Source: Jiella endophytica (GTDB lineage: Bacteria; Pseudomonadota; Alphaproteobacteria; Rhizobiales; Rhizobiaceae). Taken from it: DNA of 45,929 nt. This document shows, one piece after another, positions 1 to 45,929 of this stretch. Below the pieces are notes generated by a model. It was not told the origin of the DNA, searched no databases, and worked only from the letters and a program-made list of their open reading frames with translations. The translations under genes were made by a program, and so were the position numbers. Location: the NCBI RefSeq assembly GCF_004519335.1, contig NZ_SOZD01000015.1, positions 1 to 45,929 of the forward strand. The letters are read 5' to 3'. How positions within the stretch are numbered: position 1 is the first letter of the stretch; each line of letters begins with the position of its first letter.

Positions 1-19
1 ATTCGACAAATCGATCCAT
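1..19 (-). CDS. Possible 5' end of an unidentified gene running out of the window
   Basis: On the minus strand an ATG at 19-17 is preceded by GGAGG with a six-base spacer and opens MDRFVE before the window ends. The same start occurs in the right copy of the repeat. Too little is visible to name the product. The ribosome binding site and the duplication are the only support. Confidence 0.25.
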
Positions 20-127
20 CTTCGCCTCCACGGGACATCTCCATGGATGCTTCCAGAATCAATCAGAGCCAAAACCGCAAGCCCGATCAGCTTCAAATCA
101 CCGCCGGCCATATGCGATTCGCCTGCC
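2..127. repeat. Left copy of a 126-bp terminal inverted repeat
   Basis: Bases 2-127 are identical to the reverse complement of 45804-45929; the first mismatch is at 128 against 45803. The copy runs to the window edge, so its outer limit is unknown. Reading outward on the minus strand it holds GGAGG, then an ATG at 19-17 opening MDRFVE, so the repeat may carry the start of a small dispersed gene or of a mobile element. On the inner side it abuts a G/C-rich palindromic stretch (about 122-142) that loosely resembles the one at the right end. Either a dispersed repeat at which an assembly was cut, or a real inverted repeat. Confidence 0.93.
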
Positions 128-183
128 TCAAGGGGGGAGATCGATGCGTCGCCGGCATCGCCTCGCAGCCGCATGAGCGACGC

Positions 184-1608
184 TCACTCGCCCTGCGTGC
201 GGCCGGATACGGGCGGCAAGCCGGCTTCCTCCGCACCGAATTCCGGCGTTTTCCGCGCCGCGACGACCCGTTGCGCCCGGCGGCGGCGCCAGGCGCGGCG
301 CAGCGCCCGCCCCCTCACCTTGAGCCAGAAGCCGAGATCCTCGACGGTCTCGACCTGCCCCTCATAGATCTCGGCGAGCGCCGTGCGGAATTCCTGATAG
401 CCGAAGCGCGCCTCGCCCTCGAGGCGACGCGTCACCACCATCCAGGCCGGCGAGATCAACAGCGTGATCGCCGTTACCGCAAGGGCGAGGCGATAGACGT
501 CGCCGCCGATCGCCCGGGAGGCATAGGCCGCGGCCGCCAGCACGAAGGAGAATTCGCCGATCTGCGCCATCGAAAGGCCCGCCTCAACGGCGGTCTTGTG
601 GGAAAGTCCGGCAAAGCGGATCAGCATGACGTTGAGGATGGTCTTTGCCAGCACCACGAAGATCGCCGCGATCAGCACCAGTTGCCAGTTCTCGGCGATA
701 TAGCCGAGATCGATCAGGAGGCCGATCGACAGGAAGAAGACGACGAGCAGGATCGACTGGATCGGCTCGACGACGTGGATCACCGGCGAGCGCAGCGTCG
801 AGGCGCCGACGACGAGGCCGGCGATGAAGGCGCCATAGGCGGGCGACAGGCCGACAAGGCCGGAAATCGAGGCTGCCGCGAAGCAGAAGGCGATCGAGCC
901 GAGGGCGAGGATCTCGACATTGCCCTCGACGGCCGCTGCAAAGGCCGGCTTCAGCTTCGGCCGGCGGCCGAGATACCAGAGCAGCCCGGCCAGCACCGCA
1001 ACGGCCACCGCGATCTTCAGGATGAGGCTTGCCCAGGCGATCTCCTCGCTGCCACCGAGCGAGGTCGAGACCAGCAGCATCGGCACCACGGCGAGATCCT
1101 GGGCGATCAGCACGCCGACGGCGATCCGGCCGGGCTCGCCGCGCAATTCGCCGATCTCCTCCAGCATCTTCATGGCGACGACCGTCGAGGAAAGCGCGAT
1201 GATGAAGCCGAGGATGATCGCCTCGGCATAGGTCGCGTCGGAGATCAGCTTCAGACCGAAGGTGATGACGAGGGCCGCCGCCAGCTGGCCGCCGGCGATT
1301 AGCAGCGCCGGCCGCAGCGTCGCGACGAAGGCCTTCAGCGACAGCTCCATGCCGATGAAGAACAGAAGCAGCAGCACGCCCATCTCGGCCAGCATCGTGA
1401 CGTTCTCGTCGGAGGTCGAGACGAGACCGGCGCCTGAGGGGCCGAGCAGCACGCCGGCGAGGATGAAGCCGACCAGCGGCGGCTGCTTCAGCCGCATCAG
1501 CCCGAGCCCCGCCACGACGGCGACGAGGATGACGAAGGCAACGACGGTGAGGTCGCCGGCATGGCCGGCAGCGGTCTCTTCCACGGCAGCTCCAGACGGG
1601 GCGGGCAT
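184..1608 (-). CDS. Cation:proton antiporter, CPA2 (KefB/RosB-like) family, membrane domain only
   Basis: A 474-residue inner-membrane protein with about twelve hydrophobic segments. It fits the CPA2 Na+/H+ or K+/H+ exchanger fold: early GLGLMRLKQPPLVGFILAGV, then a LLFFIGMELSL stretch and repeated polar breaks in later helices. Such proteins exchange K+ or Na+ for protons. The C-terminal tail (last ~80 residues) is basic and has no TrkA-N/RCK nucleotide-binding domain, unlike KefB/KefC, so glutathione gating is not expected. The frame opens upstream at 1746, but those 46 extra residues are low-complexity Arg/Ser/Pro; the ATG at 1608 fits the family start better, though no strong ribosome binding site precedes it. 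It is divergent from the DUF4112 gene. Ion specificity cannot be read from sequence. Confidence 0.85.
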   Translation of the reverse strand: MPAPSGAAVEETAAGHAGDLTVVAFVILVAVVAGLGLMRLKQPPLVGFILAGVLLGPSGAGLVSTSDENVTMLAEMGVLLLLFFIGMELSLKAFVATLRPALLIAGGQLAAALVITFGLKLISDATYAEAIILGFIIALSSTVVAMKMLEEIGELRGEPGRIAVGVLIAQDLAVVPMLLVSTSLGGSEEIAWASLILKIAVAVAVLAGLLWYLGRRPKLKPAFAAAVEGNVEILALGSIAFCFAAASISGLVGLSPAYGAFIAGLVVGASTLRSPVIHVVEPIQSILLVVFFLSIGLLIDLGYIAENWQLVLIAAIFVVLAKTILNVMLIRFAGLSHKTAVEAGLSMAQIGEFSFVLAAAAYASRAIGGDVYRLALAVTAITLLISPAWMVVTRRLEGEARFGYQEFRTALAEIYEGQVETVEDLGFWLKVRGRALRRAWRRRRAQRVVAARKTPEFGAEEAGLPPVSGRTQGE

Positions 1609-1854
1609 TGGCGATTCGCCATCACAGGCGACAACCTTGGTCGCGGTTTGTCGAGACCGGCGGCGGAATGATTTTTTGCGGCGTGCTGTCGAGGGCGATG
1701 CTCGCGGCAAGTCGCCGGGCCCGACGGAAAAACTTGCCCGCGGCACCGATCGTCAGACGCGCCGGATCCTTTTACCCGCGAAATTGCTTCACCATATGAA
1801 GTCTCAAGACGTTACGCCTCGTGACGGCCAGGTGAAGGAGGAGATAGTCAAGAC

Positions 1855-2301
1855 ATGAGCGCAACCTACGCCCATGCGGATGCTTTCAGGGAAGTCGATC
1901 ACATTCGCCGCCTGCGGCGCGTGGCGCGGGTCGCGCGGCTGATGGATACGGCCATCCGCATCCCCGGCACCGGCATCAGTTTCGGTGGTGATTCGATCGT
2001 CGGCCTCGTTCCCGGCATCGGCGATGCCGCGACGGCGGCGGTATCGCTGTGGATCGTCAACGAAGCGCGGCGCCTCGGCATGCCGGCCCACAAGCTCGCC
2101 AAGATGCTGGCGAATGTCGGCGTGGACGTCTTCGGCGGCGCCGTCCCGCTGGTCGGCGACATTTTCGACGTGTTCTTCAAGGCCAATCGCCGCAACCTCG
2201 CGATGATCCTCGATCATTTCGGCGAGGACGGCCTCATCGACGATCGGGGCGACATCCACGAGATGAAGGACATCACGCCGAAGCGGAAGGCAGCGCGGTA
2301 G
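1855..2301 (+). CDS. DUF4112 domain protein
   Basis: This 148-residue protein matches the DUF4112 pattern: a basic N-terminus (HIRRLRRVARVARLMD), then IPGTGISFGGDSIVGLVPGIGD, and a second hydrophobic segment with GGAVPLVGDIFDVFFKANRRN. Two glycine-rich hydrophobic hairpins suggest membrane association. No biochemical function is established for the family. The start is well supported by AGGAGGA about 15 bases upstream of the ATG. It stands alone, divergent from the antiporter and convergent with the decarboxylase, with only three bases between the two stop codons. Confidence 0.88.
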   Translation: MSATYAHADAFREVDHIRRLRRVARVARLMDTAIRIPGTGISFGGDSIVGLVPGIGDAATAAVSLWIVNEARRLGMPAHKLAKMLANVGVDVFGGAVPLVGDIFDVFFKANRRNLAMILDHFGEDGLIDDRGDIHEMKDITPKRKAAR

Positions 2302-2304
2302 GCC

Positions 2305-3561
2305 TCAATCCGCCATCGTCTCGAGGCTGGCATAGCCCTCGGCCGCGTCGCCTTCGTCGAAGGGCGTCGTCACCTCGACGAAGGTGTCCGGATAAAAGCC
2401 GTTGAACCGCGTGCGCAGCGACAGCGAATAGGCGCCGATATGGCCGATCTCGATCCAGTCGCCGGTGTCGACGGTCTCCGGCAGCCAGAACGGCCGCGAC
2501 AGGATGTCGACGGAATCGCAGGTGGCGCCGCAGACCTTGAAGGCGCCGATCTTCGACGGATCGCCATTGCGGTTCACCCGCGCCGGATCGGGAATGAAGC
2601 GTGCCGGCAGGGTGATCTTGCCGGTCCATGAATCCGACAGCGACGCCCAGATGCCGTCGTTGATGTAGAGCCTGCGGCCCTTGCGCAGGAGCACCCTGAC
2701 GATCAGCGAGAAGGCCCTTGCGACGATCACCCGGCCGGGTTCGGCGACGAGCGGCAGATCGCCGAAGCCCCACTCGCCGATATCCGAGCGCAGCCGCGTC
2801 ATGATTTCGGCAAAGCCCGGCATCTCCTTCTTCTTGCGCCGCGGGTCGTGGCCGTATTCGGCCGGAAAGCCGCCGCCGACATCGAGCCCGGCAAGCGGCA
2901 CGTCGGCGCGGTTGCGCACCCAGTCGGCGGAGGCGAGCGCCCGCTCGTAGGTGTCCGGATCCTCGATCTGCGAGCCGACATGGAAGCAGAGGCCGACCTT
3001 GAATCCGATCTTGTGGCAGCGCTGCAGAAGTTCGACCGCATGGGCGGGCGCCGCACCGAACTTCTTCGACAATTCGTAGGCCGCGTGGCCCTTGGTCTGA
3101 ATGCGGACGAACAGCGTCACCGTGCCCGGATCGATGTCGAGCGCCCGGACGATCCTCAAGATCTTCGCCACCTCGTCCTCGTGGTCGAGGGACAGCACGC
3201 GGATGCCATAGGTCTCGAGCGCCAGGCGGATGTCGGACTGGGCTTTTACCGGATGCATGTAGAGCATCTCGGCGTCGGGCCGGGCTTCCTTGACCGCGGC
3301 GAATTCCCCCGGCGAAGCGACGTCGAAGGTCGAGATACCCGCCTGCGCAAGGGTCTTCAGCACCATCGGCTCGCCATTGGTCTTCACCGCATAGGCCGTG
3401 CCGCCGGGAAAGGCCGAGACGAAGGCCTGCGCATCCCCGGCCAGAACGGCCGGCCGGAAGCAATAGACCGGCACGTCGGGGCGAAGGGTCAGGGCGGCGT
3501 CCTTCGCCGTCGGAAAGCTCTGCAATTCCGCGTCTCCCGCTGTTCTTGCGCGGCAGAACAT
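2305..3561 (-). CDS. Fold type III PLP-dependent decarboxylase, ornithine/lysine decarboxylase-like
   Basis: This 418-residue enzyme has the alanine racemase-like barrel and C-terminal beta domain of eukaryotic-type ornithine decarboxylases. Visible residues are the PLP lysine K60 in AVKTN, HVGSQ at 194-198, the glycine loop GGG at 229-231, the phosphate-binding EPGR at 274-277, the catalytic cysteine C348 in CGATCDS (usual form GPTCDS), and Y378 in IGAYS. All key residues for decarboxylation of ornithine or lysine to putrescine or cadaverine are present. The first ~25 residues look non-conserved, so the true start may lie slightly downstream. It is divergent from an amidase. A homospermidine synthase gene at 38777, which uses putrescine, makes ornithine the likelier substrate; that is inference. 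Confidence 0.9.
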   Translation of the reverse strand: MFCRARTAGDAELQSFPTAKDAALTLRPDVPVYCFRPAVLAGDAQAFVSAFPGGTAYAVKTNGEPMVLKTLAQAGISTFDVASPGEFAAVKEARPDAEMLYMHPVKAQSDIRLALETYGIRVLSLDHEDEVAKILRIVRALDIDPGTVTLFVRIQTKGHAAYELSKKFGAAPAHAVELLQRCHKIGFKVGLCFHVGSQIEDPDTYERALASADWVRNRADVPLAGLDVGGGFPAEYGHDPRRKKKEMPGFAEIMTRLRSDIGEWGFGDLPLVAEPGRVIVARAFSLIVRVLLRKGRRLYINDGIWASLSDSWTGKITLPARFIPDPARVNRNGDPSKIGAFKVCGATCDSVDILSRPFWLPETVDTGDWIEIGHIGAYSLSLRTRFNGFYPDTFVEVTTPFDEGDAAEGYASLETMAD

Positions 3562-3698
3562 GGTGCGCCGGGCGCGAAGGTCGAACCCTCGCCTCGTCAG
3601 CCGGGCTGACCGTTTCCGCTTGCCGGGGCAAAGCCGATGCGGCTACCCATGGATCGCAGCCTCGACCCCGCGCCTTCCGCAGCCAAGGACATCTTTTC

Positions 3699-4979
3699 AT
3701 GCTCGACCGCCACCCGATCGCCGCCGCGTCGCTGAGAGACATCGTCGCCGCCGTATCCTCCGGGCGCTCGACGCCGGAGAGGGAGATCGCCGCGGCGAAG
3801 GAGCGGGTGGCGGCGGCGGACGGCGAGATCGGCGCCTTCCTGCGGCTCGCACCGGAGGCGAGCCTTGCGGCGGCGAGCGCCGCGAGCGGCCCGCTCGCCG
3901 GCGTCACCATCGGCGTCAAGGACATCTACGACACGCGGGACATGGCGACCGAACACGGCTCGCCGGTCTATCGCGGCTACCGGCCGGTGGCCGACGCCGC
4001 GCTGGTCTCGATGGCACGGCTCGCCGGGGCGGCCATCCTCGGCAAGACGACGACCACCGAATTTGCCAGCCTCGACCCGACCCCGACGCGCAACCCGCGC
4101 AATCTCTCCCATACGCCGGGCGGTTCGTCCTCCGGCTCGGCAGCCGCGGTCGCGGCCGGCATGGTGCCGCTCGCCTTCGGCTCGCAGACCGGCGGCTCGG
4201 TGATCCGTCCGGCCTCGTTCTGCGGCGTCGCCGGCTACAAGCCGAGCTTTCGGCTGTTGCCGACGGTCGGCATGAAGACGTTTTCCTATACGCTCGACAC
4301 CGCCGGGCTCTTCGCCGCAACAGCCGGCGACCTTGCTGTCGCGGCGAAAGCGATCACCGGGCGGGACCTTGCGGCCCCGGTCCCCGCGGATGCGGCCGGG
4401 CTCACCGTCGGGCTCTACCGGTCCAGCGTCGACTTCGAGGTGCGCCCGGAGATGCTCGCCGCCGTCGAGGAGGCCGCACGGCTGATGGAGGGCGCCGGCG
4501 CCCGCATCGTCGAACTGGAGGAGCCCGCCGCCCTCGCCGAGGCCCGCGCCTCGCACGGCATCGTCCAGGGCTTCGAGGCGGTGATGGCGCTGTCGGACGA
4601 ATATCGCAATCACCACGACGAGATCGGCCCGATGGTGGCAGCGATCCTCGACGACGCGGCAAGGCTCGAGCCGGCCGCCTATGACGCCGCCCGCCGCGCC
4701 GCCAGGGTCGGCCGCAAGGCGGCTTCGGCGCTGTTCGAGAGCGTCGATGTCATCCTCGCTCCCTCGGCGCTCGGCGCGGCACCCGTGACGCTCGCCTCGA
4801 CCGGCGACGCGATGATGAACAAGCTGTGGACACTGACCGGCAACCCAGTCGTCAACGTCCCGGGTTTTGCCGGTGAAGAAGGATTGCCGCTCGGTGTCTC
4901 GGTGATTGCACGGTTCGGCCGCGACGCGCGGGCCCTCGCCATCGCCGCCCTGCTCCAAAATCTCGTAACGCCCCAATAA
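3699..4979 (+). CDS. Amidase (amidase signature family)
   Basis: A 426-residue amidase with the Ser-cisSer-Lys triad visible: K74 in GVKDIYDT, S143 in the GGSSSGS loop and nucleophile S167 in TGGSVIRP. The Ser-Ser spacing of 24 is standard. It hydrolyses a carboxamide to acid and ammonia; the natural substrate cannot be told. No signal peptide, so cytoplasmic. The frame is open from 3546, but AAGGA eight bases before the ATG at 3699 and the absence of conserved sequence upstream decide the start. It is transcribed away from the decarboxylase with a 137-bp gap, and is not linked to the second amidase at 22520, whose sequence is clearly different. Confidence 0.9.
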   Translation: MLDRHPIAAASLRDIVAAVSSGRSTPEREIAAAKERVAAADGEIGAFLRLAPEASLAAASAASGPLAGVTIGVKDIYDTRDMATEHGSPVYRGYRPVADAALVSMARLAGAAILGKTTTTEFASLDPTPTRNPRNLSHTPGGSSSGSAAAVAAGMVPLAFGSQTGGSVIRPASFCGVAGYKPSFRLLPTVGMKTFSYTLDTAGLFAATAGDLAVAAKAITGRDLAAPVPADAAGLTVGLYRSSVDFEVRPEMLAAVEEAARLMEGAGARIVELEEPAALAEARASHGIVQGFEAVMALSDEYRNHHDEIGPMVAAILDDAARLEPAAYDAARRAARVGRKAASALFESVDVILAPSALGAAPVTLASTGDAMMNKLWTLTGNPVVNVPGFAGEEGLPLGVSVIARFGRDARALAIAALLQNLVTPQ

Positions 4980-5207
4980 TTTCTGGTTCTTGATGAATTG
5001 TCAGCGGTTTCGATCGGTGCTTCCTGTGCCAGATCGAGACCGCGGCCAGAAGAAATATTGTTGCGACTTCGCGGTTGCATCGCCTGTTATTCAGGCAATT
5101 CGGCACGCGGGCGGGCATTCGTGCCGCGCTGCAGCAACGATTGTGCTTGATGGCACGACGCCTTTCGCTAACCTGTCACAATCGATGCAACAGGGAGCCT
5201 GGAGCCT

Positions 5208-5294
5208 ATGCAACTCACGCGTCCTCTCAACCTCATCATGGCCTGTGCAGCGTTTGCCTTCGTTGCAGCCCTGGTGGCCGGCTATCTGCCCTGA
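5208..5294 (+). CDS. Putative 28-residue single-span membrane peptide
   Basis: An ATG preceded by GGAGCC opens a 28-codon frame whose product begins MQLTRPLNLIMACA and ends VALVAGYLP-like: a short basic head, then about 20 hydrophobic residues (Ala, Val, Phe, Leu) and a Tyr-Leu-Pro end. It would be a one-pass membrane microprotein. It sits in an otherwise empty 525-bp gap between the amidase and metF. A possible promoter CTTGAT-16-CTAACC lies about 50 bases upstream. No homologue is recognised; the composition and ribosome binding site support it, but a gene this short can arise by chance. Confidence 0.4.
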   Translation: MQLTRPLNLIMACAAFAFVAALVAGYLP

Positions 5295-5406
5295 GACCGC
5301 GCAAATGCATTGGACCGGGTGATGGAACTCGCGGTCGTCGCGTCAGAATGCGACAGGAAGTGACATCGCCCGCAAACGGTTCTTGAAGACGGGACCGGGA
5401 GGATAC

Positions 5407-5437
5407 GCAAAAGGCCGGGGGAGACCCGGCCTTTTGC
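5407..5437. terminator. Bidirectional hairpin terminator after metF
   Basis: A perfect 13-bp stem (GCAAAAGGCCGGG with its complement) and a five-base loop. Because the stem ends in A4 and T4 it can stop transcription in both directions. It lies 67 bases past the metF stop on the minus strand, and 113 bases past the 28-residue peptide gene on the plus strand. Confidence 0.85.
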
Positions 5438-5504
5438 TTGTCTGTGGTCGCGAGGCGCCGCCCGCTCTTTCGAATAGGCGCGACAGCGCTGGCGGCAGCG
5501 CCGC

Positions 5505-6416
5505 TCAGGCGGCTGCGGCGGGCGCGGCATCGCTCTGCGGCGCGGCGGCGCGCAGGCCGAGGATGTGGCAGATCGAATAGACGAGATCGGCCCGGTTCAT
5601 CGTGTAGAAGTGGAAGTCCGAGAAGCCCCGCTTGGTCAGATCGAGGACCTGGTCGGCACAGAAGGCGGCGGCGACATGCGAGCGGGTCTGCTCGTCGGTC
5701 TCGAGCCCCTCGAAGCGCGCCGCAAGCCAGGCTGGAATGCTGGCGCCGGTGGCGCCGGCAAAGCGGGCGATCTTGGTGAAATCATGGATCGGCGCGATAC
5801 CCGGGACGATGGGAATGTAGATTCCCGCCCTGCGGACGCGCTCGACATAGCGCTCGAAGACGTCGTTGTCGAAGAAGAACTGGGTGATGGCGCGGGTGGC
5901 GCCATTGTCGACCTTGCGCTTCAGAAGGTCGATGTCGGTGGCGAAATCCGGGCTCTCGGGATGCTTTTCCGGATAGGCCGAGACGGAAATCTCGAAATCG
6001 TCGATGGCCTTCAGGCCGGCGACCAGCTCGACCGCGTTGCGATAGCCGTCGGGCCGGGCGACATACTCGCCGCCGACGCCCGCCTGGCTGTCGCCGCGCA
6101 GCGCCACGAAATGCTTTACCCCGGTGTCGCGATACTGGCGGACCACCTCGTCCACCTCATCGCGGGAAGCATCGACGCAGGTCAGATGCGCCGCCGGAAC
6201 GAGGCTGGTCTCCTTGAGCATCCGCTCGATGGTGTGGTGAGTGCGCTCGCGGGTGGAGCCACCGGCACCATAGGTCACCGACACGAAGGTCGGCTGCATG
6301 GGCGCGAGTCGCTCGATCGAGCGCCACAGCGTCTCCTCCATCTTCTCGGTCTTCGGCGGGAAGAATTCGAACGAGACCCCGATGCCCGAATTCGACAGGG
6401 CGTTGATCTGGCTCAT
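5505..6416 (-). CDS. metF: 5,10-methylenetetrahydrofolate reductase
   Basis: This 303-residue protein reduces methylene-THF to methyl-THF for methionine synthesis, using FAD and NAD(P)H in the cytoplasm. It has the family's opening FEFFPPK motif (catalytic Glu at 17), the VSVTYGAGGSTRERT segment, ALRGDSQ, and the QFFFDNDVF and GIAPIHDF motifs. Length is normal for bacterial MetF (about 290-310). The last ten residues are Ala/Pro-rich and probably disordered. It begins 12 bases after the upstream ArsR-methyltransferase gene on the same strand, so the two form an operon, and it is followed by a strong hairpin terminator. Confidence 0.96.
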   Translation of the reverse strand: MSQINALSNSGIGVSFEFFPPKTEKMEETLWRSIERLAPMQPTFVSVTYGAGGSTRERTHHTIERMLKETSLVPAAHLTCVDASRDEVDEVVRQYRDTGVKHFVALRGDSQAGVGGEYVARPDGYRNAVELVAGLKAIDDFEISVSAYPEKHPESPDFATDIDLLKRKVDNGATRAITQFFFDNDVFERYVERVRRAGIYIPIVPGIAPIHDFTKIARFAGATGASIPAWLAARFEGLETDEQTRSHVAAAFCADQVLDLTKRGFSDFHFYTMNRADLVYSICHILGLRAAAPQSDAAPAAAA

Positions 6417-6428
6417 GGCGGTGTTTCC

Positions 6429-7451
6429 TCAGCTGGTCATGGTATCGTGTGACGCCTCGGCGACGAGGACGCGCTGGTCCTCGGCGACGAGCATGGTGAC
6501 GGTCAGTTCGCCGGCCTCCCCGGCCTTCGACTTCAGATGGACGAGCGAGCGGACCTCGAGCCCCGCCGCCTCGACATAGGAGGTCAGCGACGGGTCCGAG
6601 AAGCCGAGCCGCAGATGGGCGTATTCGCTTCTCAAGAATTCCAGCTCGTGCGGCGCAAAATCGATGATGACCAGCCGCCCGCCCGGGCTGAGAGCCGCCG
6701 CGGCCTCGCGCACGGCCCGGGCCGGATCGTCGAGATAATGCAGCACCTGATGGATGAGCACGAGGTCGAAGCCTCCCCGCTCGACCGGCAGATGATAGAC
6801 GCTGCCGAGCCTGACGAGGGCGTTGGTCACCTTCGCCTCGTCGAGCTTGGCTCTTGCGACCGCCAGCATCTCCCGCGAAGAGTCGATCCCCACCGCCTTG
6901 ACGCAGCGCGGGGCGAGCACCTCCAGCATCCGTCCGGTCCCGGTGCCGACATCGAGGAGCGTGTCGAAGCGGCGGCGGCCGAGCGCCTCGGCGAGCGCCG
7001 CCTCGACCTCGGCGTCGGAGACGTGCAGCGAGCGGATGCGGTCCCACTCCTCGGCATTGCGGGCGAAATAGTCGGCCGCCCGCGCGGCGCGCCTGGTGCG
7101 GACCTCTTCGAGGCGCTCGGCATCGCGGCTGAGCACCGGATCCTGCGGGTCGACCCAGCCGACCAGGGCGCGCATCACCGGCAGCGCCACCGGGTCGTCC
7201 GATGCCCGGAAGAACGCCCAGGAGCCCTCCTGGTAGCGGGCAATCAGCCCGGCCTCGGCGAGAAGCTTCAGATGGCGGGAAATCCGCGGCTGCGACTGGC
7301 CGAGAATCGTCGTAAGCTCGCTGACGGTCAGGTCGGCCGCCGCGAGGAGCACGAGGAGCCTCAGGCGCGTCGGTTCGGCGGCTGCGCGAAGCAGCTCGAC
7401 GAAGCTCTCGAAGGGAAACTTGCTGACGTCCAACATGGCAAACTCAATCAC
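6429..7451 (-). CDS. ArsR-family regulator fused to a SAM-dependent methyltransferase domain
   Basis: A 340-residue fusion. Residues ~10-90 form a winged helix of ArsR type (PTRLRLLVLLAAADLTVSEL, then QPRISRHLKLLAEAGLI as recognition helix). Residues ~140-300 form a class I methyltransferase with motif I LDVGTGTGRMLE, followed by GIDSSREML and LVLIHQVLHYLDD. The pairing with metF is a recurrent alphaproteobacterial arrangement and suggests a sensor of S-adenosylmethionine or S-adenosylhomocysteine controlling methionine-cycle genes; whether the domain still transfers methyl groups is unknown. The frame starts at GTG 7451, with an in-frame ATG at 7436 as alternative. An operator-like palindrome abuts the start, consistent with autoregulation. 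Confidence 0.92.
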   Translation of the reverse strand: MIEFAMLDVSKFPFESFVELLRAAAEPTRLRLLVLLAAADLTVSELTTILGQSQPRISRHLKLLAEAGLIARYQEGSWAFFRASDDPVALPVMRALVGWVDPQDPVLSRDAERLEEVRTRRAARAADYFARNAEEWDRIRSLHVSDAEVEAALAEALGRRRFDTLLDVGTGTGRMLEVLAPRCVKAVGIDSSREMLAVARAKLDEAKVTNALVRLGSVYHLPVERGGFDLVLIHQVLHYLDDPARAVREAAAALSPGGRLVIIDFAPHELEFLRSEYAHLRLGFSDPSLTSYVEAAGLEVRSLVHLKSKAGEAGELTVTMLVAEDQRVLVAEASHDTMTS

Positions 7452-7473
7452 GATATAAAGATATGTTTATGTC
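7452..7473. promoter_or_regulatory. Operator-like palindrome upstream of the ArsR-methyltransferase/metF operon
   Basis: A 22-bp imperfect palindrome with half sites GATATAAA and TTTATGTC around GATATG; 18 of 22 positions are symmetric. It is A/T-rich against a G/C-rich background and touches the GTG start of the regulator gene. Position and symmetry fit a self-repressing ArsR dimer site. No binding data are implied. Confidence 0.6.
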
Positions 7474-7563
7474 AGGTCGCCAGATTTTGCAAGGCAAATT
7501 CGCCGTCCCCGTCACTCAATTCGTCGGCTGGCGTTTCAGCACCGTCGGCATGGGCGACGCGGC

Positions 7564-8112
7564 ATGGGCGAAAGGCTGCGGCTCCTGCCGCAGCGACACC
7601 GGCCAGGGAGCAATGTCCTGACCTCTCCCCTTTCGCGGCCGCCCCGCTCTGGAGAACAGAGCTTTTCCGGCCCCCTGCCCGGCCATGACGATGCCGGCCT
7701 CGTCTTCATCGGGCGGTTCCGCTCGGCCTTTTCGACGCGCGACGACTGTCCGAAGAACCGGCGCGCCGCCCTCGAGGCCGGATCGCCGGGCCGGCTCGAG
7801 GTCGACCGGCCCTGGCGCGAGGCGCTCGAAGGTCTGAACGCAGGCGACCACATCTTCTGCCTCAGCTGGCTGCATGGCGCGGCCCGCGATCTCGCCCTGC
7901 AGAAGCCGCGTCACGCCGAGACGGCCCGCGGCACCTTCTCGCTGCGCTCGCCGGTCCGGCCCAATCCGATCGGGCTGCATCTAGCCCGCATCGAATCCCT
8001 CGATGTCGAGGCGGGCATCGTGCTCCTCGACGCGATCGATGTCGTCGACGGAACACCGCTCCTCGACATCAAGCCCTATTTCGCTTCGGTCGACCGGCCG
8101 GAGGAAGGCTGA
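7564..8112 (+). CDS. trmO: tRNA (N6-threonylcarbamoyladenosine(37)-N6)-methyltransferase TrmO-like
   Basis: The 182-residue product carries the TrmO (TsaA/YaeB) beta-barrel domain from about residue 46: LVFIGRFRSAF, DDCPKN, then SLRSPVRPNPIGLHLARI and DAIDVVDGTPLLDIKPY. These are the conserved SAM and substrate segments of the family, which methylates t6A37 in some tRNAs. The first ~45 residues (Pro/Arg/Ser-rich) are unlike the short leaders usual for this family, and no in-frame ATG follows the one at 7564. Either the protein has an unusual N-terminus or a non-ATG start is used. It is followed nine bases later by the DUF2293 gene. Confidence 0.82.
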   Translation: MGERLRLLPQRHRPGSNVLTSPLSRPPRSGEQSFSGPLPGHDDAGLVFIGRFRSAFSTRDDCPKNRRAALEAGSPGRLEVDRPWREALEGLNAGDHIFCLSWLHGAARDLALQKPRHAETARGTFSLRSPVRPNPIGLHLARIESLDVEAGIVLLDAIDVVDGTPLLDIKPYFASVDRPEEG

Positions 8113-8121
8113 GCGGCAGGG

Positions 8122-8508
8122 ATGGCGACGGAACGGCAGAGACGCATCGCCCGGGCGGTGACGGCGGCGATCCCGCGGGCCCCTTTTCTCGACGCCGAGG
8201 CGATCCGGGAGGCGGCGCGCTCGCGGCACATGCGCAGCCTGGCGCCGGAAGCCGCCGTCTGGCTCGCCGCCATCGCCCGCATCCGCCACGAATACACCGA
8301 CTACGACGTGCTGATGGACGACGGCTACGACCGCGACGCCGCCCGCTTCTTCGTCATCGACGAGATCAACGCCGTGCTCGATCGCTGGGGCGCCCGCCGC
8401 CGGCTCGATCCCGACGTACCGGAGGCCGAGCTTGCGCATGGACCGGTGTCCGGCACCGATGACGAGGATGACGGGGACATCGAAGGGAGTGCCGGTTTCG
8501 GCGAATGA
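8122..8508 (+). CDS. DUF2293 domain protein
   Basis: A 128-residue protein with the DUF2293 core RHEYTDYDVLMDDGYDRD and AARFFVIDEINAVLDRWG, preceded by a basic helical head. Function is unknown. The acidic C-terminus (TDDEDDGDIE) looks disordered. It starts nine bases after trmO with CAGGG upstream, so the two are probably cotranscribed. That pairing suggests, but does not show, a link to RNA metabolism. Confidence 0.88.
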   Translation: MATERQRRIARAVTAAIPRAPFLDAEAIREAARSRHMRSLAPEAAVWLAAIARIRHEYTDYDVLMDDGYDRDAARFFVIDEINAVLDRWGARRRLDPDVPEAELAHGPVSGTDDEDDGDIEGSAGFGE

Positions 8509-8562
8509 ACTCGGTCGCGGCCGGTTCGCCTCCCGGTAAGAGAACAAGGGCCGACGGCGCTG

Positions 8563-10236
8563 TCAGGCGACGTTGGCCGCCATCGCCTGAACCATCTGGC
8601 GCGCCGGTTCGTGGCGCAGCGACACATGCCCGTGGAAACGGGCAAGATTGCCGCGGGATTTTTCGAGAAATGCGACGAAAGCCGAGATCTCCAGCGGGCG
8701 CGAGATGAAGAAGCCCTGGACATATTCGATGGCCGGCGACTTCTGCCGAAGCTGCTCGAGCCGTTCTTCGGTTTCGATCCCTTCGACGACGATGGCGCGG
8801 CCGGCTGCCTGGACCATCTCGATGGCGAGATCGAGCATCCGCGCCGCCACCGTCCCGTCGGGTGCCATGGCAAAGGCGCGATCGAGCTTGACGCCGTCGA
8901 CAGAGAGATCGACGAGGTTCTTGATGTTGGAATAGCCGGTGCCGAAGTCGTCGATCAGCACGCGGATACCTGCCGCGCGGAGATGGTCGACCCGAGCCTG
9001 CATGCATCTGACGTCGATCTCCTCGCTCTCGACCAGTTCGGCCACGAGGATGAAGCGGTCCTCGCTTCCGTCGAAGACGCGGAACACCGTCGGCAGCCGC
9101 GGATCGTTGAGGTCGCTGGGAAAGATGTTGAAGGTCACGACCAGCGGAACGCCCTTCGGCACCGCTTCGGAGAGTTCGCGATAGGCGCGCTCGACCACCA
9201 TGCGGGTGAATTCGAGCGTCATGGCGTTTTTCTCGACGATCGGAATGAAGGCATCGGGAAAGACGGTGCTTCCGTCGACGTCGCGCCACCTGGCGAGCAC
9301 TTCGCAGGCGCCGATCTGGCCGGTCTTGAGGTCCATGATGGGCTGGTAGACGCAGCGCACGGTATCGGGACCGAGCGTGCGCAGGAAGCGCGCCTCGAAC
9401 GACCAGCGGCGGGCGAGGCTCGACCGGGTCTGCGCCGATGCACCGATCGCCGCCAGCAAGGCGACGAACAGGATGCCCGGCACATAGTACCAATTGTCCG
9501 TGAAAAGCACCGTCAGCGAGGCGGTGCTGGCGACACAGACGACGCCGCCTTCGTAGCAGTCGATGGTCCTCAGCACGGGCGCCGTCGACCATAAGTCCAC
9601 GTTCGGGGAAACGAGGTTCTCGCGATAGATGCCCTCGACCCCCTTGCGGTGCCAGTGACGACCCGCCCCGACCAGGACGAGCTCGCTTTCCAGCCAGTTG
9701 CGTTCGGTAAGGACGTCGTCCGACGGCGGCCAGAAGACCACGGCGAACTGGCCACGCCGGGCGATGGAGGCGGTGAAATCCCAAAAGCCGGCGATGTCGA
9801 GACTGCGATCGACCCAGACGTCGATCGGGGCCCCCTTCGGAGTAAAAGCCAGATCCGGTTTGCCGAGAGCGACGGGCCTGTCCAGCCGCCCACGGCTGAC
9901 CGAACAGATGATCTTGTTGTTGCCATCAATGGCCATGAATTCGTTGAGGCCGTCGGGCAGCAGCGCCACCCGCCGCATCTCCGCCTGGAACTGCGGGCCG
10001 CAGAACCGCCCCGATGCCGCAGCGTTGAGTTGGCCGAAGGCTTTGACGATGGCAGTTTCCAGGGAAACGAACGGAGCCGTGGCCTGCTGGCTCTCGTCCT
10101 TCATCCGCGACTCTACGATGTGAAGGACCGCAAAGGCTGCACCAGCGCAGACCAGCAGGAAAGCTGCCAATCCCGCCATATACGCCGCAAAGCGCTGGCG
10201 CTCCGACGAGACGAAATTGACGATCAGCTTGGCCAT
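8563..10236 (-). CDS. Membrane-bound c-di-GMP phosphodiesterase with periplasmic CSS motif and EAL domain
   Basis: A 557-residue protein: transmembrane helix ~17-41, periplasmic domain ~42-250, second helix ~251-270, then a cytoplasmic EAL domain ~290-540. The periplasmic part has C79 and C111 (ICSVS), matching the CSS-motif redox sensor of PdeB/PdeC-type enzymes. In the EAL domain the signature reads EVL (E313) in place of EAL; the other metal and catalytic positions are present: N371, E401/E404, D430-D431 in DDFGTGYS, K451, E486 and Q508. Activity (c-di-GMP to pGpG) is therefore expected. There is no GGDEF domain. The ATG at 10236 has GAGGA upstream and is preferred to the frame opening at 10272. 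Confidence 0.92.
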   Translation of the reverse strand: MAKLIVNFVSSERQRFAAYMAGLAAFLLVCAGAAFAVLHIVESRMKDESQQATAPFVSLETAIVKAFGQLNAAASGRFCGPQFQAEMRRVALLPDGLNEFMAIDGNNKIICSVSRGRLDRPVALGKPDLAFTPKGAPIDVWVDRSLDIAGFWDFTASIARRGQFAVVFWPPSDDVLTERNWLESELVLVGAGRHWHRKGVEGIYRENLVSPNVDLWSTAPVLRTIDCYEGGVVCVASTASLTVLFTDNWYYVPGILFVALLAAIGASAQTRSSLARRWSFEARFLRTLGPDTVRCVYQPIMDLKTGQIGACEVLARWRDVDGSTVFPDAFIPIVEKNAMTLEFTRMVVERAYRELSEAVPKGVPLVVTFNIFPSDLNDPRLPTVFRVFDGSEDRFILVAELVESEEIDVRCMQARVDHLRAAGIRVLIDDFGTGYSNIKNLVDLSVDGVKLDRAFAMAPDGTVAARMLDLAIEMVQAAGRAIVVEGIETEERLEQLRQKSPAIEYVQGFFISRPLEISAFVAFLEKSRGNLARFHGHVSLRHEPARQMVQAMAANVA

Positions 10237-10471
10237 GGCGGTGTCCTCATCAACGCTAAGGAGAACATGCAACCGTCAACGATCGATTAAAACAATCAAA
10301 CGATCAAAGAACTAAGGCCCTCAAAGCAAAGCTATTTCCCGGCCCCGGAAGTCATTCGCTTTTTAGCGATCCGCTGTCAGATGGATTTGACAAGCACGCA
10401 GCCGATATTCGTAAGCTTTACTTGGCATCTCTAACGCGTCACCGGCGCATCGGGGCGAGCCATGCCGGACC

Positions 10472-10580
10472 AAACGAGAAAAGGCCCGCCCGGGGGAGGA
10501 CCGGGCGAGCCTTTTAAAATCAGCAAACGTTTGGGAGGAGGTGTTTGCCTGAGGGGTGTGTCTCACAAACTGAGACCTGC
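10472..10580 (-). ncRNA. Small RNA with anti-Shine-Dalgarno loops (suhB/MmgR- or alpha-r14-like)
   Basis: On the minus strand three stem-loops follow each other: GTCTCA/TGAGAC (10560-10576); GCAAAC/GTTTGC (10523-10548) with a loop holding ACCTCCTCCC; and a 15-bp terminator stem (10479-10515) with loop TCCTCCC and a T-rich tail. The one non-Watson-Crick position in the terminator (10486/10508) is G-U on the minus strand but C-A on the plus strand, which fixes the sense. A G-U also closes the middle stem only on this strand. Loops exposing CCUCCUCCC are the mark of the suhB/MmgR and alpha-r14 trans-acting sRNAs of rhizobia, which target ribosome binding sites. The 5' end is estimated. Confidence 0.72.
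10479..10515 (-). terminator. Rho-independent terminator of the small RNA
   Basis: A 15-bp stem with a seven-base loop (TCCTCCC on the minus strand) ending in TTTT. The single wobble pair exists only in the minus-strand transcript. It would also stop plus-strand transcription less well. Confidence 0.8.
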
Positions 10581-10597
10581 AGCCAGAGCATCCGGCT

Positions 10598-10610
10598 CAT
10601 GGCAGCCATG
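10598..10610. promoter_or_regulatory. Palindrome CATGGC-A-GCCATG in the presumed sRNA promoter
   Basis: A perfect 6-bp inverted repeat around one base, lying between a possible -35 element (CTTGTT, minus strand 10617-10612) and the estimated sRNA start near 10580. The -10 region is poor, which would fit an activator-dependent promoter. The binding protein is not identified. Confidence 0.4.
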
Positions 10611-10716
10611 CAACAAGAGCAAGGACTTGCATCGCCCCCTGCCTTCAATCTTTACCGACAGCAGTGGCCCGAAATCGGCATAGACTTTCGGAACGATGAT
10701 GCGCGTATCCAATGCG

Positions 10717-12336
10717 TCAAGGCGTCCCTGGCGCGCCCTGTCCGACGCGCGGTGCACCGACGTCCTCCTCCGCGACGGCGTCGCCCCAGGGTGACAGGAT
10801 CTCCGTCGCGCCGGAATTGAGCCCGCCCATCGCCATGACACCCGCCGGACAGGCGAAGGCATAGGGGAAGACCGTTCGCGGCGCGCGGGCGACCCGGAAG
10901 CGCTCGTTCAGCTGCGAGAGCTCCTCCTCCGCGAAAGCCGCATCGGCGATCACCGTGTCGCCGCCGGACACGTCGATCCGCGGCGCGTGGAAGGCCGTGT
11001 CGAGATCGTCGCCCTCGGCCATCATCCGGTGGGCGAGCTGCGCCACGGCGGGCAGGATCTTGCGGCCGCCCGACGCACCGATGGCGAAGCGGGCTTGCGC
11101 CGCCGTTCCGACCGCCGCCTCGCCGATCACCGGGCAGACGTTCATCAGGCAACGCTTGCCGGCGGCGAGCGAATTGGGCTTTCCGGCTTCGGGATCGAAC
11201 CACATGATGCCGTTGTTGAGGAGAAGGCCGGTGGAGGGCGAGACCACCCGCGAGCCGAACACCGACAGCAGCGTCTGGGTCATCGCCACCATGTTGCCAT
11301 GGCGGTCGACGACCGAAAAATGCGTCGTCGAACCCGGCGCGAGCGGGCTCTCGTGGTCTCCCATGGTGGCGAGGCGATCGGCATAGGCGCCGGACAACGC
11401 CTCGGCCATGGCGGCAAGCCTTCCGGCGCGATCGGCCGGCTGGCTGCTTCTCGCCAGACGGGCGAACACGTCGACGATGGTCGGCCCGGCGGTCAGCCGG
11501 GGCGTCGCGTGAAGGCGCCCGCCAAAGGCGTCGATGGAGAGCGGCTCGCCAATCTCCGCCCGGTAGCTCGCGAGATCCTCATAGGCGAGCGATCCGCCCT
11601 TTTCGGCAACGTCCTGCGCCAGCGCCCGGGCAACGTCACCCTCGTGGAACTCGCGCGGCCCGTTGCGGGCGATCTGTTCCAGCGTGTCGGCCAATCGCGG
11701 CATCTTCAGGCGGATGTCGGTGAGCGCCGTCCAGCCGCCGATCGGCGCGAACACGCCGTCCTCGAGGAACAGCGCCGCGGCATCGGCGTCCTTTGCCAGC
11801 GATCGTGCAGCCGAGGCGATGTTGAGGGCCGCGTACCAGTCGACCTTCAGCCCCTCGCTGGCAAGGCCGGCCGCCGGCGCGACGAGATCGCGCCAGGCCA
11901 TCCGGCCCCAGCGCTCGTGGGCGACGCCGATGCCATCGACGACGCCCGGCACTGCGACCGCCGTCGCACCCTCGATGTTGCGATCGTCCACCACCCGCCG
12001 CCAGGGGAAGAGATCGTCGGCGACGCCCTCGCCCGAAAGCGGGAAATCGCGCGGGTCGAGCCCGGCAGGGGCGCGCATGCCGTAGGTCACGGCATAGGGC
12101 CGGGCCTCGTCTGCCCGCCAGACCATCATCGCCCCGCCACCGGCCGGCCCGCTCATCCAGGGCTCGACCACGCCGATGGCGAAGGAGACGGCTGTCGCGG
12201 CGTCGATCGCATCGCCGCCGGCGGCAAGCACCTCGGCGCCGATTTCCGCGGCCCGGCGGTGCTGCGCCGCGACGATGCCGCCTCTGGAGACGCGCGCGGG
12301 CTTGGTGACGACGATGGAGCGGGAGAAGTTGTTCAC
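10717..12336 (-). CDS. Gamma-glutamyltransferase-family Ntn hydrolase, no signal peptide
   Basis: A 539-residue proenzyme of the gamma-glutamyltranspeptidase family. Such proteins self-cleave before a threonine that becomes the nucleophile; here T337 opens TTHFSVVDRHGNMVAMTQTL. Also visible are the N-terminal HRRAAEIGAEVLAAGGDAIDA, PWMSGPAGGGAMMV and the later LLLNNGIMWFDP and SGGRKILPAV segments. Known GGTs cleave gamma-glutamyl amides. The N-terminus (MNNFSRSIVVTKPA) has no export signal although GGTs are usually periplasmic, so this one probably acts in the cytoplasm on imported material. It lies 57 bases downstream of the IclR gene on the same strand and probably shares its transcript. 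Confidence 0.9.
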   Translation of the reverse strand: MNNFSRSIVVTKPARVSRGGIVAAQHRRAAEIGAEVLAAGGDAIDAATAVSFAIGVVEPWMSGPAGGGAMMVWRADEARPYAVTYGMRAPAGLDPRDFPLSGEGVADDLFPWRRVVDDRNIEGATAVAVPGVVDGIGVAHERWGRMAWRDLVAPAAGLASEGLKVDWYAALNIASAARSLAKDADAAALFLEDGVFAPIGGWTALTDIRLKMPRLADTLEQIARNGPREFHEGDVARALAQDVAEKGGSLAYEDLASYRAEIGEPLSIDAFGGRLHATPRLTAGPTIVDVFARLARSSQPADRAGRLAAMAEALSGAYADRLATMGDHESPLAPGSTTHFSVVDRHGNMVAMTQTLLSVFGSRVVSPSTGLLLNNGIMWFDPEAGKPNSLAAGKRCLMNVCPVIGEAAVGTAAQARFAIGASGGRKILPAVAQLAHRMMAEGDDLDTAFHAPRIDVSGGDTVIADAAFAEEELSQLNERFRVARAPRTVFPYAFACPAGVMAMGGLNSGATEILSPWGDAVAEEDVGAPRVGQGAPGTP

Positions 12337-12393
12337 GGGAAAGCTCTCCTTGAGGCGAGAGACGGGGTCAGGTTGCCCGACGCGGCGGCCGGG

Positions 12394-13170
12394 TCAGCCG
12401 ATCGCATTGGCGACGTCGAGCAGCGAGGGGACGACCTCGCTCCGCAGGCGTTCGCGGGTCCAGAGCGTGCCGCTCACCGAGCAGTGGATCGCGGCGTTGA
12501 CGCCGCCACCGCGGCCGACGGCGACGGCCACGGCGAGCTCGTTCATCTGCAGCTCGTCCTCGGCGATCGAGAAGCCGGTTTCGGCGGCGGACTCGACCAG
12601 CTCGGCGATCTTTCCGCGGTCCATCATCGTCGCCGGGGTGAAGCGGCGCAGCGGCCATTCCTCGACGCCGGTCGATCGCTCTGCAGGGCTGCGCCGGGCG
12701 AGCATCACCCGGCCGCTCGAGGTGTTGAGCGCCGGCACGCGCCGGCCGATGATCATCGCGGCATAGCTGGTGCGGGCGCTCGGCAGCCGTGCCGTATAGA
12801 CGATGTCGGTACCATCGAGCCGGGCGAAGTTGATGGTCTCGCCGAGATGCTGGCGAAGATCAATCAGCCGCGGCATCGCCGTCTGCACCAGCTCGTCGGA
12901 CCAGAGATAGGCGTTGGCGAGTTCGCTCATCCGGATCGACGGGCTGTAGCGGCGGGTCACCGGATCCTTGTCGAGATAGCCGAGCTCGTGGAACGTCGTC
13001 GTCAGCCGCTGCACCGTCGAGCGGTCGAAGCCGGTCTTTCGGGCAAGTTCCGTCAGCCCCATGCGTGGATGGTCCGGGTCGAAGGATTCCAGGAGCTTCA
13101 TCGCCTTTTCCAGTGACCCGAGGAAGTGGCCGTTCCTGCGTCTCTGTCCGTCACCCATCATGCACTGCAC
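12394..13170 (-). CDS. IclR-family transcriptional regulator
   Basis: 258 residues: an N-terminal winged helix (about 18-80; SLEKAMKLLESF, then LTELARKTGFDRSTVQRLTT as the recognition region) and an IclR ligand-binding domain (about 90-250, with ETINFARLDGTDIVY and SSGRVMLAR). It is divergent from the ABC importer genes and upstream of the GGT gene, so it most likely controls both sides in response to the imported compound or a product. Three ATG codons at 13170, 13161 and 13158 compete as start. An inverted repeat in the intergenic region is a candidate operator. Confidence 0.93.
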   Translation of the reverse strand: MQCMMGDGQRRRNGHFLGSLEKAMKLLESFDPDHPRMGLTELARKTGFDRSTVQRLTTTFHELGYLDKDPVTRRYSPSIRMSELANAYLWSDELVQTAMPRLIDLRQHLGETINFARLDGTDIVYTARLPSARTSYAAMIIGRRVPALNTSSGRVMLARRSPAERSTGVEEWPLRRFTPATMMDRGKIAELVESAAETGFSIAEDELQMNELAVAVAVGRGGGVNAAIHCSVSGTLWTRERLRSEVVPSLLDVANAIG

Positions 13171-13236
13171 ACTCTTTGCCCGATAATGCCTGTTGACTAA
13201 TTCGTAGTCGCGTTCTTACCATACCTCAATCCGCAT

Positions 13237-13258
13237 TTTAGTAGCGCAGTGCGCTAAA
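13237..13258. promoter_or_regulatory. Candidate IclR operator in the divergent promoter region
   Basis: An inverted repeat with core arms AGCGC and GCGCT separated by AGT, flanked by TTTAG on the left and AAA on the right. It sits between the IclR start and the binding protein start (13309), where a regulator of both directions would act. It is inferred from symmetry and location only. Confidence 0.55.
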
Positions 13259-13308
13259 GAGTGCGGATGTCCCCTGCGGCCCCGCCGCGCCTTACCGGAG
13301 ACGCCTGC

Positions 13309-14922
13309 ATGTCGATCTTTTCCCCTGCTTCCGCCTTCCGGCCCTCGCGGCTCGTCCGCTCGGCCCTCCTCGCTTCGGCGCTCGCCCTCGGCGCTCTCGC
13401 TGCCGGCCCGGCCGCAGCCCAGGAAATCCGGGCGGTGATGCATTCAGGCATCCGCGTGCTCGATCCGGTCATCACCACGGCGCACATCACCCGCAACCAC
13501 GGCTACATGATCTACGACACCCTGCTCGGGATGGACGAGAACCTGAAGCCGCAACCGCAAATGGCAAGCTGGACGGTCTCCGACGACAAGCTGACCTACA
13601 CCTTCACTTTGCGCGACGGGCTGAAATGGACCGACGGCAAGCCCGTCACCTCGGCCGACTGTGTCGCCTCGCTGAAGCGGTGGGGCGAGCGGGACGGCGG
13701 CGCGCAGCTGTTGTTCAAATATGTGAAGGGCCTCGAACCGAAGGACGACAAGACCTTCGTCATGACGCTGTCGCAGCCCTTCTCCTACGCCATCGAGCTG
13801 ATGGCCAAGCCCTCCGGCCTGCCGACCTTCATCATGCCGGAGCGGGTCGCCAAGACGCCGTCGAGCGAATCCATCACCGACTACACCGGCTCCGGCCCCT
13901 TCAAGTTCGTCGAGAGCGAGTTCGAGCCTGGCGTCAGGGCCGTCTACGAGAAGAACGAGGACTACGTTCCCCGCAAGGAGCCGGCGAGCTGGACGGCCGG
14001 CGGCAAGGTGGTGAAGGTCGACAAGGTCACCTGGGTGGTGATGCCCGACGCCCAGACCGCGGTGAACGCCATCAATTCCGGCGAGATCGACTATCTCGAG
14101 CAGACGCCGACCGACCTTCTGCCGCTGCTCGAGGCCAATCCCGAGCTGACGGTGATGACGCTGACCGATCTCGGCTACCAGACGATGGGCCGGCTGAACT
14201 GGCTCTACCCGCCCTTCGACAAGGTCGAGATCCGTCGCGCCGCGATGGCCGCACTCGGCCAGGAGCCGATCCTCGCGGCCCTTGTCGGCAATCCCGACTA
14301 CCAGTCGAAATGCGGCTCGATGTACGGCTGCAACACGCCCTACGCCACCGAGGCCGGCGACGAGTTGATCATGAAGGGCCCGCAGCCGGAAGTCGCCAAG
14401 AAGATGCTCGACGAGGCCGGTTACGACGGCACGCCGGTGGTCCTGATGCAGCCGACCGACGTCGGCTCGGTCGCGCCGCAGCCCGTCGTGGCCGCCCAGC
14501 TCCTGCGCCAGGCCGGCTTCACCGTCGACCTGCAACCGATGGACTGGCAGACCCTCGTCACCCGCCGGGCCAGCCAGTCCCCCGTCGCCCAGGGCGGTTG
14601 GAACATGTTCTTCACCAACTGGATCATTCCCGAGGTGTGGAGCCCGATCAACAATCCGATGCTCAACGGCGGCGGCAAGGAAGCGGCCTGGTTCGGCTGG
14701 CCGGACGATCCCGAACTCGACGAGATGCGGGTGAAATTCGCTGCCGCCGAGACGGAGGAAGAGCGCAAGACGATCGCTGCCGACATTCAGAAGCACGCCT
14801 ACGATGTCGTGAACTACATCCCCGTCGGCGAGTACAAGATCCCGACGACGGTCTCCAAGAAACTGAGCGGCATCGTCAAGATGCCGGTGCCGGTGTTCTG
14901 GAACGTCGAAAAGTCCGAATAG
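13309..14922 (+). CDS. ABC importer substrate-binding protein, family 5 (peptide/nickel/opine type)
   Basis: A 537-residue exported protein. A signal peptide of about 37 residues ends at GPAAAQE. The mature part is SBP_bac_5-like: MIYDTLLGMDENLKPQPQMA, DKLTYTFTLRDGLKWTDGKPV, TGSGPFKF and the C-terminal NYIPVGEY region. Such proteins deliver di- or oligopeptides, opines or related compounds to DppBCDF-type transporters. The ligand cannot be read from the sequence; the hydrolase genes downstream argue for a peptide-like amide. The frame opens at 13261, but the ATG at 13309 starts the signal peptide and follows CCGGAG. It is the first gene of a same-strand run that reaches 24001. Confidence 0.93.
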   Translation: MSIFSPASAFRPSRLVRSALLASALALGALAAGPAAAQEIRAVMHSGIRVLDPVITTAHITRNHGYMIYDTLLGMDENLKPQPQMASWTVSDDKLTYTFTLRDGLKWTDGKPVTSADCVASLKRWGERDGGAQLLFKYVKGLEPKDDKTFVMTLSQPFSYAIELMAKPSGLPTFIMPERVAKTPSSESITDYTGSGPFKFVESEFEPGVRAVYEKNEDYVPRKEPASWTAGGKVVKVDKVTWVVMPDAQTAVNAINSGEIDYLEQTPTDLLPLLEANPELTVMTLTDLGYQTMGRLNWLYPPFDKVEIRRAAMAALGQEPILAALVGNPDYQSKCGSMYGCNTPYATEAGDELIMKGPQPEVAKKMLDEAGYDGTPVVLMQPTDVGSVAPQPVVAAQLLRQAGFTVDLQPMDWQTLVTRRASQSPVAQGGWNMFFTNWIIPEVWSPINNPMLNGGGKEAAWFGWPDDPELDEMRVKFAAAETEEERKTIAADIQKHAYDVVNYIPVGEYKIPTTVSKKLSGIVKMPVPVFWNVEKSE

Positions 14923-15023
14923 GCAGGGCTTGATTCCTCCGGCGCTGCCGCCTTCCCGCGGCGGCGGCGGGCAGAATGCTCGGCGCCGCGCCAACCGACT
15001 TCATCGCCGCGAGGCAATTCTTC

Positions 15024-15965
15024 ATGCTGGCCTATATCGCCCGCCGCATCCTGGCTTCGGTCCCCGTGCTCGTCGTCGTGGCGCTGTTCGTGTTCCTGCT
15101 CCTGCGCCTGACGCCGGGCGATCCGGCCGCCATCCTCGCCGGGGATATGGCGACGCCCGAGCAGCTCGAGCGCATCCGCGAGAGCCTCGGCCTGAACGAG
15201 CCCCTCGCCAGCCAGTTCCTCACCTGGATCGGCCAGCTTCTTTCCGGCGACTTCGGCCGCTCGCTGATCTCGCACACGCCGGTGCTGACGCTGATCGGCC
15301 AGCGGCTCGAACCGACGCTGAGCCTTGCCATCGTAACGATGCTGATCACCCTTCTCCTGTCGATCCCGATGGGTGTCGTCGCGGCCTGGCGCCATGGCAG
15401 CCTGACCGATAATGCGGTGATGGCGATGTCGGTCCTCGGCTTCTCGATCCCGGTCTTCGTGACCGGCTACATCCTCATCCAGATCTTCGCGATCGATCTG
15501 CGGCTATTTCCCGTCCAGGGCTTCAAGAGTATCGGCAGCGGCGTCGGGCCGTTCCTGTCGCGCATCGTGCTGCCCGCCTTCACCCTGGCGACGATCTACA
15601 TCGCGCTGATCGCCCGGATGACCCGGGCGGCGATGCTGGAGGTTCTCGACGAAGACTATGTCCGCACCGCCCGGGCGAAAGGTCTCTCTGAGCGGGTCGT
15701 CCTGTTCCGCCACGCTTTGCGCAATGCCGCCGTGCCGATCCTCACCGTCGTCGGGACGGGGTTTGCCCTGATGATCTCCGGCGTCGTTGTCACCGAAAGC
15801 GTCTTCAACATTCCCGGCCTCGGCCGGCTCACCGTCGATGCGATCCTCGCGCGGGACTATCCGGTGATCCAGGCGCTGATCCTCCTCACCAGCGGCATCT
15901 ACGTCGTCATCAACCTCCTCATCGACATCTCCTATGCCTTCATGGATCCGAGGATCCGCTACTGA
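15024..15965 (+). CDS. ABC importer permease, DppB-like
   Basis: A 313-residue inner-membrane permease with six predicted helices. The N-terminal MLAYIARRILASVPVLVVV and the segment DYVRTARAKGLSERVVLFRH (the EAA loop contacting the ATPase) are typical of DppB/OppB. It pairs with the next gene to form the channel. The frame is open from 14976; the ATG at 15024 matches the usual family start and has GAGG 13 bases upstream. Its TGA overlaps the ATG of the next permease by one base. Confidence 0.94.
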   Translation: MLAYIARRILASVPVLVVVALFVFLLLRLTPGDPAAILAGDMATPEQLERIRESLGLNEPLASQFLTWIGQLLSGDFGRSLISHTPVLTLIGQRLEPTLSLAIVTMLITLLLSIPMGVVAAWRHGSLTDNAVMAMSVLGFSIPVFVTGYILIQIFAIDLRLFPVQGFKSIGSGVGPFLSRIVLPAFTLATIYIALIARMTRAAMLEVLDEDYVRTARAKGLSERVVLFRHALRNAAVPILTVVGTGFALMISGVVVTESVFNIPGLGRLTVDAILARDYPVIQALILLTSGIYVVINLLIDISYAFMDPRIRY

Positions 15966-16858
15966 TGGAGAGGAGAGACGCCACCGCCGATGCGGCCGAG
16001 CCGGTGATCCGCCGCCAGTTCCTGCCGAAAGTCGCCCTGTCGGACCTGCGGCTCGCCCCGACGATCGCCGCCGTCTGTCTGGCCGTCATCGTCATCGCCG
16101 CGCTGCTCGCGCCGCTGATCGCGCCCTATGACCCGATCGCGATGAACCCGATGGAGCGCCTCGCCTCGGCCTCCCTCACCCACCCCTTCGGCACCGACGC
16201 CTACGGCCGCGATGTCTTCTCGCGCACCCTCTACGGCGCCCGCATGTCGCTGATCATCGGCGTCGGCGCCGCCCTCGTGGCGGTTCTCGTCGGCCTGCCG
16301 CTCGGGCTTCTCGCCGGTTTCTTCCGGCTGCTCGACGCGGTGCTGATGCGGGTCATGGACGGGCTGATGGCGATTCCGTCGATCCTGCTCGCCATCGCCG
16401 TCGTCTCGCTCGCCGGATCGAGCCTGTGGACCGTGCTCGTCGCGATCACCATCCCGGAGATCCCGCGGGTGGTGCGGCTGGTGCGCTCGGTGGTGCTGTC
16501 GGCCCGCGAGGAGCCCTATGTCGAGGCGGCGATCGCCGTCGGTTCGAGCCTGCCGAAGATCATGTGGCGGCACCTGATGCCCAACACCCTGGCCCCCCTC
16601 ATCGTCCAGGCGACCTATGTCTGCGCCTCGGCGATCCTGACCGAGGCGATCCTCTCCTTCCTCGGCGCCGGCATCGGCACAGAGACCCCGTCCTGGGGCA
16701 ACATCATGTCCGAGGGCCGGCTGTACTTCCAGCTGAAGCCGGGGCTGATCTTCTGGCCGGGCCTGTTCCTGTCCCTGTCGATCCTGGCGATCAACATCCT
16801 TGGCGATACGGCCCGCGACGTCCTCGATCCGCGGCTCGGCAAGAAGAGGGACGGCTGA
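15965..16858 (+). CDS. ABC importer permease, DppC-like
   Basis: A 297-residue permease with an N-terminal cytoplasmic tail, then six helices. Family marks are HPFGTDAYGRDVFSRTLYGAR, the EAA loop EEPYVEAAIAVGSSLPKIMWRH and the C-terminal GDTARDVLDPRL. It partners with the DppB-like protein. TGATG overlaps on both sides (with the preceding permease and the following ATPase) show translational coupling. Confidence 0.95.
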   Translation: MERRDATADAAEPVIRRQFLPKVALSDLRLAPTIAAVCLAVIVIAALLAPLIAPYDPIAMNPMERLASASLTHPFGTDAYGRDVFSRTLYGARMSLIIGVGAALVAVLVGLPLGLLAGFFRLLDAVLMRVMDGLMAIPSILLAIAVVSLAGSSLWTVLVAITIPEIPRVVRLVRSVVLSAREEPYVEAAIAVGSSLPKIMWRHLMPNTLAPLIVQATYVCASAILTEAILSFLGAGIGTETPSWGNIMSEGRLYFQLKPGLIFWPGLFLSLSILAINILGDTARDVLDPRLGKKRDG

Positions 16859-18555
16859 TGGGCGCGGCGCGGAACACCGACGCGGCCGCCGCGGCGGAAG
16901 GCGACGTCCTCGTCGTCGAGAACCTCGTCGTCGAGACCACCGGGCGAAACCCGGTGAGGATCATCGACGACGTCTCGCTCACCGTCGCGCCGGGCGAGAC
17001 GGTGTGCCTCGTCGGCGAGAGCGGCTCCGGCAAGTCGGTGACCTCGCTCGCCACCATGGGCCTTTTGCCGAAGGGGGCGCTCGCCGCCCGCTCCGGGCGG
17101 ATCCTCGTCGAGGGCGAGGACGTGCTTTCGGCGAGGCCGTCGCGGCTTCGCCAGATGCGCGCGACGCGCATGTCGATGATCTTCCAGGAGCCGATGACGG
17201 CGCTGAACCCGGTGCTCAGCGTCGAGGCGCAGCTCGACGAGGTGCTGTCCGCCCATGGCTCAATGAACGCCGCCGACCGCCGCAGCAGGATCCGCGAGAT
17301 CCTCTCCCTCGTCCATCTGCCGGATGTCGAGCGGATGTGCGGCTCCTTCCCGCACCAGCTTTCCGGCGGCCAGCGCCAGCGGGTGATGATCGCCATGGCG
17401 CTGGTGCTGGAACCCAAGCTGCTGATCGCCGACGAACCGACCACCGCCCTCGACGTCACCACCCAGAAGCAGATCCTCAAGCTGATCGCCGAGATCCAAG
17501 AGCGGCTCGGCACCTCGGTGCTGTTCATCACCCACGACATGGGCGTCGTCGCCGACATCGCCGACCGGGTCTATGTCATGCGCCACGGCAAGCTGGTCGA
17601 ATCCGGCCGCATCGACACCATCCTGACGAAGCCGGAGCGCGACTATACCCGCGACCTCCTCACCGCCGTCCCGGCGCTCAGCCCGCGCGCGGCGCGGCGG
17701 GCGACGTCGAAGGAGACCGTTCTCGAAACCTCCGAGCTCGGCATGGTCTACGGCCGCGCATCGCTGTTTCGAAAGCGCGAGGGCACGGTGGCCGCCGAGA
17801 AGGTCGATCTCCGGCTAACCCGCGGCCGCACGCTCGGCATCGTCGGCGAGAGCGGCTCCGGCAAGTCGACCGTGGCGCGCTGCGTCATGCGGCTGATCGA
17901 CCCGACCTCGGGCAGCATCCGGCTGCGCGGCCAGGAGATCGCCGGGCTTTCGCGCAGCGCGCTGAGACCCTGGCGCAAGCGGATCCAGATGATCTTCCAG
18001 GATCCGAACCGCTCGCTCAATCCGCGGCTCACCGTCGGCGACAGCATCACCGAGGGGCCGATCAACTACGGGACCCCGAAGTCCGAGGCCCGCGAGCGTG
18101 CCCGCCAGCTCCTGCAGCTCGTCGGTCTGCCGGCCGACGCCATCGACCGGCATCCGCACCAGTTTTCCGGCGGCCAGCGCCAGCGGATCGCGATCGCCCG
18201 CGCTCTCGCCATGGAGCCGGACGTCCTCGTCGCCGACGAGGCGGTCTCCGCCCTCGACGTTTCGGTGCAGGCTCAGGTGCTCGATCTCCTCGACGACATC
18301 CAGAAGCGGCTCGGCGTGGCGCTGCTCTTCATTACCCACGATCTGAGGGTCGCGGCGCAGATCTGCGACGATGTCGCGGTGATGCAGCGCGGCAAGGTGG
18401 TCGAATACGGCCCGACCGCCGAAGTCCTCGGCAATCCGCAACAGGCCTATACCCGCGAGCTGATCGAAGCGGCCCCCGGGCGACACTGGGACTTTCCGAA
18501 CTTTCGCCCGATGCCGGGCGCGGAAGCCCCGCTTCAGAACAGCCCCGGAGGTTGA
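16858..18555 (+). CDS. ABC importer ATPase, fused DppD-DppF double domain
   Basis: A 565-residue protein with two complete nucleotide-binding domains. Domain 1 has Walker A GESGSGKS at 53-60, signature LSGGQRQR near 168-175 and Walker B LLIADEP. Domain 2 has Walker A at 330-337, signature SGGQRQRIA and DVLVADEAVSALD. Each is followed by the oligopeptide/dipeptide-type C-terminal extension (LTKPERDYTRDLLTAVP; NPQQAYTRELIEAAP). In most such importers these are two genes; the fusion resembles GsiA/YejF. The second Walker B ends DEAVSALD rather than DEPTSALD, a frequent variant. The start ATG overlaps the preceding stop. Confidence 0.95.
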   Translation: MGAARNTDAAAAAEGDVLVVENLVVETTGRNPVRIIDDVSLTVAPGETVCLVGESGSGKSVTSLATMGLLPKGALAARSGRILVEGEDVLSARPSRLRQMRATRMSMIFQEPMTALNPVLSVEAQLDEVLSAHGSMNAADRRSRIREILSLVHLPDVERMCGSFPHQLSGGQRQRVMIAMALVLEPKLLIADEPTTALDVTTQKQILKLIAEIQERLGTSVLFITHDMGVVADIADRVYVMRHGKLVESGRIDTILTKPERDYTRDLLTAVPALSPRAARRATSKETVLETSELGMVYGRASLFRKREGTVAAEKVDLRLTRGRTLGIVGESGSGKSTVARCVMRLIDPTSGSIRLRGQEIAGLSRSALRPWRKRIQMIFQDPNRSLNPRLTVGDSITEGPINYGTPKSEARERARQLLQLVGLPADAIDRHPHQFSGGQRQRIAIARALAMEPDVLVADEAVSALDVSVQAQVLDLLDDIQKRLGVALLFITHDLRVAAQICDDVAVMQRGKVVEYGPTAEVLGNPQQAYTRELIEAAPGRHWDFPNFRPMPGAEAPLQNSPGG

Positions 18556-18563
18556 AAGAAACC

Positions 18564-20072
18564 ATGCAGCCCGCCTTTTCGCCGCGCATCGCCGTCGGCG
18601 GATTCATGCACGAGACCAACACATTCGCCCCGACGATGGCCGACCTGCCTGCCTTCGAGCATGGCGGCGGCTGGCCGGCCCTTTCCGAAGGCCCGGCGAT
18701 GCTGGAGGCGACGCGCGACGTCAACATGGGCATCTGCGGCTTCGTCGAGGCGGCGGAGCAGCGCGGCTGGCGGCTCGTCCCGACACTGTGGTGCGCGGCG
18801 GTGCCCTCGGCCCACGTCACCGAGGACGCCTATGAGACGATTGCCGGGCGCATCGTTTCGGCGATCGCCGCCGCGGGCCCCCTCGACGGCGTCTATCTCG
18901 ATCTCCACGGCGCCATGGTCGCCGAGCATCTGGAAGACGGCGAAGGCGAACTGCTCGTCCGGGTGAGGTCGCAGGTCGGGCCCGACGTGCCGATCGTCGC
19001 CAGCCTCGATCTCCATGGCAATGTGACGAGGATGATGGTCGAACAGGCCGACGCCCTCGTCGCCTATCGCACCTATCCGCATGTCGATATGGCCAAGACC
19101 GGCCGGCGCGCCGCGCAGCTGCTCGCTTGGCTGCTTGACGGCCGCCGCTATGCCAAGGCGTTCCGGCAGATCCCCTTCCTGATCCCGATCGCCTGGCAGT
19201 CGACCGACATGGAGCCGAACGCCTCGATCTACCAGGCGGTCGCGGAGCAGGAGGCCGGCCCCGTCGCATCGGTGTCGTTTCTCTGCGGCTTTCCGGCCGC
19301 CGACATCGCCGATTGCGGCCCCTCCGTCGTCGCCTATGCGGAAACCGAGGAGGCGGCGAAGGCGGCGGTCGATGCGATCGGCGAGAAGGTCTGTGCCGGG
19401 CGGCTCGCCTTTGCCGGCGCCACATACGATCCGCTCGACGCCGTCCGCGAGGCACAGCGCATGGCCGCGAAGGCTCGCAGACCGGTGGTCATCGCCGACA
19501 CCCAGGACAATCCCGGGGCGGGAGGCGATTCCAACACGATGGGGATGCTGAAGGCGCTGATCGAGGCAGACGCCAAAGGCGCGGCGATCGGCGCGATCTT
19601 CGATCCTGCGGTCGCGAGGACCGCCCATGAAGCCGGCGTCGGCGCGACGATCGCCTGCGCCCTCGGAGGCGCCAAGGGCATCGAGGGCGACAGTCCCTAT
19701 GCGGGCCTCTTCGAGGTCGTCGCCCTCTCCGACGGCGAGTTCGTCGCCCCGGGGCGGTTCTATGGCGGCGTCCGCATGCAGCTCGGCCCCTCGGCCTGTC
19801 TCAAGGTCGGCGGCATTTCCATCGTCGTCGTCAGCCGCAAGGCGCAGATGGCCGATCGCGAGATGTTCCGCTTTCTCGGCGTCGAGCCCGAGCGCCAGGC
19901 GATCCTGGTCGTCAAGAGTTCGGTGCATTTCAGGGCCGACTTCGCGCCGATCGCCGAGACCATCCTGGTCGCGACGGCGCCCGGCCCGATGCCGGTCTCG
20001 CCGGCTTCCCTACCCTTCACCCGGCTGCGGAGCGGCGTCGACCTGTCGCCGACAGGCCCCGCCTTCGTCTGA
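18564..20072 (+). CDS. M81-family metallopeptidase (MlrC / microcystinase C-like)
   Basis: A 502-residue protein with the MlrC fold. The N-terminus PRIAVGGFMHETNTFAP carries H16-E17, followed by the DGVYLDLHGAM and VASLDLHGNVT segments and YRTYPHVDMAKTG, then the second-domain DTQDNPGAGGDSNTMGML. MlrC is known from microcystin degradation, where it cleaves linearised peptide products, but most relatives sit in ABC-importer operons like this one and act on unknown peptides. GGAGG lies 14 bases before the ATG and the gene starts eight bases after the ATPase stop, so it belongs to the operon. Cytoplasmic. The natural substrate is unknown. Confidence 0.9.
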   Translation: MQPAFSPRIAVGGFMHETNTFAPTMADLPAFEHGGGWPALSEGPAMLEATRDVNMGICGFVEAAEQRGWRLVPTLWCAAVPSAHVTEDAYETIAGRIVSAIAAAGPLDGVYLDLHGAMVAEHLEDGEGELLVRVRSQVGPDVPIVASLDLHGNVTRMMVEQADALVAYRTYPHVDMAKTGRRAAQLLAWLLDGRRYAKAFRQIPFLIPIAWQSTDMEPNASIYQAVAEQEAGPVASVSFLCGFPAADIADCGPSVVAYAETEEAAKAAVDAIGEKVCAGRLAFAGATYDPLDAVREAQRMAAKARRPVVIADTQDNPGAGGDSNTMGMLKALIEADAKGAAIGAIFDPAVARTAHEAGVGATIACALGGAKGIEGDSPYAGLFEVVALSDGEFVAPGRFYGGVRMQLGPSACLKVGGISIVVVSRKAQMADREMFRFLGVEPERQAILVVKSSVHFRADFAPIAETILVATAPGPMPVSPASLPFTRLRSGVDLSPTGPAFV

Positions 20073-20134
20073 CCGACACGCCCGGCGATGCCTCACAAGG
20101 CGCGCCGGCATAACCGCCACCAACGAGGACTGCG

Positions 20135-21298
20135 ATGACCATCATTCCCGAAATCGCCAGCTTTTCGACCGACCTCACCGAAATCCGCCGCGATCTGCAC
20201 GCCCATCCCGAGATCGGCTTCGAGGAGAAGCGCACCTCCGCGATCGTCGCCGAAAAGCTGCGCGCCTATGGTCTCGACGAGGTGCATGAGGCGGTCGGCG
20301 TCACCGGCGTCGTCGGCATCCTGCGCGGCACCGGCGGCGAAGGACGGACGATCGGGCTTCGCGCCGACATGGACGCGCTGCCGATGGAAGAGCAAACCAA
20401 CCTGCCCTTCCGCTCGCAGAATCCCGGCGCCTTCCATGGCTGCGGCCATGACGGCCACACCACCATGCTGCTCGGCGCGGCCCGCTATCTCGCCGCCAAC
20501 CGGGATTTTGCCGGGACTGCGATGTTCGTCTTCCAGCCGGCCGAGGAAGGCCTCGGCGGCGCCAGGGCCATGCTCGCCGACAAGCTGTTCGAGCGGTTCC
20601 CCTGCGACGAGATCTATGGCCTCCACAACAGCCCGATGCTGAACCTCGGCGAGGTCGGCATCTTCCCGGGCAAGGCGATGGCCGGGGCGAGCTTCTTCGA
20701 CATCACCATCAAGGGCCGGGGCAGCCACGGCGCCCGGCCGCACGACTCCAGAGACCCGATCGTCATCGCGACGTCGCTGTCCCAGAGCCTGCAGTCGATC
20801 GTCAGCCGCAATGTCGATCCGATGCTGCCCGCGGTCCTTTCGATCACCAAGATCCACGCCGGCTCGGCCTATAACGTCGTTCCGGAAAGCGCCGAACTCG
20901 GCGGCACCGTCCGGTTCTTCGACGACGCGGTCGGCGAACTCGTCGCCCGCCGCATGCGCGAGATCTGCGCCGGCGCGGCGGCGATGTATCAGTGCGAGAT
21001 CGACGTCGACATCCGCCCCATCTTTTCGGTGCTGGAGAACCACCCGGCCGAGACCGAGGAGATGCGGCTTGCCGCCGTCGACATCGTCGGCGAGGCCGGC
21101 GTGCTCACGGAGCCGACGCCGATGATGGGCAGCGAGGATTTCGCCGACATGCTGCTCGCCGTCCCCGGCGCCTATGCCTGGGTCGGCCATGGCGGCACCA
21201 TGCCGCTGCACAATCCGGGATTCATCCTCGACGACGAGATCCTGCCGATCGGCGCCAGCCTGCTGGCCCGGGTGGTGGAGCGCCGGCTCTCCGCCTGA
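20135..21298 (+). CDS. M20D amidohydrolase (hippurate hydrolase / N-acyl-amino-acid deacylase-like)
   Basis: A 387-residue M20 family hydrolase of the HipO/aminoacylase branch. Visible are RRDLHAHPEIGFEE, GLRADMDALP, the metal site FHGCGHDGHT (C103, H105), the catalytic QPAEEG (E137-E138), the dimerisation domain with GSHGARPHDSRDP, and PMMGSEDF near the C-terminus. Relatives remove N-acyl groups from amino acids. No signal peptide. It lies 62 bases after the M81 gene and continues the operon. Confidence 0.92.
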   Translation: MTIIPEIASFSTDLTEIRRDLHAHPEIGFEEKRTSAIVAEKLRAYGLDEVHEAVGVTGVVGILRGTGGEGRTIGLRADMDALPMEEQTNLPFRSQNPGAFHGCGHDGHTTMLLGAARYLAANRDFAGTAMFVFQPAEEGLGGARAMLADKLFERFPCDEIYGLHNSPMLNLGEVGIFPGKAMAGASFFDITIKGRGSHGARPHDSRDPIVIATSLSQSLQSIVSRNVDPMLPAVLSITKIHAGSAYNVVPESAELGGTVRFFDDAVGELVARRMREICAGAAAMYQCEIDVDIRPIFSVLENHPAETEEMRLAAVDIVGEAGVLTEPTPMMGSEDFADMLLAVPGAYAWVGHGGTMPLHNPGFILDDEILPIGASLLARVVERRLSA

Positions 21299-21351
21299 GA
21301 CGGCCTGCCTTGCCTGCCAACCATCGCATGCATGAATGACGAGGAAGACTG

Positions 21352-22488
21352 ATGGACGTGACCAAGGTTCCGCTCGACGCGGAAGAGATGATCAAGGGGC
21401 TCAAGCGCTGGGTCGAATGCGAGAGCCCGACCTACGACAAGCCTTCCGTCGACAGGATGGCAGCGCTCGCCGCCGATGACATGAAGGCGCTCGGCTTTTC
21501 CGTCGAGATCATCCCCGGCCCGGACGGCCTCGGCGATTGCGTCCGGGCGACGTTCCCGCATCCCAGGCAGGGCGAGCCGGGCGTCCTGATCAGCGGCCAT
21601 ATCGACACGGTGCATCCGCTCGGAACGCTGGAGAAGCTGCCGTTCCGGCGCGACGGCGACCTCTGCTGGGGCCCCGGCATCTGCGACATGAAGGGCGGCA
21701 ACTACATCGCCATGAGCGCCGTCAAGGCGCTCGCCGAGATGGGCGTCGAGACGCCGCTGCCGGTGACGATCCTTCTGACCTCCGACGAGGAAATCGGCAC
21801 GCCGGGTTGCCGCGCGATGATCGAGGCGGAGGCGGCGAAGAACAAATACGTCCTCGTTCCCGAGCCTGCCTGGGCGCGCAACACGGTGGTCACCGGGCGC
21901 TACGCCATTGCCCGCTACCACCTCACCGCCCTCGGCCGGCCGAGCCATGCCGGCGCGGCGCTGAAGGCCGGCCAGTCGGCGGTGAAGATGATGGCGAGAA
22001 AGCTCATCGAGATCGAGGACATGACCGACGACGACTGCACCTTCTCGGTCTCGGTCATGCATGGCGGCCAGTGGGTGAACTGCGTGCCGACGATCGCCCG
22101 GGCCGAATGCCTGTCGATGGCCAAGCGCCAGGAAGACCTCGACCGCGGCACCGGGAAGATCCTCGCCTTCAACCGGCAGGAGGCCGACGGCACCGGCTTC
22201 GTCGTCGAAAAGAGCGTCGTGCGTCCGGTCTGGGAGGCCAGCGCAGGGACGATGGAGCTTTACGAGCGGGCAAGGCGGCTCGGCAACGAGCTCGGCTTCG
22301 ATCTCGCCCATGCCTCGGAGGGCGGCGGATCCGACGGCAACTTCACCGGCGCGATGGGGCTGCCGACGCTTGACGGCCTCGGTGTCGTCGGCCGCGACGT
22401 CCATACGCTGAACGAGCATATCGAGGTCTCGAGCCTCGCCTCGCGCGGCAAGCTGATTGCCGGGCTGCTCGCGGAACTCGGCGCGTGA
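21352..22488 (+). CDS. M20 metallopeptidase, glutamate carboxypeptidase (CPG2)-like
   Basis: A 378-residue M20 family protein of the carboxypeptidase G2 branch. Metal ligands and catalytic residues visible: H83 and D85 in GHIDTVHPLG, D112 in GICDMKGG, E146-E147 in TSDEEIG, an EP motif near 175, and the C-terminal SEGGGSDGNFTG. CPG2-type enzymes cut C-terminal glutamate from folates and peptides. Unlike secreted CPG2 it has no signal peptide, so it acts in the cytoplasm. It begins 53 bases after the M20D gene on the same strand. Confidence 0.92.
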   Translation: MDVTKVPLDAEEMIKGLKRWVECESPTYDKPSVDRMAALAADDMKALGFSVEIIPGPDGLGDCVRATFPHPRQGEPGVLISGHIDTVHPLGTLEKLPFRRDGDLCWGPGICDMKGGNYIAMSAVKALAEMGVETPLPVTILLTSDEEIGTPGCRAMIEAEAAKNKYVLVPEPAWARNTVVTGRYAIARYHLTALGRPSHAGAALKAGQSAVKMMARKLIEIEDMTDDDCTFSVSVMHGGQWVNCVPTIARAECLSMAKRQEDLDRGTGKILAFNRQEADGTGFVVEKSVVRPVWEASAGTMELYERARRLGNELGFDLAHASEGGGSDGNFTGAMGLPTLDGLGVVGRDVHTLNEHIEVSSLASRGKLIAGLLAELGA

Positions 22489-22519
22489 GCCGACCTGATC
22501 TCCTCGCCGGGGCGCGGCC

Positions 22520-24001
22520 GTGACGCTTTCGGGCGGCACGTCGGAGGAGAAAGCAGCGAAGGGCGGCACCGCGTCGCCCTTCGCTGCCAATGGTTCGCTG
22601 CGCGCTCCGGCCGGCGAGGTTTCCGGGATCTGCGCCCTGCCGGCGACCGCGCTCGCCGCCGCGATCGCCAGCCGCAGCCTCTCTTCGGTCGAGGTCGTCG
22701 CGGCCTTTCTTGACCGGATCGAAAGCGTCAATCCGGCGCACAATGCCATCGTCTCGCTGCGGCCGAGAGAGGAGATCCTCGCCGAGGCCGAGGCTGTCGA
22801 CCGGCGGATCGCTACAGGTGAGGCGCCGGGACCGCTCGCCGGCCTGCCCATCGCCATCAAGGACCTGTCGCCGACGAAGGGCCTTCGCACGACTTTCGGA
22901 TCGCCGATCCACCGGGACGACGTGCCCGATGCCGACGGGCTGGCGACGGCCCGTGTCAGGGCGGCCGGGGCGATCGTCATCGGCAAGACCAACACGCCGG
23001 AATTCGGCCTCGGCTCTCACACGTTTAACGAGGTGTTCGGGGCGACCGGCAACGCCTTCGATCCGGCAAGAAGCGCCGGCGGCTCGTCAGGCGGCGCGGC
23101 CGTGGCGGTCGCCACCCGCATGCTGCCCCTCGCCGACGGCTCGGACATGGGCGGCTCGCTGCGCAACCCCGCCGCCTTCAACAACGTCTACGGCCTTCGA
23201 CCGTCCTTCGGACGGGTGCCGAGCCTGCCGGCCGGCAATGTCTTCGAGGCTTCGCTCTCGACCGACGGGCCGATGGCGCGGACGATCGACGATCTGGCGC
23301 TGCTGCTCGCGGTCCAGTCCGGCGCCGATCCCCGTCAGCCGCTCTCCGCCGGTCTGCCAGACATCACCCGCGACAGGCTCCCGACCGACCGGCCCGTGAG
23401 GATCGGCTGGCTCGGCGACCTCGGCGGCCATCTCGCCACCGAAGCCGGTATCCTCGAGACCTGTTTGTCCGCCCTCAATACGCTTCCCGGCTGCGAGACC
23501 TCGCCAGCTAGCCTCGGCTTCGATCCCGAGCGTCTGTGGCAGAGCTTCGTCGTCCAGCGCCAGGCGGCGATTGCCGGCAAGCACGGGCCGCTCTTCGACG
23601 ATCCGGCGACCCGCGATCTCCTGAAACCGGAACTCCAGTGGGAGATCGAAAACGGCAAGGCACTCTCCGCCCTTGCCCTCCATGTCGCCGGCGAGACGCG
23701 GACGGCATGGCACCTCTGCCTGCTCGACCTCTTCGGAAAATTCGACTTCCTCGCGCTCCCCGCAGCGCAGGTCTGGCCGTTTCCGATCGAATGGCGGTGG
23801 CCCCAGACGATCGCCGGCCGCCCGATGGACAGCTATCATCGCTGGATGGAATGCGTCGCCCCCGGCACCTTGTCCGGCTGCCCGGTGCTGGCGCTGCCGG
23901 CCGGCTTTTGCGACGGCCTGTCGACTGGCGTCCAGCTGATCGCCCCGCTCGGCCGCGAGGCCGATCTCCTCGCCCTTGCCCGTCGCCGCGAGCCGACCTG
24001 A
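22520..24001 (+). CDS. Amidase (amidase signature family), last gene of the peptide/amide island
   Basis: A 493-residue amidase. The triad is K114 (AIKDLSPTKG), S189 (GGSSGG loop) and S213 (DMGGSLRNPA), with the normal 24-residue Ser-Ser spacing. The annotated start is GTG at 22520; the first ~35 residues look non-conserved, so a later start is possible. It follows the CPG2-like gene by 31 bases and is the last plus-strand gene of the run. It would hydrolyse an amide bond in the imported compound or a breakdown product. It is only distantly similar to the amidase at 3699. Confidence 0.9.
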   Translation: MTLSGGTSEEKAAKGGTASPFAANGSLRAPAGEVSGICALPATALAAAIASRSLSSVEVVAAFLDRIESVNPAHNAIVSLRPREEILAEAEAVDRRIATGEAPGPLAGLPIAIKDLSPTKGLRTTFGSPIHRDDVPDADGLATARVRAAGAIVIGKTNTPEFGLGSHTFNEVFGATGNAFDPARSAGGSSGGAAVAVATRMLPLADGSDMGGSLRNPAAFNNVYGLRPSFGRVPSLPAGNVFEASLSTDGPMARTIDDLALLLAVQSGADPRQPLSAGLPDITRDRLPTDRPVRIGWLGDLGGHLATEAGILETCLSALNTLPGCETSPASLGFDPERLWQSFVVQRQAAIAGKHGPLFDDPATRDLLKPELQWEIENGKALSALALHVAGETRTAWHLCLLDLFGKFDFLALPAAQVWPFPIEWRWPQTIAGRPMDSYHRWMECVAPGTLSGCPVLALPAGFCDGLSTGVQLIAPLGREADLLALARRREPT

Positions 24002-24265
24002 CCCAAGGCATTGTTTCATAACCGAAATGATAGGCTGGAGCCCGGCGGAAGTCCGCTACGGCAAGGCGCTGCCGGCCCATTGTCGACCGCTCGAGTCGGT
24101 CCAAGAGCCGGCGCCGCAGGGGTCGCGTAAGGCTTTACCATGATTGCCCTTTTTCTGCGCAAGCTCACTGAATGCCCTAACGCTTTGCAACCACTGCCAT
24201 ATCGATGACAAAATGCGCCTCTCTCTGCGGCACTGGGAGTCGCGCGCCGATGGCGCGCCCGGGAC

Positions 24266-25900
24266 ATGCCAAGGGACATTCTGCTGATGCGTGACGACAA
24301 TGCCTCGCCGGACGAGCCGGGGACCTCGACCGATCGCAGCGGCCTCAGCCGCCGCTCCTTCCTGACCGCCGCCGCCGCGCTCGGCCTGCTGCCCGCCGGC
24401 GGCCGGGCCTTCGCCGAAGACAAGCTCCTCACCTTCGAGAAGCCCAGGGCCTTCTCCTTCGATCTGCTGGCCGATCAGGCGCGCCGGATGGCGATGCAGC
24501 CTTATATCGAGACGAAGTCGCGCGATCCGAAGGTGCTCGACCAGATCGACTTCGACGCCCATTGGAAGATCAAGTACCGGCCGGAAGCGACCCTCGAAGT
24601 CGCCGACGGATCGGCGCCGGTGCGGCTGTTCCATCTCGGCCGCTATTTCCAGCTTCCCGTCGGGATCCACGTGGTCGACGGCGACAAGTCCAGGGAGCTG
24701 CGATACGACCCTGTGGTCTTCGAGATGCCGGAGGACAGCCCCGCCCGCAAGCTGCCGAAGGACATCGGCTATGCCGGCCTCAGGGTGATGGCGCCCGATC
24801 AGAAGACCGACTGGCTGGCATTCCTCGGCGCCGCCTATTTCCGTTCCGCGGGCGAGCTCAACCAGTACGGCCTTTCGGCCCGCGCCCTGGCGATCGACGT
24901 CGCCATGCCGACGCCGGAAGAATTCCCGCGCTTCACCGACTACTATCTGGAGCGCTCGACGACGCCGGGGCACGAACTCGTCATCACCTGCCTGATCGAC
25001 TCGCCGCGCATGACCGGCGTCTTCCGCATGGACGTCGGCAAGCACGGCCCCGTGGTGATGGACATCGACAGCCGCTTCTTCGCCCGCGACAAGATCGACC
25101 GGGTGGGGCTGGCACCGCTGACCTCGATGTTCTGGTTTTCCGAGACCGACCGGCCGGACCGGATCGACTGGCGGCCGGAGGTTCACGACAGCGACGGGCT
25201 GGCGCTGTGGACCGGCTCCAACGAGCGCATCTGGCGGCCGCTCAACAACCCGCCGATGGTCCGCACATCGAGCTTCGCCGACAGGGGTCCGAAGGGCTTC
25301 GGCCTTTTGCAGCGCGACCGCTCCTTCGCCAACTACCAGGACGACGGCGTCTTCTACGAGAAGCGGCCGACGGTCTGGATCGAGCCGAAGGGCGACTGGG
25401 GCGCCGGCGAGGTGCAACTCGTCGAGATCCCGACGGACGACGAGATCCACGACAACATCGTCGTCTACTGGGTGTCGGAAAAGCCGGTCGGGCGAGGTGA
25501 CGAGATCCCCCTCTCCTATCGCCTCACCTGGTCGAAGGACGAGCCCCATCCTGCCGAGGTCAGCACGGTGACGGCCACCCGCATCGGCCGCGGCGGCATT
25601 CCCGGCCAGCCCCGACCGAAGGGCGTCATGAAATTCGCCATCGACTTCGACGGCGGCTACGTCGCCAAGCTCGATCGCGACGCCAAGGGCGTCGAGGCGG
25701 TGGTCAATGCGTCCCGCGGCGAATTGTCGAACATCGAGTGCTATTCGGTGAAGATCGGCACCGCCTGGCGGATGACCTTCGACATCAAGGCCGACGATCC
25801 CGAGCCCGTCGACCTCAGGGCCTATCTGAAATCCGGCGACCAGACCCTGACGGAAACCTGGCTCTACCAGTTCCTTCCCGAACCGGATTCGGCGGCCTGA
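24266..25900 (+). CDS. Tat-exported periplasmic glucan biosynthesis protein (MdoG/OpgD family)
   Basis: A 544-residue protein. A twin-arginine signal (LSRRSFLTAAAALG, arginines at 29-30) ends near AFAED. The rest matches the MdoG/OpgD family: FSFDLLADQARRMA, DFDAHWKIKYRPE, LFHLGRYFQLPVGIH, then ALAIDVAMPTPEEFP and the central TSMFWFSETDRPDRIDWRPEVHDSDGL, with an Ig-like C-terminal domain. Family members shape osmoregulated periplasmic glucans. Tat export is typical of OpgD rather than OpgG. No glucosyltransferase (opgH) gene is in the window. A second in-frame ATG at 24287, with AAGGGA upstream, is an equally good start. Confidence 0.92.
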   Translation: MPRDILLMRDDNASPDEPGTSTDRSGLSRRSFLTAAAALGLLPAGGRAFAEDKLLTFEKPRAFSFDLLADQARRMAMQPYIETKSRDPKVLDQIDFDAHWKIKYRPEATLEVADGSAPVRLFHLGRYFQLPVGIHVVDGDKSRELRYDPVVFEMPEDSPARKLPKDIGYAGLRVMAPDQKTDWLAFLGAAYFRSAGELNQYGLSARALAIDVAMPTPEEFPRFTDYYLERSTTPGHELVITCLIDSPRMTGVFRMDVGKHGPVVMDIDSRFFARDKIDRVGLAPLTSMFWFSETDRPDRIDWRPEVHDSDGLALWTGSNERIWRPLNNPPMVRTSSFADRGPKGFGLLQRDRSFANYQDDGVFYEKRPTVWIEPKGDWGAGEVQLVEIPTDDEIHDNIVVYWVSEKPVGRGDEIPLSYRLTWSKDEPHPAEVSTVTATRIGRGGIPGQPRPKGVMKFAIDFDGGYVAKLDRDAKGVEAVVNASRGELSNIECYSVKIGTAWRMTFDIKADDPEPVDLRAYLKSGDQTLTETWLYQFLPEPDSAA

Positions 25901-26221
25901 CCGGTCCGGGTCGACCTGCCACTTGCAAGACGGGGCGCCGGGCCGCCGGCGCTCCGTCATCTAAATCCGGCGGCTGGATGCGTCGCCCTACCGCCGCGCC
26001 GGACGCCTCACGCCCGGCTCAAGACGATGTGACCGGCGCCATCAACCCTTTCTTTACGCTCCCGCCAATCATTCCTCTCCCCGCCCTGCTGCGCGCCTGC
26101 GATGACAACGGCAGGTTAAAGAAGTTTCCCTTAGCATTCCTGCCGTTTCCGGAAGCAGGCCGCCGAACGACGGGCTCTGCCCGCAGCCTTCGCGGCACCG
26201 GACGGAACCGAGGGGAGCTGC
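25901..26221. other. Gene-free stretch between the glucan protein and FAD oxidoreductase genes
   Basis: No credible gene. A G/C-rich stem (GCGCCGG with CCGGCGC, about 25935-25953) lies 35 bases past the glucan gene stop and may act as a weak terminator, though no T-run follows. The rest is mixed sequence with no repeat that I can see. Confidence 0.5.
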
Positions 26222-27619
26222 ATGCATCCGATCGCCATTCTCGGGGCCGGCATCGCCGGCCTGACCGCCGCCGCCGAACTCAAGCGCCGCGGCCTTCCCG
26301 TGGTGGTCTACGAGGCCGGCACGAAGGTCGGCGGGATGATGGCTTCCTTCAAGGATCCGGCCGGCTTCACCTATGATTTCGGCGCGCATTTCGTGAACAA
26401 CCGGCTGGCGAAGGCGCTCGGCGCCGCCGACATCTGCCGGCCGGTGAAACACTATGGCGAGGCGGTGCATCTTGCCGGCACCTCCTACGGCTACCCCTTC
26501 GGGCTCATGCGCTCGCCGCGCTTCGTCCGCGGCGCGGTGGCAAGCCGCCTGCGCCATCACGAGCTTCGCACCGCCGAGGACTGGTTCCGCCACCACTATG
26601 GCGACGCCCTGGCCGAGGCGGTGGCGATCCCGATCGCCGAAGCCTGGTCCGGCACGCCGGCGAGCGAACTTGCCCCTTCCGTCGGCGAGAAGATGTCGAA
26701 CGGCGCGCTGAAGACCCTCTATCTCAAGGCCGCCGCCCGGCTGACGGGCCGCGCGGTCTGCATCGGCTACTCCCACGAGCGGCCGGAAAATGCCGGCGTC
26801 TACCACGTCTATCCCGAGGGCGGCATTTCGCGGCTGCTGCAGCCGACCCTCGATGCCGTGTCGCATCTGGTGAGGCTCGAATCGCCGGTCGAAAAGATCC
26901 TCGTCGAGGACGGCGCGGTGCGCGGCCTTCGCGTCAATGGCGAGACGATCGAAGCTTCGGCGGTGATCTCGACGGCGCCGGTTCATGTCCTGCCGAAGCT
27001 CGTCGAAGGATCGGACGCGCTCGATCATCTCGCCCGCTTCCGCTACCGGCCGATGATCTTCGTCAACCTGCACTTTGAGGGCCGGGGCCATCTGCCGGAT
27101 ACGATGCTGTGGGTGCCGCGGCGCGACGTGCCGTTCTTCCGGCTGACCGAGACGCCGATCTCGATGCCGTGGCTGGCACCCGATGGCAAGACGCTGATCA
27201 CCTTCGACATCGGCTGCGCCGTCGGCGACGCCCTCTGGACCATGTCGGACGACAAGCTCGCCGAGCTCTGCCTCGACGGCATTGCGGAACTCTATCCGCA
27301 GCTGCGCGGCAAATATCTCGGCGCCGGCGGCATCATGAAGACGCCGATTTCCTATCCGGTCTACCGCCTCGACTACGAGGCTGAGCGGCAGCGCTTCGCC
27401 CGCTCCTCCGGCATCGACGGCCTCTACTCGATCGGCCGCAACGGCGAGTTCGCCCATATCCTGATGGAAGACGTCCACTGCCGCACCCTGAGGCGGATGG
27501 ACGCGGTTGCGGATTATGTCTGCCCGCCCTCTTCCACCGACACGGCGGTCGCCGAGCTGAAACGCATGGGTCGGCGGCTGGCCGAGGCGGACGGGGGCGT
27601 CGGGACGAAGGCGGCCTGA
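26222..27619 (+). CDS. FAD-dependent amine-oxidase/protoporphyrinogen-oxidase-like oxidoreductase
   Basis: A 465-residue protein with an N-terminal dinucleotide fold (AILGAGIAGLTAAAELKRRG, then VVYEAGTKVGGMMASF) and a C-terminal FAD-binding segment (DGLYSIGRNGEFAHILMEDV). Between them lies an amine-oxidase-type substrate domain. Relatives oxidise amines, protoporphyrinogen, carotenoid or lipid intermediates. The chemistry here is not decided by the sequence. The gene for ferrochelatase at 41131 is too far away to argue for a heme role. It stands alone, with GAGG-type sequence just before the ATG at 26222. Confidence 0.82.
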   Translation: MHPIAILGAGIAGLTAAAELKRRGLPVVVYEAGTKVGGMMASFKDPAGFTYDFGAHFVNNRLAKALGAADICRPVKHYGEAVHLAGTSYGYPFGLMRSPRFVRGAVASRLRHHELRTAEDWFRHHYGDALAEAVAIPIAEAWSGTPASELAPSVGEKMSNGALKTLYLKAAARLTGRAVCIGYSHERPENAGVYHVYPEGGISRLLQPTLDAVSHLVRLESPVEKILVEDGAVRGLRVNGETIEASAVISTAPVHVLPKLVEGSDALDHLARFRYRPMIFVNLHFEGRGHLPDTMLWVPRRDVPFFRLTETPISMPWLAPDGKTLITFDIGCAVGDALWTMSDDKLAELCLDGIAELYPQLRGKYLGAGGIMKTPISYPVYRLDYEAERQRFARSSGIDGLYSIGRNGEFAHILMEDVHCRTLRRMDAVADYVCPPSSTDTAVAELKRMGRRLAEADGGVGTKAA

Positions 27620-27661
27620 GCGGCGAGGCTCGGGGTCGGGGCTTGTGGCGGCTTGCTCCGG

Positions 27662-27679
27662 CTGTCATGACGCTGTCAT
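27662..27679 (+). promoter_or_regulatory. Pho box upstream of the iron-type ABC importer
   Basis: Two exact CTGTCAT heptamers separated by the four bases GACG, the canonical spacing of a PhoB dimer site (CTGTCAT-N4-CTGTCAT). It is on the same strand as, and 80 bases upstream of, the binding protein start. This is the clearest regulatory site in the window and predicts induction during phosphate limitation. Confidence 0.88.
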
Positions 27680-27758
27680 GACGGGACGGGTACTCCAAGG
27701 ATCGAGCCGGCGTCCGTTAGCCGACGCCGATCCGCAATCGACCTTCGAGAGCTTTTCC

Positions 27759-28742
27759 ATGATCCGCAAAGCCGGCCTCATCGCCATCTCGCTCGCCGCC
27801 ATCTTCGCGGCAGCCCCGGCCCTCGCACAGGAGGGCAAGCTGGTGCTCTACACCAGCCAGCCGAACGAGGACGCCCAGGCGACCGTCGATGCCTTCGAGA
27901 AGAAGTATCCCGGCGTCGAGGTCGAATGGGTGCGCGACGGCACCACCAAGGTGATGGCCAAGCTGCAGGCGGAATTCTCCGCCGGCAACCCGCAGCCCGA
28001 CGTGCTGCTGATCGCCGACAGCGTGACCATGGCCGGGCTGAAGCGCGACGGCCGGCTGATGTCCTACGAGGGCGCCGACACGACCGGCTTCGAGGACGGC
28101 CTCTACGACAAGGACAAGGCCTATTTCTCGACCAAGCTGATCACCACCGGCCTCGTCAACAACACCCGCGCCGAGATGACCCCGTCGTCCTGGAAGGACC
28201 TCACCAAGCCCGAGGCGAAGGGCCAGGTGACGATGCCGAGCCCGCTGACCTCCGGCGCAGCGCTCGTCCATCTCGCCACCATCACCCAGAACCCCGACCT
28301 CGGCTGGGACTATGTCGAGGCGCTGGCCAAGAACGGCGCGACGGCCGCCGGCGGCAATGGCGGCATCCTCAAGGCGGTGGCCGGCGGCCAGAAGGCCTAT
28401 GGCGTGATCGTCGACTACCTGCCGATCCGCGAGGCCGAGAAGGGCTCGCCGGTCAACTTCGTCTTCCCGACCGAAGGCGTCTCCGCGGTGACCGAGCCGG
28501 TGGCGATCCTGAAGACCGCCAAGAACCCGGACGCCGCCAAGGCCTTCGTCGACTTTCTCCTCTCCGAGGACGGCCAGAGGCTCGCCGCCAAGCAGGGCTA
28601 TCTGCCGGCCCGCGAAGGCGTCGCGCCGCCCGAGGGCTTTCCCTCCCGCGACAAGATCAAGCTAATGGCCTTCGACGCCGACAAGGCGCTGGCCGACGAG
28701 GAAGCGAACAAGAAGCGCTTCGCCGAGATCTTCGGCGGCTGA
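27759..28742 (+). CDS. ABC importer substrate-binding protein, iron(III)/AfuA-FbpA type
   Basis: A 327-residue periplasmic protein with a signal peptide of about 22 residues (LAAIFAAAPALAQ). The mature part (LVLYTSQPNEDAQATVDAFEKKYPGVEVEWVRDGTTKVMAKL as two joined pieces, then VLLIADSVTMAGLK and AYFSTKLITTGLVNN) is the family 1 ferric-iron or thiamine/aminoethylphosphonate type of binding fold. Because of the Pho box, a phosphorus-containing ligand is as plausible as ferric iron. The frame opens at 27645; the ATG at 27759 begins the signal peptide. The permease follows four bases later. Confidence 0.9.
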   Translation: MIRKAGLIAISLAAIFAAAPALAQEGKLVLYTSQPNEDAQATVDAFEKKYPGVEVEWVRDGTTKVMAKLQAEFSAGNPQPDVLLIADSVTMAGLKRDGRLMSYEGADTTGFEDGLYDKDKAYFSTKLITTGLVNNTRAEMTPSSWKDLTKPEAKGQVTMPSPLTSGAALVHLATITQNPDLGWDYVEALAKNGATAAGGNGGILKAVAGGQKAYGVIVDYLPIREAEKGSPVNFVFPTEGVSAVTEPVAILKTAKNPDAAKAFVDFLLSEDGQRLAAKQGYLPAREGVAPPEGFPSRDKIKLMAFDADKALADEEANKKRFAEIFGG

Positions 28743-28746
28743 CAGC

Positions 28747-30450
28747 TTGCCGACATTCCCGAGGCAAAGACCGGACGGCGAGGGCCTGGCTCTCGCCGTT
28801 CTCGTTGTCGCCGTCACCCTCGTCTCGGTGCTGCCCATCGCCCGCCTGCTTCTCGAGGCGGTCGCGCCGGGCGGACGCTTCGACCTTTCCAATCTCGGCT
28901 CGGTGCTCGCCGCCGCATCGACCTGGCGTGCCACCTGGCACTCGCTGGTGACCTCGCTTGCCGGGACGGCGATCTCGCTCGTCCTCGGCACGGCCTTCGC
29001 GCTCGCGGTGGCGCTCACCGACATCCGGGCGAAGGCGGCGCTGGTCTTTGCGTTCCTGCTGCCTCTGATGATCCCGCCGCAGGTGACGGCGCTCTCCTGG
29101 GCGCAGCTTGCCGGCCCGTCGAGCCCGATGCTGATCACCCTCGGTCTCGCGCCGCCGCTCGGCGCGCCGAACCCGCTCTACAGCGCCGAGGGGATCATCC
29201 TCCTCCTCGGCATCCAGCACGCGCCGCTGGTCTTCCTGGCGGTGCGCGCCGGGCTGCGGGGCCTGCCACGGGAGATGATCGAGGCGGCGCGGGCCTGCGG
29301 CGCCGGGCGGCTCTTCGTTCTGTGCACCATCGTCCTGCCGATGATGACCCCGGCGCTGGTCGCCGGTGCGGCGCTGGCCTTCGTCTCGGCGATCGGCAAC
29401 TTCGGCATTCCGGCGCTGCTCGGGATCCCCGCCGGCTATACCGTCCTACCCGCCTTGATCTATCAGCGGCTGGCGAGCTTCGGCCCGTCGATCATCTCCG
29501 ACGTCGCGGTTCTCTCTATCCTCGTCGGCGGCCTTGCCTTTCTCGGCTTCGCGCTGCAGTCGCTGCTGATCGGCAAACGCGACTTCAGAAGCGTCGGCGC
29601 GCCATCGGCGGCGCTGCGGTACCGTCTAGGGAAAGCACGGCTGCCGGTGGAGCTCGCCGCCTGGGGCGTCATCGTCGTCATTCTCGTCGTGCCGCTCGTC
29701 GCCCTCGTCGCGACGTCCCTCGTCAGCGCCTACGGCGTCCCGCTCAACGAAAAGACGATGACGCTCGGCAACTATGCCGAGGTGCTGTTTCGCCAAGACG
29801 CAACGGTGCGGGCCTTCCGCAACTCGTTCTTCCTTGCCGCCGGCGCGTCGCTCCTTCTGATGCTCCTCGCCGTCCCCTTCGCGGCGATGATCGTCTGGCG
29901 CGGCGGCAGGCTCCTGAAGGCTTTGGCGATGCTCGCCGAGGTGCCCTACGCCCTGCCGGGCATCGTCCTCGGCATCGCGGCGATCCTGATCTTCATCAGG
30001 CCGCTGCCGATCCTGGAGGTCAGCCTCTACAACACCATCTGGATCATCTTCTTCGCCTATCTCGCGCGCTTCCTGACGCTGTCGCTGCGGCCCGTCGTCG
30101 GCGCGGTGCAGCAACTCGATCGCGGGCTTGACGAGGCGGCGCGGATGACCGGCGCCGGCTATCTCTTCCGGCTGCGCACGGTGCTCTTTCCGCTGCTCGC
30201 GCCGGCGGCCGCCGCGGGCGCGGTGCTGACCTTCATGACCAGCTTCAACGAGCTGACGGTCTCGGCGCTGCTCTGGTCGGCGGGCAACGAGACCCTCGGC
30301 GTCGTGGTCTTCAATCTCGACGACGGCGGCTATACGGTGCTCGCCTCGGCGGTCGCGGTGGTGACCGTCGCGGCGATCCTGGCGATCATGGGCGTGACGG
30401 CGCTGTTCGGCAGCCGGCTGCCCCGCGGCGTATTGCCCTGGACGGACTGA
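28747..30450 (+). CDS. ABC importer permease, fused two-domain FbpB/AfuB type
   Basis: A 567-residue inner-membrane protein with about twelve helices in two homologous halves. Each half has an EAA loop: MIEAARACGAGRLFVLCTIV near 180 and LDEAARMTGAGYLFRLRTVL near 455. This is the fused permease layout of ferric iron importers. The start is a TTG at 28747, four bases after the binding protein stop; no other start codon precedes the first helix, and translational coupling is likely. The gene is convergent with the ATPase gene and separated from it by 41 bases. Confidence 0.92.
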   Translation: MPTFPRQRPDGEGLALAVLVVAVTLVSVLPIARLLLEAVAPGGRFDLSNLGSVLAAASTWRATWHSLVTSLAGTAISLVLGTAFALAVALTDIRAKAALVFAFLLPLMIPPQVTALSWAQLAGPSSPMLITLGLAPPLGAPNPLYSAEGIILLLGIQHAPLVFLAVRAGLRGLPREMIEAARACGAGRLFVLCTIVLPMMTPALVAGAALAFVSAIGNFGIPALLGIPAGYTVLPALIYQRLASFGPSIISDVAVLSILVGGLAFLGFALQSLLIGKRDFRSVGAPSAALRYRLGKARLPVELAAWGVIVVILVVPLVALVATSLVSAYGVPLNEKTMTLGNYAEVLFRQDATVRAFRNSFFLAAGASLLLMLLAVPFAAMIVWRGGRLLKALAMLAEVPYALPGIVLGIAAILIFIRPLPILEVSLYNTIWIIFFAYLARFLTLSLRPVVGAVQQLDRGLDEAARMTGAGYLFRLRTVLFPLLAPAAAAGAVLTFMTSFNELTVSALLWSAGNETLGVVVFNLDDGGYTVLASAVAVVTVAAILAIMGVTALFGSRLPRGVLPWTD

Positions 30451-30491
30451 TTGTATCGAGAGCCGGAGGCTTCTCCGTTCAAGGCGAGCCC

Positions 30492-31580
30492 TCAGGCCGC
30501 CTCGGCAAGGCTCTTCGTCGTCGCAGCCGCCGATGGCAGCACCCAGCCGTCGCGAACCACCACCCGCACGATGTCGCCGATGGCGATGCGCTCGGCCGAC
30601 GTCACCGGGAGAAGCACGCCCGGCGCCATGTCCGGCTCGATCTCGTAGAGCGTGTGGGCGCCCTTGAAGACCGCCTTGCGGACCTTCGCCGCAAAGCCAC
30701 CGTCGCCGAGCGCCAGGCCTTCCGGTTTCAGCGCGAGGCGCGCGGCGCCGGAGGATGGCGCACCGCCAGCCGCCCGCACCAGCGCCTCGCTGCCATGGAG
30801 GGACACCCGGGAGCGCCCGTCGCCTGCCCGCCCGAGCGCCATGCAGTCGACGACATGGCCGTTGCCGACGAAGCGGGCGACGCCCTCCCCCGCAGGCTCG
30901 GCATAGAGGGTCGCGGGATCCGCCACCTGCAGGATGCGGCCTTTTTCCATCACCGCGATCCGATCGGCCATCGCCATCGCCTCGGCCTGATCATGGGTGA
31001 CATAGACCATCGTCGCGCCGGTCCGCGCGTGGAAGGCGCGAAACGTCTCCTCCATTGCGGCCCTCAGATGCACGTCGAGATTGGCGAGCGGCTCGTCGAG
31101 CAGGATGACGTCGGGGTCCATGGCGAGGCAGCGGGCAAGCGCCACGCGCTGGCGCTGGCCGCCGGAAAGCTCGGCCGGGCGCCGCGCCTCGAAGCCGGAG
31201 AGCTCGACGGCCGCCAGCGCCTCGCCGACCTTGCGGGCCATCTCCGCCTTGCCGAGCCCGCGCACCCTCAGCGCATAGCCGACATTCTCGGCAACGGTCA
31301 TGTGCGGCCAGAGCGCGTAGGACTGGAAGACGATGGCAACGTTGCGCTTCTCGGGCGGGACATGCATTCCTTCGCCGGCGACGAGCTGCTCGCCGAAGCG
31401 GATCGCGCCGGCGCTGAGCGTCTCGAAACCGGCGATCAGCCGCAGGAGCGTGGTCTTGCCGCAGCCGGACGGCCCGAGGAGAGCGACGAATTCGCCTTCC
31501 GCGATCTCGAGCGATACGTCGTCGACCGCCGCGGTGCCGTCGAAACGTTTCGTCGCCCCGGCGATGCTGATGGCCGTCAT
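30492..31580 (-). CDS. ABC importer ATPase, FbpC/PotA type
   Basis: A 362-residue ATPase: Walker A GPSGCGKTT at 36-44, Q-loop VFQSYALWPHMTV, signature ELSGGQRQRVALARCL, Walker B VILLDEPLANLD and the switch THDQAEAM; the last ~120 residues form a TOBE-like regulatory domain. It is the type that partners a fused FbpB permease, and that permease is its convergent neighbour 41 bases away. However, it is transcribed on the minus strand 22 bases downstream of fhs, so it is probably expressed from the fhs promoter and not from the Pho box. Confidence 0.93.
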   Translation of the reverse strand: MTAISIAGATKRFDGTAAVDDVSLEIAEGEFVALLGPSGCGKTTLLRLIAGFETLSAGAIRFGEQLVAGEGMHVPPEKRNVAIVFQSYALWPHMTVAENVGYALRVRGLGKAEMARKVGEALAAVELSGFEARRPAELSGGQRQRVALARCLAMDPDVILLDEPLANLDVHLRAAMEETFRAFHARTGATMVYVTHDQAEAMAMADRIAVMEKGRILQVADPATLYAEPAGEGVARFVGNGHVVDCMALGRAGDGRSRVSLHGSEALVRAAGGAPSSGAARLALKPEGLALGDGGFAAKVRKAVFKGAHTLYEIEPDMAPGVLLPVTSAERIAIGDIVRVVVRDGWVLPSAAATTKSLAEAA

Positions 31581-31602
31581 GTCTCGATCGTCTCCGCCGG
31601 CG

Positions 31603-33282
31603 TCAGAACAGACCTTCGATCTCGCCGTTGTCGTTGAGATAGATCGATTCGGCCGCCGGCTGCGAGGGCAGGCCCGGCATGGTCATGATCTGCCCGCAGA
31701 TGGCGACGACGAAGCCGGCGCCCGCAGAGAGCCGCACCTCGCGCACATGGACGGAAAAGTCCGCCGGCGCGCCACGCTTCGTCGGGTCGGTGGAGAAGGA
31801 ATACTGCGTCTTCGCCATGCAGACCGGCAGATTGCCGTAGCCGGCCTCCTGCCAGGCGGAAAGCTGGTCGCGGACCGACTGGTCGGCCGTGACCTCGGCG
31901 CCGCGATAGATCTTCTTCACGACCGTCTCGATCTTTTCGAAGAGGCCCATCTCGTCGGGATAGATCGGCTGGAAATCGGCCGTGCCGCCGTCGGCAAGTT
32001 CGACCACCTTCTCGGCAAGGCCGGTGATCCCGGCCGATCCCTCCGCCCAGTGGCGGCAGACGATCGCCTCGGCGCCGAGGGTCGCGACGTAGTCCTTCAC
32101 GGCGGCGATCTCGGCTTCGGTGTCGGCGGAGAAATGATTGATCGCGACGACGACCGGCACGCCGAAGCCTTTGACGTTCTCGACGTGGCGGCCGAGATTG
32201 GCGCAGCCGGCCTTCACCGCCTCGACATTCTCGGCGCCAAGATCGGCCTTGGCGACGCCGCCATTCATCTTCATCGCCCGGACGGTGGCGACGACGACGG
32301 CCGCTGCCGGCTTGAGGCCCGCCTTGCGGCACTTGATGTCGAAGAACTTCTCGGCCCCGAGATCGGCGCCGAAGCCCGCCTCGGTGACGACATAGTCGGC
32401 GAGCTTCAGCGCGGCCTTCGTTGCGACCACCGAATTGCAGCCATGGGCGATATTGGCGAAGGGGCCGCCATGGACGAAGGCCGGGTTGTTCTCCAGAGTC
32501 TGGACGAGGTTCGGCTGGATCGCATCCTTCAGGAGAACCGCCATCGCGCCATCGGCCTTGAGGTCTCTGGCGGTCACTGGCGTCTTGTCGCGACGGTAGG
32601 CGACGATGATGTCGCCGAGGCGTTTTTCGAGATCCTTCAGGTCATTCGACAAACACAGGATCGCCATGACCTCGGAGGCGACGGTGATGTCGAAGCCGGT
32701 CTCACGGGGGAAGCCATTGGCGACGCCGCCGAGCGAAGCGGTGATCTGGCGCAGCGCCCGGTCGTTCATGTCGAGCACCCGCCGCCAGGTGACCCGGCGG
32801 GAATCGATCTGCAGCTCGTTGCCCCAGTAGATGTGGTTGTCGATCATCGCCGAGAGCAGGTTGTGCGCCGTGGTGATCGCGTGGAAGTCGCCGGTGAAAT
32901 GGAGGTTCATGTCCTCCATCGGCACCACCTGGGCATAGCCGCCGCCGGCGGCCCCGCCCTTGACGCCGAAGCAGGGTCCGAGCGAGGCCTCGCGGATGCA
33001 GATCAGCGCGTTCTTGCCGATGCGGTTGAGCCCGTCGCCGAGGCCGACGGTGGTCGTCGTCTTGCCCTCGCCGGCCGGCGTCGGATTGACGGCGGTGACG
33101 AGGATCAGCTTGCCGTCGGGCCGGCTTTCGAGGCTGTTCAGGAAAGGCGCGGAAATCTTCGCCTTGTCGTGGCCATAGGGAACGATGTCCTCTTCGGACA
33201 TGCCGAGGCGCGCGGCGATCTCCTTGATCGGCTTCTTGGTCGCGGCGCGGGCGATGGCGATGTCGGAGTTGAATTCGCTCAA
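31603..33282 (-). CDS. fhs: Formate-tetrahydrofolate ligase
   Basis: A 559-residue enzyme, full length for the family, that makes 10-formyl-THF from formate, THF and ATP in the cytoplasm. The ATP loop [11 protein letters not shown] lies at 66-76; [21 protein letters not shown] and the [10 protein letters not shown] segments are also typical. The start is TTG at 33282, supported by GGGAGA six bases upstream and by the usual N-terminus ([13 protein letters not shown]). With metF it shows an active one-carbon network. The ATPase gene starts 22 bases after its stop. Confidence 0.96.
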
Positions 33283-33426
33283 GGCTTTCTCCCTACAGTC
33301 AATCTTTTGGCGCCAGCATACGCAAGGTGCCGAACCATTGCCACCGTGCGGGCGCCGGGAAATCCGGCAACGGCGGCGCGGTCGATCGTCGAAGGGAAAA
33401 GTCAGGGGCGCCGACGAGACGAAAAG

Positions 33427-33461
33427 AAAAGCCCGGCGTGGGAGGAGATCGCCGAGCTTTT
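33427..33461 (-). terminator. Hairpin terminator with a CTCCTCCC loop, downstream of putA
   Basis: A 12-bp stem beginning AAAAGC and ending GCTTTT, with an 11-base loop. Position 33433/33455 pairs as G-U on the minus strand but mismatches (C-A) on the plus strand, so the minus strand is the sense. The minus-strand loop reads ATCTCCTCCCA. It terminates putA and the short ORF between them. Confidence 0.75.
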
Positions 33462-33464
33462 CTT

Positions 33465-33614
33465 CTACTCGTATCTGCGGAACGCGACATCAGGAGGCAA
33501 TGCGAATTCCGCTGCCTGCTGCCGGGTCGGAAAATGCGGCCACACCACATGGGAGGAAAGGGCGGACCGCCTCGTCATCCTTGCCCGACTCACACAAGCT
33601 ACCACAGTTTCCAT
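33465..33614 (-). CDS. Putative 49-residue protein between putA and its terminator
   Basis: A minus-strand frame starting ATG at 33614 (alternative ATG 33578, 37 residues) and ending TAG four bases before the terminator stem. The C-terminal half, [17 protein letters not shown] and VAFRRYE, looks like folded protein, not random code. No family recognised. It begins 22 bases after the putA stop, so cotranscription is likely. The same stretch has CCUCC motifs in small stem-loops (around 33490-33520), so a non-coding RNA reading is the alternative. Confidence 0.4.
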
Positions 33615-33635
33615 GGTCTTGCTGTGTCCTCGTTG

Positions 33636-36600
33636 CTACGACTCCATGGCGATGAGGCTGGCGTTGCCTCCGGCTGCGGCAGTATTGACCGATATCACCT
33701 GCTCCCGTGCGAAACGGGCCAGGTAGTTCGGTCCGCCTGCCTTCGGCCCCGTCCCGGAAAGGCCAGATCCGCCAAAGGGTTGCGAGCCTACAATCGCGCC
33801 GATGATATTCCGGTTCACATACAGGTTACCAACGGTTAGCCGTGCAATGACTTTGTTCGCGGTCTCGTTGATCCGGCTATGCACGCCGAGGGTCAGGCCG
33901 TAGCCCGTCGCCTCGATGGCATCGAGGATCTTGCCGAAGTCCTTTGTCTTCCAGCGCACGACATGCAGGATCGGGCCGAACACCTCGCGGTCGAGCGCCT
34001 CCGGCCGATCGAGCTCGACGACATGGGGCGCGAAATAGTGCCCCTTGCCGGATAGCCCCTCGGGCACCTTGCCGCGATAGCGGATCGTCTGTTCGGCCTC
34101 CATGCGCCGGACATGCTCCTGCAGCATGGCGAGCTGCTCGCCGTCGATCACCGGACCGATGTCGGTGGCAAGCTCGCGCGGATCGCCGACGGTCAGTTCC
34201 TTCGCGGCGCCGACGATCATTTCGAGGATACGGTCGCCGACGTCCTCCTGCAGGAACAGCAGCCGGAGCGCCGAACAGCGCTGGCCGGCGGAGCGGAAGG
34301 CCGACATCACCACGTCGTCGGCGACCTGCTCGGGCAGTGCGGTGGCGTCGGCGATCAGCGCGTTGATGCCGCCGGTCTCGGCAATCAGCGGCGCGATCGG
34401 CGCGTTGCGGGCGGCGAGCGCCCGGTTGATCGCAAAGGCGGTCTCGGTCGAGCCGGTGAAGGCGACGAGCGCCGTCAGATCGTGGGAGGTGAGCGCCGCG
34501 CCGGTCTCGCCGTCGCCAGGCGCCAGATAGAGGTGCTCCTTGGCAAACCCGGCCCGGTGGAGGAGCTCGACGGCCCTGGCGGCGATCAGCGGGGTCTGCT
34601 CCGCCGGCTTACCGATGACGACGTTGCCGGCAGCAAGCGCCGCGGCGACCTGGCCGGTGAAGATCGCCAGCGGGAAGTTCCACGGCGAGATCGCCACGGC
34701 GACGCCGCGCGAGCGATAGGTCAGGCGGTTCTCTTCGCCCGTCGGCCCCGGCAGGTTCACCGGCTCGCCGAACAGCCGCATCGCCTCGTCGGCATAGAAG
34801 CGCAGAAAGTCCACCGCTTCGCGCACTTCGGCGATGGCATCGTCGAGGGTCTTGCCGCCCTCCGCCGCAAGGATCGCCAGAAGCTCGGCCTCGTGGCTCT
34901 CGAAAAGGCCCGCCGCCTTGCGCAGCATTTCCGCCCGCCGCGCCGCCGGCACCGCCTCGGCAGCCGTGACATGCCGCGCCGCCTCGCCGACGAGCGCCGT
35001 CGCGGCCTCGGCGGAGAGATGGTGGCTCGTCCCGAGCACGGTCCCGTCGACCGGCGAGACGATCTCCACCGGCTCGGCCCCCTTCTTCGCCGCCTCCGCC
35101 TCGCAGCGGGCCGCAAGTCCGGTCACGGCGGCGCGGCCGCGCTCGGAAATCAGGCTGGCCAGCGCCTTGCGGTCGCCGCTCTCGACGCCGGCGGAGTTCT
35201 TGCGCGGCGAGAACAGATCCTTCGGCAGGCCGATCTTCGGATGGCGCGCCGGGCCCTCCGCCAGCACCGACCGCGGCCGGACCAGAAGATCGTCGACCGG
35301 CACGTCCTCGTCGCCCACCATCGCCACGAAGGAGGAGTTGGCGCCGTTTTCGAGGAGCCGGCGGACGAGATAGGCGAGAAGGTCGCGATAGCCGCCGACG
35401 GGGGCGTAGATCCGGCAGGCGATCGGCGGCTTCGGCCCGCCCCGCCGCAGCGTCTCGTAGAGCGCCTCGCCCATGCCGTGCAGGCGCTGGAACTCGAAGC
35501 CGGTGGCGTCGCTGCCGGCCATTTCGAGGATGGTTGCGACGGTCAGCGCGTTGTGGGTGGCAAATTGCGGATAGATCCGCGCCCGCCGGTCGAGCAGCGC
35601 CTTGGAGCAGACGAGATAGGCCAGATCCGTCGCCGGCTTGCGGGTGTAGACCGGATAGCCGTCGAGCCCCTTTTCCTGGGCGTGCTTGATCTCGGTGTCC
35701 CAATAGGCGCCCTTGACGAGGCGCACCATCATCCGGATCCCGGCGGCGCCGCAAAGCGCGTCGATATGGTCGATGACCGCGACGGCGCGCTTCTGATAGG
35801 CCTGGACGGCGAGGCCGAAGCCCTCCCAACCCTTGAAGTCGAAGCGCTTCACCAGCGCGTCGATGACGTCGAGGGAGATCTCCAGCCGCTCGGCCTCCTC
35901 CGCATCGATGGTCAGGTTGAGGTCGTAGCCGCGTGCCATCTCGGCAAGGGCCTCGACCTTCGGCAGAAGTTCGGCGATGACCCGCTCGTGCTGCAGCGGA
36001 TGATAGCGCGGATGCAGGGCCGACAGCTTCACCGAGATGCCCGGCCGGTCCGGCAGCTTCTTGTTGCCGGCCTTGCGGCCGATCTTCTCGATGGCATTGG
36101 CGTAGGAGCGATAATAGCGCTCGGCGTCCTCCATCGTGCGGGCGCCCTCGCCCAGCATGTCGTAGGAGTGGCGATAGCCCTTCGCCTCGAAGCCCCGCGC
36201 CCGTTCCAGCGCGTCGTCGATGGTCTCGCCGAGGACGAAGTGCCGGCCGAGAAAGCGCATGGCCTGCCGCGTCGCCTGGCGCACCGCCGGGCCACCGAGC
36301 CGCTTGACGAGGCCGGACATGACGCCCTGCGGCGTCTCGTTCGGCCGGATGATCCGCGCCGAGATGCCGAGTGCCCAGGCCGAGGCCGCCGTCATCAGGC
36401 GGTCCTCGCCGCCCTCGTGATGGGCCCAGTCGCCGGCGCCGATCTTCTCCTCGATCAGCCGGTCCTGCGTCGCCGCGTCGGGCACGCGCAGAAGCGCCTC
36501 GGCGAGGATCATCAGGGCGAGGCCTTCGCGGCTCGACAGGCCGTATTCGCGCAGGAAATCCTCGACACCGCCGATGCCGCCCGCCGCCTTGCGGATGCCG

Positions 36601-36773
36601 ACGATCAGACCGCGGGCCCGGGCATCGACCTTGTCGTCGTCGACGGGCCAGCGGTCGGAGGCCTTCAGTAGCGCGGAGACCGCCGCCTGATCGTCCGGCG
36701 CGAAGGGCGCGGCGAAAGGCGCAGGGAAGTGTCCAGCGTCGACTGACCGGGCGGTGCTGGTCTCGGCGGGCAT
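33636..36773 (-). CDS. putA: Bifunctional proline dehydrogenase / L-glutamate gamma-semialdehyde dehydrogenase
   Basis: A 1045-residue PutA converting proline to glutamate in two steps on the inner face of the membrane. The proline dehydrogenase barrel (about 130-440) shows PGISVKLSALHPRY, MVRLVKGAYWDTEIK and GFEFQRLHGMGEALY. The aldehyde dehydrogenase (about 530-1020) shows ISPWNFPLAIFTGQ, VAFTGSTETA, LIAETGGINALI and the catalytic cysteine in SAGQRCSALR. There is no ribbon-helix-helix DNA-binding domain at the N-terminus, so it is not self-regulating like enteric PutA. The ATG at 36773 with GGAG upstream is preferred to the open frame from 36998. Confidence 0.96.
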   Translation of the reverse strand: MPAETSTARSVDAGHFPAPFAAPFAPDDQAAVSALLKASDRWPVDDDKVDARARGLIVGIRKAAGGIGGVEDFLREYGLSSREGLALMILAEALLRVPDAATQDRLIEEKIGAGDWAHHEGGEDRLMTAASAWALGISARIIRPNETPQGVMSGLVKRLGGPAVRQATRQAMRFLGRHFVLGETIDDALERARGFEAKGYRHSYDMLGEGARTMEDAERYYRSYANAIEKIGRKAGNKKLPDRPGISVKLSALHPRYHPLQHERVIAELLPKVEALAEMARGYDLNLTIDAEEAERLEISLDVIDALVKRFDFKGWEGFGLAVQAYQKRAVAVIDHIDALCGAAGIRMMVRLVKGAYWDTEIKHAQEKGLDGYPVYTRKPATDLAYLVCSKALLDRRARIYPQFATHNALTVATILEMAGSDATGFEFQRLHGMGEALYETLRRGGPKPPIACRIYAPVGGYRDLLAYLVRRLLENGANSSFVAMVGDEDVPVDDLLVRPRSVLAEGPARHPKIGLPKDLFSPRKNSAGVESGDRKALASLISERGRAAVTGLAARCEAEAAKKGAEPVEIVSPVDGTVLGTSHHLSAEAATALVGEAARHVTAAEAVPAARRAEMLRKAAGLFESHEAELLAILAAEGGKTLDDAIAEVREAVDFLRFYADEAMRLFGEPVNLPGPTGEENRLTYRSRGVAVAISPWNFPLAIFTGQVAAALAAGNVVIGKPAEQTPLIAARAVELLHRAGFAKEHLYLAPGDGETGAALTSHDLTALVAFTGSTETAFAINRALAARNAPIAPLIAETGGINALIADATALPEQVADDVVMSAFRSAGQRCSALRLLFLQEDVGDRILEMIVGAAKELTVGDPRELATDIGPVIDGEQLAMLQEHVRRMEAEQTIRYRGKVPEGLSGKGHYFAPHVVELDRPEALDREVFGPILHVVRWKTKDFGKILDAIEATGYGLTLGVHSRINETANKVIARLTVGNLYVNRNIIGAIVGSQPFGGSGLSGTGPKAGGPNYLARFAREQVISVNTAAAGGNASLIAMES

Positions 36774-36895
36774 GGCAGTCTCCAGGGCACGAGGGAGCAA
36801 CTTTGGCTTTAAACCTGAAAGACTAGGGAGGATTGGATGCCGCCGCAACGTGAGACTTTCGGCCAATGGGCCTCGACCGACATGCCGATCGCGTC

Positions 36896-37351
36896 TCACC
36901 TCGCGGGCGGAACTTCGCTCCTGCCCGCCGGCGCCGGCTTGCCCGCTGAGCCCGCCTCGTCGCCGTCGAGGATCGCCTCGATCTCCGGATAGAACCACTT
37001 GCGGCCGGGATAGCCCTCGAGCCGGCCGATCTCGTGGCCGTCTTCGCCGATGAGGACGAAAGTCGGCGTGAACACCGCCGGCGTCAGGCCGGCGATGCCG
37101 CCGGTGCGATCGTCATAGATGTTCACCCGGCGGAGCGGCGCGACCCTACCAATGCGGCTCTGGGGGTAATCCGGTGCGATCTCGGCATCGAACTTGCGGC
37201 AGAACGGGCAGCCCGGCTGCTCGAACATCAGGAGTTCGTCGGCCCAGGATGCGGCGGGCCGGCAGGTCAGCGCCAGGACAAGCGCCAAGAGAAAAGCGGC
37301 GGCCATTGCCAGCCGCCGCCCGAAGATCGTCCGATTTCGCGCCGTCGCCAT
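36896..37351 (-). CDS. Exported thioredoxin-fold protein
   Basis: A 151-residue protein: signal peptide 1-37 (FLLALVLALTC, ending ASWADE), then a thioredoxin fold with CPFC at 48-51 and PTFVLI before the last helix. It likely works on periplasmic disulfides; the partner is unknown. The C-terminal ~25 residues are Pro/Ala-rich. A second start at 37363 would add four residues. It lies upstream of putA on the same strand with a 122-bp gap, so it may have its own transcript. Confidence 0.82.
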   Translation of the reverse strand: MATARNRTIFGRRLAMAAAFLLALVLALTCRPAASWADELLMFEQPGCPFCRKFDAEIAPDYPQSRIGRVAPLRRVNIYDDRTGGIAGLTPAVFTPTFVLIGEDGHEIGRLEGYPGRKWFYPEIEAILDGDEAGSAGKPAPAGRSEVPPAR

Positions 37352-37440
37352 GCAAGGGATCATAGGGCCCGGACGAAAGAACGCGACGCGACGTTTCGCC
37401 CGGCTGCGAAAAGCGCGCCGGGCGAGGTCGCTGGCAAGCC

Positions 37441-38352
37441 TCAGCTGTAAATGTCCATCACCTCATTAAGGAGCGCGATGGCCTCTTCCTTCGGACGCTG
37501 GAAGGAATTGCGGCCGATGATCGAGCCATTGCCGCCGCCTTCGCGGATGGCGCGGACCTCTTCGAGAAGCTCCGAGGTGTTCTTCGCCGCCCCGCCGGAG
37601 AAGACGACGACGCGCTTGCCGTTGAAGGCGGCCTGCATGACATGCTTGACCCGGCCGGCCATGCTGGCGCTGTCGACCGGATATTTCTCGTAGGTCGACT
37701 TCGCCGCATCGAGATCGATGTGCGAGGTCGGCAGCTTCACCTTGATGATCGTCGCCCCCATCAGCGCCGCCATGTGCGCGGCATAGGCGATGATGTCCGT
37801 GCCGGTCTCGCCGTCCTTGGTCACCTTGCCGCCGCGCGGATAGGACCAGACGACCGAGATCAGCCCGCGCGACTTGGCGTAGTGGCTGATCTCGCGCAGC
37901 TCCTCGATCATCTCGTAGGAGCACTCCGACCCCGGATAGATGGTGAAGCCGACGCCGATGCAGCCGAGGCGCATCGCATCGTCGACGGTGCCGGTGAGGG
38001 CCTGGTCGTTGTTCGAGACCAGCGAATTGCCGCTGTTGACCTTGAGGATCAGCGGCACCTCGCCGGCGAAGGTGTCGGCGCCCTGCTCGAGCAGGCCGAG
38101 CGGCGCGGCATAGCCGGAGACGCCGGATTCGATCGCCAGCTCGTAGAGGTAATGCGGATCGTAGGCGGCCGGGTTCGGCGCGAAGGAGCGGGCCGGCCCG
38201 TGCTCGAAGCCCTGATCGACCGGCAGGATCACCATCCGCCCGGTGCCGCCGAGGCGGCCGTGCATCAGGAGCCGGGAGAGATTGCTCTTCAGTCCCGGAG
38301 TCTCGCCTTCGTACCAGGAGAGAATTTTCCGTACGACCTCGGTTCTGAGCAT
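37441..38352 (-). CDS. Class I fructose-bisphosphate aldolase, DhnA/FbaB type
   Basis: A 303-residue protein of the archaeal-type (DhnA) aldolases, which form a Schiff base and need no metal. VILPVDQGFEHGP near 41-53, FTIYPGSECSYEMIEE, and ATIIKVKLPTS near 200-210 with the candidate Schiff-base lysine (K204 or K206) are visible, followed by VVVFSGGAAK for phosphate binding. It cleaves or forms fructose 1,6-bisphosphate in the cytoplasm. The frame opens at 38391, but the ATG at 38352 matches the usual N-terminus and has AAGGA upstream. Divergent from homospermidine synthase. Confidence 0.92.
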   Translation of the reverse strand: MLRTEVVRKILSWYEGETPGLKSNLSRLLMHGRLGGTGRMVILPVDQGFEHGPARSFAPNPAAYDPHYLYELAIESGVSGYAAPLGLLEQGADTFAGEVPLILKVNSGNSLVSNNDQALTGTVDDAMRLGCIGVGFTIYPGSECSYEMIEELREISHYAKSRGLISVVWSYPRGGKVTKDGETGTDIIAYAAHMAALMGATIIKVKLPTSHIDLDAAKSTYEKYPVDSASMAGRVKHVMQAAFNGKRVVVFSGGAAKNTSELLEEVRAIREGGGNGSIIGRNSFQRPKEEAIALLNEVMDIYS

Positions 38353-38776
38353 GATTTGGGTGTCCTTCGGCAAACGACAGGAATGGCGCATCGAGCAGGG
38401 ATGCTTGCCGTTTCTTTTGTAGGCATATCGGTGTGACGTCCAGACGGGCCGTCTTGCACCAATCGATTAAAACCGCCGATCGCGGCCAAAGATCGAAAAA
38501 ACTTTTTGATCGCAGGCTCGCCGCCTGCGCTTTGACGAGCGGCGATGCGCCCCGGCCACCTGTCGGACGTTGGGGCAATCTGCAGGAACCGGCGTTGCGC
38601 CGGCGGGCTCGAACGCTACTTCGCGGCGCGGCGGCTTTTTCGGGTTGAAGCCGACATTTCGCTTTTATTTGACACGGAAACCGTCTAGCGCGGCGCCAAC
38701 CAGAACCCTCACCCGAGCCCCGTCACCGGGGCCGGACACGCGCCGTTTCCCCGCGCCCAAGGAGTTGATAGCCAAG
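38353..38776. other. Divergent intergenic region between aldolase and homospermidine synthase
   Basis: No gene. It holds several inverted repeats: GATCgAAAAA/TTTTTgATC (38491-38511), CGCAGGC/GCCTGCG with loop TCGCC (38511-38529) and CCGGCG/CGCCGG (about 38588-38602). A TTGACA lies at 38669-38674 without a well-spaced -10. The A/T-rich first repeat could be an operator for either gene. The homospermidine synthase frame stays open back to 38570, but the extra residues look non-coding. Confidence 0.5.
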
Positions 38777-40222
38777 ATGGCCGACAGCCAGCATCAGGTT
38801 CACGCCAAGATTTCCGGCCCGGTCGTGATGATCGGCTTCGGCTCGATCGGCAAGGGCACGCTGCCGTTGATCGAGCGGCATTTCGATTTCGACCGCAGCC
38901 GCTTCGTCGTCATCGATCCTGACGATTCGGATCGCGCGCTGCTCGACGAGCGCGGCATCCGCTTCGTCCACGAGGCGGTGACGCGCAAGAACTACGAGGA
39001 GCTTCTCACCCCGCTTCTCACCGAGGGCGAAGGCCAGGGCTTCTGCGTCAACCTTTCGGTCGACACCGGCTCGCTCGATCTCATCAAGCTCTGCCGCAAG
39101 CTCGGCGTTCTCTACATCGACACCGTCGTCGAGCCGTGGCTCGGCTTCTATTTCGACAAGAACATGTCGAATGCCGAGCGCACCAACTACGCGCTGCGCG
39201 AGACGGTCCGGAAGGAAAAGAAGAAGAGCCCCGGCGGCACCACGGCGGTCTCCTGCTGCGGCGCCAATCCCGGCATGGTCTCCTGGTTCGTCAAGAAGGC
39301 GCTGGTCGACATCGCCCGCGACACCGGCATGGAGTTCGACGAGCCGGGTTTCGACGATCGCGAGGGCTGGGCCAAGCTGATGAAGAAGGCGGGCGTCAAG
39401 GGCGTCCACATCGCCGAGCGCGACACCCAGCGGGCCAAGCACCCCAAGCCGATGAACGTGTTCTGGAACACCTGGTCGGTCGAGGGCTTCCTGTCGGAGG
39501 GCATGCAGCCCTCGGAGCTCGGCTGGGGCACCCACGAGAAGTGGATGCCGAAGAACGCCCATCGCCACAAGAAGGGCTGCCAGGCGGCGATCTTCCTCGA
39601 GCAGCCGGGCGCCAACACCCGCGTCCGCTCGTGGTGCCCGACCCCCGGCCCGCAATACGGCTTCCTGGTGACGCACAACGAGTCGATCTCGATCGCCGAC
39701 TACTTCACCCATCGCAACAAGGACGGCGAAGTCACCTTCCGGCCGACCTCGCACTACGCCTATCATCCGGCGAACGATGCGGTCCTGTCGCTGCACGAGC
39801 TGTTCGGCGCTGCCGGCAAGATCCAGCCGGAGCTGCACGTCCTCGACGAGAACGAGATCGTCGACGGCATCGACGAGCTCGGCGTGCTGCTCTACGGCCA
39901 CGAGAAGAACGCCTACTGGTACGGCTCGCAGCTCTCCATCGAAGAGACCCGCCAGCTCGCCCCCTATCAGAACGCCACCGGCCTGCAGGTGACCTCGGCC
40001 GTCCTCGCCGGCATGGTCTGGGCGCTGGAGAACCCCGAGGCCGGCATCGTCGAGGCCGACGAGATGGACTACAAGCGCTGCCTGGAAGTCCAGACGCCCT
40101 ATCTCGGTCCGGTGAAGGGCTATTACACCAGCTGGACGCCGCTGGTAGACCGGCCGGGCCTCTTCCCGGAGGACATCGACGAGAAAGACCCCTGGCAGTT
40201 CAAGAACATCCTCGTTCGCTGA
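38777..40222 (+). CDS. hss: Homospermidine synthase
   Basis: A 481-residue enzyme, normal length, that joins two putrescines (NAD-dependent) into sym-homospermidine, the main long polyamine of many Rhizobiales. The NAD fold GFGSIGKG sits at 20-27. Family segments include FCVNLSVDTGSLDLIKLCR, YIDTVVEPWLGFYFD, SCCGANPGMVSWFVKKAL, FWNTWSVEGFLSEGMQPSE and ATGLQVTSAVLAGMVWALE. AAGGAG lies upstream of the ATG at 38777. The decarboxylase at 2305 could supply putrescine. Confidence 0.96.
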   Translation: MADSQHQVHAKISGPVVMIGFGSIGKGTLPLIERHFDFDRSRFVVIDPDDSDRALLDERGIRFVHEAVTRKNYEELLTPLLTEGEGQGFCVNLSVDTGSLDLIKLCRKLGVLYIDTVVEPWLGFYFDKNMSNAERTNYALRETVRKEKKKSPGGTTAVSCCGANPGMVSWFVKKALVDIARDTGMEFDEPGFDDREGWAKLMKKAGVKGVHIAERDTQRAKHPKPMNVFWNTWSVEGFLSEGMQPSELGWGTHEKWMPKNAHRHKKGCQAAIFLEQPGANTRVRSWCPTPGPQYGFLVTHNESISIADYFTHRNKDGEVTFRPTSHYAYHPANDAVLSLHELFGAAGKIQPELHVLDENEIVDGIDELGVLLYGHEKNAYWYGSQLSIEETRQLAPYQNATGLQVTSAVLAGMVWALENPEAGIVEADEMDYKRCLEVQTPYLGPVKGYYTSWTPLVDRPGLFPEDIDEKDPWQFKNILVR

Positions 40223-40406
40223 CCCCGCGGCATGCGGGGCGTGGCCTTCACGCCTCGCCGGGCTCCCTATTCAGGGGAAAAGCGCCGCTCGGCGGCATTT
40301 TCCCTTGACCCTCGGGGCGTCCCGTTCTGAAACACTTCCGGGTTGTCGCAAGCCGGCCCGCATCGCAAAAAAAGACGTCCCACGGCCCATAAACGAGGAT
40401 GAGTTG

Positions 40407-40775
40407 ATGCGCACACGCGAAACGGCAGTCGCTGTCACCCTGATCGCCCTGGCGCTCGGCGCCTGCACCAGCGGCGGCCCCCGCGCCTCCGTCGCGCCGC
40501 GCCAGCAGGGCATCGAGGGGCACTGGAATGCCATCGGCGGACCGGTCGCCTACAGCGCCACCTTCAACAACGGCCGTTTCGCATCGATCGAGCAGGGCAC
40601 CGGCGGCGTATTGGCGACCGGCACCTATTCGCAGCTCGGCCCCGGTCAGATCAACATCCTCTACACCTCGCGCACGACCAATCAGCAGCAGTCGGCGAAC
40701 TGCAACCTCGTGCAGTCGAACCGTCTCGCCTGTGCCGCATCCAACGGCACGCGCTTCGAGTTTTCCCGCGCCTGA
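40407..40775 (+). CDS. omp10: Omp10-like outer-membrane lipoprotein
   Basis: A 122-residue lipoprotein: short signal with lipobox LGAC (C20), then a beta-rich domain of the AprI/Inh type. The pattern QGIEGHW, FNNGRFASIEQ, LATGTYSQLGPGQINI and ANCNLVQSNRLACAASNGTRF follows the Brucella Omp10 layout, including the two C-terminal cysteines that probably pair. GAGG precedes the ATG at 40407. It stands alone with its own terminator. Confidence 0.85.
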   Translation: MRTRETAVAVTLIALALGACTSGGPRASVAPRQQGIEGHWNAIGGPVAYSATFNNGRFASIEQGTGGVLATGTYSQLGPGQINILYTSRTTNQQQSANCNLVQSNRLACAASNGTRFEFSRA

Positions 40776-40831
40776 GGCGGCAATGTCGGGACCGGCCCGG
40801 CCGGGCCGGCGGAAATGGAATGTTGCTGATC

Positions 40832-40862
40832 GACCGTCCGGCGCCAAGCCGGGCGGTCTTTT
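40832..40862 (+). terminator. Rho-independent terminator of omp10
   Basis: An 11-bp stem (GACCGTCCGGC with GCCGGGCGGTC, one G-U pair on the plus strand) and loop GCCAA, followed by TTTT. It lies 57 bases past the omp10 stop. Confidence 0.88.
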
Positions 40863-40866
40863 CGTC

Positions 40867-40890
40867 GAATGCGTTGTCTTCGACGCATTC
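40867..40890. promoter_or_regulatory. Inverted repeat upstream of the hemH promoter
   Basis: A perfect 8-bp inverted repeat, GAATGCGT and ACGCATTC, with an eight-base spacer. It ends 19 bases before CTATAT (40909-40914), a good alphaproteobacterial -10 element, so it covers the -35 region. It could be an operator for hemH; the binding protein is unknown. Confidence 0.45.
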
Positions 40891-41130
40891 AAATAAAGCT
40901 GCAAACCCCTATATCGAAACCGCCAACGGCTGGACCTTGAGGCGCCACCCGAACGGGTAAGCGCGATCGGGCGCCAGGCGCGCCCCCGTGGTCCGGCGAC
41001 GATTTCAACACCGAGAGCGCGACGGAACGAGATTTGCCCGTCATCGCGCTTCATGATTCTGTTTGCGCATGATCTTCTCTGGAAACCGGCTGCCGCTTTT
41101 CAGGATCATGCTCCAGTTCGGGACTTGCGA

Positions 41131-42192
41131 ATGAACGCCCTCACCAAGACGGTCGCCGAGCGGTCGACTGGCCCCCTTCCGGAAGGCCACCCCCCGGTCA
41201 AGGCTGCCAAGATCGGCGTCCTCCTCGTCAATCTCGGCACGCCCGACGGCACCGACTTCAAGCCGATGCGCCGCTATCTGAAGGAATTTCTCTCCGACAA
41301 GCGCGTCATCGAGTGGCCGCGCATCGCCTGGTACCCGATCCTCTACGGCATCGTCCTGAACACCCGGCCGAAGAAGTCCGGCGCCGCCTATGCCGAGATC
41401 TGGAACACCGAGCGCAACGAGTCGCCGCTCAGAACCTTCACGCGGGCGCAAGGGGAAAAGCTCGCCGTCCGCCTCGCCGGCCACGGCGAGGTCGTCGTCG
41501 ACTGGGCGATGCGCTACGGCAGGCCGTCGATCGCCGAACGCGCCGACTATCTGATGGAAAAGGGCTGCGACCGCATCCTGGTGTTCCCGCTCTATCCGCA
41601 ATATTCGGCATCCACCACGGCTACCGTGAACGACAAGTTTTTCGAACACATGATGGCCCAGCGCTGGATGCCGGCGGTGCGCACCGTGCCGGCCTATCAC
41701 GACGAACCGGTGTATATCGACGCCCTCGCCCGCTCGATCGAGAGCCATCTCGCCACCCTCGATTTCGAGCCGGAACACGTCATCGCCTCCTATCACGGCA
41801 TTCCGCAGAGCTATTTCAGGAAGGGCGACCCCTATCACTGCCACTGCCAGAAGACCTCGCGGCTCCTCAACGAACGGCTCGGCTGGCCGAAGGGCCGGCT
41901 GGTCACCACCTTCCAGTCCCGCTTCGGCCCGGAGGAATGGCTGCAGCCCTATACCGACAAGACGGTCGAGAAGCTCGCGAAGGAGGGGGTGAAGTCGATC
42001 GCCGTCCTCAATCCCGGCTTCGTCTCCGATTGCCTCGAAACGCTGGAGGAGATCGCCGGCGAGGCGGGCGAGATCTTCCACGAGGCGGGCGGCGAGAATT
42101 TCTCGCACATTCCCTGCCTCAATGATTCCGATCCCGGCATGGACGTCATCGAGGCGATGGTGCGCCGGGAACTGCGCGGCTGGCTGGACTGA
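41131..42192 (+). CDS. hemH: Ferrochelatase
   Basis: A 353-residue enzyme that inserts Fe2+ into protoporphyrin IX, last step of heme synthesis. Residues: LLVNLGTPDG at 31-40, PQYSASTTATV, catalytic H222 in SYHGIPQSYF, E303 in SDCLETLEEI. CHCQ (C237, C239) may contribute to an iron-sulfur cluster, as in other alphaproteobacterial ferrochelatases, though the full cysteine set is not clear. The frame opens at 41053 but the ATG at 41131 is the usual start. Confidence 0.95.
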   Translation: MNALTKTVAERSTGPLPEGHPPVKAAKIGVLLVNLGTPDGTDFKPMRRYLKEFLSDKRVIEWPRIAWYPILYGIVLNTRPKKSGAAYAEIWNTERNESPLRTFTRAQGEKLAVRLAGHGEVVVDWAMRYGRPSIAERADYLMEKGCDRILVFPLYPQYSASTTATVNDKFFEHMMAQRWMPAVRTVPAYHDEPVYIDALARSIESHLATLDFEPEHVIASYHGIPQSYFRKGDPYHCHCQKTSRLLNERLGWPKGRLVTTFQSRFGPEEWLQPYTDKTVEKLAKEGVKSIAVLNPGFVSDCLETLEEIAGEAGEIFHEAGGENFSHIPCLNDSDPGMDVIEAMVRRELRGWLD

Positions 42193-42224
42193 CGAGGTCA
42201 CCACCGTGCTGCCACGCGGCCCAT

Positions 42225-42242
42225 GCGTCATCCGACTGTAAA
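42225..42242 (+). promoter_or_regulatory. Degenerate Pho-box-like site before the PiT gene
   Basis: GCGTCAT, four bases, CTGTAAA: 10 of 14 positions match CTGTCAT-N4-CTGTCAT, with correct spacing, 100 bases upstream of the transporter start. PhoB represses pit in Sinorhizobium under phosphate limitation, so a site here would be meaningful, but this match is weak. Confidence 0.3.
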
Positions 42243-42341
42243 ATAAGCTGATTAATGATCCGAGCTGGTTCCCGACCGGCTCGGCCACCGGACCGGATCG
42301 GCTGAACCGTGGCGCCAGTCAGATTCGGGAGACGTCGGTTC

Positions 42342-43946
42342 ATGTCGGCAGAAGTTCAAGCTGAGAATACGGGGGCCGGTTCGCCCTTCGACCTGACGCG
42401 GCTCGGGCTCGTCTTCGTCGTCCTGCTGGTCGGAGTGACCGCCTATTTCATCTACTGGGCCTTCGGCTACACCGAGGGACACTTTCCGACGATTCTGGTG
42501 CTGGCGACGCTGTTCGGCGTCTTCATGGCCTTCAACATCGGCGGCAACGACGTCGCCAACTCCTTCGGCACCAGCGTCGGCGCCGGCACGCTGACGATCC
42601 AGCAGGCGCTGGCGATCGCCGCGATCTTCGAGGTCTCCGGCGCGGTCATCGCCGGCGGCAGCGTCACCGACACGATCCGCGACGGCATCGTCGATCTGTC
42701 CCGGATCGCGGTCGAGCCGGCCGATTTCATCTACATCATGATGTCGGCGCTGATCGCCGCGGCGCTGTGGCTGATGTTCGCCTCGAACAGAGGCTGGCCG
42801 GTCTCGACCACCCATTCGATCGTCGGCGCCATCGTCGGCTCCTCGATCACCCTCGGCATCCTGTCGAGCGGCTCCGACACCGCCTTCTCGCTCGTCCAGT
42901 GGGGCAAGGTCGGCCAGATCGTGATTTCCTGGGTGCTGTCGCCGGCGCTCGGCGGCATCATCGCCTATTTCCTGTTCCGCGAGATCAAGAAGCACGTCCT
43001 CGCCTATAACGAGGCGGCCGAGCAGAAGCTCGAGGAGATCCGCCAGGAAAAGCGCGAGCACGCCCGCAGGCACAAGGAAGCCTTCGAGCGCCTGTCGGAG
43101 ATCCAGCAGATCTCCTACACCCACACCATGGCACGCGACGCCCACATCATGGCGGACCGCGACTTCGAACCGGAAGACCTCGAATCCGACTATTTCCGCG
43201 GCCTCCAGAAGTTCGAGCGCCAGCGCAAGGAGCTGCATCCCCACCGGGCGATCGAGAGCTTCGTCCCGCCGATCGCCGCCGTCGGCGCGATGGTGATCGC
43301 CGGCATGCTGCTGTCCAAGGGGCTCGGCAATCTGAAGCTCGACCTCAGCCTGCTGCAGGACGGGTTGATCCTCGCCATGGTCGGCGCCATCGTCTGGATC
43401 GCCGTCTATGTCTTCGCCCGGGCGCTGAAGGAGCGCCAGCTCGGCCGCGCGACTTTCCTCCTGTTCTCCTGGATGCAGGTCTTCACCGCGGCGGGCTTTG
43501 CCTTCAGCCACGGCTCCAACGACATCGCCAACGCCATCGGCCCCTTCGCGGCGATCCTCGACGTCCTGCGCACCGGCAATGTCGGCCAGAACGCCCCGGT
43601 CCCGACGATCGCCATGGTCACCTTCGGCGTCGCGCTGATCGCCGGCCTCTGGTTCATCGGCAAGAACGTCATCCAGACCGTCGGCCACAATCTGACGACC
43701 ATCCACCCGGCCTCGGGCTTTTCGGCGGAGCTTTCCGCCTCGGCCGTGGTGCTGCTCGCCTCGATCCTCGGCCTGCCGGTTTCGAGCACGCACATCCTGA
43801 TCGGCTCGGTGCTCGGCATCGGCCTCGTCAACAACTACACCAACTGGAACCTGATGAAGCCGATCGCCTTCGCCTGGGTGGTTACCCTGCCGGTCGCGGC
43901 GGTGCTCGCCGCCATCGGCTTCGTGGCGCTCAGGGCGGTGTTCTGA
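42342..43946 (+). CDS. pit: Inorganic phosphate transporter, PiT family
   Basis: A 534-residue secondary transporter for phosphate (usually as a metal-phosphate with H+). Both signature repeats are visible: [20 protein letters not shown] near 66-85 and [15 protein letters not shown] near 388-402, each followed by a VSTTH/VSSTH motif. A long charged cytoplasmic loop (about 220-305, rich in Arg, Glu and Lys) separates the halves. The ATG at 42342 has GGGAGA upstream; a GTG at 42309 would add 11 residues. No PhoU-like regulator gene (orfA/DUF47) precedes it, unlike rhizobial orfA-pit. Confidence 0.93.
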
Positions 43947-43997
43947 CCCTCCATTCCCGCGGCGCACCACGCGCCGGAGCGACATTGCGGATCTCGA

Positions 43998-44024
43998 AAG
44001 CGCCGGCGTCCATCGCCGGCGCTT
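43998..44024 (+). terminator. Stem-loop after the PiT gene
   Basis: A perfect 11-bp stem (AAGCGCCGGCG with its complement) and loop TCCAT, 51 bases past the transporter stop. No long T-run follows, so terminator strength is uncertain. Confidence 0.6.
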
Positions 44025-44110
44025 GCGTTCGGCAGGAATGACGCGATAGTCAGCCGGGGCCTTCTGCATCCGCCGCCCGGCCGAGAGGCAGGCGGCCCTT
44101 GGAGTTCGGC

Positions 44111-45121
44111 ATGTTCACATCCGCCAGCATTCTTCTGATCGTCGTCCTGTTTTTCGGCGTCATCGTCCTGACGTCGACGATCAAGATCGTCCCGCAGGGC
44201 TACAATTACACCGTCGAGAATTTCGGCCGCTACACCCGCACGCTGGAGCCCGGCCTTTCCATCCTCGTGCCCTTCATCGAGCGCGTCGGACGCAAGATGA
44301 ACATGATGGAGCAAGTGCTCGACGTGCCGACCCAGGAGGTCATCACCCGCGACAACGCGTCCGTCGCGGCGGACGGCGTCGCCTTCTACCAGATCCTCGA
44401 CGCCAAGGCGGCCGCCTACGAGGTGTCCGGGCTCGACAACGCCATCCTCAATCTCGTGATGACCAATCTTCGCTCGGTCATGGGATCGATGGACCTCGAC
44501 GACCTTCTGTCGAACCGCGACACCATCTCGGAGAAGATCCTGCGCGTCGTCGATCAGGCCTCCCACTCCTGGGGCATCAAGATCACCCGCATCGAGATCA
44601 AGGACATCAATCCACCGAAGAACCTCGTCGACGCCATGGCAAGGCAGATGATGGCCGAGCGCGAGAAGCGCGCCGAGATCCTCGAGGCGGAAGGCTCGCG
44701 CAACGCCGCGATCCTTCGGGCCGAGGGCGAGAAGCAGAGCCAGATCCTGCAGGCCGAGGGCAAGCGCGAGGCCGCCTATCGCGAGGCCGAGGCGCGCGAG
44801 CGGCTGGCCGAGGCGGAAGCGACGGCGACGCGGCTCGTCTCGGAGGCGATCTCGGCGGGCGACGTCCAGGCGATCAACTACTTCGTCGCCCAGAAATACA
44901 CCGAGGCGCTGGGCAAGCTCGCCACGGCGCCGAACCAGCGTGTCGTGCTGATGCCGCTCGAAGCCTCGTCGCTGATCGGCTCGGTCTCCGGCATCGCCGA
45001 GATCGCGCGGGCCGCCTTCGGCGCGGATGCCGGGCCGACGGTGCCGCCCTCGCCGCCCCGTCCGCGCCAGGGCCGCCCGGGCTTCAGGGTGCCGGACAGC
45101 GGCTCGGCGCCGGCCGAGTGA
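44111..45121 (+). CDS. SPFH/Band 7 membrane protein (QmcA/paraslipin-like)
   Basis: A 336-residue protein: one N-terminal helix (about 5-25), an SPFH domain (IKIVPQGYNYTVENFGRYTRTLEPGLS onward, in parts), then a long Ala/Glu/Arg coiled coil (about 175-245, AEGSRNAAILRAEGEKQSQ-type repeats) and a Pro-rich tail. SPFH proteins form ring-shaped assemblies on membranes and stabilise membrane regions or proteases. GGAG six bases before the ATG at 44111 decides the start over TTG at 44099. The NfeD gene follows six bases later, the usual SPFH-NfeD partnership. Confidence 0.93.
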   Translation: MFTSASILLIVVLFFGVIVLTSTIKIVPQGYNYTVENFGRYTRTLEPGLSILVPFIERVGRKMNMMEQVLDVPTQEVITRDNASVAADGVAFYQILDAKAAAYEVSGLDNAILNLVMTNLRSVMGSMDLDDLLSNRDTISEKILRVVDQASHSWGIKITRIEIKDINPPKNLVDAMARQMMAEREKRAEILEAEGSRNAAILRAEGEKQSQILQAEGKREAAYREAEARERLAEAEATATRLVSEAISAGDVQAINYFVAQKYTEALGKLATAPNQRVVLMPLEASSLIGSVSGIAEIARAAFGADAGPTVPPSPPRPRQGRPGFRVPDSGSAPAE

Positions 45122-45127
45122 CCTGAC

Positions 45128-45586
45128 ATGGACGCGCTTTTCGAGACGCTCGTCGACTATGGCTGGTGGATCGCCGGCCTGGTCCTCCTGATCCTCGAGG
45201 TGGTGCTCCCCGGCGTCTACCTCGTCTTCTTCGGCATCGCGGCGCTGATCGTCGGCACCAACGCCTTCTTCCTCGGCGGCACCGGCTGGTTCGGCTGGCC
45301 GCAGCAGGTGATCGCCTTCGTCGTCGTCTCGGCGGTCTGCCTCTATCTCGGCCGGCGCTGGTACGGCACCCGGCCGGAGATCGACGAGGCCTCGCCGATC
45401 AACCGGCGCACCAGCCGGCTGATCGGCCGCGAGGCGCGGCTCTCCGAGGCGATCGTCGACGGAAGAGGTCGGATCGCCATCGAGGACAGCTGGTGGAGCG
45501 TCTCCGGACCTGACCTGCCCCAAGGCGCCCGGGTGCGGGTGACCGGCGCCGACGGCGCCGTGCTGGCGGTCGAGCCGCTGGAGTGA
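45128..45586 (+). CDS. NfeD-family membrane protein
   Basis: A 152-residue protein with two or three N-terminal helices (WWIAGLVLLILEVVLPGVYL, then IAALIVGTNAFFL and VIAFVVVSAVCLYLG) and a C-terminal OB-fold domain (RGRIAIEDSWWSVSGPDLP, GARVRVTGADGAVLAVEPLE). NfeD proteins work with SPFH partners; the adjacent upstream gene is one. Short form, without the ClpP-like protease domain of long NfeD proteins. Confidence 0.93.
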   Translation: MDALFETLVDYGWWIAGLVLLILEVVLPGVYLVFFGIAALIVGTNAFFLGGTGWFGWPQQVIAFVVVSAVCLYLGRRWYGTRPEIDEASPINRRTSRLIGREARLSEAIVDGRGRIAIEDSWWSVSGPDLPQGARVRVTGADGAVLAVEPLE

Positions 45587-45803
45587 ACGAGGGCACCGCG
45601 CTGCCTTTCCGGCTTGGGCAGGTGTCGAACGCTCCCGCATCGTCCCGGCGGATCGCTCGAAGCCCCGCACCGCCGGCGACGCTTCGATCTCCCCGCTTGC
45701 GGGGGAAATGAGTGGCAACCCTGACGGGGGTATGGCGCCCGCGTCGGGACATGTCGGCGCCCGTCGCGCCCCCCTCTGCCTGCCGGCATCTCCCCCTCAA
45801 GGG
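45587..45803. other. Gene-free end region with palindromic intergenic repeat elements
   Basis: No gene. It contains CCCCGC-TT-GCGGGG (45691-45704) and a larger hairpin, GCCTGCC with GGCAGGC (45778-45810), enclosing CCCCC-TCAA-GGGGG. These G/C-rich palindromes look like the small dispersed intergenic elements common in Rhizobiales genomes. The inner limit of the right terminal repeat (45804) falls inside this hairpin. Confidence 0.6.
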
Positions 45804-45929
45804 GGCAGGCGAATCGCATATGGCCGGCGGTGATTTGAAGCTGATCGGGCTTGCGGTTTTGGCTCTGATTGATTCTGGAAGCATCCATGGAGATGTCCCG
45901 TGGAGGCGAAGATGGATCGATTTGTCGAA
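45804..45929. repeat. Right copy of the 126-bp terminal inverted repeat
   Basis: Exact reverse complement of 2-127, running to the window edge. It contains ATGGCCGGCGG with a short open frame and, further out, GGAGG plus ATG at 45912. Its inner border coincides with the palindromic element described for the preceding region. Confidence 0.93.
45912..45929 (+). CDS. Possible 5' end of an unidentified gene running out of the window
   Basis: ATG preceded by GGAGG (45902-45906), opening MDRFVE before the window ends. It duplicates the start at the left end. Product unknown. Confidence 0.25.

Follow-up and report, generated by a model that had tools for sequence, protein, structure and literature searches.

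A family-5 ABC importer, an M81 metallohydrolase, an M20D deacylase and a carboxypeptidase G2 (CPG2)-like M20 hydrolase of the family PRK07473 occur together at loci across many genera, and this core belongs to a cassette that is widespread in bacteria but apparently undescribed (literature searches found no paper on it). The locus under study spans positions 10717..24001 of a 45,929-nt stretch of Jiella endophytica DNA (the window: GCF_004519335.1, contig NZ_SOZD01000015.1, positions 1 to 45,929, forward strand). Judged from its sequence, the best explanation of this locus, and a probable one, is a substrate-inducible catabolic operon, whose products would import a peptide-like compound and then hydrolyze its amide bonds stepwise in the cytoplasm.

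Profile searches of the window translations returned strong domain matches for all ten genes, which lie where the initial annotation had placed them (Table 1). The tight plus-strand run that it described is present, but contains eight open reading frames and not seven; intergenic gaps in the run are at most 62 nt, and two adjacent gene pairs overlap by a few bases. The solute-binding protein (SBP) probably starts at the ATG at 13309, which has CCGGAGA upstream, and not at the GTG at 13261. Export was judged by inspection and by a hydropathy scan covering residues 1–50 in seven proteins: only the SBP has a signal-like N-terminus, and none of the five hydrolases carries an export signal, as had been claimed. 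The amidase does contain a hydrophobic stretch (residues 35–49), which we judge to belong to the protein fold and not to an export signal.

Table 1. Features of the locus, in positions of the window.
Feature	Position	Strand	Basis
GGT-like Ntn hydrolase (PF01019)	10717..12336	-	domain match; no signal peptide seen
IclR-family regulator, PcaR/PobR-like	12394..13170	-	domain match
Sigma-70-like promoter TTGACT-18-TACCAT	13193..13222	+	
15-bp palindrome TAGCGCA-G-TGCGCTA, candidate IclR operator	13242..13256	no strand	
Family-5 solute-binding protein (SBP_bac_5), putatively exported	13309..14922 (start about)	+	start by inspection
ABC permease, DppB/GsiC type	14976..15965	+	domain match
ABC permease, DppC/GsiD type	15965..16858	+	domain match
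Fused double ABC ATPase (YejF/GsiA type)	16855..18555 (start about)	+	translation inspected for start
M81 (MlrC-like) metallohydrolase	18564..20072 (start about)	+	start by inspection
M20D aminoacylase-type deacylase (TIGR01891)	20135..21298	+	profile score over cut-off
CPG2-like M20 hydrolase, NCBIfam PRK07473	21352..22488	+	profile score over cut-off
Amidase-signature hydrolase, PRK07486 subfamily	22520..24001	+	profile score over cut-off

The same ten genes occur in the same order, at 65–91% identity, in Jiella pacifica, J. avicenniae and Fulvimarina endophytica. Beyond these genomes, we scanned named genomes for M81 loci and examined the closest 80, with M81 similarity as the sole selection criterion; 18 of the 80 are shorter than 20 kb. 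The complete core is present in 54 of the 80, under 15 of 31 genus-level labels that include Rhodobacterales and Salinicola. Taken singly, the importer occurs in 64 loci, the M20D gene in 63 and the CPG2-like gene in 61; only one or two of the three are found in 17 loci, and all three are absent from nine, one of which ends directly after the M81 gene. At two Caballeronia loci, the M81 gene adjoins an MFS transporter, and one of the two also encodes, at a distance of about 3 kb, an ABC importer that falls short of the importer cut-offs. Because the core appears in at least five gene orders (SBP..M81-M20D-CPG2; M81-SBP..M20D-CPG2; CPG2-permeases-ATPase-M81-M20D with the SBP reversed; M81-M20D-CPG2-SBP..; and SBP..-amidase-CPG2-M81-M20D), its co-location does not represent a single inherited arrangement.

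Within the order, a close M81 (at least 56% identity) occurs in 15 of 199 genomes, and all 15 also encode the M20D (at least 60%) and CPG2-like (at least 57%) proteins, which at these levels are found in 22 and 23 of the 199, respectively; the identity thresholds were chosen after the lists had been seen, and the genomes fall in six families. The CPG2-like gene of one of these genomes (G167) is on a separate contig. Genes of the M20D type occur in 135 of the 199 genomes at E <= 1e-60; they are common enough in the order for a general aminoacylase use to be possible. The initial annotation had viewed the locus as one pathway and had pointed to other genomes as the place to look for the same genes: for the core, the neighborhood is conserved and the genes are not scattered, and the combination of an importer with several non-exported hydrolases under a local regulator is conserved as a set.

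Both M81 domains are present in the M81 protein (PF07364, 345.1 bits; PF07171, 197.5 bits), and E20, H118, D152, H154 and H176 (numbered from base 18555), which we take to be metal ligands, are invariant in 19 sequences; the two domains and this residue set place the protein in family M81. The M20D protein scores 363.2 bits against a TIGR01891 cut-off of 153.75, and the amidase, which retains the motifs IAIKD, GGSSGG and MGGSLR (presumably with catalytic roles), scores 640 bits against a PRK07486 cut-off of 465. The CPG2-like protein exceeds the cut-off of PRK07473, an uncharacterised family (625 bits vs. 386). It keeps the metal site and the equivalent of R324 of carboxypeptidase G2 (H83, D112, E146, E147, E171, H351 and R291), as well as the equivalents of the catalytic Glu, H229 and N275, all of which we assume to have the roles ascribed to them in that enzyme. 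In contrast, R288 is replaced by M and T357 by E, K208 falls at an alignment gap, and there is no signal-like start. Taking R324 to be the carboxylate-binding Arg and K208 a side-chain contact, the metal site and R324 agree with the proposed glutamate carboxypeptidase, but its specificity for glutamate is unproven.

The IclR gene is divergent from the importer operon, and its product is PcaR/PobR-like, with a score (178 bits) that does not reach the 284.75 cut-off of that family. The promoter hexamer TTGACT is identical in both other Jiella and in Fulvimarina; TACCAT is identical in J. avicenniae only, differs by one base in J. pacifica and is changed in Fulvimarina. Beside this divergent promoter lies a perfect palindrome, a candidate IclR operator, of which the draft genome holds a single exact copy. 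Across the four sequences compared, all from one lineage, each other Jiella copy breaks one outer position, and both arms are changed symmetrically in Fulvimarina. Near-matches were not enriched in the genome, with five sites at two or fewer mismatches vs. 18 for a reversed control pattern.

Among the 80 M81 loci, and at the identity cut-offs used, the GGT-like gene (at least 50% identity) is found in five, the amidase in six and an IclR of the window type in three; by this distribution, the three are accessories, outside the widespread core. Within 3 kb of the core at 92 importer+M81 loci (out of 119 examined), the recurrent accessories were two amidase types, GGT-like proteins, penicillin acylase and an ArgE-type deacylase; a DsdA label occurred once and AcdS labels twice. 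We read the cassette as a constant core that is supplemented by variable amide-cleaving extras. This variety of accessory hydrolases might also point to an operon that broadly scavenges small peptides and mixed N-acyl amino acids, and not to a pathway for one compound class; each hydrolase would then serve different imported molecules. Each of the enzyme families is individually broad, and the ligands of family-5 SBPs with this fold include peptides and opines, among other small molecules. Such an operon nonetheless seems unlikely to us, in view of the dedicated importer, the divergent regulator gene with a palindrome that recurs nowhere else in exact form in the draft genome, and the retention of relatives of the same hydrolases alongside the importer.

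Another possibility, and one that we rate as distinctly improbable, is catabolism of D-amino-acid-containing peptides, suggested by D-serine ammonia-lyase (DsdA), a D-amino-acid-oxidase-like enzyme or ACC deaminase (AcdS) at some related loci. DsdA adjoins the importer and M81 in Diaphorobacter and adjoins M81 in Mesorhizobium 131-3-5 (by its annotation; 40% identity). In genomes G175 and G149, the DsdA and GGT-like genes are about 2 kb apart, and in G175 they belong to a run of importer, GGT-like, M20 and amidase genes. In Nitratireductor OM-1 and in Chelativorans, ACC deaminase adjoins the cassette, and in Sulfitobacter alexandrii it sits beside GGT-like and M20 genes. Family cut-offs are exceeded by both the Diaphorobacter and the G175 DsdA, and by ACC deaminase of Nitratireductor. 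However, this pattern was found after the fact, and the labels are as rare in the 92-locus survey as noted above. The window genome has no DsdA or ACC deaminase family match at the limits used, a comparison of coordinates shows no M81 or GGT-like place within 25 kb of any of the 53 acdS places in the order, and the dsdA link holds in only two of eight dsdA genomes, both of the same genus.

The GGT-like protein fits the PF01019 Ntn hydrolase superfamily, with the nucleophile Thr337 and the oxyanion Gly423/Gly424 kept in the alignment; the superfamily, the Thr and the Gly-Gly are shared with gamma-glutamyltransferases (GGTs), YwrD and class IV cephalosporin acylases. YwrD is likewise intracellular, and is presented as a protein without assigned role (PMC8062742). 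In E. coli GGT, glutamate is reported to be contacted by R114, N411, Q430, D433, S462 and S463 (PMC6769717). All six are replaced in the GGT-like protein (by G86, L357, G376, W379, M398 and N399, respectively). Among rows of at least 42% identity covering the sites, the replacements at R114 (by G), N411 (by L), D433 (by W) and S463 (by N) hold in 38 of 38 (26 of 26 distinct genes, the window's included), while the Q430 position is G in 36 and A in two, and the S462 position is M in 29 and C, T or G in nine. A separate GGT of the same genome (L260) has the canonical set R, E, E, D, S, S. The gamma-glutamyl bond that had been predicted in the substrate is thus not supported, and the GGT-like protein probably cuts a different amide bond. 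The opine, cyclic peptide and siderophore-like compound that the initial annotation gave as example substrates are speculative candidates. Unlike GGTs, it also misses the TIGR00066 cut-off (247.6 bits vs. 357.85), although this cut-off is a weak test: two other GGT-family proteins of the genome (L261 and L262) exceed it without canonical contacts, a caution that sequence alone does not decide the activity of the GGT-like protein. Its branch is labelled gamma-glutamyltransferase in databases, although the residues needed for this reaction are absent from it.

The importer, consisting of a family-5 SBP, two permeases and one fused double ATPase, has permeases and an ATPase that resemble GsiC/GsiD/GsiA among other NCBIfam models, and its SBP has GsiB as best NCBIfam match, at 105.7 bits far under the cut-off of 594, which does not place it in the GsiABCD glutathione importer. 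This resemblance, the PF01019 membership and the presence of a GGT-like gene in 12 of the 15 close-M81 genomes (at a different locus in eight of the 12) could be reconciled with salvage of glutathione or gamma-glutamyl peptides, in which a Gsi-like importer feeds a cytoplasmic GGT and carboxypeptidases, but the lost contacts, four of them replaced in fixed form in relatives, the separate canonical GGT, the scarcity of GGT-like genes among the 80 loci, and the superfluity of amidase, M20D and M81, none of which glutathione use requires to our knowledge, make this very improbable.

Under the inducible catabolic operon that we favor, the importer would take up a small compound bearing several amide bonds, from which accessory hydrolases (amidase, GGT-like) would strip the outer acyl or amide groups, which would vary with the niche. 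Inner peptide-like bonds would be cleaved by M81 and the CPG2-like enzyme, and M20D would free the last N-acyl group, sending amino acids and acids into central metabolism. Binding of substrate or product would relieve repression by IclR, which may act at TAGCGCA-N-TGCGCTA, on the downstream side of the promoter. More tentatively, and with considerable doubt, soil, plant-associated and marine Proteobacteria could take up a common but unrecognised class of peptide-like natural product, N-acylated or containing D-amino acids, and break it down through the cassette, with exchangeable acylases for different caps around the core, and with the GGT-like branch founding an Ntn-hydrolase specificity without gamma-glutamyl activity. 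As several conserved enzymes plus an importer in many genera, the cassette is a testable unit, and the substrate shared by its parts is probably a nutrient that has been overlooked. Functions would follow for M81 outside microcystin degradation, for PRK07473 and for the GGT-like branch.

Among known systems, the yxe operon of B. subtilis reportedly breaks down S-(2-succino)cysteine with an importer and the YxeP deacylase, i.e., by import followed by M20D deacylation, and among solved structures YxeP matches the window M20D best (263.7 bits); its importer is, we presume, of a different class, and it presumably lacks M81, CPG2-like, amidase and GGT-like genes. The mlr system of microcystin degradation shares with the cassette the M81 family, the aligned E/H/D/H/H residues of MlrC and, as proposed here, cytoplasmic cleavage following transport: in the mlr system an acyl-amino acid amide is cleaved in the cytoplasm after transport, with MlrD as the hypothesised transporter where the cassette has an ABC importer (PMC12474180). 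The window M81 is far from MlrC itself (185.1 bits vs. the NF041767 cut-off of 999), and a general profile scan of the 40 window translations found no MlrA- or MlrB-like family. Also comparable are YejBEF-YepA (PMC9790009) and other family-5 peptide importers of Rhizobiales. The cassette has a family-5 SBP, as we take YepA to be, and its fused ATPase is YejF-like. The cassette permeases, in contrast, score best against Opp/Gsi/Nik-type models, and its operon looks catabolic and not devoted to wall recycling.

The ten genes that the initial annotation had placed in a single uptake-and-degradation pathway are all borne out by Pfam and NCBIfam matches (see table); the window is the entire contig C6 (45,929 bases) of a 5.25-Mb genome in 28 contigs. 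In a hydropathy scan of seven of the encoded proteins, a signal-like start was found for the SBP only.

Features of the cassette, the window and two related loci (window positions unless another locus is named)
Position	Strand	Feature
3546-4979	+	Second amidase-signature protein, about 6 kb off the cassette; link not seen
5505-7451		MTHFR-type reductase adjoining an ArsR-HTH/methyltransferase fusion; possibly a methionine-cycle pair
10717-12336	-	GGT-like gene (Pfam/NCBIfam)
	-	IclR gene (Pfam/NCBIfam)
13242-13256		Perfect palindrome between iclR and the SBP gene
	+	SBP, two permeases, fused ATPase, M81, M20D, CPG2-like M20, amidase, in that order (Pfam/NCBIfam)
24266		mdoG, next gene past the amidase; link to cassette not evident
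26222-31580	+; ATPase -	Flavin amine oxidase, SBP (families 8/6/1), double-domain permease, ABC ATPase; may serve uptake and oxidation of an amine or polyamine
33636-36998		PutA-like protein, combining proline dehydrogenase and aldehyde dehydrogenase with a PutA DNA-binding-type domain
38570-40222		Saccharopine dehydrogenase family protein
8076-10446 of L070 (contig C2, same genome)		Second M20D (48%) adjoining an amidase (32%)
2203-10569 of L228 (a GGT-like operon)		GGT-like, M20 (PRK07079), TauE/SafE, DsdA, amidase, DAO-family oxidase

When the M81 protein was used as a query against 199 genomes of the Rhizobiales and the fetched regions were compared, the importer, M81, M20D and the CPG2-like gene (PRK07473) were often clustered, in several gene orders. 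Named genomes were scanned with an M81 alignment: among the best 80 of at least 587 relatives, retained on M81 similarity alone and with 18 of the 80 loci shorter than 20 kb, the importer was present in 64, M20D in 63 and the CPG2-like gene in 61, with all three partners at 54 loci, one or two at 17 and none at 9. Because Bradyrhizobium contributes 30 of the 54 complete loci, the spread of the core is more fairly measured as 15 of 31 genus-level labels, those of unnamed metagenome bins being our own assignments. The closest loci among the matches listed belong to Jiella and Fulvimarina, records very near the window's genome perhaps being omitted, and the full ten-gene order recurs in Jiella pacifica, J. 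avicenniae and Fulvimarina endophytica.

M81 matches also occur in 494 plasmid records, 491 of them below 60% identity. In 14 plasmid regions of our choosing (out of 40 listed), the importer, M81, M20D and the CPG2-like gene were together in eight; two had the importer and M81 but neither M20 gene, a GGT and amidases being present in one of the two; and one had a different importer (permease identity 37%). An importer passing the cut-offs was absent from three: a Mesorhizobium region, which carries D-serine ammonia-lyase, and two Caballeronia regions (L246 and L247), in which M81 (about 53-56% identity) adjoins an MFS transporter. In one of the Caballeronia regions an ABC importer, below the cut-offs, lies about 3 kb away. 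Two further regions, inspected for the CPG2-like gene, carry it outside the cassette.

The partners also co-occur at the level of whole genomes. M81 at 56% identity or more was found in 15 of the 199 genomes, and all 15 also encode M20D (at least 60%; 22 genomes in total) and the CPG2-like protein (at least 57%; 23 in total), in one case (G167) on another contig than M81; a close M81 is missing from seven of the genomes with M20D and from eight of those with the CPG2-like protein. The GGT-like protein (at least 50%; 19 genomes in total) accompanies close M81 in 12 of the 15, at the cassette in four and at another locus in eight. Since the identity cut-offs were picked after the lists had been inspected and the 15 genomes represent six families, Fisher values overstate the strength of these associations.

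What surrounds the core is more variable. The importer and M81 lie together at 92 of 119 loci (the window excluded; some of these loci overlapping or stemming from close relatives), and within 3 kb of them we found amidases of the PRK07486 type in eight labels and of the PRK07042 type in five, GGT-like genes in five, ArgE-type deacylases in four, penicillin acylases in three, AcdS in two and DsdA in one. In Rhodobacterales, the gene directly after the CPG2-like gene is variously a penicillin acylase, GGT-like (L148, L159) or an amidase (L145), and in three genomes (family f28) only 15 bases separate the end of the CPG2-like match from the start of the GGT-like match. These varying accessories suggest a constant core combined with niche-specific amide cleavage.

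The initial annotation had further suggested, from the enzymes taken together, a gamma-glutamyl bond in the substrate. According to PMC6769717, E. coli GGT contacts glutamate through R114, S462, S463, N411, Q430 and D433, and the carbonyl through G483 and G484. By alignment, the GGT-like protein retains the catalytic Thr337 and the two glycines (G423, G424), and has G86, M398, N399, L357, G376 and W379 at the R114, S462, S463, N411, Q430 and D433 sites, the two serine sites being taken from the B. licheniformis alignment, as the E. coli alignment has a gap there. Across the 38 aligned rows that span the sites with at least 42% identity (26 distinct genes, the window's included), four replacements are invariant: G at the R114 site, L at N411, W at D433 and N at S463. 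The Q430 site has G in 36 rows and A in the other two; at the S462 site, 29 rows have M and the remaining nine C, T or G. Such replacement of all six contacts, as predicted by alignment, argues against a gamma-glutamyl bond. In remoter relatives (30-40% identity) the sites vary.

Three proteins of this genome exceed the GGT cut-off. Only L260, whose N-terminus is signal-like, has R, E, E, D, S and S at the R114, N411, Q430, D433, S462 and S463 sites; L261 and L262 exceed the cut-off yet are without most gamma-Glu contacts, and the family model alone is therefore no proof of activity. Contact loss thus appears in other GGT branches as well, and the GGT label may cover proteins with other functions. 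The same GGT-like branch also lies beside family-5 importers outside the cassette, as IclR-importer-GGT-M20 in Sulfitobacter faviae and importer-GGT-M20 with IclR nearby in Pseudochrobactrum; genomes G173 and G175 have comparable loci in which the M20 is PRK07079.

The stretch between iclR and the SBP gene contains a sigma-70-like element (TTGACT-18-TACCAT) and a perfect palindrome, TAGCGCAGTGCGCTA, of which the genome's 28 contigs hold no second exact copy. In Fulvimarina both arms are changed symmetrically (TATCGCATTGCGATA), and two Jiella counterparts each have one outer position broken. Position, perfect symmetry and partial conservation favour a candidate operator, but the counts do not: two matches with up to three mismatches is an ordinary number for the window, and the five genome-wide sites with up to two mismatches, versus 18 for the reversed control, show no enrichment.

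The SBP model groups among dipeptide, opine and other family-5 binding proteins, which does not narrow the substrate. D-serine ammonia-lyase or ACC deaminase near some relatives hints at unusual amino acids; neither enzyme has a match in the window's genome, and the link to the cassette is not general across the order.

The clustered gene set was thus rightly recognized, and its support is now stronger than sequence alone could have given. The reading of import followed by cytoplasmic dismantling holds in outline; its gamma-glutamyl detail, on present evidence, does not. The locus is plausibly an uncharacterised catabolic cassette whose general type is already known.
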